Assembly (NCBI GenBank): GCA_021791145.1 | Contig: JAJYXE010000025.1 | Coordinates: 1 to 41,957, forward strand | Length of the DNA stretch: 41,957 bases | From: Actinomycetes bacterium | Lineage (GTDB): Bacteria; Actinomycetota; Acidimicrobiia; Acidimicrobiales; RAAP-2 | Direction of reading: 5' to 3' | Position numbers and translations under genes: made by a program | Notes under the pieces: generated by a model | Databases searched by the model: none | What the model saw: only the letters and a program-made list of their open reading frames with translations | Told to the model about the DNA's origin: nothing | Part shown: piece after piece, positions 1 to 41,957 of the stretch | Layout: every line of letters begins with the position of its first letter | Position numbering within the stretch: the stretch's first letter is position 1

Positions 1-507
1 GCGTTGAACGTGCCCTTCGCCTCTCGTGGGAGCCGGTTCGTGGAGTGGATGGAGCTCCTGAGGGCCTGCTGGACGGGCGCGCCCGCTCCATTCGAGGGCC
101 AGCATTACACGCTGCCCCCGGGCGTGTGCTGCCTCCCGCGACCCGCGCACCACGTCCCGCTCCTCGTGGGCGGCCACTCCAAGGTGGCCTGGCGGCGCGC
201 CGGGGCGCTCGGCGACGGCTGGCTGGCGCACCAGTCCGCGACTGCGCTCGACGTGGAGGAGCTGCGCGCGGGCATCGCCGTGAGCCAGGACGCCGCCGTC
301 GGTGTGGGTCGCGACCCAGAGAGGCTCTGGACCACCCTGCGCATCATCGACTCGGCGACGCGCGCCGGGGTCGTCGCCGGCACCCTTGCGGCGCTCGCCG
401 AAGCCGGCGTGGACGAGGTGGTGGTGGACACCGACTGGACGACGCCAGGCGCCGCGGCCGCGACCTTCAGCGCGCTCGCCGCGGCGAGGGAGGAGGTCGG
501 CCGATGA
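1..507 (+). CDS. Luciferase-like (LLM) oxidoreductase, C-terminal part
   Basis: This is the C-terminal 168 codons of a gene that begins before the window; the frame is open from base 1. The family is the bacterial luciferase-like / F420-dependent oxidoreductase TIM barrel. The visible stretch PLLVGGHSKVAWRRAGALGD matches the family's usual [PV]xLVGGxSxxAxRRAAxxGDGW segment, followed by GWLAH. The C-terminal part after residue 100 is the usual variable helix region. Whether it uses F420 or FMN cannot be told from this part, and the substrate is unknown. Its stop codon overlaps the start of the next gene (ATGA), so the two are translationally coupled. The neighbouring cupin and SDR genes fit a small-molecule catabolic locus. 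Confidence 0.8.
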   Translation, partial: ALNVPFASRGSRFVEWMELLRACWTGAPAPFEGQHYTLPPGVCCLPRPAHHVPLLVGGHSKVAWRRAGALGDGWLAHQSATALDVEELRAGIAVSQDAAVGVGRDPERLWTTLRIIDSATRAGVVAGTLAALAEAGVDEVVVDTDWTTPGAAAATFSALAAAREEVGR

Positions 508-896
508 GCCACGACGACGCAGTCGCCCTCCCTCCTGGCGCGCAGCTCGCGCGGGCGGGTGCGGGGGACCTGCTGGAGGAGCCGACGAACGCCGCGCAGG
601 TCCGGCCGATCGTCCGGTTCTCCGAGGGGTCGTCGTCGACGAGCGTCACCTGGGTGGCGATCGACGGGCGTCACCGGCAGCTCTCCTCTCGGCGCTCCAC
701 GCGTTGCTACTACGTGCTCTCGGGCGAGCTCACGTTCCTGCTCACCCCCGGGCCGCCGCTCGTCCTGCGCACTGGCGACGCGCTCGTGGTCCCGAGAGGT
801 ACCGAGTACCGGTTCGAGGGGACCGCGACGTACCTCGTGATGAACACCCCGGCGTTCGAGCCAGGTGACGACGAGTACGCAGACGAGCACGCATAG
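504..896 (+). CDS. Small cupin-domain protein
   Basis: 130-residue single-domain protein of the RmlC-like cupin fold. The start ATG overlaps the stop of the upstream luciferase-like gene by four bases (ATGA). The core reads YYVLSGELTFLL, then a glycine/proline turn and GDALVVPRGTEYRF, which is the typical second half of a cupin barrel (GDxxxxPxGxxHxx). Here the metal-binding histidine is replaced by Tyr, and the first motif has Tyr-Tyr where HxH would be. A classical metal site is therefore doubtful. It could be a non-metal isomerase or a sensor/binding cupin acting with the upstream flavoenzyme. The function is not assigned beyond the fold. Confidence 0.75.
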   Translation: MSHDDAVALPPGAQLARAGAGDLLEEPTNAAQVRPIVRFSEGSSSTSVTWVAIDGRHRQLSSRRSTRCYYVLSGELTFLLTPGPPLVLRTGDALVVPRGTEYRFEGTATYLVMNTPAFEPGDDEYADEHA

Positions 897-925
897 GGCT
901 GCCTCGGCGAGCTGGGAGCGGCGCG

Positions 926-956
926 GGCTCGGCCGGCGGCTCCCCGGAGCCGAGCC
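926..956. terminator. Probable bidirectional terminator hairpin
   Basis: Between the convergent cupin and SDR genes there are two overlapping hairpins. The first pairs GGCTCGGC (926-933) with GCCGAGCC (949-956). The second is tighter, pairing CGGCTCC (937-943) with GGAGCCG (946-952). There is no T-tract, which is common for terminators in high-GC actinobacteria. Confidence 0.45.
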
Positions 957-965
957 GGGGTGGGG

Positions 966-1730
966 TCAGCGGACGTACGCTGCCCCGTTGATGTCCAGCG
1001 TCGCGCCGGAGAGGTGCCGGCACAGCCCGCTCGCGGCGAACGCCACCAGGTTCGCGACCTCGACGGGTGGCACCATCTCGCCGAGCGGGAGGATCGCCTT
1101 GACCGCGTCCTCGCCGCCGCGCGTGGTGGCGGCGATCTCTGACATACGGGTCCTCACGATCCCCGGCGCGATGACGTAGGCGAGCACACCGTCTTTCGCG
1201 TGGTTCCTCGCGATGGTCTGGGTCATGGCCCGGATGGCCGCTTTGCTCGCCGCGTAGGCGGTCAGCTGGGGGATCGCCGAGCCCTGTTCGGCGACCCAGC
1301 TCGACATGGTCACGATGACCCCGCCGCCGGTCTCACGGAAGTGCCGCACCGCCTCGCGCATCAGGTCGGCCGGCTCTTTGACGTTGACCTGGAGCACGTG
1401 GTCCCAGGTGGCGTCCCAGTGCGCGTCGTCCGCGTCGATCGGGGTTTCGGGCATCACCCCGGCGTTGAGGACGACCACGTCCACGCGGCCTCGCCACGCC
1501 ACTGCCTTCGCCCACAGCTCGCGTCCGGACCCAGGAACGGCGAAGTCGGACTCCACGAGCAGCTTGCGCTCGGCCGGGACGTCCCGGGTCGCCTCCTGCG
1601 CGCCGACCCCGTGCTCTCCGTAGTGGGCCACGAGGCAGGCGCCGGCCGCGCCGAGGACCGTCGCGGTCGCGGCCCCGATGCCCCGAGAGGCACCCGTGAG
1701 CAGCACGGTCTTGCCGCTGAGGTCGATCAT
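966..1730 (-). CDS. SDR-family oxidoreductase (FabG-like)
   Basis: 254-residue classical short-chain dehydrogenase/reductase. The cofactor motif TGASRGIG is at residues 12-19 and NAG at 89-91. The catalytic Ser is about 143-144 and YAASK is at 159-163, all in the correct order. Length and motifs are those of the FabG/BDH class; the substrate cannot be deduced. The ATG start at 1730 is chosen because the protein then begins six residues before the first beta strand and has an AAAGGAAG ribosome-binding site about 7 bases upstream. A frame running further upstream has no family similarity. It lies 101 bp downstream of a second SDR on the same strand, probably in one transcript. Confidence 0.9.
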   Translation of the reverse strand: MIDLSGKTVLLTGASRGIGAATATVLGAAGACLVAHYGEHGVGAQEATRDVPAERKLLVESDFAVPGSGRELWAKAVAWRGRVDVVVLNAGVMPETPIDADDAHWDATWDHVLQVNVKEPADLMREAVRHFRETGGGVIVTMSSWVAEQGSAIPQLTAYAASKAAIRAMTQTIARNHAKDGVLAYVIAPGIVRTRMSEIAATTRGGEDAVKAILPLGEMVPPVEVANLVAFAASGLCRHLSGATLDINGAAYVR

Positions 1731-1743
1731 TCGTCGCTTCCTT

Positions 1744-1789
1744 TCTCGACGTGTGGCCTTCTGGACGTGTGGATGGTCTCGACGTGTGG
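1744..1789. repeat. Three direct repeats of GACGTGTGG between the two SDR genes
   Basis: GACGTGTGG occurs at 1748-1756, 1764-1772 and 1781-1789. The first and third copies share the longer 13-mer TCTCGACGTGTGG. The spacing of 16 and 17 bp is close to one and a half helical turns. The array sits in the 101-bp gap between the two SDR genes. It may bind a regulator, or be a small expansion without function. Confidence 0.6.
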
Positions 1790-1831
1790 ACGGGGAGGAT
1801 CGCGCATGTGCTGGACCGGGCGCCTGTTCGC

Positions 1832-2599
1832 TCAGAGGACTCCGGCGTCCACGGCGAGCAGCTGCCCGGTGATCCCCGACGCGAGGTCGCTCGCCAAGAA
1901 GAGCACCGCGTTCGCCACCTCTTCCGCCGTGACCACCCTCCCGAGCGCGGTCGTGGCGCCGACGAGACGCAAGGCTTCCTCGACCGGAGGACCTCCCTGG
2001 GCCGCGCGGGAGGCCATACGGGACAGGAGCGCGTCGGTGGCGACCGGGCCCGGGCCGACGGCGTTCACCCGGATCCCCTCGCGCCCTGCGTCGAGCGCCA
2101 CCGAGCGCACGAGCCCCACGACGGCATGCTTGCTCGCGACGTACGACGCGAGGTGCGGGTCGCCCTTCCAACCGTTGACCGACGACATCACCACGATCGA
2201 TCCCCGCCGCTCGCGGCGCATGGCTCTCACGGCCTCTCGCACCGTGAGCATCACCCCGCGCGTGTTCACCGCGAACACCGCGTCCCACTGCGCGGGGTCG
2301 ATCTCCGAGGTGGCGGTCCACGCAGGGACGATGCCGGCGTTGGCCACGACGACATCGGGGACACCGACGCGCGAGGCCACCTCGGCGAACGCACGCTCGA
2401 GCGACGCCGCATCCCGGACGTCGGCGGTGACGGGCGCCCACCCGGCGGGCAGTGCCTCAGGGGTTGGCTCCACGAGGTCCACGACCGCGCCCGACGCACC
2501 GGCGTCCGCGAACCTCCCGGCGATCGCCGCCCCGAGCCCCGCCGCGCCACCGGTGACCAGCGCAACCCTGCCCGCCAGGAGGCCAGGTCCCGCGGTCAT
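1832..2599 (-). CDS. SDR-family oxidoreductase
   Basis: 255-residue short-chain dehydrogenase/reductase. TGGAAGLG (residues 16-23) is the NAD(P) loop, Asp41 after the second strand suggests NAD preference, NAG is at 87-89, the catalytic Ser is at 139/140 and YVASK at 153-157. The C-terminal DLASGITGQLLAVDAG is the usual end of the family. It is the first gene of a two-SDR unit reading away from the divergent control region at 2600-2676 and is followed by the other SDR after 101 bp. The two are only distant paralogues and probably act on successive or alternative substrates. The substrate is unknown. Confidence 0.9.
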   Translation of the reverse strand: MTAGPGLLAGRVALVTGGAAGLGAAIAGRFADAGASGAVVDLVEPTPEALPAGWAPVTADVRDAASLERAFAEVASRVGVPDVVVANAGIVPAWTATSEIDPAQWDAVFAVNTRGVMLTVREAVRAMRRERRGSIVVMSSVNGWKGDPHLASYVASKHAVVGLVRSVALDAGREGIRVNAVGPGPVATDALLSRMASRAAQGGPPVEEALRLVGATTALGRVVTAEEVANAVLFLASDLASGITGQLLAVDAGVL

Positions 2600-2610
2600 G
2601 ACGCGACATC

Positions 2611-2644
2611 CTCGAGCGGGGAACCGAGCGGTTCACGGCTCGAG
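2611..2644. promoter_or_regulatory. 34-bp nested dyad in the divergent intergenic region
   Basis: The 77-bp gap between the divergent SDR and [2Fe-2S] genes contains a symmetric nested palindrome. The outer arms are CTCGAGC (2611-2617) and GCTCGAG (2638-2644). Both outer arms are separated by 3 bp from the inner arms GAACCG (2621-2626) and CGGTTC (2629-2634), and the centre is AG. Both half-arm pairs are perfect. The position is that of an operator controlling both directions. The regulator is not encoded in the window. Confidence 0.6.
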
Positions 2645-2676
2645 GTCGTGACCGAGGCGGTCGTTACCATGAGGCC

Positions 2677-2997
2677 GTGCGTCTCCTTTCTCGCGGCCGC
2701 TTCCCGCTCACCCCCGCATCTCCGCTCGCTCGTGGACGGGAGGTGAGCATCACGCTCGACGGGCGCCCGGTGGTGGCCTACGAGGGCGAGACCGTCGCGG
2801 CGGTCCTCATCGCCGAGGAAGGGCTGATGACCCGCCGGACGTCGAGCGGTGCGAGCCGTGGCATCTACTGCGGGATGGGCGTGTGCTTCGAGTGCCTCGT
2901 CGTGGTGGACGGCGTGCCGAACACCCGGGCGTGCATGACCTTGGTGGCCGACGGGATGCGAGTGGAGCGCCAGGAGGGCGCGGGCCCGCTTCGCTGA
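2677..2997 (+). CDS. [2Fe-2S] small subunit, HcnA / D-hydroxyproline dehydrogenase gamma type
   Basis: 106-residue protein of the Fer2_4 class. Cys65, Cys70, Cys73 and Cys86 form the Cx4CxxCx12C plant-type ferredoxin ligand set, and the signature CGMGVCFECLVVVDG is that of the small subunit of HcnABC, opine oxidases and D-hydroxyproline dehydrogenase. In those enzymes it passes electrons from the FAD subunits. The matching larger subunits lie at 6193 and 7742, separated from it by two genes, so the complex is probably encoded in three pieces of one locus. The GTG start has only a close GAGG. An internal GTG at 2743 would give a shorter protein that still keeps all four cysteines. Confidence 0.85.
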   Translation: MRLLSRGRFPLTPASPLARGREVSITLDGRPVVAYEGETVAAVLIAEEGLMTRRTSSGASRGIYCGMGVCFECLVVVDGVPNTRACMTLVADGMRVERQEGAGPLR

Positions 2998-3154
2998 CGC
3001 GGCCCTCGAGCCGCTCGTGGCGATCACGGACGGACGCGGGCGCAGGGAGGACCGCCGCACGCTGCTCTCGCGCTCGGCGTGCTCTGCACGCAGGCTCGCC
3101 GCCCGCGCGCGTGCCGGCCCGATCCCGTCACCGGTGATGGAGAAGGATTGGAGG

Positions 3155-3179
3155 TTCGCCATGCGATCGTGGGTACGAT
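3155..3179 (+). promoter_or_regulatory. Operator-like word and -10-like box before the 3212 gene
   Basis: TTCGCCATGCGATCG (3155-3169) differs at two of 15 positions from the palindromic word downstream of the promoter at 11034. It is followed by TACGAT (3174-3179), a TANNNT -10-type hexamer inside the small dyad GGGTA-CGA-TACCC. No good -35 is visible: TTGGAG at 3148 is 20 bp away. The operator similarity is seen in the sequence; regulation is inferred. Confidence 0.4.
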
Positions 3180-3211
3180 ACCCGAGCGATGGGAGCTTCC
3201 GAGGACGACGC

Positions 3212-4234
3212 GTGAGCTCGTCGATCGCCGTGGTCGGAGCAGGGACCATCGGCGTCGCCTGGTCGATCGTCTTTGCACGGGCGAAGCGTCCCGTCACGCT
3301 CTACGAGCCCGACGACGTGCGTCGGGAGCGCGCGCGCGAGGATCTCGAGCGGCGCCTGCGAGCGCTGGCAGAGCACGAGCTGCTCGACGAGGAGCCCGAG
3401 GAGGTCGGGGCGCGGGTTGCACTGGTCGGCGATCTCCGTATTGCGGCGCGCGGCGCGTCCTACGTCCAGGAGTGCGCTCCGGAGGATCTCGACCTGAAGC
3501 GAGGGGTGTTCCGAGAGCTCGAGGCGCTTGTTGCGCCGGACGCGGTGCTCGCCTCGTCTTCCTCGGCGATCCCGCCCTCGTCGCTCGCCCCGGCGGTCGA
3601 CGACCCGAGCCGGCTGCTGGTCGCCCATCCGGGCAACCCCCCCTACCTGCTCCCCGTCGTCGAGCTCGTCCCCTCGCCCCTCACCGACACCAGGACGCTC
3701 GATCGAGCCCACGCGCTGCTCGTCTCCGTGGGCATGTCCCCCGTCCGCCTCCGAAAGGAGGTCGAGGGGTTCGTCTTCAATCGGCTGCAAGGGGCGGTGC
3801 TGCGAGAGGCGTACTGCCTGGTGCGCGACGGCGTCGTCGATCCGCTCGACGTCGACAGGGTGGTGCGAGACGGCCTTGGGCGACGGTGGGCCTTCCTGGG
3901 GCCCTTCGAGACGGTCGCGCTCAACACCGAAGGCGGCATCGAGGCGCACGCGGCGCGCATGGGTCCCGCGTACGCCCGCATGGGGGCCGAGCGTGGCCAG
4001 GACGATCCGTGGACCGACGCGATGGTGACGCAGGTTGCCGGTGCCGTCGAGTCCCGTTTCCCCCGCGAGCGCTGGCGCGACCACGTGCTGTGGCGGGACT
4101 CGGCCTTGATGGCGCTCGAGGCGTTCCGCCGGCGCACGCCGCTGCTTTCTGGACCCGATGCGGTCGAGCAGGCGCACGACCAGCCCACCCAGGCCGTGCG
4201 ACGAGACGACGCGGGCAAAAGGAGCGACCGGTGA
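3212..4234 (+). CDS. 3-hydroxyacyl-CoA dehydrogenase-family enzyme, lambda-crystallin/carnitine dehydrogenase type
   Basis: 340-residue NAD-dependent L-3-hydroxyacid dehydrogenase. The Rossmann motif VVGAGTIG is at residues 7-14 and an SSSS segment follows the dinucleotide domain. HPGNPP at 139-144 is the catalytic His loop; the HPxNPP form, followed by PVVELVPSP, is typical of lambda-crystallin (L-gulonate 3-dehydrogenase) and carnitine dehydrogenase rather than fatty-acid FadB (HFFNP). EGFVFNRLQGAVLREA begins the C-terminal helical domain. The GTG at 3212 is chosen because the nucleotide-binding strand then starts at residue 5. An in-frame ATG at 3161 has a better GGAGG ribosome-binding site and cannot be excluded. 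The stop overlaps the next start (GTGA). The true substrate is unknown. Confidence 0.82.
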   Translation: MSSSIAVVGAGTIGVAWSIVFARAKRPVTLYEPDDVRRERAREDLERRLRALAEHELLDEEPEEVGARVALVGDLRIAARGASYVQECAPEDLDLKRGVFRELEALVAPDAVLASSSSAIPPSSLAPAVDDPSRLLVAHPGNPPYLLPVVELVPSPLTDTRTLDRAHALLVSVGMSPVRLRKEVEGFVFNRLQGAVLREAYCLVRDGVVDPLDVDRVVRDGLGRRWAFLGPFETVALNTEGGIEAHAARMGPAYARMGAERGQDDPWTDAMVTQVAGAVESRFPRERWRDHVLWRDSALMALEAFRRRTPLLSGPDAVEQAHDQPTQAVRRDDAGKRSDR

Positions 4235-5883
4235 GCACCGGGCACGGCCGCCTGGAGGAACGGATCCAGGAGCTCGGCAGCGCGTTCTGGACCTGGCGCG
4301 CCGCCGAGCAGCCGCGGACTCGCGACGACGTCCAGCGCATCGAACGGCCCGCCGGCTGGCTCCCGGACTGGAGCGCCGCCGCGATCGAGCGCTACCGGGC
4401 GCGGCTCGACGAGCTCGAGCTCGCCCACCGCTCGATCGAGATCGCAGGTGCGCCGGTCGAGTTGGTGGTCGACCACGCGCTGGTCGGGAGCGCGATCGCG
4501 CGTGCGCGCTTCGAGCTCGAGGTCCTCGAGCCCTGGCGTCGCCAGCCAAGCTTCTACGTGGACCAGACGCTCGGGGTGGTCTTCGATCTGCTCGTCGAGC
4601 ACCGTCCGTTCGACGCCGAGCGGGCGCGCAGCGTGCTGCACGCCCTGGACGCGACCGGACCGGTCCTGTCGGTCGCGCGCGAGAACCTTGCGGGCGAGGC
4701 CGTCGAGCCGTTCGCCGCGGTCACCGTCGACGAGCTCGGGCGCGTGGAAGAGCAGATCGCGGCCCTCCAGGAGGCGCTCGCACCTGCGTTCCCGGCGGAG
4801 CTGCGCGGTCGCCTGGAGACTGCGGCGAGTGGGGCTGCCAAGGCGCTCGGCTCCTACCGCGACTGGCTCGCAGCCGGCGGCGGTGGGTTGCGCAAGTGGC
4901 GTCCGATCGGCGAGGAAGCCCTCGGCCGGTTCCTTCGCGAGGTCGCCTTGGTGCCGTACTCTCCCGCTGAGCTGCTCGAGCTGGCACGGGTGGAGCACGC
5001 CAGGGCGGTTGCGCTGTCCGCGGCTGAGGCGACGCGTCCGCCGGCGAGCCATGGGAAGCTCGACGACCTGGAGCGGCTCGTACGCCGGGCCGCGGAGGAG
5101 GAGGCGGCCATCCGCGCCTTCTACGAAGCGCGCGGGATCCTGAGCCAGCCCGAGACGCTCGGCCACTACCTGATGGTGCCGATGCCCGCGTACCTCCAGG
5201 CGATCTCGTGGCTTGGCGTCACCGACGACCTCACCTCCGAGTCGCGCCTCGACGAGAACGGGGTCCGCTATCTGCCACCGGTCACCGACGACCTGCCGTA
5301 CTTCTTCGCAGCCAACGCTCGGGACCCCCGCTCCATGATCGTGCACGAGGGCGTCCACTATCAGCAGCTCGCGCTCTCGTGGCGCCATCCGGACCCTCTG
5401 CGGCGCCGCTACTACGACTCGTGCGCGAACGAAGGCATCGCCTTCTACCACGAGGAGATGATGCTGCAAGCGGGCTACTTCCCGGACAGCTCACCCACCA
5501 GGGCGGCGATCCTCTCCTTCATGCGCCTGCGCGCCCTGCGCGTGGAGGTGGACGTGCGGCTCGCGACCGGGGACATGACCCTCGCGGACGCTCGCGACTA
5601 CCTCGCATCCGCCGTGCCGATGGACACGGTTACGGCGGCAGAGGAGGCCGCGTCCTTCGCCGCCTCCCCTGGCCAGGGTCTCAGCTACCAGGTCGGCAAG
5701 CGCCAGATCCAGCGGCTCTTGGCCGACGCGGTGCGCGCCCAAGGGGACCGGTTCGACCTGCGGCGTTTCCACGACACGCTGTGGCTCAACGGCAATGTTC
5801 CCATCGAGCTGCAGCGCCTGGAGCTGCTCGGACCACAGACGACGGCACGAGCCCGACCGAGCGCCGAGACAGTCGGGAGCTGA
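4231..5883 (+). CDS. DUF885-family metallohydrolase
   Basis: 550-residue DUF885 protein, a family of gluzincin-like putative zinc carboxypeptidases. HEGVH (His372, Glu373, His376) is the HExxH zinc motif and NEGIAFYHEEMM supplies Glu401 as the expected third ligand, 25 residues downstream. No signal peptide is visible, so it should act in the cytoplasm. The GTG start overlaps the previous stop by four bases and has AAAAGGAG six bases upstream. It shares the locus with a second, divergent DUF885 protein (13324) and a peptide-type binding protein (11391), which suits peptide or amide hydrolysis. Substrate not known. Confidence 0.85.
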   Translation: MSTGHGRLEERIQELGSAFWTWRAAEQPRTRDDVQRIERPAGWLPDWSAAAIERYRARLDELELAHRSIEIAGAPVELVVDHALVGSAIARARFELEVLEPWRRQPSFYVDQTLGVVFDLLVEHRPFDAERARSVLHALDATGPVLSVARENLAGEAVEPFAAVTVDELGRVEEQIAALQEALAPAFPAELRGRLETAASGAAKALGSYRDWLAAGGGGLRKWRPIGEEALGRFLREVALVPYSPAELLELARVEHARAVALSAAEATRPPASHGKLDDLERLVRRAAEEEAAIRAFYEARGILSQPETLGHYLMVPMPAYLQAISWLGVTDDLTSESRLDENGVRYLPPVTDDLPYFFAANARDPRSMIVHEGVHYQQLALSWRHPDPLRRRYYDSCANEGIAFYHEEMMLQAGYFPDSSPTRAAILSFMRLRALRVEVDVRLATGDMTLADARDYLASAVPMDTVTAAEEAASFAASPGQGLSYQVGKRQIQRLLADAVRAQGDRFDLRRFHDTLWLNGNVPIELQRLELLGPQTTARARPSAETVGS

Positions 5884-5986
5884 GGCGACGTCGGTCTCCC
5901 CCGAGGCCCCGGTCCTCCTGCGACGCCGGCGTCCCGGGCCCCTTTCGGTCTCGGCGAGCGCGGACGGTCTTCGCCCGCACTTCGCC

Positions 5987-6015
5987 TTGACACGGGCGTG
6001 CGGCGCACTGAGAAT
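5987..6015 (+). promoter_or_regulatory. Sigma70-type promoter before the FAD/BFD oxidoreductase operon
   Basis: TTGACA (5987-5992), a 17-bp spacer and GAGAAT (6010-6015) form a near-consensus housekeeping promoter. Transcription would start near 6022 and leave about 170 bases of leader before the GTG at 6193. The 309-bp gap 5884-6192 holds no gene; it also has the palindrome GACGCCGGCGTC at 5922-5933 just after the DUF885 gene. Confidence 0.75.
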
Positions 6016-6043
6016 GGCTCATCGGAACTATGACGTACATTCG

Positions 6044-6072
6044 CTCGGCATGCGAACGCAATCGGGCGTTCG
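6044..6072 (+). promoter_or_regulatory. Operator-like word plus perfect hairpin just downstream of the promoter
   Basis: CTCGGCATGCGAACG (6044-6058) matches 12 of 15 bases of the palindromic word at 11086-11100. It overlaps a perfect dyad, CGAACGC (6053-6059) and GCGTTCG (6066-6072), with a six-base centre. The position, about 20-50 bases after the start site, suits a repressor site or an early RNA hairpin. Confidence 0.5.
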
Positions 6073-6192
6073 ACCGCACCAGCCCGAGCGCGCGCGAGGG
6101 GAGCGTCCCGTGACGCCTGCCCCCGCGCCTGCACCCGCGCCAGGTCGCAGCTTCACGCCGAGCGGCGTGCCTCGCACCTGCTGACGCCGACT

Positions 6193-7749
6193 GTGACGCT
6201 TGCCGGCACCCCCGTCCCCCCGCGTGCCGCCGGTCGCGGCGCGGGAGCGACCCGCGAGGTGGTGGACCTCTTGGTCGTCGGCGGAGGTCCGGCAGGTCTC
6301 AGCGCGGCGGCAGAAGCGGCGCACCACGGGCTGCGGGTCGTGCTCGTGGACGAGCGAGCGACCTTCGGCGGGCAGATCTACCGGCAGCCGGGCCCGGGCT
6401 TCGTCGTGCACGACGCACGACGCGTCGGACGTGACTATCTCCGCGGTGTGGTGCTGGTGGAAGCCGCGCGTCGCGCCGGCGCGGAGCTCCGTTGCCGGAC
6501 CAGCGTGTTGTCGCTGCGTGGGACCACCGCAGCGTGCCTCGCGGAAGGAGGCGCACGCGTCGAGCTCGTACGCGCGCGGCGGGTTCTCGTCGCTCCCGGG
6601 GCGACCGACCGACCGGTGCCGTTCCCCGGTTGGACGCTCCCTGGCGTCCTCACCGCAGGCGGTGCGCAGGCGCTCGTGAAGGCGTCGCGCGTCTCGCCGG
6701 GCAGCCGTCTCGTCTTCGCTGGCAGCGGTCCTCTCGCGCTGGCCTTCCCCGCGCAGTTGCGTCACTTGGGGGTGAACGTGGTGCTTGCGCTCGAGGCGGG
6801 CCCTGCCCCCCGGGCAGTCCGGGTGGCGGGGCTCCTTGCGGCGGGATGGGGGAACGCGACCTTGCTCCGCGACGCCCTCTCGTACCGCGCGCAGCTGCTC
6901 GCTGCGCGTGTGCCGCTGCGCTACCGGCGCATCGTCGTGCGGGCCGAAGGCGAGGACCGGCTCGAGGCCGTCGTCCACGCCGCGGTCGACGCCGAGTGGC
7001 GAGTGCTGCCCGGCTCCGAGGAACGCCTCGAGGTCGATACGTTGTGCGTCGGCTACGGCTTCGTCCCCTCCACCGAGCTGTTGCGGCTCGCAGGATGCCG
7101 TTTCGGCTACGACGAGGACCTGGGAGGGCTCGTGGTGGAGGTCGACGCCTGGCAGCGGACGAGCGTGGACGGGGTGCTCGCGGCAGGGGATGGGACCGGG
7201 GTGCGCGGCGCGCCGGTCGCGCTCGGGCAGGGTCGGCTGGCGGCCTTGGGGGCAGCCGCCGACCTCGGCGCGATCACCTGGGCGAGGGCGTACGAGCTGG
7301 CGCGTCCGCTCCGACGTCGACTGAGGGCAAAGGAGCGCTTCCGCCGTGCCCTCCGGCCCCTGTACGGGGTCGGTGCCGGGATCTATGAGCTCGCGACCCC
7401 CGAGACGGTGGTGTGCCGCTGCGAGGAGGTGACCATCGCCCGGCTCGAGCTGGCGCTGGACGCGACCGTCGACGTGGACGTCGTGAAGAGCTACACGCGC
7501 GCGGGGATGGGGCTCTGTCAGGGGCGGAACTGCCAGCGCCAGATCAGCGCGCTGCTGGCACGCCGGACGGGGGGTGGCACCGGCCCGGCCGGGGGCGGGC
7601 GCGGGAGGGCGCGTCCTGCTGGGGCGCTCTCCGACGCGCAGCTCGCGACGCTGGCAGGCACCACGCCGAGGCCGCCGGTTCGCCCTGCGCCGATCGGCGT
7701 GCTCGCTGACGACTCGGTGCCCGACCAGGGGTTGTTCGTCGGTGGGTGA
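6193..7749 (+). CDS. FAD/NAD-dependent oxidoreductase with BFD-like [2Fe-2S] domain (HcnB / hydroxyproline DH alpha type)
   Basis: 518-residue flavoprotein. GGGPAG at residues 30-35 starts the FAD Rossmann fold and DERATFGGQIYRQPG is the usual adjoining segment of HcnB-like subunits. A second dinucleotide fold follows the VFAGSGPLAL segment. The C-terminal domain carries Cys408, Cys410, Cys442 and Cys447 in CRCE...RAGMGLCQGRNC, the BFD-type [2Fe-2S] binding domain of this family. The protein ends with about 60 low-complexity residues. It heads the operon 6193-10957 and overlaps the next gene by 8 bases. With the DAO subunit at 7742 and the small [2Fe-2S] subunit at 2677 it should form an electron-transfer-linked amino/imino-acid dehydrogenase. 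The GTG start is uncertain by some 20 residues. Confidence 0.87.
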   Translation: MTLAGTPVPPRAAGRGAGATREVVDLLVVGGGPAGLSAAAEAAHHGLRVVLVDERATFGGQIYRQPGPGFVVHDARRVGRDYLRGVVLVEAARRAGAELRCRTSVLSLRGTTAACLAEGGARVELVRARRVLVAPGATDRPVPFPGWTLPGVLTAGGAQALVKASRVSPGSRLVFAGSGPLALAFPAQLRHLGVNVVLALEAGPAPRAVRVAGLLAAGWGNATLLRDALSYRAQLLAARVPLRYRRIVVRAEGEDRLEAVVHAAVDAEWRVLPGSEERLEVDTLCVGYGFVPSTELLRLAGCRFGYDEDLGGLVVEVDAWQRTSVDGVLAAGDGTGVRGAPVALGQGRLAALGAAADLGAITWARAYELARPLRRRLRAKERFRRALRPLYGVGAGIYELATPETVVCRCEEVTIARLELALDATVDVDVVKSYTRAGMGLCQGRNCQRQISALLARRTGGGTGPAGGGRGRARPAGALSDAQLATLAGTTPRPPVRPAPIGVLADDSVPDQGLFVGG

Positions 7750-9043
7750 CGGGCTGCTCGCTCCGAACGGTGCGCTCGCCCCTGGCGCCGGCGACGCCCG
7801 GCTCGGCATGCTGCTCCCGCATCGGCGGGACCTGGCAGCCGAGGTGCCCTCCGGTACCGACGTCGTGATCGTTGGCGGTGGTCTCGCCGGGTGCGCGCTC
7901 GCCTACTTCCTCGCGATCGCCGGGGTCGAGGTCGTGGTGCTCGAGCGCGCCGAGCTGAACCGGGAGGCGTCGGGGACCAACGCAGGAAGCTTCCACTTCC
8001 AGATCGCGATCCATCAGCTGACCGGTGCCGGCTGGGATGCCGACCGGGATCGCCTGCTCGACGACGTGCGCTTCATGGCGCGCGCCGCGGCCATGTGGAG
8101 GGACCTCGAGCGTGAGCTGCGCGCAGACCTCGGAGTGCACGTGACCGGCGGCCTCATGGTCGCCGAGACGCCCGAGCAGCTCGGGCTCCTCGTCGAAAAG
8201 CAGCGCATCGAGCGTGAAGGCGGCCTCGAGACCGAGGTGTTGACCGGCGCTGAGCTGCGCAGCTTCGCGCCGTACCTCGCCGAGGACCTGCTGGGTGCGA
8301 CGTACTGCCCGAGCGAGGGGTACGCCAATCCCCTGGTGACCGCGCCGGCGTTTGCCGCGCGCGCGCTCGAGGCGGGTGCTGCCGTCCGCACGCACGTGCC
8401 GGTCTCAGGGATCGAGCGGCTCGACGGGCATGCGAAAGGTGCGTGCTACGTCGTGCGCCACGCCCGCGGTGAGCTGCGCGCGCGTCGGGTGGTGAACGCC
8501 GCAGGTGCGTGGGCGCCCGAGGTCGCCCGAGGCAACGGGCTCAGGCTGCCGCTCCGTGCCGAAGGGCTGCACGTGAACGTCACCGAGCCGAGAGCGCGGC
8601 TGTTGCATCCCGTCATCCAGCACATCGGCAGGCGCCTCACGCTGAAGCAGTCCGCGAACGGCACCTTCATCATCGGGGGTGGATGGCCTGCCCGGCCGGA
8701 GCCATGGCCGGCGCGCTACTCGATCCGTTGGAGCTCGCTGGCCGGCAACGCCGCAGTCGCTCGCAGGGTGGTGCCCGCGCTCGGTGACGTCCGGGTCATC
8801 CACACGTGGGCCGGCGTGTGGGCGGGGAGCGAGGATCTCCTACCGGTCGTCGGCGAGTCGGCACGTCTCCCGGGCTACTTCACCTTCGTGGTGCCGACCG
8901 GCTTCACGCTGGGGCCGCTCATGGCCAGTCTTCTCGCAGAGCAGATGACCCGGAGCACGAACGTGGCGTTGCTGCCTTCGGAGTACGGCCCCGATCGCGT
9001 GCCTGCGTTCGCAAGCGGCGCGCACCGACGTGCGGTGGGTTGA
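7742..9043 (+). CDS. FAD-dependent DAO-family oxidoreductase (HcnC / hydroxyproline DH beta type)
   Basis: 433-residue D-amino-acid-oxidase-fold subunit. VIVGGGLAGCALAYFLA with GGGLAG at 45-50 binds the ADP of FAD; LEREA-like residues then lead to SGTNAGSFHFQ, a hallmark close to the xNAGSLHFQ of HcnC and related glycine/hydroxyproline oxidase subunits. A C-terminal PVVGES...GFTLGP segment closes the FAD site. GTG at 7742 is the start closest to the domain and lies inside the end of the upstream gene (8-base overlap), as expected for coupled subunits. In known enzymes this subunit oxidises the CH-NH bond and the partner subunits take the electrons. The exact substrate (hydroxyproline, proline, glycine or an opine) is inferred only from context. 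Confidence 0.87.
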   Translation: MGDGLLAPNGALAPGAGDARLGMLLPHRRDLAAEVPSGTDVVIVGGGLAGCALAYFLAIAGVEVVVLERAELNREASGTNAGSFHFQIAIHQLTGAGWDADRDRLLDDVRFMARAAAMWRDLERELRADLGVHVTGGLMVAETPEQLGLLVEKQRIEREGGLETEVLTGAELRSFAPYLAEDLLGATYCPSEGYANPLVTAPAFAARALEAGAAVRTHVPVSGIERLDGHAKGACYVVRHARGELRARRVVNAAGAWAPEVARGNGLRLPLRAEGLHVNVTEPRARLLHPVIQHIGRRLTLKQSANGTFIIGGGWPARPEPWPARYSIRWSSLAGNAAVARRVVPALGDVRVIHTWAGVWAGSEDLLPVVGESARLPGYFTFVVPTGFTLGPLMASLLAEQMTRSTNVALLPSEYGPDRVPAFASGAHRRAVG

Positions 9044-9062
9044 CGGGTCGAAAGGAGGAAGG

Positions 9063-9995
9063 ATGAACCGCGACGACGTCGAATGGAAAGGGTACTGGCC
9101 GTCGTGCCCGACCCCGTATCGCGACGGCGGGGAGAAGGTGGACTTGGACGCGCTCCGGGAGCTGCTCGAGTACTACGTGAGCTGCGGCTTCCACGGGGTG
9201 CTCGTGAACGGGACGGTCGGGGAGTGGTTCTCCCAGACCGAGGACGAGCGCCGCGCCGTGGCGGAGACCGCGGTCGACCAGGTCGCGCACCGCATGACCG
9301 TCGTCATCGGCTGCACCGGCTACACCGCCAAGGAGGTGGCCGCGTACGGGCGCCACGCGATGAGCTGCGGCGCCGACGGGGTGGAGGCGAGCGCGCCGCC
9401 GTACTCGAAGCCGTTCCCCGAGGAGATCGTCCAGTACTACCGGGACATCTCCGACGCGCTCGAGGCGCCACTGCTCGTGTACAACTGGCCGCACGGCACG
9501 AACGTCGACATCGGCCCGGACCTCTTCGAGCGGCTCGTCGCCATCGACAACGTCGTGGCGGTGAAGGACAGCACGCCCAACGCCGAGCAGTTCTACGAGA
9601 CGGCGCGCCGGGTGGTCGGTGACGCACGCGTCTTCGGGCCGTTCATGACGCTGCGAGGCCTCGACGTGCTGCGGACGAGCGGCGGTGACGGGTTCATCGG
9701 CGGCGGCAGCCTCTTCGGCCCCCCTGACGCGGCCTTCTGGGAGGACTTCTGGCGCGGGGATCTCGAACGGTGCGAGGCGCACGCTCGCCGGAGCGAGGAG
9801 CTGTTCCCCGCGTTGTGGCTCCCCGGAGGCTGGGCCGGGGTCCACGGCGCCTACCAGAGCGAGCTCAAGGCTGCGATGGCGATGCTCGGGCAGCCTGGAG
9901 GCACGGTGCGGCGACCCCGTCTCCCCATCACCGACGAGAGCGCGCTCGAGGAGATCCGGACTGCGCTCATTGGCGCGGGGTTGGTCGAACGATGA
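9063..9995 (+). CDS. Dihydrodipicolinate-synthase-family lyase/deaminase
   Basis: 310-residue DapA-family class I aldolase. Lys168 in VAVKDSTPN is the Schiff-base lysine and Tyr140 in VYNWPHG is the catalytic tyrosine. The carboxylate loop reads GTVGEW (50-55) where most members have GTTGE, so one of the paired threonines is Val. An excellent AAAGGAGG ribosome-binding site lies just upstream. In hydroxyproline degradation a DapA homologue acts as pyrroline-4-hydroxy-2-carboxylate deaminase right after the three-subunit dehydrogenase. That is the most likely job here, though other 2-keto-acid aldolase roles (KdgD-like) are possible. The last four bases overlap the next gene. Confidence 0.85.
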   Translation: MNRDDVEWKGYWPSCPTPYRDGGEKVDLDALRELLEYYVSCGFHGVLVNGTVGEWFSQTEDERRAVAETAVDQVAHRMTVVIGCTGYTAKEVAAYGRHAMSCGADGVEASAPPYSKPFPEEIVQYYRDISDALEAPLLVYNWPHGTNVDIGPDLFERLVAIDNVVAVKDSTPNAEQFYETARRVVGDARVFGPFMTLRGLDVLRTSGGDGFIGGGSLFGPPDAAFWEDFWRGDLERCEAHARRSEELFPALWLPGGWAGVHGAYQSELKAAMAMLGQPGGTVRRPRLPITDESALEEIRTALIGAGLVER

Positions 9996-10957
9996 GCGCG
10001 TCCGTCGACCAGAGCATTCGCTCGCTGTTCAAAGGGGTTGACCACGTCGGCGTCGGGGTCGGGGACATGGACTCGGCTCTCGAGTGGTTCGCGCGTTCGC
10101 TCGGTTTCTCCGAGGTGCTCTTCGACTACACCGGTGAGCTGCCGGGGCTCGAGGAGCTGACCCGCCGGCGTCGCACTCGTGCCCGGGTGGCGATGCTCGC
10201 GAGTCCGTTCGCCACGCCGATCGGGCCGGGGCGGATCAAGCTCGTCCAGGTCCTCGAAGACGGCGGCACCCCACCGCTCCCCGGCGACGCGGGCTGGGGT
10301 GAGCTGGGCATCTGCGAGGTGTGCGTGCACGCCCGGGACGTCCCTGCCGTGCACGCGCAACTCGTCGCCGAGCACGGGTGCGTCGAGCTGATGGAGCCGG
10401 TGAGCGCGAAGGTGACCCCGTACGACCTGGACGTGGACCTCTCCTACGTCGCCGACCCCGAGGGCGGCAAGGTCGAGGTCCTCGAGTGGAAGGGGCTGTG
10501 GCGATCCTTGCCTGGCGAGCCACGCCTCGAGGGTGTGAACCACGTCGCGTTCGGTGTCTCGGACATGTCGGCCACGCGCGAGTTCTACGGCAGCCTCGGC
10601 TTCGCCCACCTCGTCTTGGAGAGCGATGGCTACTTCGAGCCGATGCGCCCGTGGTACCCGAGGGAGATGCCTCGTCAGCACATGATCCTCGTCCTCCCAG
10701 GGCAGGGTGCCGGCATCGAGCCGGTGCGGCTCCACCCCGAGACCCTCGATCGGCGAGGGGAGTGGGGGCATCGGGGCCCGATGGAGTTCGCGATCGGCGT
10801 GTCGAACCTGGATCGCGCCTACGAGCACCTCCGGCGCGCCGGGGTGCAGTTCCGCAGCGATCCGCAGCTCGTCGACGTCGGCACCGGCGAGTGGCGGTTC
10901 GCGTACTTCGAGGACCCCGACGGCCTCTACGTCTCGCTGGTCGAGGCGCGCTACTGA
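9992..10957 (+). CDS. Two-domain VOC (glyoxalase/dioxygenase) family protein
   Basis: 321-residue protein with two vicinal-oxygen-chelate modules. The first begins at VDHVGVGVGDMDSALEWF and ends near GGKVEVLEWKG; the second begins at VNHVAFGVSDMSATREFYGS and ends FAYFEDPDGLYVSLVEAR. Each module starts with the metal-binding His of the fold and ends in a Glu-containing strand (VEVLEW, VSLVEA), so at least one metal site looks intact. The start overlaps the aldolase stop (ATGA), placing it last in the operon 6193-10957. Enzymes of this type can be lyases, epimerases or extradiol-like dioxygenases; the reaction cannot be chosen from sequence alone. Confidence 0.82.
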   Translation: MSASVDQSIRSLFKGVDHVGVGVGDMDSALEWFARSLGFSEVLFDYTGELPGLEELTRRRRTRARVAMLASPFATPIGPGRIKLVQVLEDGGTPPLPGDAGWGELGICEVCVHARDVPAVHAQLVAEHGCVELMEPVSAKVTPYDLDVDLSYVADPEGGKVEVLEWKGLWRSLPGEPRLEGVNHVAFGVSDMSATREFYGSLGFAHLVLESDGYFEPMRPWYPREMPRQHMILVLPGQGAGIEPVRLHPETLDRRGEWGHRGPMEFAIGVSNLDRAYEHLRRAGVQFRSDPQLVDVGTGEWRFAYFEDPDGLYVSLVEARY

Positions 10958-11033
10958 GACGAGGTCTTCGGGCGTGCAGATCCCCGTTCCGGCGGAATTC
11001 CAATCGTCCGCGGTCGGTACGGGTCGTCTGCGC

Positions 11034-11062
11034 TTGACGCAGCACGGGTGCTGCTGGATAAT
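11034..11062 (+). promoter_or_regulatory. Sigma70-type promoter before the substrate-binding protein gene
   Basis: TTGACG (11034-11039), a 17-bp spacer and GATAAT (11057-11062) make a near-consensus promoter. Transcription would start about 11069, leaving a leader of roughly 320 bases before the ATG at 11391. The 433-bp gap 10958-11390 has no gene other than a possible 23-codon leader frame. Confidence 0.75.
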
Positions 11063-11084
11063 GATGCTCACGAAACGGAGAAGT

Positions 11085-11100
11085 GTTCGCAATGCGAACG
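11085..11100 (+). promoter_or_regulatory. Palindromic operator candidate GTTCGCAATGCGAAC
   Basis: The 15-bp word at 11085-11099 is a perfect 6-3-6 palindrome. It lies about 16-30 bases after the predicted start site. Close copies occur at 3155 and 6044, and a looser one (GTGCGCAATGCGCGC) at 13219-13233 just after this gene and before the second DUF885 gene. It is probably the binding site of a local repressor. Confidence 0.6.
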
Positions 11101-11131
11101 TAACCGTCCGTAGCGGTTCACTGGGAGGGAC

Positions 11132-11203
11132 GTGACAGCTCGGGCCAAGGGCGCTTCGTCCGAGGCACCGACGCGTGCGGACGCGTTGGTCAGGACGCCC
11201 TGA
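11132..11203 (+). CDS. Possible 23-residue leader peptide
   Basis: A GTG preceded by GGGAGGG at good spacing opens a 23-residue frame (MTARAKGASSEAPTRADALV and three more residues) in the long leader of the binding-protein gene. There is no similarity to rely on and no run of codons for one amino acid. It may be a regulatory upstream frame, a remnant of a lost gene, or chance. Confidence 0.2.
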   Translation: MTARAKGASSEAPTRADALVRTP

Positions 11204-11390
11204 GAGGTCCGGCGCACGGTCCGATCGACGGGCAGCCCGCGAGCGTGGCATTCACACGAGCACGACACGAGCACGAGGATCACAAGAGGAAAAGGGTGAG
11301 GTGAAGGGCCGACGTGCGAGGGAGTCCCTCTCGGCCCGGTCCGCTCACTGCTCTTTCGCAGGTTCGCAGGCTCGCAAGAAAGGATGCGCA

Positions 11391-13211
11391 ATGCAGAAGG
11401 CCGGTAAGCAGCACAGGACGCGTCGAGTGGGCCTCCGCCCTGCGGTCGGCCTCCTGCCGGCGCTCGCTCTCGCAGCGGCACTGGTCGGCCTGAACGCACC
11501 CGTCAGTGGTGCGACCGTCCGTTCGACGCACCGCGCGCCTGCGGCCACGAAGGCGAAGTACGGCGGCACGCTCTACATGGTCGGCACAGGCGACGTCGAC
11601 TACATGGATCCGAACATCGACTTCGGCACCGTGACAAACCTGGCGCTTCGCATGTATACCGAACCGCTGCTCGGCTACCCGGCCACGCCCGGCAAGACGA
11701 CGAAGCTCATCCCTGCTCTCGCCGAGGCACCTCCGGTGGTCAGCCACGGTGGGCTCGAGTACACCTTCACCATCCGAAAGGGTGTCGAGTGGGACACCAC
11801 CCCTCCGCGTCAGGTCACCGGAGCCGACATCCTCCGGGGTCTCGAGAGGACGTGCAATCCGTACAAGCCGTCGGCCGCCCTTTCCGAGTACGAGACACTC
11901 ATCGTCGGTCTCAAGCAATTCTGCTCAGGCTTCGAGAAGGTCGCGCCCAAGGTGCCGGCGATGAGCCAGTACATGAGCTCGCACACCGTGAGCGGCGTGG
12001 TGCTCGATCCGAGGAACCCGCGCCAGATCAGCTTCGAGCTGACGCAACGGGCGGTGTACTTCCCGTCGTTCATGTCGGCGTTTCCAGGCTTCTACGGGGC
12101 GCCGGTCGAGTACGACCAATATCTCCCCACGAGCCTCACACTCGCGCATCACCTGATCTCGGACGGTCCGTACCGGGTGGTGTCGTACGACCCGGGGAAG
12201 AGCATCGTGTTCGAGCGGAACCCGGTGTGGAAGGCTTCGCTGGACCCGTTGAGCAAGGCCTACGTCAACAAGATCGTCGTGACCGAGACGGTGAGTGCGA
12301 CAACCGCCTTCGAGGAGCTGAAGGCGAACACACCCCACGCCGACATGCTCTGGGGGGCGACGGAGGTGCCGACCGAGGACATCCCCGGACTTCTCGCCTC
12401 CAAGACACCGAATTTCCAGTTGGCCCCCACCGGAGGTGAGACACCGTTCATCATCTTCAACTTCGCCGATCCGAACGACAATGGCGCGGTCAAGACACTG
12501 AAGGTGCGTCAGGCGATCTCCTACGCGATCGACCGCACAGCCCTCGTCCGGGATGCGGGCGGGCCTCAGGTCCAGCCGCCGATGACCCAGGCACTTCCGC
12601 CGACCACCCTGAAGACAACAGTCCACGGGAAGAACTTCAATTTGTACCCCTACGATCCGGCCAAGGCGAAGAAGCTGCTGGGCAAGCGCCACCTGAAGCT
12701 GAAGCTCCTGTACACCTCGAGTGACCCGGTCCAGACGAAGATGTTCCAGACGATCGAGTACGACCTTTCGCAGGTCGGGGTCAAGCTCTCGGGCATTGGA
12801 GTGCCGATCCAGACATACTATGCGAAGTACCTTCTGACACCGGGGGTCGCGAAGCGCGGAGTGTGGGACATGGCGATGGACGCCGAGTTCCCGACATGGT
12901 ACGGCGACAACGCGTTCGACTTCATCTTCTCCGTCTTCGACACGAAGGCGCAGGCACCCGTCGGAGGCAACCTGAGCCTCTACTCGAACGCGACGTTGGA
13001 CGGGATCATCGCGAAGGCTGAGACCGCTCCAACCGTCACAATCGCCAATCGCTACTGGTACGAAGCCGACAAGTTCGTCATGCAGCAGGCGGTCGTCTAT
13101 CCGGTGACCGCGATCAACTACGCGGTGTACCACTCGAGCCAGTTGCACAACGCGGTGTTCGTGCCGGACCTCGAAGAGTTCGATCCGACCAATGTGTGGC
13201 TGTCGAGCTGA
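11391..13211 (+). CDS. Extracellular solute-binding protein, family 5 (peptide/nickel ABC type)
   Basis: 606-residue periplasmic-binding-type protein (DppA/OppA family). An N-terminal signal segment with hydrophobic core LLPALALAAALVGL ends near VSGA. There is no lipobox cysteine, so it is not an obvious lipoprotein. The mature protein starts KYGGTLYMVG and contains LEYTFTIRKGVEWDTTPPR, the family's usual 'YTFxLRxGVKW' segment, then VTGADILRGLER and SDGPYRVVSYDPGKSIVFERNP. ATG at 11391 has AAGAAAGGA six bases upstream. No permease or ATPase gene for an ABC importer occurs within the window, so the protein is orphaned here. The neighbouring amino-acid oxidation genes suggest a peptide or amino-acid derivative ligand. 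Confidence 0.88.
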   Translation: MQKAGKQHRTRRVGLRPAVGLLPALALAAALVGLNAPVSGATVRSTHRAPAATKAKYGGTLYMVGTGDVDYMDPNIDFGTVTNLALRMYTEPLLGYPATPGKTTKLIPALAEAPPVVSHGGLEYTFTIRKGVEWDTTPPRQVTGADILRGLERTCNPYKPSAALSEYETLIVGLKQFCSGFEKVAPKVPAMSQYMSSHTVSGVVLDPRNPRQISFELTQRAVYFPSFMSAFPGFYGAPVEYDQYLPTSLTLAHHLISDGPYRVVSYDPGKSIVFERNPVWKASLDPLSKAYVNKIVVTETVSATTAFEELKANTPHADMLWGATEVPTEDIPGLLASKTPNFQLAPTGGETPFIIFNFADPNDNGAVKTLKVRQAISYAIDRTALVRDAGGPQVQPPMTQALPPTTLKTTVHGKNFNLYPYDPAKAKKLLGKRHLKLKLLYTSSDPVQTKMFQTIEYDLSQVGVKLSGIGVPIQTYYAKYLLTPGVAKRGVWDMAMDAEFPTWYGDNAFDFIFSVFDTKAQAPVGGNLSLYSNATLDGIIAKAETAPTVTIANRYWYEADKFVMQQAVVYPVTAINYAVYHSSQLHNAVFVPDLEEFDPTNVWLSS

Positions 13212-13323
13212 GGGGATCGTGCGCAATGCGCGCGATGCGCGAGCCCGACCACGCTGCCCGCTTGCCTCGGCGAGCCGGTGGCCACGCTGATCCGGGAGGG
13301 ATGAGCAGAGGGGAGCCGGCGCC

Positions 13324-15027
13324 GTGGACGAGATGGTGCATCCCCGGAGGTCGGTGACCGCCGACGAGCTGGCTGCGGCGCTGCTGGACCTCCATGTGCG
13401 CTTCCATCCGTTGGACGAGTCGATCTTCGGCCTGGCCGACGGGAACGATCGGCTCCCGGACCTGAGCGTGCAGGCGCAGGACGAGGAGGTTGCCGCCCTG
13501 CGCCAGGTGGCGAGCAAGGCTGCGCAGCTCGAGGTCGGCGGTGCGGAGGAGAGCGCGCTGCAGACGGGCGATCTCGTCCGGTACAGCGCGTCGGTCAAGG
13601 CAGAGGCTGCCGCGGTCCCCTCGATCGAGTTCACGGTCGGGGACTTCCAAGCAGCGCCGGTGTCCTGGGTCCTGACCGTGGTGCCGAAGCTCCCCCTGCA
13701 GACGCCCGAGCAGGCGGGTTCCTACCTGCGCGTGCTCGAGGAGCTCCCGAGGTTCCTGGCGCAGGCACGCGCCCGGCATGTCCGGGGAGTGGAAACAGGG
13801 AGGACTCCGGTCCGACGACTGGTGGAGGCGGCGATCGTCCAGCTCGACTCGCTCCTCTCGGATCCTGGCGTGGGCGGGTTGCGCCGGACGCGTCCTGGCG
13901 ACGCAGCGTTCGGCGAGCGCGTGGAGCAGGCCGTGGAGCGAGCCGTGCGGCCCGCGCTGGCCGGCTATCGCCAGACCCTGGCATCCCGGCTCCTCGAAGC
14001 AGGTCGCGAGGACGACCAGTGCGGGCTGTGTCACCTGCCCGGCGGCGAGTCCATGTACCTCGCCCTCGCGCGTCTGCACACGTCGGTCGAGGCGGATCCC
14101 CGAGCGCTTCACCGTAGCGGTCTCGACATCGCCGAGCGGATCAAGGAGGAGTACCGGCAGATTGGCGCGCGCCTGTGGAAGACGACCGACTTCGGCGGCA
14201 TCGTGGCCCGGCTGCGCGAGGACCCCGAGCTCCGCTACCACTCGGGCGAGGAGATCCTCTCGGATGCTCGCTCGGCGCTGGCGCGAGCCGAAGAGGCCCT
14301 GGGGCGCTGGTTCCGAGCGGTGCCTCGGGCCAGGTGCCTGGTCGAGCCGATGCCGGCCGTCGAGGCCGTGGCGGTGAGCGCACTGCCGGCCTACTACATG
14401 CCTGGCGCGCTCGACGGCTCGTGCCAGGCGACGTACTTCGTCAACACCTCGAGCGCGGCCGAGCGCTCACGTGCCGACACGGAGCCGGTCGCGTTCCACG
14501 AGTCGGTTCCGGGCCACCACCTCCATCTGAGCATCGCCCATGAGCAACCAGGGCTCACGTTGGCGCGTCGGGTGCTGCACGACACCGCCTGTGTCGAGGG
14601 ATGGGCCTTCTACACGGAGGGCCTGGCGGACGAGATGGGTCTGTACAGCAGCGAGCTCGCCCGGCTCGGCATGCTCACCGCCGAGATGTGGCGTGCCGGG
14701 CGGCTGGTCGTGGACAGCGGGCTCCATGTGCTCGGCTGGAGCCGCCAGCAGGCGATCGACTGGTTCTCCGCCAACGTGGCGCTCCCAAAGCTCGTGATCG
14801 AAGCCGAAGTGAACCGCTACATCACCTTTCCCGCTCAGGCGCTGTCCTCGATGGTCGGCCGGCTCGAGCTCGAGCGCCTCCGGCGCGACGCCGCCAGGCG
14901 GCTCGGGCACCGGTTCGATCTGCGCACATTCCACGACGTCGTGGTGCGAGCGGGCCCCCTGCCGCTGGCGGCGATGAGCGGCGTCGTCGACCGGTGGATC
15001 GCACGGACTCTCGATTCGGAGAGTTAG
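13324..15027 (+). CDS. DUF885-family metallohydrolase (second copy)
   Basis: 567-residue DUF885 protein. HESVPGHH gives His392-Glu393 and His398, the canonical HExxPGH form of this family, and VEGWAFYTEG gives Glu425 as probable third metal ligand. CLVEPMP and PAYYMPGALDGS upstream are usual family landmarks. It differs strongly from the DUF885 protein at 4231, which has HEGVH instead, so this is not a recent duplication. The GTG start has AGAGGGGAG about nine bases upstream; an in-frame ATG at 13333 is an alternative. It follows the binding-protein gene by 112 bp, which include the operator-like word at 13219, and probably processes the imported ligand. Confidence 0.85.
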   Translation: MDEMVHPRRSVTADELAAALLDLHVRFHPLDESIFGLADGNDRLPDLSVQAQDEEVAALRQVASKAAQLEVGGAEESALQTGDLVRYSASVKAEAAAVPSIEFTVGDFQAAPVSWVLTVVPKLPLQTPEQAGSYLRVLEELPRFLAQARARHVRGVETGRTPVRRLVEAAIVQLDSLLSDPGVGGLRRTRPGDAAFGERVEQAVERAVRPALAGYRQTLASRLLEAGREDDQCGLCHLPGGESMYLALARLHTSVEADPRALHRSGLDIAERIKEEYRQIGARLWKTTDFGGIVARLREDPELRYHSGEEILSDARSALARAEEALGRWFRAVPRARCLVEPMPAVEAVAVSALPAYYMPGALDGSCQATYFVNTSSAAERSRADTEPVAFHESVPGHHLHLSIAHEQPGLTLARRVLHDTACVEGWAFYTEGLADEMGLYSSELARLGMLTAEMWRAGRLVVDSGLHVLGWSRQQAIDWFSANVALPKLVIEAEVNRYITFPAQALSSMVGRLELERLRRDAARRLGHRFDLRTFHDVVVRAGPLPLAAMSGVVDRWIARTLDSES

Positions 15028-15048
15028 GGTCAGACGCACGAAGACGTG

Positions 15049-15153
15049 GCCGAGGCGTTCTTCGGCTCTACTTCCTCTGCGGTCGCCCAGCACAGCGCAG
15101 GGTGATTGGGGGGCTCCGGTCCGTTTGCTCGGGTGCTCGTGCGGCCCGAGCAC
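15049..15153. terminator. Two hairpins between convergent genes
   Basis: GCCGAGG (15049-15055) pairs with CTTCGGC (15060-15066) across a CGTT loop and is followed by a pyrimidine-rich TCTACTTCCTCT. This is a plausible intrinsic terminator for the DUF885 gene. A second stem, GTGCTCG (15133-15139) with CGAGCAC (15147-15153), could serve the opposite gene. The 242-bp gap has no gene. Confidence 0.5.
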
Positions 15154-15172
15154 GAGAGCGCGGCGACGGATC

Positions 15173-15257
15173 GGCCAGCTCGTGCAGGGATGCGGCTCCT
15201 CGTCCACCACGAACGCCACACGCGGATCAGATGGGCCAGCTCGCGCGGGGATGCGGC
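15173..15257. repeat. 24-bp direct repeat, 61 bp apart
   Basis: The stretch 15173-15196 (beginning GGCCAGCTCG, ending GGGATGCGGC) is repeated at 15234-15257 with two substitutions. Both copies are in the noncoding gap between convergent genes. It looks like a local duplication. Confidence 0.6.
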
Positions 15258-15269
15258 GGTTCGCCCAGG

Positions 15270-16043
15270 TCAGTACCCGGCCAGGATGGTCTGCAGCCTG
15301 GCCAGCCGGTCAGGCTCGAGCATGCTGCGCAGCCGCGCTGCGCAGGCTGGGCGCCGTCCCCACAGCACGAGGAGCCGAGCCGCCGGGTCCGCCTCGATCA
15401 CGTCCGGGGCATCGCTCGGTTCTGCCCAGGACAGCGATCCCGCACCTCGGTCAACCGTGACGAGGAGGTCTCGCGAGCCGGGGCAGCGCAGGCGCACAGC
15501 CAGCGGTTCACGAGCCGCCGGGTCGCTGCGAAGGCCCGCCAGCAGCGAGTCGGCCAGCAGGGCGACCGAGTGCTCGACGAGCACCGGCTGGCCGAGCAGG
15601 CTCGAGCCGACCTCGTCGTCGCCGAGCAGGTCCCAACGATGGATCGCGAACTCCTGGCGCATGTGAGTGACCAGCTCCGCGACCGGCAGCCCCCAGCCAA
15701 CTTCGGGGTTGGCCGCGGCCGGGCCAGCCTTCAGCATCGCCGTGAACGCTTCGGCCATCCGAAATTCGGCGGCGACGAGGTGGCGGCGCAACGCCGAATC
15801 CGGCATGGCTCGATATGGCGGCTCGCGAACGTCCCAGGATCCGAATTCGGGCACCGGCTGGCCGGAGAGATGTGCCTCGACCTGGTTGGCGAAAGCGTCG
15901 GCACCCGAGGCCAAGTGCGCGATGACCTCGTGCGCAGTCCACCCGCGGCACGCGCTCACCCCATTGGGCGGCGTGTTCTCGAGTGCTTCGAAGAACGCGG
16001 CGGCCTCCTCCGACATGGCCGAGCACCCTTCCGTCGTGGCCAT
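15270..16043 (-). CDS. Maleylpyruvate-isomerase-family, mycothiol-dependent-type protein
   Basis: 257-residue MDMPI/DinB-like protein. The N-terminal helical bundle contains WTAHEVIAHLASGADAF, the usual segment with the first metal His, and RQEFAIHRWDLLGD, the helix with the second His and Asp. A C-terminal alpha/beta domain ends with DPAARLLVLWGRRPA, a standard motif in these actinobacterial proteins. The family includes maleylpyruvate isomerase and many mycothiol S-transferases of unknown substrate. The gene is divergent from the FAD oxidase at 16206. A start at the second Met (16016) is equally plausible because MSEEAAAF begins the domain directly. Confidence 0.8.
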   Translation of the reverse strand: MATTEGCSAMSEEAAAFFEALENTPPNGVSACRGWTAHEVIAHLASGADAFANQVEAHLSGQPVPEFGSWDVREPPYRAMPDSALRRHLVAAEFRMAEAFTAMLKAGPAAANPEVGWGLPVAELVTHMRQEFAIHRWDLLGDDEVGSSLLGQPVLVEHSVALLADSLLAGLRSDPAAREPLAVRLRCPGSRDLLVTVDRGAGSLSWAEPSDAPDVIEADPAARLLVLWGRRPACAARLRSMLEPDRLARLQTILAGY

Positions 16044-16205
16044 CTGGGTCGACGATGAGTGTAGGTCTTCGGAGGCTGGCGGTCGCCGGGTGCGCTCCTG
16101 TCAGTGCGCTCGCAACAGGATCCTTCGCACCCTTTGGCTGCCGCTACGATGCGTCCACGTGCCCCACCTGGTTCCTGGAGATCGGCGTGACGAGAAAGCA
16201 CCGAG

Positions 16206-17507
16206 ATGAGCGAACCGGACGTCCTGGTCATCGGTGGGGGGTTGATCGGCCTGCTCACCGCCGCTGAGCTCGCCGATCGAGGCGCTCGAGTGGTCGTCTT
16301 GGAGAAGGACGACGTCGGGTTCGAACAATCGGGCCGATCTGTTGCCGCCGTCAATCTTCCCGGCGGAGCACCGAGCTCTGGCCAGTCGCTGCTGCGCGTC
16401 TCGGCGGAGCAGTGGTCGAACTTCGAGACACGCTGGGGCTACGGCGTCGATCTCAACGCGGACGGCTGGTACATCGTGATCGAGAACGATCTCGACCGCC
16501 AGTGGCTCGAAGTCGAGCGTTCGACGTGGCAGGCGACCGCCGGGTACCCCGATTGCGAGCTCCTCGGCCGATCCGAGGCGCGTGAGCGTTTCCCACAGCT
16601 CGAGGGTCACTTCCTCGAGATCGATGCCCGTCACGGCGGCCACGTCGATGCGCTGATGGTGATGAGAGCGCTGCGGCAGGTTGCACGGGACCGCAACGTC
16701 GAGGTCCGCTTGGGAGAGATGGTCCGAGGTTTCAAAGCACGGGGGGAGCGCGTCCTCGGCGTCACGACGACCACGAACCGGTACGCTCCGTCGACCCTCG
16801 TCATCGCTGCCGGGCTCTGGTCGCCCGACCTGTGCGACCAGCTCGGCTTCCACATCCCGATGCAGAGGGTACGTGCCCCGGCGGTGGAGACCGGACCTGT
16901 GCCAGCTGGCACGATCCCGGGGTTCCTGCGCGGTGCCACCTATGGCGCCAAGCAGAACCGCAACGGGACCGTCCGGGTCACCGGCGGCTACCGGTTCTCG
17001 GCGATGCTGCACGACCTCAGTCTGAGGGACTTCCGCGATCTGGGCATCTGGGGTCCGGCTCTCTGGCAGAACCGCAAGGACGTCTCCTTCAGGTTGGACG
17101 TGAGGGGCCTGGGAGCCGAGCTCGCCGCGAAGCTGTCAGGCCTCGCACGCGGTGGAGGGATGCGCTTTCCGCAGCGCTGGGAGCCGCCGTCGAACCCCCA
17201 TGACCGGGATCGCCAGCTCGCGGATCTCGCTCGGGTCGTCCCGTCGATGCGGCACGCTCGTGTCCACCGGTACTTCTCGGGGGTGATGGACCTGCTGCCC
17301 GACCTCGAGCCGGTGGTCGGGCGAGTCCCTGGCACGACGAACGCCTACGTCGCCGGGGGTTTCAGCGGCCACGGCTACATGTACGGGCCGGGCGCGTGTG
17401 TCGCGATGGCCGAGCTGATCCTGACGGGGGAGACCGAGGTGGATCTCGGGCCCTACCGGCCCGAGAGGCTCGCAGGTCCACTCGAGATGCGCAAGCAGAT
17501 CTTCTGA
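16206..17507 (+). CDS. FAD-dependent oxidoreductase (DAO/sarcosine oxidase type)
   Basis: 433-residue DAO-family flavoprotein. VLVIGGGLIGLLTAAELADRG is cut by the GGGLIG nucleotide loop at residues 10-15, followed by VVVLEKDDVGFEQSGRS, which replaces the more usual ASxRNxG loop. GLWSPDLCDQLG in mid-protein and VAGGFSGHGYMYGPGACVAMAE at the C-terminus are the FAD-closing motifs of sarcosine/glycine-oxidase-like proteins. It is single-subunit and therefore likely a simple oxidase, unlike the three-subunit enzyme nearby. The following small gene starts 11 bp after its stop, so the two form a unit. A TACGAT -10-like box lies at 16145-16150 in the 162-bp divergent region, with a weak -35. Substrate unknown. 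Confidence 0.85.
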   Translation: MSEPDVLVIGGGLIGLLTAAELADRGARVVVLEKDDVGFEQSGRSVAAVNLPGGAPSSGQSLLRVSAEQWSNFETRWGYGVDLNADGWYIVIENDLDRQWLEVERSTWQATAGYPDCELLGRSEARERFPQLEGHFLEIDARHGGHVDALMVMRALRQVARDRNVEVRLGEMVRGFKARGERVLGVTTTTNRYAPSTLVIAAGLWSPDLCDQLGFHIPMQRVRAPAVETGPVPAGTIPGFLRGATYGAKQNRNGTVRVTGGYRFSAMLHDLSLRDFRDLGIWGPALWQNRKDVSFRLDVRGLGAELAAKLSGLARGGGMRFPQRWEPPSNPHDRDRQLADLARVVPSMRHARVHRYFSGVMDLLPDLEPVVGRVPGTTNAYVAGGFSGHGYMYGPGACVAMAELILTGETEVDLGPYRPERLAGPLEMRKQIF

Positions 17508-17518
17508 GGGCGCGGACG

Positions 17519-17902
17519 ATGAGCGACGGGATGCTGTACGCGAAGCACGGAGACCCCAAGCGCGCGATGTTCCTCGGCGCGATGACCTCGGAGTACTACC
17601 GGATCCGCAGCGATGGAGAACGGGCTTCGGTGCTCCGGCGCTTCGACCAGATGGTCGAGGAGTGGAAGCAGCTGGGTGCGCGCGTCGTCGGCACCTTCGA
17701 CGACGACCTGCTCATGGTCGGTGAGCCCGGTTCCCCTCGGTTCACCTTCTACCTGCTGTTCCAGATCGCCGACGTCGATGTCGTCACCCAGATGATCCAG
17801 CGCGTCAGAGAAGAAGTCGACGGTGTGCGCATGGACAGGTTCGTGCGGTTCGAGGCGCACGTCGGCCGACCGTTCTTCCTTCTCGAACCTCCGGCCTCGT
17901 GA
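17519..17902 (+). CDS. Conserved-looking hypothetical protein, 127 residues
   Basis: 127-residue soluble protein beginning 11 bp after the DAO oxidase. It has no signal peptide or membrane segment. The pattern of a strand/helix-rich body (EEWKQLGARVVGTFDDDLLM, then RFTFYLLFQIADVDVVTQMI) suggests a dimeric alpha-beta-barrel (ferredoxin-like) fold, as in small monooxygenase or YCII-like proteins. No catalytic motif is recognised. Close coupling suggests it assists the oxidase, for example by handling an unstable product. The ATG start is supported by spacing, though the upstream GCGCGGAC is a poor ribosome-binding site. Confidence 0.65.
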   Translation: MSDGMLYAKHGDPKRAMFLGAMTSEYYRIRSDGERASVLRRFDQMVEEWKQLGARVVGTFDDDLLMVGEPGSPRFTFYLLFQIADVDVVTQMIQRVREEVDGVRMDRFVRFEAHVGRPFFLLEPPAS

Positions 17903-17949
17903 TGTGCCCGAGGATCGAGGTCCCCGGGTCCGAGCTTGTGAGCTATCGC

Positions 17950-17978
17950 TTGACAGCGCTGTGCAATTATGCTATGTC
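17950..17978 (+). promoter_or_regulatory. Sigma70-type promoter of the APC permease operon
   Basis: TTGACA (17950-17955) with a 17-bp spacer to TATGTC (17973-17978). Start of transcription would be near 17985. This leaves a leader of about 290 bases before the permease ATG at 18279, much longer than usual for the region. Confidence 0.6.
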
Positions 17979-17988
17979 TCTTCTCACT

Positions 17989-18031
17989 GATCGAGACCCC
18001 GGGCACGTCACCGATCGAGATCCCGGGCAAG
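17989..18031 (+). repeat. 19-bp direct repeat at the start of the leader
   Basis: GATCGAGACCCCGGGCACG (17989-18007) is repeated as GATCGAGATCCCGGGCAAG (18013-18031), two substitutions and a 24-bp period. Each copy centres on the palindrome CCCGGG. The place right after the predicted start site suits a dimeric regulator, or a repeated RNA element. Confidence 0.6.
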
Positions 18032-18086
18032 CTCGATTGCGATCGCAGTTGGACCTCACACCGACGAGGCGTTAGGAGCGTGCCTT

Positions 18087-18249
18087 TCCCCTTGCGGGGA
18101 GCGATGCCATGGTCGTCGACATTCGAGTCGCGACGTGGGGAACTTCGAAACGCGCAGAGAGTTGCGTAGTGGTTGTGCGAGAAGAACCTGCAATGTTGTC
18201 TGAACGGCATACAGCCAACAGTCGAGCAATCGCCTCTGTCTTGGTCTAG
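18087..18249 (+). promoter_or_regulatory. Leader hairpin and possible 46-residue upstream frame
   Basis: The stem TCCCC-TTGC-GGGGA (18087-18100) holds GGGGAG, which would be the ribosome-binding site for an ATG at 18109. That ATG opens a 46-codon frame ending at 18249, 29 bp before the permease gene. The peptide (starting MVVDIRVATW) has no known relatives to me. The arrangement could be translational attenuation, but the coding status is uncertain. The remaining leader shows no recognised riboswitch. Confidence 0.3.
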
Positions 18250-18278
18250 AGACGCAAGAGCGACGACAAGGGGGATCC

Positions 18279-19751
18279 ATGCCTGAAGCGGCGATGGTGC
18301 AGTCGGACGGAAAGCCGCTCCTCGGCGGTGGGCGGCTCAGCGCGTTCGAGGCGTCAGGTGTCAGCGTTGCTGGCCTCGCGCCGACGATGGCCATGGCGCT
18401 CGGCACCGCGTTCGCCGCCTCGGAGGCCGGCGACGCGGTACCCCTCTCTTATTTCCTCGCGTTGATCGGCTCTTTGGCGCTCGCCTATGTCATCGTCCGC
18501 TTCGCGCGGCGGCGACCGGGTAGTGGCCTTGCGTTCACCTACGTGGACAACGCGTTCGGGAAGAACCCAGGTTTCACGGCGGGGGCGATCTACTCGCTGT
18601 CATGGCTGTTCGGGATCGCCGTGACCATTGCGATCAGCGCGGTCGCGATCAGCGCCATCGTGAGCGAGTACCACGGGAGCGTCAGCTGGTTCCCGCTCTT
18701 CCTGGCGGAGATGGCGATCGCCCTCGCGCTGAACTACCTGGGGGTGAAGCCGTCCGTGAGGCTCCAGGTGCTCGCAGAGGTGGGCTCGATGCTCGCGGTC
18801 ACCGCGATCTTCGCCGCGGCGCTCGCGAGCCCGCACAGTCCGGGTCTGTCGTTCCGGCCCTTCGAGCCGTCCGTCTCGCTGAAGGGATGGAGCGGGATCG
18901 GCTTCGGGATGATCTACGGCTTTTCGGGGTTCGCAGGTTTCGAAGGAGCGGCTGCACTGGGCTTCGAGACGCGCAACCCCCGATCGGGGATCCCACGCGC
19001 GATCCTGTGGTCGCTGATCGGCGCGGGCGTCTTCTACCTGTTCGTGACGTACGCGCTGGCGATCGGCTACGGGCCGCACGGCGGGAAGAGCTGGGCGAGC
19101 TCCGCTGCGCCGCTCGCGGTCGTCCTCACGAAGTACATGGGCCCGAACTGGGCGACCGCCGTGGAGGCCATGGTCGCGCTGAGCGGTTTCTCCGCGGGAC
19201 TGGGCCTGGTCACCCTGTCCACGCGCGTCCTGCACGGCATGTCGCTGCGTGGGCTCATGCCCCGCGCGCTGCGCCATGAGCACCCGCGCTTTAGGACGCC
19301 CAGCTACAGCGTGGTGCTGGTGTGCGTCATCGCCGGAGTCCTGGGCGCAGCCCTCGGCCTGTCGCAGGGCACGACAACGCTCATCGGCTTCACCGCTGCC
19401 TTCAACACCCTGATCCTGATCGCGGTCTACGCAGCGATCTCGGCTGGGGCGTTCGTGGTGTTCGGCCTGAGGGAGACCGGGAGCGGTCGATGGCACGCGT
19501 TCGTCCTCCCGGTGATCGCCTTCGGGCTCCTTGGCTACGCGTTCTACGCGTCGGTGATCCCCGTCCCCGCGTTCCCCTACAACCTCGCGCCATACCTCGT
19601 GCTCGGGGTGACCGTGATCTTCGCGGTCGTTGGGATCCGCCTGCAGGCGGGGCCGAGCGTGGACTTCGCGACACTCGTCGCGGAGCCCGTCCGAAGTCCG
19701 GCGTCCCCGTCGCGCCAGGGGCTGACATCTCGCGCGGGCGCTGAGTCCTAG
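18279..19751 (+). CDS. APC-family amino acid permease
   Basis: 490-residue polytopic membrane transporter of the amino acid-polyamine-organocation superfamily. It has about 12 hydrophobic segments, starting with SVAGLAPTMAMALGTAF, which holds the broken first helix of the APC/LeuT fold. The segment GFSGFAGFEGAAALGFETRNP is the family's conserved helix 6 with the unwound GFEG and the 'E..NP' that follows. AAGGGGG lies six bases before the ATG. It is the first gene of the probable operon 18279-22941, preceded by a long leader. Substrate probably an amino acid or amine that the downstream cyclase and PLP enzyme then degrade. Confidence 0.88.
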   Translation: MPEAAMVQSDGKPLLGGGRLSAFEASGVSVAGLAPTMAMALGTAFAASEAGDAVPLSYFLALIGSLALAYVIVRFARRRPGSGLAFTYVDNAFGKNPGFTAGAIYSLSWLFGIAVTIAISAVAISAIVSEYHGSVSWFPLFLAEMAIALALNYLGVKPSVRLQVLAEVGSMLAVTAIFAAALASPHSPGLSFRPFEPSVSLKGWSGIGFGMIYGFSGFAGFEGAAALGFETRNPRSGIPRAILWSLIGAGVFYLFVTYALAIGYGPHGGKSWASSAAPLAVVLTKYMGPNWATAVEAMVALSGFSAGLGLVTLSTRVLHGMSLRGLMPRALRHEHPRFRTPSYSVVLVCVIAGVLGAALGLSQGTTTLIGFTAAFNTLILIAVYAAISAGAFVVFGLRETGSGRWHAFVLPVIAFGLLGYAFYASVIPVPAFPYNLAPYLVLGVTVIFAVVGIRLQAGPSVDFATLVAEPVRSPASPSRQGLTSRAGAES

Positions 19752-19758
19752 GCGTGTC

Positions 19759-20718
19759 GTGACGGGCTCCGATGTCCCGTCGGCGCGCGAAGCGCCGGGA
19801 GGAGAGGCGTTCGGCGCCGAGGACCTCGACAGGACTCGCCAGGTGCCGGGCGTGCCGGCTCGTGCCGGTCCGCTCCGGCCGGACGAGTTCGACGGACAGG
19901 TCGTCTTCGTCACGGGGGTCGCACGAGGTCAGGGGCGTAGCCATGCCTACGGCTTCGCGTCGCTCGGCGCCGACGTCGCGGGAATCGACCGGTGCGAGGA
20001 CCTGTCGACCGTGCCCTATCCGCTGGCAGGCGTCGCAGACCTCGAGGAGACCAGGGCGATGGTCCGCAAGCTCGGGCGTCGCGCGCTGCTCGAAGTAGGT
20101 GACGTCCGCGACAGGGCGCGGCTTGCAGAAGTGGTCGAGCGGGTCATGGACGAGCTGGGGCGGATCGACGTCGTCGTGGCGAACGCGGGGATCTTCAGCG
20201 TCGGCGACGCACGGACCTTGTCCGCCGAGAGCTGGGCGGAGGTCATCGAGGTGAACCTCACCGGCGTCTGGAACACGGTCCAAGCGTGCCTTCCTGCGAT
20301 GATCGCCGGAAAGCGCGGGGGGAGCATCGTCATGACGAGCTCGATCGGAGGTCTGAGGGGCTTGCTCCAGTGCGCCCACTACGTCGCCAGCAAGCACGGC
20401 GTGCTCGGCCTGGTGGAAGCGCTCGCGAACGAGCTGGGTCCCCATGGGATAAGGGTGAACGCGGTGTGCCCTACGAACGTCAACACGCGTATGATCCACA
20501 ATCCTGCGAACTACGCGACGTTCCGACCGGACCTTCCGCACGCGACGAGTGCGGACATGGTGGAGCCTGCGAAGGAGATGCACTTGCTGGCCACCCCGTG
20601 GATCGAGCCCGAAGACGTGACGGCCGCTGTCACGTGGTTGGCGTCGAGCGCGGCACGGTTCGTCACGGGCGTCGCGTTGCCGGTCGACGCGGGCGCGACC
20701 ACGAAGGTGGCGAATTGA
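19759..20718 (+). CDS. Mycofactocin-coupled SDR family oxidoreductase
   Basis: 319-residue SDR of the mycofactocin-associated subfamily. The hallmark TGVARGQGRSHA (52-63) has the GQGRSHA variant of the glycine loop, and CEDLSTVPYPLA plus DLEETRAMV are inserted after strand 2 exactly as in that subfamily. NAG is 132-134, the catalytic Ser 184/185 and YVASK 198-202. NELGPHGIRVNAVCPTNVNTRMI and TPWIEPEDVTAAVTWLAS complete the subfamily signature. In known members NAD is held without exchange and mycofactocin re-oxidises it. About 45 extra N-terminal residues precede the fold, so the GTG start may be too early. The gene starts 8 bp after the permease. Confidence 0.88.
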   Translation: MTGSDVPSAREAPGGEAFGAEDLDRTRQVPGVPARAGPLRPDEFDGQVVFVTGVARGQGRSHAYGFASLGADVAGIDRCEDLSTVPYPLAGVADLEETRAMVRKLGRRALLEVGDVRDRARLAEVVERVMDELGRIDVVVANAGIFSVGDARTLSAESWAEVIEVNLTGVWNTVQACLPAMIAGKRGGSIVMTSSIGGLRGLLQCAHYVASKHGVLGLVEALANELGPHGIRVNAVCPTNVNTRMIHNPANYATFRPDLPHATSADMVEPAKEMHLLATPWIEPEDVTAAVTWLASSAARFVTGVALPVDAGATTKVAN

Positions 20719-21614
20719 TGCCGGCCGCGGAGGATGTCGGGCGTCTTGCCGAGATCGGGGATCGAGAGCGGCTGCGTGCGCTGAGCTGCGTCACCGATGG
20801 GAAGCTCTGGGCGCTCGGGCTCGACGTCTTCGGGAGCCCCCCCCAGCCGTCGTTCCCTGGTCGTCCGGACCAGCGCCACGAGATCTACCGTGACTGGTCC
20901 CACTACGAAGAAGGATCCGTCGCCCCGCTGCCAGGAGGGGTGTGCTCGGTGGACGACGGAGTGTTCCTGAACTGCCACGGTGGCAGCCATCTCGACGCGC
21001 TCGGGCACATCATGTGCGAAGGGACGATCGCCGGGGGGCGCGCCGCCACGTCGACGATCGGCGGCCTCCGGCACGCCGACGTCGCCGCGATCGCGCGGCT
21101 CGGGGTCGTCTGTCGCGGGGTGATCGTGGACCTGTGCAGGTCGGCGGGCGCCCGTTGGCTCGAGCGTGACCACGAGGTGACGCTCTCGGAGCTCCAGGCC
21201 TGCCTGGAGGAGGAGGGGGTCACGGCGGCTGCCGGTGACATGCTCCTGCTTCGGACCGGGAGCCTCCTCCGCTACTACGAAGAGGGTCCCTCAGTTTTCT
21301 TCACGGACTACTCGGAGCCGGGCTTGAGCCACGACGAGGCGCTCCTCGCCTGGGTCGACGAGACCCGGATCCTCGGGATCGGGAGCGACACGCTCGCCAA
21401 CGAGCTCCCGCGCTGTCCGGCGACCGGCGAGGAGTACCCGCTCCACAGGTACCTTCTTCGCGACCGAGGACTGCAGTTCCACGAGGCGCTCTGGCTGGAG
21501 GAGGTGGCCGCGGATTGCGCGTCGGACCGGCGCTACACCGGGCTGTACGTCGCGTCTCCGCTCAAGCTGGTCGGTGCCTCGGGGTCACCGGTGAACCCGG
21601 TGTTCATGAAGTGA
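20718..21614 (+). CDS. Cyclase-family (KynB-like) metal-dependent hydrolase
   Basis: 298-residue protein of the cyclase family (PF04199 type: kynurenine formamidase, isatin hydrolase). HGGSHLDALGH (His87, His91, Asp93, His97) is the HxGTHxDxxxH metal motif, with Ser in place of Thr. GDMLLLRTG and a C-terminal HEALWLEEV complete the fold. The ATG shares one base with the TGA of the preceding SDR, so the genes are tightly coupled. Family members hydrolyse N-formyl or cyclic amides. It sits between an alcohol dehydrogenase-like SDR and a kynureninase-fold PLP enzyme, which suggests an aromatic or cyclic amide substrate, but this is inference. Confidence 0.87.
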   Translation: MPAAEDVGRLAEIGDRERLRALSCVTDGKLWALGLDVFGSPPQPSFPGRPDQRHEIYRDWSHYEEGSVAPLPGGVCSVDDGVFLNCHGGSHLDALGHIMCEGTIAGGRAATSTIGGLRHADVAAIARLGVVCRGVIVDLCRSAGARWLERDHEVTLSELQACLEEEGVTAAAGDMLLLRTGSLLRYYEEGPSVFFTDYSEPGLSHDEALLAWVDETRILGIGSDTLANELPRCPATGEEYPLHRYLLRDRGLQFHEALWLEEVAADCASDRRYTGLYVASPLKLVGASGSPVNPVFMK

Positions 21615-21693
21615 CCATGTGCATCTCGATCGAGCGTGATAGTCGAATGGACCCGTGCGGTGGTGGGCGATCCCAGAAGGAGAGGGTGTAGCG

Positions 21694-22941
21694 GTGAGAG
21701 CAGCCGCACGGCCAGATGGTGCGCAGGTGAGCTGGCAGCTCCGAGGCATGACGCCTGCGATCCTCCACGGCGAGACGAGAGGGTGGTCGTACTTCGACGG
21801 ACCTTCGGGGACCCAGATGATCGCCCCCGCGATCGACGCGTTCGTTGCGTTCGCCCACAGCGGGCTCTCGAACCGTCACGGCTACTCGCCGGCCGGTGAC
21901 GAGACCGAGGACGTGGTCGCCTTCGCCCGCGAGCAGCTCCGGTCGCTGTTGCACGCCGACGGCTACCAGGTGGTCTTCGGCCAGAACATGACGAGCATCG
22001 CGTTCTCCCTCGGCCACGCGCTCGCACGTCAGCGCGGCCGCGAAGGTGCCCGGGTGGTCGTCACCGAGCTGGAGCACATGGCGAACGTGGATGCGTGGGT
22101 CCAGCCCTTCTCGGAGCGGGGGGGAACCGTCCACTGGTTGCGAGTGGATCCGGGCTCGCTCGAACTCCGCAGCGAGGACGTCGAGGCCGCCGGGGCCGCA
22201 GGCGGGGTGAGCGTCGTCGCGGCGACCGCCGCTGCCAACGCGATCGGGGCGGTCCCCGACCTCGTCCCGTTGCGCGACCTCGCATCGGCCGAGGACGCCG
22301 TGTTCGTGGTGGACGGGGTGCACGCCGTGCCGCACGCCCCTCCGGACCTCGCCCAGATCGGCGCGGACATCTTCCTTTGTTCCGGCTACAAGTTCTACGG
22401 TCCGCACGTCGGCGTGGCCCTCGTGCGCCAGAGCCTCCTCGAGGAGCTCCGGGCCTACAAGGTGACGCCTGCCCCTGTCAGCGGCCCGGAGAAGCTCGAG
22501 ACGGGCTCCCAGAACCACGAAGGCCTCGCGTCGCTCGCAGCGACGATCACCGGCCTCGGTCGCCTCGTGGGGAGGAGCGACGGCGCCGGCGCTCGAGAGG
22601 CGCTCGAGGTGCTCGGGGATCGTGAAGGCGAACTGGTCGCGCGCCTCGTCGAGGGGCTTCGCTCGATCCCGAACGTACGCGTCTTCGGGCACGACGGCCA
22701 CGAGGAAAGGTTCGTCGCGACGGTTGCCTTCACGGTCGGCGGCCGCACGCCCTCGGAGGTGGCGGGGGCGCTGCGCCGTCAAGGTATGTTCGTCACGGCC
22801 GGCGACTTCTACGCCACGGCGCTCGCGGCGCGCCTCGGGGTCGCCGACACCGGTGGCTTCGTTCGAGCTGGCCTTGCCGGCTACACGTCCGAAGAGGACG
22901 TGCAGCGTCTGGTCGAAGCGGTGGTCGCACTGGGCAGCTGA
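21694..22941 (+). CDS. Class-V aminotransferase-fold PLP enzyme (cysteine desulfurase-like)
   Basis: 415-residue PLP protein of fold type I, class V. Asp207 in VVDGVHAVPH pairs with the pyridine nitrogen and Lys233 in SGYKFYGPHVG is the Schiff-base lysine. YFDGPSGTQM near residue 35 is the typical N-terminal substrate loop of the cysteine-desulfurase-like branch. The C-terminal half, where cysteine desulfurases carry their catalytic Cys, has no cysteine at all. Desulfurase activity is therefore unlikely and a lyase, kynureninase-like or epimerase role more likely. GTG at 21694 is chosen by domain start and AAGGAGAGG upstream. It lies 79 bp after the cyclase and may have its own weak promoter. 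Confidence 0.83.
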   Translation: MRAAARPDGAQVSWQLRGMTPAILHGETRGWSYFDGPSGTQMIAPAIDAFVAFAHSGLSNRHGYSPAGDETEDVVAFAREQLRSLLHADGYQVVFGQNMTSIAFSLGHALARQRGREGARVVVTELEHMANVDAWVQPFSERGGTVHWLRVDPGSLELRSEDVEAAGAAGGVSVVAATAAANAIGAVPDLVPLRDLASAEDAVFVVDGVHAVPHAPPDLAQIGADIFLCSGYKFYGPHVGVALVRQSLLEELRAYKVTPAPVSGPEKLETGSQNHEGLASLAATITGLGRLVGRSDGAGAREALEVLGDREGELVARLVEGLRSIPNVRVFGHDGHEERFVATVAFTVGGRTPSEVAGALRRQGMFVTAGDFYATALAARLGVADTGGFVRAGLAGYTSEEDVQRLVEAVVALGS

Positions 22942-22957
22942 GCAGCCGAGCAGCTGC
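22934..22957. terminator. Hairpin overlapping the stop codon of the PLP enzyme gene
   Basis: GCAGCTG (22934-22940) pairs with CAGCTGC (22951-22957) around a 10-base loop that contains the end of the TGA stop. There is no T-tract. The next gene converges from the other side after 112 bp, so a terminator function is plausible. Confidence 0.4.
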
Positions 22958-23053
22958 GCCACTTCACCGCAGCCGGCCACTGGTCTTCGGGCCGGCATCG
23001 GCGGTGCAGCGCGCGCCGGCGCGGCGTCACAGGCGCGGACGAGACGCCGCGCG

Positions 23054-24370
23054 TCAGCGTCCGCGGCGCCGCCGGCGGACGGGGACGACCACTGTGCAGG
23101 CGCCGGGAAGCACCCTGGCGGTGAGCTCGAGGGTCTCCCCGGCGGCTTCGCCGTCGAGGGACACGGGGAAGGCTCGCGCACCTCCGATCCGGACCTTGGC
23201 CCCCGAGCGCACGAGGGCGTGGGCAGGTGGCGCGGCTTCCCCGGCCCTCAGGTAGTGCGCGAGCGTCGCGAGCGCGGCGCGCCCTGCGGACCGGGAGACC
23301 CCGACCACCTCCAGCCGTCCGTCGTCGGGGCGGGCCGCTTCGAGGCTGAGCCCGATGCGTCCACCGAGCCGGGGAGCGTTCACGAGGGCCACCTCGAGCA
23401 GAGGTCCCGGCGGTGAGAACGGCTCGCCGTCCACCTCCACGACGAGGTCGAGCGGCTGGCGGCCCCGCCACGCCTGCCAGGCGCGCAGCGGGTAGAGCAG
23501 CGGGCGGCGCCAGCCCTTCACGTCGGCGACCGCGTCGGCGAAGCCGGCCACGATCCCGACGCCCGCGGCGTGCGCGAAGGTCCCGAGCTCCGTCGCCACC
23601 AGGTCCATGGCCCGGACCTGGCCGCAGATCGCCACGGCTGCGGCTTCCTCCGGGCAGAGTGGCACCCCGAGCGAGCGGGCGAGGTCGTTGCCGGTCCCGC
23701 ACGGCAGGACGCACAGGGCGATCCCGGTGCCTGCGAGCACCCGGGCGGCAAGCCCGAGGGTCCCGTCGCCGCCGGCCACCGCGAGGCGCGCACGGTCGTG
23801 CCCCGCGAGCGCGGACACTGCGTCTGCGAGCGCCGTCTCGACCTCCGACGCACCCACGACCCGCTCGACGGCGAGCGACGCGTCCCGCCGGAGCGCCCGG
23901 CGGGCACGGCGCACGAGCCGGGCAGAGCCGGCATCCCGGTTCACCACGAGCGCGACCAGCGCGCCCGTGGCGTCTGCTCGAGGCCGCCGGCGCTCGACTC
24001 CCTGGACGGCGAGGAGCGCGACGCCGAGGGCGGCCAAGGGACCGAGCAGCCGCGTTCGCTGCGCTCGTTCCCCGCGCGCCACGACGAGGCCGGCGGCCGC
24101 GAGGAGTGGCGAACGGAGGGCGGGGGCGATGCGACCCAGGCCGTAGGCGAGGCCGACCCATCCCGACGACCGGTCGTCGGTGGCGATCGCAACGACGCGC
24201 GCCCCGGCCCACGCGGCGGCGACGGTGACGGCCGCCCGCAATCGGCCGGCACGCCCGAGGCGCAGGCAGGCTGCCCCGCCGACGCACAGCTCGAAGGGAA
24301 CGGAGAACTGGGAGGAGGTGCGCGAACGGCGTCGGATGAGCGGACCGTAGCGAACGCTGGGTGGCCGCAA
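23054..24370 (-). CDS. Diacylglycerol/lipid kinase-family protein with N-terminal membrane region
   Basis: 438-residue protein. From about residue 137 it is a DAGK catalytic domain (YegS/DgkB type): LVVNRDAGSARL opens it, GGDGT at 200-204 is the nucleotide-binding signature and LPCGTGNDLARSLG at about 222-235 the second conserved loop. The first 125 residues hold several alanine/leucine-rich stretches that may form two or three membrane segments. This N-terminal region is unusual compared with the roughly 300-residue cytosolic members. The protein ends in a basic tail RRRRRG. The start is a TTG without a ribosome-binding site, so the true N-terminus is unsure. It lies 80 bp downstream of two hsp20 genes on the same strand and may share their transcript. 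Confidence 0.78.
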   Translation of the reverse strand: MRPPSVRYGPLIRRRSRTSSQFSVPFELCVGGAACLRLGRAGRLRAAVTVAAAWAGARVVAIATDDRSSGWVGLAYGLGRIAPALRSPLLAAAGLVVARGERAQRTRLLGPLAALGVALLAVQGVERRRPRADATGALVALVVNRDAGSARLVRRARRALRRDASLAVERVVGASEVETALADAVSALAGHDRARLAVAGGDGTLGLAARVLAGTGIALCVLPCGTGNDLARSLGVPLCPEEAAAVAICGQVRAMDLVATELGTFAHAAGVGIVAGFADAVADVKGWRRPLLYPLRAWQAWRGRQPLDLVVEVDGEPFSPPGPLLEVALVNAPRLGGRIGLSLEAARPDDGRLEVVGVSRSAGRAALATLAHYLRAGEAAPPAHALVRSGAKVRIGGARAFPVSLDGEAAGETLELTARVLPGACTVVVPVRRRRRGR

Positions 24371-24450
24371 GGCGCGAGCAGCAGGGCGTCAGCCGCGACG
24401 CCCCGATGCCAGCGCTCGTCGGCCTGTCGAGCTCCGCACGGCGCTCCTGG

Positions 24451-24939
24451 TTACCCGATCGGGATGCGGCGGGCTCGTCGCAGCGCCGGCTTGCCCAGGC
24501 GGACCGTGAGCACGCCGTCGTCGAGGGAGGCCGTCGTGTTCTCCTCGTCGACCTCGCCGGGCATCACTGCCTCGTAGTGGAGGTGCCCGACCGTCCTCGA
24601 CCGGCGGCGAAGCACCCCTGCGCGCTCGCGCTCGCGCCGCTCGGCGTCGACGCTCAGCCTCCTGCCCTCCACCGAGACGGTGACGTCGTCCTTCCTCACG
24701 CCGGGCAGCTCCACCTCGACGACGTAGGCGTCGTCGGTCTCCTCGATGTCGGCGAGGGGCGCCAGTCCGGCGAGGGAGCCGAGGGAGAGGTCGGGGGTCT
24801 CGGGCCACCCGAGTCCCCCCAGCAGCCGCCGCAGGTTGTCGCGCAGGCGGTCCAGCTCGTCCCAGACGTCGTCCGCGGACGCCGCCGATCGGGTCCAGGG
24901 CCGGACCTGGCTCTCGTTGCGGAGCACGGGTTGGGTCAT
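24451..24939 (-). CDS. Hsp20/alpha-crystallin small heat-shock protein
   Basis: 162-residue small heat-shock chaperone. The alpha-crystallin domain starts near PLADIEETDDAYVVEVELPG and ends with LDDGVLTVRLGKPALRR; GVLTVRL is the A-x-x-x-G-V-L-T signature that seals the sandwich. The C-terminal RRIPIG holds the I-x-I motif that links dimers into oligomers. The first 55 residues are a variable arm, with a leucine-rich helix DELDRLRDNLRRLLGGLG. An AGGAGGTG ribosome-binding site is present. It follows a second hsp20 by 99 bp on the same strand, and the two proteins may form mixed oligomers. Confidence 0.92.
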   Translation of the reverse strand: MTQPVLRNESQVRPWTRSAASADDVWDELDRLRDNLRRLLGGLGWPETPDLSLGSLAGLAPLADIEETDDAYVVEVELPGVRKDDVTVSVEGRRLSVDAERRERERAGVLRRRSRTVGHLHYEAVMPGEVDEENTTASLDDGVLTVRLGKPALRRARRIPIG

Positions 24940-25038
24940 CTTGCACCTCCTGGGGTCTTCTCGGTTCCGTGCGTTCCCTGCGGAGGAGCAGGGCGGCGCG
25001 TCGTCGCCCTGCTCCCCGACCTCGGATCAGGCGGCTGA

Positions 25039-25467
25039 TCAGGCGGCGGTTCCGGCGGCGATCGCCTCCTTGCGTTCTCCGGCCGAGATGGCCACCCGGC
25101 GCGGCTTGGCATCGGCGGCGATCGGCAGGCGGACCGTGAGCACGCCGTCGTCGTAGTGGGCCGCGACGTGGTCGGTGTCGAGGCTGTCGCCGAGCTGGAT
25201 CCGGCGCGTCGCCCGACCGTGCGGTCGCTCGGCGACGAGGACCTCGTCGCAGTCGTCGGAGCCTGATCGACGTTCTGCCGAGACGGTCAGGACGTGGTCG
25301 TCGACCGTGAGCTCGATCGACTCGGGGTCGACGCCCGGCAGGTCGAAGCTCGCCACGACCTCGTCGTTCGACCGGTACGCGTCCATCGGGATCGCCGCGA
25401 CCGGACCGCTCCACAGCTGCCGGGTGAGGCGGTCGAAGTCGCGGAACGGATCGAACCGGATCAACAT
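25039..25467 (-). CDS. Hsp20/alpha-crystallin small heat-shock protein
   Basis: 142-residue small heat-shock protein starting MLIRFDPFRDFDRLTRQL, the typical N-terminus of actinobacterial Hsp20. The alpha-crystallin domain runs from about residue 35 (NDEVVASFDLPGVD) to YDDGVLTVRLPIAADAKPRR, followed by VAIS. ATG at 25467 is clearly right: AAGGAGGTGGG precedes it at ideal spacing, while frames extending further upstream run through noncoding sequence. It is the first gene of the minus-strand unit with the second hsp20 and possibly the lipid kinase. No classical HspR (HAIR) or CIRCE palindrome is seen upstream, but a 12-bp tandem repeat is. Confidence 0.93.
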   Translation of the reverse strand: MLIRFDPFRDFDRLTRQLWSGPVAAIPMDAYRSNDEVVASFDLPGVDPESIELTVDDHVLTVSAERRSGSDDCDEVLVAERPHGRATRRIQLGDSLDTDHVAAHYDDGVLTVRLPIAADAKPRRVAISAGERKEAIAAGTAA

Positions 25468-25504
25468 CGTCCCACCTCCTTCATGTGTGTGCGCTCTGTG
25501 GTGC

Positions 25505-25526
25505 TTCCTGATGGGTTTCCTGATGG
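25505..25526. repeat. Tandem TTCCTGATGG repeat upstream of hsp20
   Basis: TTCCTGATGG occurs at 25505-25514 and again at 25517-25526, a 12-bp period, 38-59 bp before the hsp20 start. No heat-shock operator of known type is visible here, so this repeat is the main candidate control element. Confidence 0.5.
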
Positions 25527-25595
25527 CACCCTGTCGCGCCATCTGCCGCATTCGACGCTCTGGCGTGACCGGCTATTCCCGGCGGCCGCGGAGGC

Positions 25596-26933
25596 TCAGT
25601 GGGCGACCACGGAGGCGGCGCACGCCCGGGTCGGGCCCCTCGAGGTGCTCGAGACATCGGTGCACACCTCGACGATGCCGGTCTGGCCGCCCGTCGCCTG
25701 ACGCCAGATGGCGCTCGGGCCGATCCGTTGGCTTGGCGGTGGCGGGGTTGGCGGTGGCGGTCCTGGAGCGATCGGGACCGCCGCCCAGGTGCGCCCGGTG
25801 TCGCGGGTCATGAGGAGCCGGTCGGGGAGGGAACTGGCCGAAGGGCGCCCGTCGACCACGAACCCGACCGACGGGCTGACGAAGGCGAGGTTCGACAGCC
25901 CGGCGCCGCCGTCGTCGAGAGTGGTGCTCGTCCAGCGCCGTCCTCCGTCGGCGGAGCGGTAGAGGAAGCCCGCGCCCGAGCTGGCTGCCAGCACGAGCAG
26001 GGAGGGGCTCGGGGCGACGAAGGCCTCTACGAGGCCTCCGAGCGGTGCGTCGCCGACCGGCCGCACCGACGCGCCGCCGTCGGTCGACTCGAGGAGCTCC
26101 TTTGCCTCCTGGCCGGCGCCTGGGTTGCCCGCGCACAGCTCGAAGAGGGTCGAGCCTCCCGGCGAGGCCAGCTCGGCGAGGTCGATCGCCTCGGCGGGCC
26201 TGTCGCACGGGTCGGGGAGACGGCTCCACGAGGTACCTCCATCGGTCGTGCGCCAGATCGACACCGGCGAGGGGAACCGTCTCGGCCACATGGCCACCCA
26301 GCCATCGCTTCCTCGGAAGAGGAGCTGAGCCGAAGAGAAGCCGCCGACGCCGTGGACCACCTGCCAGGCGTCCGTGCCGACCGGCGCGTGCTCGAGGCGG
26401 AGGGTGGGTGCCGCACAGTCAGGGTCCTGGGTCCAGCAGCTGGCGACGACCACCCAGAGGGTGCCGGCGTCCACTGCGAGGTCGAGCACCGCTCCTCGGG
26501 GGTGTAGCTGCTCCCAGCGAGCGGGGCGTGACGCCGATGTGCTGGCCCACAGTCCGGGCCCGTACGAGTAGCCGTTCGTGCCGGAGAAAAGGATCCTGCT
26601 GATCGCGTCACCGGCTACGACGGCACCTCCCAGGGGAGGACTCGCGAGGGGGGCAGGCGGCGCTGCCACGGCGTGCCAGCGAGACCCGCCGTCCGAGGTC
26701 GCGACGAGCGCGGCGCAACTGGCCGTCGTGCAGCGCGTCGCGCCGAGCACGAAGCCGTCGGATGCCGAGACGAAGCTCGCCGAGAGCGGCTCGAAGGTCG
26801 CACGGGCGGCCGGCCGGGGTCGCGCGGGCGGCGCCGTGCTCGCCGCTGCGCAAGGGGCGAAGAGGCAGAGCAGCAGTGCTGCGGCGACGAAGCCCGTGCT
26901 CGTCCCGTGGTGGCGCCGCTGGCTCCTCTGCAT
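25596..26933 (-). CDS. Secreted Asp-box (BNR) beta-propeller protein
   Basis: 445-residue exported protein. The signal peptide is MQRSQRRHHG followed by the hydrophobic core FVAAALLLCLF and a likely cleavage after CAAAS. Five Asp-box turns mark successive propeller blades: TSDGGSRW (79-86), TTDGGTSW (229-236), STDGGASV (273-280), SADGGRRW (327-334) and TRDTGRTW (376-383). The fold is that of sialidases and the Ycf48-type proteins. There is no sign of the sialidase catalytic arginine triad, so binding is more likely than hydrolysis. A proline-rich linker (PPPPTPPPP) near residue 390 leads to a short Cys-containing tail. ATG at 26933 has AGAGGTGG eight bases upstream. A decayed relative of this kind lies at 29624. 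Confidence 0.78.
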   Translation of the reverse strand: MQRSQRRHHGTSTGFVAAALLLCLFAPCAAASTAPPARPRPAARATFEPLSASFVSASDGFVLGATRCTTASCAALVATSDGGSRWHAVAAPPAPLASPPLGGAVVAGDAISRILFSGTNGYSYGPGLWASTSASRPARWEQLHPRGAVLDLAVDAGTLWVVVASCWTQDPDCAAPTLRLEHAPVGTDAWQVVHGVGGFSSAQLLFRGSDGWVAMWPRRFPSPVSIWRTTDGGTSWSRLPDPCDRPAEAIDLAELASPGGSTLFELCAGNPGAGQEAKELLESTDGGASVRPVGDAPLGGLVEAFVAPSPSLLVLAASSGAGFLYRSADGGRRWTSTTLDDGGAGLSNLAFVSPSVGFVVDGRPSASSLPDRLLMTRDTGRTWAAVPIAPGPPPPTPPPPSQRIGPSAIWRQATGGQTGIVEVCTDVSSTSRGPTRACAASVVAH

Positions 26934-27427
26934 GGATGCGCCACCTCTGTGCACCTCGATGGTGTCGATGTCCCTGAGCCTACGCCCCGACGGCGATCGC
27001 GGCTCGCCCGCCTCGACGTTCCGTCGCTCGGTGGCCGAAGCGCTGCCATCCCAGCATCGGCGGCAAGGCGCTCCGACCACGCCGAGCGTGAACTACGAGG
27101 TGTGACTGGATGGCGGCGGGAGCACAAGACAGGACACCACGCCTTTTGCCCTCCTCGTCCGCGCCGTGGCGAAGGTCGACACGGATATTGCACGCCGCTC
27201 GGGAGCTCCGGCTGGGTCGGGGGACAGGCGCAGGGTCGAACGGCTTCGGGCCGTCCCGCTCGTCGGGAAGGCGAGGACCATCGCCGTCTCGCTGTCGGCG
27301 GGTTTCACGCCCGGAGCTGACCGCACGCCCCGGCGCACCGCGCGCGGTCGTGTCGGCAGCCGTTGGCACGCGGATGGCCCGCAGCCGTTGAGGCGCCGCT
27401 CTGCCGGTATGTCGCCATGTGCGCTGC
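26934..27427. other. 494 bp without a recognised gene
   Basis: This stretch separates the BNR gene (reading away) from the end of the GT4 gene on the same strand. Open frames exist on both strands but are arginine/proline-rich shadows without domain or signal. No tRNA, hairpin with T-tract or clear promoter was found. Confidence 0.5.
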
Positions 27428-28633
27428 CTATGCGCCGACGAGCGCCGGGTCGTCGGGGCGGGCGTCGAGGCGCAGCTCCTGCCCCTCGACGACGGTCCGG
27501 TAGGCCGCCTCGTAGCCGGCGACCATCCGGGACACGTCGAAGCATCTCGCGGCGCGGGCCCGGCATCTGCGGCGGTCCAGGGTCTCGACGGCACCGACCG
27601 CGGCCACGAGCTCCTCTGGCGTGTCGACCACGATCCCCGTCTCGCCGTGCGCGACGACCTCGGGGACGCTGCCACGGCGCAGCGCGACGACCGGCGTCCC
27701 GCAGGCCATCGCCTCGACCATGACGAGGCCGAAGGGCTCCTCCCAGAGCACCGGGAAGAGCAGCGCGCTCGCGCTCCCGAGCAGCTCCCGTTTCGTGGCG
27801 GCGTCCGCCTCGCCGACGTACTCGACCAGGCCGCCGAGCCGAGGGGCGACGGCGGCGTCGAAGTACGCCCGCTCGGGCGGCTCGTTCAGCTTGCCGGCGA
27901 GGAGGAGCCGGCGTCCCGTGCGCCGGGCGACCTCGATGGCGACATGCGCACCCTTGTCAGGACTGAAGCGGCCGAGGAAGAGCAGGTAGCCCCCGTCGCC
28001 TGCGCCCAGCGGATAGGACGCCACGTCGATCCCGTTGTGGACGGTCGCGAGCCAGTTCACCTCCGGGCGCAGCCGGCGCTGGGCCGCCGAGATGGCGACG
28101 ACGTCGACGGTGGCACCCAGGCGGGTGAGGTAGTCGCCGGGCTCGCCGGTCACCGGTCCGTGGGCGGTCACCACCGTGGGGACCCCCCGCCCCCGGGCGA
28201 GCAGCGGGCCCGCCAGGGTGTGGTCGTGGACGACGTCGAGCTCCGCAGCGCCGAGGGCCTCGGCCGCGGCGGCCGCATGGAGCACCTCGGGCACCGGCTC
28301 ACCGAGACGGGAAGAGGGCGGCTCGGGGTAGGAGGCGACGTAGCGCTGGGCGGTGGTGCCGGGCGCACCGGCTCCGACGAGCGTCACGTGGTGGCCCCGG
28401 GCGACGAGGCCGTCGACCAGCCCGGCGACCATCGCCTCGATGCCGCCGTAGCCGGCGGGGGGGACCCTGAACCACGGCGGGGCGATCATCCCGATCCGCA
28501 ACTGCCTGCTGGCGTCCGCAACTTCTGTACCCGCCAACCTGGCAGTCCTTGCCGAGCTCACCGAGCCCGTCGATCCGACGGGACCCACCGATCGCGCCGA
28601 GTCGCGCGCACGCTGGGGTGCCGACGTCGCCAT
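27428..28633 (-). CDS. GT4-family glycosyltransferase
   Basis: 401-residue GT-B glycosyltransferase. The acceptor-side fold starts with IGMIAPPWFRVPPAGYGGIE (about residues 47-66), the PPxGYGGIE loop typical of a GT4 subgroup often called with trehalose/mannosyl transferases. The donor side has FLGRFSPDKGAH at about 219-230, and the EX7E motif is Glu299-Glu307 in EEPFGLVMVEAMACGTPVV. No membrane segment. ATG at 28633 is preferred because GAGGAGGG stands nine bases before it; the frame continues upstream only through repeats. Substrates are unknown, most likely a nucleotide sugar and a lipid or small glycan. No co-transcribed gene: its neighbours are separated by several hundred bases. Confidence 0.88.
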   Translation of the reverse strand: MATSAPQRARDSARSVGPVGSTGSVSSARTARLAGTEVADASRQLRIGMIAPPWFRVPPAGYGGIEAMVAGLVDGLVARGHHVTLVGAGAPGTTAQRYVASYPEPPSSRLGEPVPEVLHAAAAAEALGAAELDVVHDHTLAGPLLARGRGVPTVVTAHGPVTGEPGDYLTRLGATVDVVAISAAQRRLRPEVNWLATVHNGIDVASYPLGAGDGGYLLFLGRFSPDKGAHVAIEVARRTGRRLLLAGKLNEPPERAYFDAAVAPRLGGLVEYVGEADAATKRELLGSASALLFPVLWEEPFGLVMVEAMACGTPVVALRRGSVPEVVAHGETGIVVDTPEELVAAVGAVETLDRRRCRARAARCFDVSRMVAGYEAAYRTVVEGQELRLDARPDDPALVGA

Positions 28634-28765
28634 CTCGATGTCCCTCCTCGGTCCTTCCAACGATCGTTCCAACAATCTCCGGTCGTCCATCGCGGTCGCC
28701 GGTGGGGTGCGCTCGGCCCGAGCCCGCCGGCGACGGCTCGTTCCTGACGCCATGCCGTCGGCTGC

Positions 28766-28829
28766 GCCGAACAGCGACTGTGCCGAACACCGGCTGTGCT
28801 GAACAACAACTGTGCCGAACAGTGACTGT
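28766..28829. repeat. Four tandem 16-bp repeats upstream of the GT4 gene
   Basis: Exact 16-bp periodicity: GCCGAACAGCGACTGT (28766-28781), GCCGAACACCGGCTGT (28782-28797), GCTGAACAACAACTGT (28798-28813), GCCGAACAGTGACTGT (28814-28829), then a decaying GCCAAGAA. The constant part is GCYGAACA at the left and CTGT at the right. The last unit contains the dyad ACAGT-G-ACTGT, and unit junctions give TGT-N5-ACA. The array lies 133-196 bp before the GT4 start and 36 bp after the vapC stop. The rest of the gap 28634-28864 has no gene. Confidence 0.85.
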
Positions 28830-28864
28830 GCCAAGAAATTGATATGCAATGACGGGGCATCCCG

Positions 28865-29290
28865 TCAATCGTCCGAGCTGCCCCCAGCGCAGCCGTTTCG
28901 ACCGGGGGTGCTCACCGGCATGCCGGCTGCCCGGGCTGCATCGACGAGGCGTCGGTCGTAGGCGACGAAATCGGTCAGCTCGTCGGCGAGCATCAGCGCC
29001 GAGGCCAGGTGGAGCGCGTCGAGCGTCCGCAGCTCCTCTCCCCCCACCTCGCACGCGACGTCCAGGACGGCCCGGTCGAGCGGGACGAGATCGAGGTCGC
29101 CGGTGACGGCTCGAGCTTCGGCGAGAGCTCGGCCTCCGACCCTCCGAGCAGCGCGCACGACCTCCGTCCGCGCGAGCTCGCTCGTGACCACCGGCTCGTC
29201 GGGTCGCTGCGCCAGCCAGGCGCCGAGGGCGTCGGTCTCGGCCTCTCGCCTGACCAGCTTCATCAGGGCCGAAGAGTCGAGGTAGATCAC
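28865..29290 (-). CDS. vapC: PIN-domain ribonuclease toxin (VapC family)
   Basis: 141-residue PIN-domain protein. MIYLDSSALMKLV is the canonical VapC start with Asp5. Glu43 (SELARTE), Asp91 (TLDALHLASAL) and Asp112 (FVAYDRRL) complete the four acidic residues that hold Mg/Mn, so the nuclease site is intact. VapC toxins cleave tRNA or rRNA. The GTG start overlaps the stop of the antitoxin-like frame by four bases (GTGA), the usual VapBC coupling. The C-terminal tail after residue 125 is a little longer than average. Its antitoxin seems to have lost its normal N-terminus, so control of the toxin is in question. Confidence 0.9.
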   Translation of the reverse strand: MIYLDSSALMKLVRREAETDALGAWLAQRPDEPVVTSELARTEVVRAARRVGGRALAEARAVTGDLDLVPLDRAVLDVACEVGGEELRTLDALHLASALMLADELTDFVAYDRRLVDAARAAGMPVSTPGRNGCAGGSSDD

Positions 29291-29580
29291 AGCCGCTCGC
29301 CGCGCTCGGCGTCGAGGAGCTCCTGGTTGGTCGGCTGCCCCGGGGAGATCGGCACTGGCTGCGGCCCGCGCAGCCGCCCGCTTGGGTTCGCGGGGGGGAG
29401 GAGTCTCCCGGCTGCAAGGAGCCGCTCCCTGGCGGTGCGCCCCGGCTCTGGTGGCGTGAGGAGCGCCACCAGCCGCCCGCGTTCGGTGTCGATGACCAGC
29501 CGCCATGAACGAACAACGACGGATAGCGACGGCGCGACGACGGAGGCGCAGGAGAGATCGAGAGTACGTTCGACGGCCAA
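29287..29580 (-). pseudogene. VapB/Phd-type antitoxin, apparently 5'-truncated
   Basis: The C-terminal part, ERGRLVALLTPPEP...LLAAGRLLPPANP...PGQPTNQELLDAERGERL, matches the C-terminal toxin-binding region of Phd/YefM-type antitoxins (usually DRGRPVARLVP...LLAAG...). Normally about 25-30 residues of DNA-binding domain (MxxVGVRELRQxxSxxL...) precede it. Here that part is replaced by MAVERTLDLSCASVVAPSLS from a TTG with no ribosome-binding site. The break coincides with a fragment of an Asp-box gene on the other strand. It still overlaps vapC by GTGA. Either a truncated relic or a new short antitoxin. Confidence 0.55.
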
Positions 29581-29623
29581 GAGTCGACGGGACGTCGATG
29601 AGGGTCATTTTCAGCTGCCTCCT

Positions 29624-29804
29624 GGACCGGGACGCATTTGGGAGAGTGCCGACGACGGCGTGACCTGGCAGCGCTTCAGTCCGTTGCCTGACCATGAACC
29701 GGGCGTCGTCGACTTCCTGGCTACCACGTCTTCCAAGTCGGTCGTCGCCCTGATCGCTCCCTACGACGTCGCCACCGGACTGCAAGCGTCGGGACCAGAG
29801 CAGC
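29624..29804 (+). pseudogene. Fragment of an Asp-box (BNR) protein gene
   Basis: One frame reads GRIWESADDGVTWQRFSPLP followed by GVVDFLATTSSKSVVALIAP, which is a single beta-propeller blade with an Asp box (SADDGVTW). No start, signal peptide or further blades are present. It faces the truncated antitoxin and ends close to the stop of the MDMPI-like gene. It is interpreted as a leftover of a deleted or rearranged gene. Confidence 0.55.
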
Positions 29805-29825
29805 TTCGAAGGCATGGGCAGAGGT

Positions 29826-30467
29826 TCACAGGACGCTCGCGCTGGCCGGGCCGCTGTTTCGACCGGTGAGGGTCAGGAGTATGGAGGCGGCGTTCGGGCG
29901 CCGAGCGGCGAGAGCGCCGGCAAGCTCGCAGCACGCAGCGATCGCCGGTGCGAGCGCTGCCGGCGGCGCCGTGCCGAGGGATCGGGTGAGATCCAGGCTG
30001 TGGACGGTCAGCTCGAAGGTCCGGGTTGGCAGGTACGTGGCGAGCGTCATCGCTCCAGCCGGCGTGGCAAGGAGACTCTCGTCGGAGCTGACATCGACCA
30101 GGTCGAGCACTCGCCGGGCCAACTCGCCTACCGCCCTGGCGGGGTCGTCGCCCAACTCGGCGCCTGCCTGGCGGCCACGTTCAGCGATCGCCGCATCTTG
30201 CCGCATACGTTCCTCAGGATCGGTACCGTCGCCAAGCACAGACAGGAAGTACTCGACGGGACTGGTGAGTACGGGGCCGCCACTAGCGGGCTGGGCGAGG
30301 TAGGCCTCGATCGTCGAAAGCGCGCGGGCGGTGTGGCCGACCAAGGCACGGACGTCCCAGACGCCGAGACCGGGGAGCGCCCACTGATCGGGTCGAACCT
30401 GGCCGACCACGTCGGTGAACGTCCCAGCTGCAGCCTGGAAGCAACGACGACTCTCGATGGTGCCCAC
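29826..30467 (-). CDS. Maleylpyruvate-isomerase N-terminal-domain protein
   Basis: 213-residue MDMPI/DinB-type protein. FQAAAGTFTDVVGQVRPDQW opens the bundle, GLGVWDVRALVGHTARALST carries the first metal His, and TYLPTRTFELTVHSLDLTRSLG holds the second His with Asp. Family members use mycothiol as cofactor or transfer groups to it. The reading is a GTG at 30467 that lies inside a 31-bp palindrome, so translation initiation could be affected by it. Only distantly related to the copy at 15270. No operon partner. A slightly different start cannot be excluded because no ribosome-binding site is visible. Confidence 0.75.
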   Translation of the reverse strand: MGTIESRRCFQAAAGTFTDVVGQVRPDQWALPGLGVWDVRALVGHTARALSTIEAYLAQPASGGPVLTSPVEYFLSVLGDGTDPEERMRQDAAIAERGRQAGAELGDDPARAVGELARRVLDLVDVSSDESLLATPAGAMTLATYLPTRTFELTVHSLDLTRSLGTAPPAALAPAIAACCELAGALAARRPNAASILLTLTGRNSGPASASVL

Positions 30468-30493
30468 ATCACGGGTACTACTCGTGATGTGGG
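30463..30493. repeat. 31-bp perfect inverted repeat over the start codon of the MDMPI gene
   Basis: CCCACATCACG (30463-30473) and CGTGATGTGGG (30483-30493) are exact reverse complements, 11 bp each, around GGTACTACT. The GTG start of the minus-strand gene (30465-30467) lies in one arm. Either an operator that blocks initiation, an RNA hairpin hiding the start, or the mark of a former insertion end. Confidence 0.75.
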
Positions 30494-30861
30494 GGGTTCG
30501 TCAACCGTTGGCGCCTGTGTGGCCGGGCATGGCGCCGACGACCGAAGTGGGAGCACGGGCTCTCCGTCTTGATGCCGTAGCCCTGTTCACGGCCTGGTCC
30601 GCGCCGACGACAGGACGAGTGTCCACAACGGCACACCCGCGTCGCCAAGGTCGACTGGGTCCTCCGCTTCAACCGGCAGCGCTGTTGTAGCCGTGACTTG
30701 CAGTTCCACGCGCTGCGCAACGGCGTGGCGTTCGGGCCAACGCTTGCGCTACGAACCCGAGCGCGCAGCCTGCGTCACGCGCCTCGACGGCACGTCGGTG
30801 GTGCGTAGCGGCGCTCAGAGCCAGAAAGAGAAGGCGATGCTTCGAGAAGGTGGTGCGGTCA
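30494..30861. other. 368 bp without an intact gene
   Basis: Between the palindrome and the relE-like gene no frame carries a recognisable domain. Short frames on both strands are rich in Arg and Cys and look noncoding. The region may be the remains of a lost gene or mobile element, but no transposase motif or terminal repeat could be confirmed. Confidence 0.4.
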
Positions 30862-31326
30862 TCACCGTCCGCTGCACAGTAGGGAGCGCTCGCTGCGACC
30901 GATACGGGGCACGCCGGTCATCGGGCCCGAGCTGGCAACCGAGATGATCGCCGTGTCGGGAGCTGACAAAGCCCGAGCAGGGCGGGCGCCCCAGACGCAC
31001 GCGAGAACTCGTGCTGTGGGTGCCTTTTTCTCGATGTGGGCGGGCACCGCGCAGTCGCCAATTCGGCTGCGGTAGGTGTCGCGACGGTGGTCGATGTCGA
31101 GCACGTAGACAGTCCGGGTCTCGCCGTCGATACGGTAGCGGACCCGGTGCTCGCCACGGCGAGCCCGCCATTGCCCTTCGAAGGGTTTGTGCAGCGGTGC
31201 GCACTCGGCGGGGTCTTCCGCGAGCGGGCCGAAGACGAGCTCGATGCACGCCGCGGCGACTGGTTCGGGCAGGCTCTCGGCCAGGCGCCGCGCCGCGCTA
31301 CGGGCCACGACGACCCGGTGGTTCAC
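30862..31326 (-). CDS. RelE/ParE-superfamily toxin with long C-terminal extension
   Basis: 154-residue protein whose first 88 residues are a normal RelE-like toxin: VVVARSAARRLAESLP at the start, FEGQWRARRGEHRVRYRID in the middle, and VYVLDIDHRRDTYRSR at the usual C-terminus, with the basic residues of the family's active site. About 66 further residues follow (GDCAVPAHIEKKAP...), which typical RelE proteins lack and which look like read-through of noncoding sequence after loss of the original stop. GTG start overlaps the antitoxin stop (GTGA). RelE toxins cut mRNA on the ribosome. Whether the extended form is active is unclear. Confidence 0.82.
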   Translation of the reverse strand: MNHRVVVARSAARRLAESLPEPVAAACIELVFGPLAEDPAECAPLHKPFEGQWRARRGEHRVRYRIDGETRTVYVLDIDHRRDTYRSRIGDCAVPAHIEKKAPTARVLACVWGARPARALSAPDTAIISVASSGPMTGVPRIGRSERSLLCSGR

Positions 31327-31610
31327 CGGGGCTGCTCGTGACGGTGGCGGGAGACGAGATCCCGGACTGCTCGCTCGTCGAGCACCTCGCCCGCTGCGAT
31401 GTCCGCGTCTGCTGCCCGTAGGCGGTCCTGGGTGTCGGGGTCGGCGAGCAGCTCGAGAGTGGCCTCGACCGACTCGAGGTCCTCGGCGGCGAGGAGCACC
31501 ACGTGCTCACGCCCGCTCTTGGTGATCTGGACCCGCTTGTGGGTGGTCGCCACCTCTTCGGCGATCTCGGACAGCCGAGCTTTCATCTGGGACAGCGGCA
31601 ATATCTTCAT
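31323..31610 (-). CDS. Phd/YefM-family antitoxin
   Basis: 95-residue antitoxin. MKILPLSQMKARLSEIAEEV is the DNA-binding N-terminal part, TTHKRVQITKSGREHVVLLAAEDLESVEATLELL the end of the Phd/YefM fold, and the C-terminal acidic region would wrap the toxin. It precedes the RelE-like toxin with a four-base overlap, in the standard antitoxin-first order. A TCTAAT box about 10 bases before the ATG suggests a nearly leaderless transcript, because no ribosome-binding site is present. Unlike the antitoxin at 29287 this one is complete. Confidence 0.9.
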   Translation of the reverse strand: MKILPLSQMKARLSEIAEEVATTHKRVQITKSGREHVVLLAAEDLESVEATLELLADPDTQDRLRAADADIAAGEVLDERAVRDLVSRHRHEQPR

Positions 31611-32099
31611 CGACCAGGATTAGAGTTTGCACTGGCGAGGTCGATGTGCGGGGCAGAGGTGTCGGCGAGAGAGGAGCCGTACCGGATCTGCCGGGCTGGA
31701 GGTGACCGCTGCGAGCGCCGGGAGCCTCCGAAGCGGCTAACGAGCTCACGGGCAGTGACCTGGGCCATCGCCGGGACATCTGAGCGGCGGGGACGTTCTT
31801 GGGGGCGGGGAAGGCGTCCAGCCTGCGCCACGACGTCTCTCTCTGGAGCGCGTCGACAATGGGGCGGTCTGTGGTGGTGCCGTCTCGAGACGCGACGAGG
31901 ACGACGCTCGAGGGGCTTCGGGTCCTACGAGCGTGATCCACGAGACGGCGTGACGGGTGGCGCTCGGTTGGACGACACGATTGGTGCCAGCGAAGCCCGG
32001 GAAAGGGGGCGCAGGGACGCTGAGGCCGCGACACGGGCACTCGGGAAGAGCGCCGACCGAGCTCCAGCGGTCCCATCCGTACCCGTTGCGCTGGCATCG

Positions 32100-32396
32100 C
32101 CCCCCGAGCGTCACCACTTCGTCGTGGTGGAGGTGCCGCCCTCCGAAGAAGCGGATCGCGTTGGCGAAGACGTTCTCGGCAGCGTAGACGTCCTCGATTC
32201 TGGTGCGTGGGCCGAAGGCGTCCACGTAGAACGCGTCGTAGGCGTGGACGGCGACTTCGCTGGATCCCTGGACCCCCGGCGGGTTCGGCCCACTGCTCGG
32301 ATCGCCACGCCGGGTGCTCGCAGTGTCGAAGACCCAGTTGCCGGTGACCAGGATCGCCGAGCTCGAGCCGCCGGCGGTCTCGGTGTCGAGGCTGAT
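32100..32396 (-). pseudogene. Coding-like remnant, unknown protein
   Basis: A frame reads ISLDTETAGGSSSAILVTGN, then VAVHAYDAFYVDAFGPRTRI, then EDVYAAENVFANAIRFFGG. Composition is that of an ordinary globular protein, unlike the arginine/serine-rich sequence on both sides. No start codon or ribosome-binding site fits. The family is not recognised. Confidence 0.35.
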
Positions 32397-32410
32397 GCGA
32401 GCCGGGCGTG

Positions 32411-32587
32411 GTGAAGGTGTACTACGCCGCTCCCGGCGATTGCGCCACCTACCTGCGGGCGCTCGGCGTGCCCACGACCGACCGGACGCGCCCGTCGGCG
32501 GCGGAGATCGCACGCTGCACGGCGGCGATCGACCAGGAGGCCGAGACCGCTCCGCCAGGACGGACAGGAGCTCGGAGCCCGAGCTGA
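32411..32587 (+). pseudogene. Coding-like remnant or small protein, 58 residues
   Basis: From a GTG the frame reads MVKVYYAAPGDCATYLRALG, then PSAAEIARCTAAIDQEAETA, and stops at 32587. It looks like the C-terminal end of a globular protein with two cysteines. There is no ribosome-binding site. Unknown family. Confidence 0.35.
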
Positions 32588-32639
32588 AGTGCCCGCCCTG
32601 CAATGCAATTCACCTGACGGACGCACCAGCAAGGCGTTT

Positions 32640-32822
32640 CTACGCCTGGTCCAGGTGGCCGTCGGGCGCTCCGTGCTCCGCCGCCCTGACCTGCTGGAGC
32701 GCCTTCAGCAGGTCAGGGCCCTGGTGGTCGTCGAACGACTCGCGGAAGGCGAAGGCGCGGCAGTGGTTCCTGGTCTGGACGGCGTCGAGGCCGAAGCAGG
32801 CCTTGTGCTCGCGGCGCGGCGC
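32640..32822 (-). pseudogene. Gene fragment, 60 codons, no start
   Basis: Stop-to-stop frame with protein-like content: REHKACFGLDAVQTRNHCRA, then FAFRESFDDHQGPDLLKALQ and a TAG at 32640-32642. There is no start codon before the preserved part and a stop just ahead of it. I read it as the C-terminal piece of a lost gene. Family not recognised. Confidence 0.4.
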
Positions 32823-32948
32823 CTACGCGCCGGCGGCCACGACGATGGCAGGCGTCACGGCCGCCTCGCTCGCGCGGTTGCCCAGTACCCTTCATCGAGT
32901 CCGAGCAGTCGAGCGAATGCAGGCTTCACAGAAGGTGAGAGTCGTCGA

Positions 32949-35030
32949 GTGGCAGAGATCGCTACCGCACGAGTCGCAGCTGGGGAGCGTTCGGGCTGCT
33001 CGTCGAGGTCTTCGGGGCTTTCTTGGGTCCAACGGCATCCGAACCTCCTCTCAGTCCTCTTCGGGACCCTCCTCGGTGTCGGGGTGTGCTGGCCATTCTT
33101 CGGTTCCCGCCCCCTGCTTCTGCTCGACTGGGTCGTCGGCCCTCACGCGCATCTCCCAGTCTCGATCTATGGCTTGGACGGTGGCCTGACCACTGGCGTA
33201 CTGGGCGCGCTCGGCACGGTCGGGCTCGTACATGTCCTCGGCGAACCGGCGACGTGGCTCATGGTCTTCGCCTTCTTCCCGCTCGCTGCGCTCGGCGTGG
33301 GGCGGCTCGTCGGAGGATCGGTGATCGGGCGGATCGGCGCAGCGACGATCACGTGCGTGAACCCTTGGGTGTTCAATCGCCTCTACGCGGGCGACGTGAT
33401 CCTCTTGCTTGGTTTCGCGCTGCTGCCCTTCGCACTGACATCCGCGCTCAGAGATCGCGAAGGCCACGACATGAGTGGAGCGCTGGTGTGCGCGCTGTGG
33501 TGGGCCGTTCTCACTGCGCTCGCCCCTCAGTTCGCGTGGATCTACGGCATCGTCGTGGTCATCGCCGCGGTGGCGCTCTGGGCGCATCGTGCAACCGCTC
33601 GTGGGCGTGTGCGTGCCGTCGGCGCCGCACTCGAATGGCTCGGGGTGGCGATGGCGGGGTTCGTGCTCATGACCCTTTACGTGCTCGTGCCCGACACGCT
33701 CGTGCCGCTGCCGGTCAAGGTCACCACGCGAACACTTCATCTGTACGCGACGACCGGGGACCCGCATCTCGGCCTATTCGTGAACGTGGCTGGTCTCTAT
33801 GGATTTTGGCGAACGGGTCCCGGTCCGACTCTTCCGAAGGACGTGGTGAGCGGGTGGCCGCTCTTCTTGCTCGCCATGCTCCTCTTGGTGGCCTCGGGTT
33901 ACTGGGTCGCCATGCGCAGCCGAGAAGGGGGTGTGGACCTGCAGCGCCGTGTCAGCGGCTGGGCGGTGCTCGCATGCGGCATCGTCGGCTACCTCCTCGC
34001 TTTGGGTGCGCAGGGGCCGACGGGGGCGGTGTTTCGTTGGGCGTACCAGCGCGTCCCGTTCTTCGACGTCCTCCGAGAACCCCAAGTCGTGCTCATGTTG
34101 ACCGCGCTCATGTATGCCGTGGGCGTCGGCTGGGGGCTCGACCACGTTGCGAAGAGATCCAGGAGCTCGATGCGGTCGTGGGTTCGACCCATGATGGCTG
34201 CGAGTGTGGGGATCGTGCTGCCCCTCGCGTACACGCCGACCATCTTCGGCGGACTTGCTGGGCAGCTGTCTCCTTCGACGTTGCCGCATGCCTACGTTCG
34301 GGCTGACCGCATCGTCGGACGCGGGGACGGGCAAGTGCTCGTCTTGCCTTGGCATCTCTACGAGTCGGTGCCGTTCGCTGGGGAGCGGACCATCGCGAAC
34401 CTGGGACCGTCGCTCTTCACACGACCGGTTATTTCCCCCGACGACGTCCAGCTCCGAGGAGTCGAGACACAGACGACGACACCTCGGTCGCACTACGTCG
34501 CCGATCTCGTGGACGGCGAGTACTCGAAGAGCCACTTCGGTGCGCAAGTAGCACCGCTCGGCATCGAGTACATTGCCCTCCAGAAGGTCGTGAACTGGGT
34601 CTCCTACGGCTGGCTTGCGCACGAGAGCGACCTGCGCGTCGCTCTCGACACGTCGTCGCTCGAGGTTTGGCGGAACCTCGACTACCGGGGAGTCGGGGAC
34701 CGCACCTCGGACTTTCGGCCTGTAGTCGAGGTCTCACCGGTGGCGTACCGGGTCGGCTCCGGCCCGCCCGGAACAGTGACCATCGATGCAGCGTACGAAC
34801 CTGGCTGGCGTCTCGACGGCGTCACGGGAACTCCGACTGCACAGGGCACCATCCGTTTCGACATCGTCACGCACGCTGGCGGGATGGCGGTGTTCTCGCC
34901 GTGGGGAGCGACCCGCATTGCCTATACCGTCTCGGGCGCTGTCGCCGTTCTGATCGCGGGCGTCCTTCTCGTCACTCGACGTCGTGGGACCCGTCGGAGG
35001 GAGCTTGACGCTGGCTCAATTGCGAGATAG
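32949..35030 (+). CDS. Large polytopic membrane protein, GT-C / PTPS-related type
   Basis: 693-residue integral membrane protein. About 10-12 hydrophobic segments occupy the first 450 residues, beginning LLSVLFGTLLGVGVCWPFFG. The segment INPW-like VNPWVFNRLYAGDVILLLGF (near residues 137-156) is a landmark of large envelope membrane proteins related to the PTPS-related/GT-C glycosyltransferases. A soluble, probably extracytoplasmic, domain of about 200 residues follows and the protein ends with one more helix (SGAVAVLIAGVLLVT) and a basic tail. GTG at 32949 with AAGGTGA upstream is chosen because earlier sequence in the frame is antisense to a gene remnant. Function probably in surface glycan assembly. 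It resembles the C-terminal domain of the giant protein at 37557. Confidence 0.75.
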   Translation: MAEIATARVAAGERSGCSSRSSGLSWVQRHPNLLSVLFGTLLGVGVCWPFFGSRPLLLLDWVVGPHAHLPVSIYGLDGGLTTGVLGALGTVGLVHVLGEPATWLMVFAFFPLAALGVGRLVGGSVIGRIGAATITCVNPWVFNRLYAGDVILLLGFALLPFALTSALRDREGHDMSGALVCALWWAVLTALAPQFAWIYGIVVVIAAVALWAHRATARGRVRAVGAALEWLGVAMAGFVLMTLYVLVPDTLVPLPVKVTTRTLHLYATTGDPHLGLFVNVAGLYGFWRTGPGPTLPKDVVSGWPLFLLAMLLLVASGYWVAMRSREGGVDLQRRVSGWAVLACGIVGYLLALGAQGPTGAVFRWAYQRVPFFDVLREPQVVLMLTALMYAVGVGWGLDHVAKRSRSSMRSWVRPMMAASVGIVLPLAYTPTIFGGLAGQLSPSTLPHAYVRADRIVGRGDGQVLVLPWHLYESVPFAGERTIANLGPSLFTRPVISPDDVQLRGVETQTTTPRSHYVADLVDGEYSKSHFGAQVAPLGIEYIALQKVVNWVSYGWLAHESDLRVALDTSSLEVWRNLDYRGVGDRTSDFRPVVEVSPVAYRVGSGPPGTVTIDAAYEPGWRLDGVTGTPTAQGTIRFDIVTHAGGMAVFSPWGATRIAYTVSGAVAVLIAGVLLVTRRRGTRRRELDAGSIAR

Positions 35031-35052
35031 CATGAGGGCGAGATATCAGTAG

Positions 35053-35184
35053 TTGACAGCAGGCAGCAGCGTGAGGGATGGACGGCTGACCTGATTTCGG
35101 GCTCCGGTTCCACACGATGTGGGGATGGCCGCGCACCGGTAATGAGTGGTGGGTTCGTACGAACCCCTACCACCGTGACGGTGG
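35053..35184 (+). promoter_or_regulatory. Promoter-like -35 and two hairpins before the CWB2 gene
   Basis: TTGACA at 35053-35058 has no good -10 partner. Further on is the perfect 16-bp palindrome GGGTTCGTACGAACCC (35151-35166), extended by GTGGT (35146-35150) and ACCAC (35169-35173). A second stem CCACCG-TGA-CGGTGG (35170-35184) follows and overlaps the first's outer arm, so the two are alternatives. They end 26 bp before the GTG. Confidence 0.5.
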
Positions 35185-35210
35185 CGGAGTAGTTGAAGGG
35201 GACTATCTCT

Positions 35211-37043
35211 GTGGGCAACCGATTAGGACGCGTCGGGCGCGTGCTTGTGCGGTTCGCGCGGGCGAACCCGGTCGCGAGTGTCATCATCGTCCTGGTTGTC
35301 GCTGGTGTTGGTGTGAGTGCAGGGATCGCCGGCGGCTCAACAACGGCTGCCCTCACTAGCTGTGGTTACGGCTACGGAAGCTCGTGCACAACGCCGCTTC
35401 CCGTTTCGCCTGCGGCTCCCGCGACATCGACCGCCACCGCCTCCGGGACGTCGAGCTCCCCGTCGGGATCGACCGGGACAATCGTGAGCAAGGACCCCTC
35501 CACCGGCACCACCTTGACGGTCGACGCCTCGGGCAAGGGAGCAGTCACGATCGCGCAGCTCACCGCTGCGCCGAAGCCCACGTCGTCGACGCTCACAGTC
35601 GGCGCGCTCGTGGACATCCAGGTGGCTTCGGGGAGCACATTCACCAAGCTCACAGTGAAGGTCTGCGGGACGAAGGTCGGCACCGCTATCCAGTGGTTCG
35701 AGACACCTCCAGGGGCGTGGGAGGCAGTGGCGCCCTCGTCGGGGCCGACGCTCTCCCCCGGCACACCGCCGTGTGTGACCTTCACCCTGACGGCCACCTC
35801 CACGCCATCCATCTCCCAGCTGACCGGTACGGCGTTCGCCGTCGGCACGCCGGTCACCCCGCGGATCCCGAGTATCCCGACTACCGTCACCGCCGTCTAC
35901 GGCCCGACAGCCGACGCGACCGCGGCCGCCGAGCTCACCCGGGCGTTCCCCTACACGAAGGGCGTCTGCCCGCCGGGGCGTGAGGCGGTCCTCGCCTCGA
36001 CAGGGGAGTACCAAGACGCGCTCGCGAGCCAGTTCCTCGCGCAGGACCTCCGGACCGGGACGCTCCTCACCCCGACGACGAGCCTCGCGAACGTGACCGC
36101 CACGACGCTCAGGGAAGAAGGCGTGAAGACCGTCTACATCGTGGGCGGCCCGCTCGCGATCACCCCGGCGGTGGCCGACGCGATCGAGCGTCTCACAGCC
36201 TACGAGTGCGGTGGGGCGACGCGGTCGGGGTCCACAGGCAAGGTCGTCGTGCGTCGCATCGCCGGGCGGACCCAGTACGCGACCGCGATGGAGGTGGCCG
36301 AGCGCGTGAGCTCCGCCGCCGCGAAGGCCTTCCCCGGCGCCTACTCGACGAGGAACCCCACAGGTGGCACGGGCCGCTACAACGACACCGCGGGAAGCAG
36401 CTCGGCCGCCCCGAAGGGCGCGGTGCCGACGGCCATCCTGGCGAGCGGAGAGGAGTTCCAGGACGCGCAGGCGGCGAGCGTCGTCTCCTACCGCACAAAG
36501 CTCCCGATGCTGCTCACCCCGAGCTCGACGCTGTCCGCGACAGCGGTCGCAGCCGTCCGGAAGCTCCACGTGAAGCAGGTGATCTTGATGGGCGGCCCGC
36601 TCGCCGTCACGAGCACCGTCGAGGCGGCGCTCGTCGCGGAGACCGGCGTCGCGGTGCTCCGTGTGGCCGGGAAGGACTACACCGACACGGCGCTCGAGCT
36701 GGCCAGGTTCGAAGCCGCGGAGGCCCCAGACGGCCTCGGGTGGACATTCGGCCACCGGGTGATGGTCGCCCGCGGTGACGGGTTCACCGACGGCCTGGCC
36801 GGCGCGGTGCTCGACAGTCCGCACAGCATCGCGACAGGGTCTTCCGGCACCGCCCGCCCGCTCCTGCTCACGAAGAGCCCGGCGTCGCTCGGAGCGTCCC
36901 TCACCAAGTTCCTGGAGGTCACAGGGCACACAGGGGTCGACAGGATCGCGTCCAAGACCATCACGGGCCTGACCGTCCTCGGTGGGCCGAAAGCGGTCAG
37001 CACGTCGGAGATCGCGGCGATACAGACAGACCTCGCCCACTGA
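35211..37043 (+). CDS. Cell-wall-binding repeat 2 (CWB2) surface protein
   Basis: 610-residue exported protein. One N-terminal hydrophobic segment, VASVIIVLVVAGVGVSAGIA (about 24-43), acts as signal or anchor. A Ser/Thr/Pro-rich linker follows (about 70-110), then a domain of about 120 residues with several Thr-rich strands. The C-terminal 370 residues are three CWB2 repeats, each with the hallmark turn: VYIVGGPLAITPAV (Gly312), VILMGGPLAVTSTV (Gly461) and LTVLGGPKAVSTSE (Gly591). CWB2 modules anchor proteins non-covalently to cell-wall polymers. GTG at 35211 has GAAGGGG nine bases upstream. The gene lies between two glycan-related membrane genes, so its product may bind the polymer they make. 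ACA and GACA codons are noticeably frequent compared with neighbours. Confidence 0.85.
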   Translation: MGNRLGRVGRVLVRFARANPVASVIIVLVVAGVGVSAGIAGGSTTAALTSCGYGYGSSCTTPLPVSPAAPATSTATASGTSSSPSGSTGTIVSKDPSTGTTLTVDASGKGAVTIAQLTAAPKPTSSTLTVGALVDIQVASGSTFTKLTVKVCGTKVGTAIQWFETPPGAWEAVAPSSGPTLSPGTPPCVTFTLTATSTPSISQLTGTAFAVGTPVTPRIPSIPTTVTAVYGPTADATAAAELTRAFPYTKGVCPPGREAVLASTGEYQDALASQFLAQDLRTGTLLTPTTSLANVTATTLREEGVKTVYIVGGPLAITPAVADAIERLTAYECGGATRSGSTGKVVVRRIAGRTQYATAMEVAERVSSAAAKAFPGAYSTRNPTGGTGRYNDTAGSSSAAPKGAVPTAILASGEEFQDAQAASVVSYRTKLPMLLTPSSTLSATAVAAVRKLHVKQVILMGGPLAVTSTVEAALVAETGVAVLRVAGKDYTDTALELARFEAAEAPDGLGWTFGHRVMVARGDGFTDGLAGAVLDSPHSIATGSSGTARPLLLTKSPASLGASLTKFLEVTGHTGVDRIASKTITGLTVLGGPKAVSTSEIAAIQTDLAH

Positions 37044-37556
37044 TCGACAGGACGCGGATCGTCTGGACGACTGTGCTCGCTCCTTGGACACATTCACAGG
37101 GCGCGAGGCTTTCAGTGATCCCGCGTCGATCCTGCCTCAGCGGACTGGTCGAGGATCTCCGTGTCGCCGCCGCCTCCGACCACGCTGCAGCGTGTCACAG
37201 ATGGCACGTCGAGCTCGCAGTCGGGGTCGACCAGCGCCATCGCGAGCGAGCACCCCTCGAACAGCGCCTTCATCGTCGACGCGTAGGAGGGGGGGTACGC
37301 GCACATCGTCATGTGCTGCGCCAGGGACGACACCAGGCGGGGGGTGACGGCCGAGCTCGGGGTGAGCGACGCCATGGTCGGCAGATGGCGATCCGGTGGT
37401 GTGCTCAGCTCCGGCTCGCTGTCTGGACTAGGCGTCCACGTCTCGGGCGCGGTGGGGACGGCGACGGCACGCTGACCGTCTGCGCGAGCGCGTCGCCGAA
37501 GGCAGCCCTCTTCGAGCACTCCCAATTGCCGTGGTGAGGTGCCAGGAGCTCCCGCC
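37044..37556. other. 513 bp with at most a doubtful minus-strand frame
   Basis: After the CWB2 stop no hairpin terminator is clear. A minus-strand frame at 37112-37525 (137 codons, TTG start) contains SLTPSSAVTPRLVSSLAQHM and ALFEGCSLAMALVDPDCELD, which looks somewhat protein-like, but it has no ribosome-binding site, signal peptide or known family. I leave it uncalled. The plus-strand frame of the giant gene is open from 37476. Confidence 0.4.
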
Positions 37557-40500
37557 GTGCCGAGCCAGCAGACAGCCGTGCGAACGAGCGGTTCATCGTT
37601 GACTGAACCCGTAGTGTCCCTCGGGGGAGGTCCCTCTCCACAGGAGCGTCCCTCGTGCCTACGTGCCCGCTTCGCGTCCCCGCTGTCGGGGCCGGGAGCG
37701 GTCTCGTTCGTCGTCGCGACCGCTGGCGTCGGAGTGTCGAACTTCGTCTTCCACGTCGTCAGCTCGCGTCTCCTCGGACCTTCCTACTACGGAGGGCTTG
37801 GCGCGCTGTTGAACGTCCTCACTCTTTTGGCAGTGCCGCTCGGTGCGGTGCAGCTCGCGGTCACCCAGGCGGTAGTCCGAAGGCGCGAGCAAGGGCGTCC
37901 AAGCCCGATCGGGCGTCTCACGGGCCAGGGCGCCCTCGGGGGATTGCTGGGCGCCGGGGTGCTCGTAGCGGTCGCTCCGGTGTTCTCCGGTTTCTTGCAC
38001 CTCCACTCGGCGCTCGCCGTGTTCGTGCTCGCAGCGTGGTTGCCCCTCGCGTCGGCTGGGTCCGTGCTCCAGGGCGCGCTCATCGGCGAGCTGCGGTTCA
38101 AGCCCGTCGCGCTCGCGAGCTTCCTCGGAGGCGGGCCGGTGCGCCTCGGGCTGGGCGCCGCGCTCATTTTCGTCGGCGGCGGCGTGGCCGGCGCGATCGG
38201 AGCGACGGTCGGTGCCCAGACCGTGACGACCCTCCTCCTCGTGAAGGCCGCCAGGGCGTCGCTCTCCAAGGGCAGCGATCAGCTCCAAGCGCCGCTCAGC
38301 GATACGGCCGTCTCGGTGCTCGCGCTCGGTGGCTACACGGTGCTCACCGGTATCGACACGTTCCTCGCGCAGCACTTCTTGGCTGCGGTGTCCGCCGGCC
38401 AGTACGCAGCGGCAGCGACCGCGGGCCACGTCGCGCTCTTCTTGCCCGGAGCCGTCGTGATGGTCGCGTTTCCACAACTCGCCGAAGGTCGGGGTCGCTC
38501 TGCACGCAGCCGCACGGCGCTCGGACAGGCGTTCGTGTTCACCTCGGCGCTGGGGCTCGCCGCAGCAGGCGTGCTCGTCTTGTTTGCACCTCGAGTGGTC
38601 GAGATTCTTTTTGGGCGCGCCTATCAGCCCGCCGCAAGCGCGGTGGGCATCTTGGGGCTCGAATCCGCGGTGCTCGGCCTCGTGGGCCTTCTGACCTACT
38701 TCCACATCGCGCGGCGCTCGCGGGTGGCCCTCCTGCCGTGGGCAGGCGGCGCGCTCGCTGCCGGAACGGTCGCACTCTTCCACGGAGGCCTCGTCTCCAT
38801 CGCCATGGGGATGCTCGTCGTGGCCGCGGTCGTGCTCGCAGCAGAGCTCGCTCCAGCGCTCGGCGCGCTCGTACGTTCCGTTGCGAGCGAGAGAGCCGTC
38901 CCGGTGCCCGCAGCCCGTCTCTGCGAAGCTCCGACGCTCGACCTGACCGTCGTGGTGCCCTTCTACAACCCCGGGCCGCGCTTTGCGGCGCATCTCGGTC
39001 AGGTCGTCGACGCCCTCGAGGCAACCGGGGCAACGTTCGAAGTGCTCGCGGTGTCCGATGGGAGCACCGACGGAAGCCCCGCGCTCGCCGAAGGACTTCG
39101 CCCCGACGTCCTCCGAGTGATCAGCTTCGACGAGAACCAAGGCAAAGGTGCCGCACTGCGGGCGGGGTTCGACGCCGGGCACGGCCGCTGGCTCGGCTTC
39201 ATCGACGGTGACGGTGACCTCCCCGGCGCGTTGCTCACGCGCTTCGTCGAGATGGTGATGACCGAGGAGCCCGATGTGCTGCTCGGGAGCAAGCGCCATC
39301 CGACATCGCGGGTCGAGTACCCGCCGTTGCGTCGGCTCTACTCGAGGGCCTACCAGCTGTTGAACTGGGCGCTCTTCAGCCTGCCGGTACGCGACACGCA
39401 GACGGGGGTCAAGTTCGTGCGGCGCGAGGTCCTCGCCGACGTCCTGCCGAGGATGCTCGAGAAGCGCTACGCGTTCGATCTCGAGCTCCTCGTCGTCGCG
39501 TCGCACCTGGGGTACCGGCGGTTCGTGGAGGCGCCGGTCACCGTCCTCGAGCGCTTCACGAGCACGATCTCGCTTCGCGCGGTGTGGCACATGCTGATCG
39601 ACACCCTGGCCATCTTCTATCGCCTGCGCGTGCTCCACCACTACGGCGCAGGTGCTGCCCAGCTGCCCTTCCCGGTGTCGCCGGCACTGGCGGCGCCCGC
39701 GGGCGCCGGGCGGCAGGCGGACGCCGTGGGGACCGAGCGCGTGCACGAGGAGACCACGCCGCGCCTGCGGATCCTCATCTGCAACTGGAAGGACACCGCC
39801 CACCCGCGCGCGGGCGGTGCCGAGGTCTACACGGCGGCGCTCGCCGGAGAGTGGGTCCGTGAGGGTCATTCCGTCACGCTCTTCTGCGCGGCGGTACGCG
39901 GGCGCCCGGAAGTCGAAGACGTCGACGGCGTCCGAATCGTGCGACGCGGTGGCCGGTTCGGCGTCTACCGTGCCGCTCGCCGGTTCTTCGAGGAAGCCGG
40001 TGGCGCGTTCGATCTCGTCGTCGACGAGGTCAACACTCGCCCGTTCTTCTGTCCGCGGTTCGCTCGAGGCGTGCCGGTCGTGGCGCTCGTCCACCAGGTC
40101 TGCCGGGAGGTGTGGGACTGCGAGCTGCCCTGGCCGCTCTCCTGGCTCGGCAGGCGCGTCCTGGAGCCGCGCTGGCTGGCCACCTACCGCGACGTCCCCG
40201 TCGTCACGGTGTCCGAGTCGAGCAGATCGGCCCTCGAAGCTTACTACGGGTTGCGCCGTGTGACCGTGGTGTCGCCGGGACAGCTCTCCGCCCTCGTGCA
40301 GGCGCGCGAGGCACCCGCGGATCGGGAGCCCGTGCCCACCGTCGTCTTCGTCGGCAGGCTCTCGCGCAGCAAGCAGGCCGACCAGGCCCTCCGAGCCTTC
40401 GAGATCTACCGACGTCTCGCCCCCGAGGCGCAGATGTGGGTCATCGGCACCGGACCCGAGGAGTCGAGGCTGAAGCGCCTGGCATCACCGGGTGTCAGGT

Positions 40501-41957
40501 TCCTCGGCCGAGTGAGCGAGGAGGAGAAGCTCGACCGGCTGGCTCGAGCGGACGTCCTGGTCGCCACCTCGGTGCGCGAGGGCTGGGGCCTCGTCGTGAG
40601 CGAAGCCGCCGCGGCCGGCACGCCGACCGTGGCCTACGACGTCCCCGGACTGCGCGACTCGGTCTCCGCGTCCGGTGGCGTCCTCACTGGGGCGGATCCT
40701 TCGGCGCTCGCGGATGTCCTCGCCCGGTACGTCCCGATCTGGCGCGCCGCGCCGCGCCCTGTGCTCGGGGTCGCGGCGCGGGGCCTCCTTCCCTGGGGTG
40801 AGGTCGCCGCTCGGGTGCTCGCAGCCGCACAGGACGTGCCCGCACGAGCCACGGTGCGCTTCGGAGCGCGGCGCCGAACGAGGATTGGCGCGCTCATCCC
40901 GGCGATGGAGCGCGCGGGCAGGGTCCTCGCGTGGCTTGGTGTCGCCGGCGTCGTGGGCCTCGGGGTGCTCGATGGGCGGTCGCCCGACGCAGTGGTCGCT
41001 GCGATCGCGACGGCCGCGCTTGCCGGAACGGTGCTCCTGGGTGTGGTGGTCACCAGCAAACGCCGAGATCGGACAGGTACCCCTGTTGGAGCACGCGACG
41101 AGATCTCGATCCAATCGACTGCACCTTCGCCGGGTGGATGGACGGGCGCGGCGGCCGTCGCCTCGATCGCCATGGTCGCCGCCCAGACCTGGTTCGCCGG
41201 CGGCGCTGCGATCGGAGGAGGCGACCTCACGCCGCCCTACGGTCTCGCGTGGACGCACCACCTGTTCGCCGCGTGGGTCTGGGGCGGTTCGAACCTCGGC
41301 GGCCCCGGCGCCCTCGAGGTGCAGGCCCCGTGGGCCGCGGTGCTGCTCCTCGTCCACGCGCTCGGCGGCGGCGCGCCGTTGGCACAGCGGGTCTGGCTCA
41401 CCTCGCTCTACGCGGCGGCAGGCCTGTCTGCGTACGCGCTCTTGCGGCTCCTTCGGCTGGGGGCCGTCGCGAGCGTGATCGGGGCGCTCGTGTACCTCTT
41501 CAACCCCTACACGCTCTCCACCGTCGGGGTGAACGCGGTCTACCTGTGCGCGATGGTGCTCCTCGCGGCGTACCCGGCGATCGTCCTTGCGGTCGCGACC
41601 GGTCGTTGGAGGCTGCGTACCGGTGTGGTGCTGTTCGCCATCGGGAGCCCGCTCATCGGCTACGCCTACCAGAACCCGCCGCTCGTGCTCATGGTGGCGG
41701 CAGCCACGGTCGTCGCCGCGCTCGGCGCATGGTGGGTCTTCAGAGGCCAAGCCCTGCGGCGCGCGGCGCGGCTCCTCGGCTCTGGGGTGCCGGTCCTCGC
41801 GCTCGCGTGCGCGTACTGGATCGTCCCATCTTGGCTGCAGCTCCACTCGGTCGCGACCCGGCAGCTCTCCTCGCTGTCGAGCTGGACGTGGACGGAAGGC
41901 CGGGCCAACCTGGCCAACGGCCTGTGGCTCAATACCACCTGGGGATGGCGCTACGCC
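37557..41957 (+). CDS. Giant four-module envelope glycan protein: flippase - GT2 - GT4 - AftD-like GT-C (3' end outside window)
   Basis: One frame is open without a stop from 37476 to the last base, giving at least 1,467 codons from the GTG at 37557 (AGGAG eight bases upstream; GTG 37614 is an alternative). Residues about 45-440 are a polytopic Wzx/MATE-like flippase, starting VSNFVFHVVSSRLLGPSYYG. From 463, LTVVVPFYNPG opens a GT2 domain of the polyprenyl-phosphate glycosyltransferase kind, with DGSTDGS at 501 and DGDGD at 550-554, and TQTGVKFVRREVL. From 737, LRILICNWKDTAHPRAGGAE opens a GT4 domain with VFVGRLSRSKQ and EX7E residues Glu1008 and Glu1016. From about 1117 membrane segments begin a GT-C module resembling AftD-type arabinofuranosyltransferases, with LVYLFNPYTLSTVGVN and LANGLWLNTTWGW. 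I know the single modules well, but not this four-way fusion. It would join lipid-linked sugar activation, transfer, flipping and outer-face transfer in one polypeptide. Confidence 0.85.
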   Translation, partial: MPSQQTAVRTSGSSLTEPVVSLGGGPSPQERPSCLRARFASPLSGPGAVSFVVATAGVGVSNFVFHVVSSRLLGPSYYGGLGALLNVLTLLAVPLGAVQLAVTQAVVRRREQGRPSPIGRLTGQGALGGLLGAGVLVAVAPVFSGFLHLHSALAVFVLAAWLPLASAGSVLQGALIGELRFKPVALASFLGGGPVRLGLGAALIFVGGGVAGAIGATVGAQTVTTLLLVKAARASLSKGSDQLQAPLSDTAVSVLALGGYTVLTGIDTFLAQHFLAAVSAGQYAAAATAGHVALFLPGAVVMVAFPQLAEGRGRSARSRTALGQAFVFTSALGLAAAGVLVLFAPRVVEILFGRAYQPAASAVGILGLESAVLGLVGLLTYFHIARRSRVALLPWAGGALAAGTVALFHGGLVSIAMGMLVVAAVVLAAELAPALGALVRSVASERAVPVPAARLCEAPTLDLTVVVPFYNPGPRFAAHLGQVVDALEATGATFEVLAVSDGSTDGSPALAEGLRPDVLRVISFDENQGKGAALRAGFDAGHGRWLGFIDGDGDLPGALLTRFVEMVMTEEPDVLLGSKRHPTSRVEYPPLRRLYSRAYQLLNWALFSLPVRDTQTGVKFVRREVLADVLPRMLEKRYAFDLELLVVASHLGYRRFVEAPVTVLERFTSTISLRAVWHMLIDTLAIFYRLRVLHHYGAGAAQLPFPVSPALAAPAGAGRQADAVGTERVHEETTPRLRILICNWKDTAHPRAGGAEVYTAALAGEWVREGHSVTLFCAAVRGRPEVEDVDGVRIVRRGGRFGVYRAARRFFEEAGGAFDLVVDEVNTRPFFCPRFARGVPVVALVHQVCREVWDCELPWPLSWLGRRVLEPRWLATYRDVPVVTVSESSRSALEAYYGLRRVTVVSPGQLSALVQAREAPADREPVPTVVFVGRLSRSKQADQALRAFEIYRRLAPEAQMWVIGTGPEESRLKRLASPGVRFLGRVSEEEKLDRLARADVLVATSVREGWGLVVSEAAAAGTPTVAYDVPGLRDSVSASGGVLTGADPSALADVLARYVPIWRAAPRPVLGVAARGLLPWGEVAARVLAAAQDVPARATVRFGARRRTRIGALIPAMERAGRVLAWLGVAGVVGLGVLDGRSPDAVVAAIATAALAGTVLLGVVVTSKRRDRTGTPVGARDEISIQSTAPSPGGWTGAAAVASIAMVAAQTWFAGGAAIGGGDLTPPYGLAWTHHLFAAWVWGGSNLGGPGALEVQAPWAAVLLLVHALGGGAPLAQRVWLTSLYAAAGLSAYALLRLLRLGAVASVIGALVYLFNPYTLSTVGVNAVYLCAMVLLAAYPAIVLAVATGRWRLRTGVVLFAIGSPLIGYAYQNPPLVLMVAAATVVAALGAWWVFRGQALRRAARLLGSGVPVLALACAYWIVPSWLQLHSVATRQLSSLSSWTWTEGRANLANGLWLNTTWGWRYA

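Follow-up and report, generated by a model that had tools for sequence, protein, structure and literature searches.

The DNA analysed here, a window of 41,957 nucleotides, ends inside a single reading frame whose product (P0001) carries a flippase, glycosyltransferase modules of the GT2 and GT4 types and the first part of an AftD-like GT-C transferase, and which is preceded by a gene for a surface protein (Table 1). The frame follows a stop at 37473 and is free of stops from there to 41957, as an earlier note on this DNA had claimed. The same note placed the C-terminus outside the window, and comparison with the complete orthologues P0145, P0146 and P0148 bears this out, about 700 residues being absent from the window. 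Its start at 37557 probably does not hold: because P0145 and P0148 begin at a residue aligned to P0001 residue 21, the true start is probably the TTG at 37599, while the N-terminus of P0146 corresponds to residue 7. Elsewhere in the window, the reverse strand carries a Phd/YefM antitoxin and ParE toxin pair (30862-31610) and a separate gene for a GT4-type glycosyltransferase (27428-28849).

Table 1. Features of the four-module gene and its upstream neighbour (window positions)
Feature	Position	Strand	Remarks
Surface protein gene upstream of the fusion	35193..37043	+	N-terminal R-A-N-P, hydrophobic segment, CGYGYG, then cell-wall-binding (CWB2) repeats
Four-module gene	37599..41957	+	3' end beyond window; probable start TTG 37599; first-listed start in ORF list GTG 37539
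MOP-superfamily flippase module	37674..38873	+	PF13440 at P0001 residues 76-366; MATE/MOP fold match
GT2 module, ArnC/GtrB/DPM-synthase-like	38931..39653	+	DGS, DGDGD and DTQTG motifs; Pfam, sequence and fold matches
GT2-GT4 linker	39654..39764	+	Modelled with low confidence; split relatives, L001 among them, have a gene boundary here
GT4 module, retaining GT-B type	39765..40838	+	EX7E at residues 1014/1022
GT4 inter-domain hinge	40266..40328	+	Proteins of some relatives end or begin at the equivalent site
GT4 to GT-C junction	40839..41138	+	Two hydrophobic segments
AftD-like GT-C module	41139..41957	+	Cut after its first 273 residues; the conserved loop Asp is at 41223

An open frame of this length is by itself weak coding evidence, because the DNA is 70% GC and an antisense frame covering it runs for 942 codons without a stop; in 200 simple base shuffles the longest open runs had a mean of 225 codons and a maximum of 471. 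The frame is confirmed as real by codon-position bias throughout, by Pfam domains above their cut-offs and by fused orthologues at 83-88% identity. Across 14 steps of 300 nt from 37600 to 41500, GC content was 0.42-0.65 at the middle codon position against 0.74-0.93 at the third, and in the last, partial step it was 0.62 against 0.91.

Profile searches of the window protein with curated Pfam cut-offs recovered the first three modules: PF13440 (37.8 bits, cut-off 23), PF00535 at residues 470-635 (78 bits, cut-off 23.3), PF13439 at residues 759-914 and PF00534/PF13692 at residues ~926-1063, the last two also above their cut-offs. All four names and the order given in the earlier note are right, and the motifs that it cited in GT2 (DGDGD) and GT4 (EX7E) are both present. 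The flippase belongs to the MOP superfamily by profile and by fold (Foldseek matches 4mlb and 6gwh, TM-score 0.69 on target length), a sequence search of the PDB giving no match for this part; translocation of a lipid-linked sugar is its predicted role. The GT2 module is of the ArnC/GtrB/DPM type by profile, DxD and nearest solved relatives, which are GtrB sll0501 and ArnC by sequence and ArnC by fold, and would putatively transfer sugar to polyprenyl phosphate. With both Rossmann halves (PF13439, PF00534), EX7E and fold matches to MshA and PimB', the third module is a retaining GT-B enzyme.

No Pfam domain was found in the final 400 residues of the truncated window protein, and PF11847 (AftD) gave no score on it or on the more distant P0002; in the orthologues P0145 and P0148 this profile exceeds its cut-off of 26 bits (38.4 and 55.2 bits). 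A profile of relatives run against the PDB matched AftD alone, over 170 of 1060 profile positions, and identity to AftD is ~19% over the aligned part. The module also has the AftD fold with its outer beta domains, and is accordingly classed as AftD-type, with arabinofuranosyl transfer as a putative activity. Junctions had been proposed at about residues 450, 725 and 1100; our ranges on P0001 are ~445-465, 705-742 and 1100-1200. In L001, a relative in which the modules are separate genes, a hydrophobic stretch judged by eye to be similar to that at the third junction precedes GT-C. Structure prediction left the relative placement of the first three modules uncertain (pTM 0.46).

P0145, P0146 and P0148 are complete proteins, 83-88% identical to the window protein over 1453-1467 of its residues and fused at all junctions. 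A search of 298 genomes of L001's order, in which two candidates were scored per genome, gave G097, where a single 2173-codon frame spans query residues 50-1472; the family of G097 (17 genomes) yielded two further fused forms, G306 and G309, and two genomes (G232, G252) in which the chain leaves the contig end after or within GT4. The GT-C region of G097 had 49 matches of 1187-2199 residues in a protein database (7993 scored candidates). By module profiles built in this analysis, all four modules occur in 25 of 280 proteins: 21 from the database together with the window protein, G097, G306 and G309. The chain proposed from the window is therefore also continuous in independent sequences, and homologues occur in both fused and split states rather than always split at the junctions.

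These sequences bear directly on whether missed stops or frameshifts might have joined four genes in the window contig only. Related sequences do split at the same places, and the GT4 hinge of the window differs in small ways from its orthologues, but codon bias runs without a break, and the fused orthologues and 21 four-module database proteins contradict such an artefact, which we reject as extremely improbable.

Conservation was counted over 24 fused proteins, leaving out the database protein P0133, which is nearly identical to that of G097. Five tested GT2 residues, including DxD, are identical in all 24, as is EX7E of GT4, whose tested residues are invariant save for one His (23/24). The loop Asp of GT-C is kept in 22, the exceptions being G309 and P0158. 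In G309 (L114, about 1397-10735) the fused GT-C is shortened, lacks the outer domain and has Ala at the Asp site, while two genes downstream of the fusion, behind another GT2, stands an intact stand-alone GT-C that retains the Asp. With the GT-C of G306 also shortened, the fusion evidently does not always keep four complete modules.

L001, a locus from a metagenome-assembled genome (MAG) named as Actinomycetes and the relative matching most of the query in its search, encodes flippase-GT2, GT4, a second GT2 and GT-C as separate genes in the same order. Among 12 flippase-GT2 loci that were fetched, the next gene is a GT4 of this type in six (L001, L068, L069, L071, L074, L080), two of which also have the GT-C (L001, L080); in the other six it is not, and most of these lack GT-C, so the parts are not always together. 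At E <= 1e-40, and with two candidates scored per genome, a sample of 397 genomes from the order contained this GT-C subfamily in eight.

A second kind of split falls inside the GT4 enzyme. Of 49 proteins composed of flippase, GT2 and the N-terminal half of GT4, 45 end at the same hinge residues, and 16 of 18 proteins composed of the C-terminal half and GT-C begin there; these proteins are among P0177-P0238 and P0023-P0054, and some are named Streptosporangiaceae or Trebonia. For seven N-half/C-half pairs the contigs are of equal size to the base (up to 1,333,851), from which we infer a common contig; on this evidence, the two halves of one GT-B enzyme appear to be encoded on two proteins. A programmed frameshift at the hinge was considered, and two genes with a 4-nt overlap are favoured, since 7/7 contig-matched pairs fit this arrangement, although the test is weak: of 42 mismatched pairs, 25 are also compatible with an overlap of 10 nt or more. 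Two samples of the phylum, of 296 and 386 genomes with two candidates scored per genome, yielded no DNA for these proteins.

In a flippase-GT2 tree of 73 rows, a chosen part of those available, the four-module proteins are distributed over three or more distinct regions. A single origin of the fusion, with all fused forms in one clade, was rejected by an AU test (p-AU 9e-6) on a 63-row tree from which ten long-branch or cut rows had been removed. The 12 hinge-split rows lie in one large part of the tree, mixed with fused and other forms, and were likewise rejected as one clade (p 3e-5). As far as quick trees with long branches can be read, with rows chosen by hand and labels that derive from database ORFs (contig ends may have cut some of these), fused and split states alternate. 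An apparent extra N-terminal domain of ~550-640 residues before the flippase of P0010 and P0011 was taken, on visual inspection, for non-coding sequence ahead of the start. Other fusions were seen in L078 5703-8609 (G297), P0152, P0159 and P0160, in the forms flippase-GT4, flippase-GT4-GT-C without GT2, and flippase-GT2-weak GT4-short GT-C, and in P0153 and P0157 a GT-C of this family is fused to an FkbM methyltransferase domain (PF05050, precomputed).

The surface protein gene upstream of the fusion has counterparts at other loci. Among 14 flippase places with 3.9 kb or more of upstream sequence, seven (the window, L068, L069, L071, L073, L074 and L082) have, no further than 4.5 kb upstream, a gene for a protein in which a GY-rich stretch follows a hydrophobic segment. 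In this count L078 enters twice, the L082 locus is truncated inside GT2, start positions are approximate and the motif was picked after the first cases had been seen. No such gene was found at five flippase-only loci or in 50 overlapping background stretches, nor upstream of G097 and six other places among the 14; six further places, with too little upstream sequence, gave none. The proteins have similar N-termini, with a basic residue and then N-P before the hydrophobic segment in six of seven (L068 has N-A), and bodies that differ between loci.

The neighbouring surface protein is thus a possible acceptor or partner of the system. One reading of this neighbourhood is en bloc glycosylation, in which the GT-C would move a short, carrier-assembled glycan, once flipped, onto the GY-rich protein. 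The distribution of that gene favours it, as does a resemblance of the GT-C to oligosaccharyltransferases, whose chains rank just after the two best AftD entries; but half of the places with enough upstream sequence lack the gene, the bodies of the proteins differ, L068 departs from the N-P of the others and no sequon is known, and we regard en bloc transfer as quite unlikely. Heptose was also considered as the sugar and set aside, its evidence being confined to a single locus (L075 2-984, G027). There, GT4/GT-C are directly preceded by a GmhA-like gene that is truncated at the contig end and scores 151 bits against a cut-off of 209, and by a GmhB-like HAD phosphatase, which reaches 133.5 bits on the GmhB model (cut-off 178) and exceeds the cut-offs of broader HAD and histidinol-phosphatase domain models only.

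What sequence establishes is four modules in one frame, conserved in relatives; we think it fairly probable that together they make up an entire lipid-carrier glycosylation system within one chain. On the inner side of the membrane, polyprenyl phosphate would receive a sugar through the GT2 module, and the GT4, working on the same side, would extend that lipid, or a nearby glycolipid, by another sugar. For a bacterial GT4, a polyprenyl-phosphate sugar would be an unusual substrate. The MOP module would then move the lipid-linked sugar across the membrane, where the AftD-like GT-C, its conserved aspartate probably in the first outer loop, would pass it to an external acceptor bound by the C-terminal sugar-binding-like domain of the GT-C. 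Fusion would set the parts at 1:1 and may pass the intermediate on without release. In this sense one protein may, as the earlier note proposed, make, extend, flip and attach the sugar, and we infer that the GT-C could use the lipid-sugar made by its partner GT2.

The donor of the GT-C is where a competing explanation arises. AftD itself takes its donor from a phosphoribosyl route. A homologue of DPPR synthase (decaprenyl-phosphate phosphoribosyltransferase) exceeds the curated cut-off in 6 of 7 genomes examined, including all five with flippase-GT2-GT4 on one chain, so the GT-C may use a pentofuranose donor that does not come from the GT2. One chain would then serve two pathways: GT2, GT4 and flippase would export a glycolipid, which the GT-C would decorate using decaprenyl-phosphate arabinose or ribose made elsewhere, in keeping with a family whose namesake, AftD, is an arabinosyltransferase (PMC6034362). 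The same homologue is above the cut-off in half of the order's sampled genomes (59/118), however, and is therefore not specific, and it had no match in G001, which carries the parts as separate genes, though absence from a MAG is weak evidence; we rate two pathways on one chain as rather unlikely. A fuller form of the single-pathway reading strikes us as doubtful, if slightly less so: a one-polypeptide line on which priming, extension, flipping and transfer follow one another with no release of the intermediate, the acceptor perhaps being a dedicated surface protein encoded nearby, while in some relatives two membrane proteins, whose halves of the GT-B enzyme are fused to different pathway steps, would together reconstitute that enzyme, so that the complex would be obligatory.

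The delivery of lipid-linked substrates to flippases and GT-C enzymes is difficult to follow, since these components are separate and meet only briefly. A naturally fused chain gives structural work a fixed complex, relatives cut at the junctions, and even inside one enzyme, provide a natural series for testing substrate hand-over, and the system is a way into the surface glycans of poorly studied actinobacteria. The earlier note knew of no described protein with this order: a literature search (titles and the beginnings of abstracts, subscription journals being thinly covered) likewise found no description of such a fusion, but databases already contain the sequences, with automatic names made up of their domains.

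Several known systems share parts of this architecture. In Mycobacterium tuberculosis, Rv3630 is a flippase and Rv3779 a GT-C. In their galactosamine route, the GT2 Rv3631 (PpgS) makes the lipid-linked sugar that Rv3779 uses (PMC3485146). Those are separate genes, and the window GT2 is not assigned to PpgS, scoring 37.5 bits on its equivalog model (NF058614) against a cut-off of 370. The AftD arabinofuranosyltransferase (PF11847; 6w98, 6wbx) has the GT-C fold and outer beta domains in common with the window module but is a separate protein, whereas the window GT-C is fused to a flippase-GT2-GT4 chain. The capsule multienzyme of Actinobacillus pleuropneumoniae (8qoy), a Foldseek match (row 5), is likewise a multi-domain single chain, presumably with several polymer-making domains and neither flippase nor GT-C. 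Fusions of GT2 to GtrA are common annotations. A close parallel is multi-component transmembrane glycosylation, which combines a polyprenyl-phosphate-loading enzyme, a flippase and a GT-C transferase (PMC8035078, PMC11127046); examples are CsbB-GtcA-YfhO, GacI-GacK-GacL (GacK being a Wzx-type flippase), GtrB-GtrA-GtrX and Citrobacter ORF15-ORF14-ORF12. The three functions are the same, but the summaries of those systems list separate proteins where the window has one chain and an extra GT4, and in Citrobacter the loading enzyme is given as a phosphoribose synthase rather than a GT2. A lipid-carrier glycosyltransferase, a flippase and a GT-C are encoded together both in the window, on one chain, and in L001, as neighbouring genes; since the window chain holds the components that this pathway needs, plus GT4, we propose that it is a one-chain version of multi-component transmembrane glycosylation.
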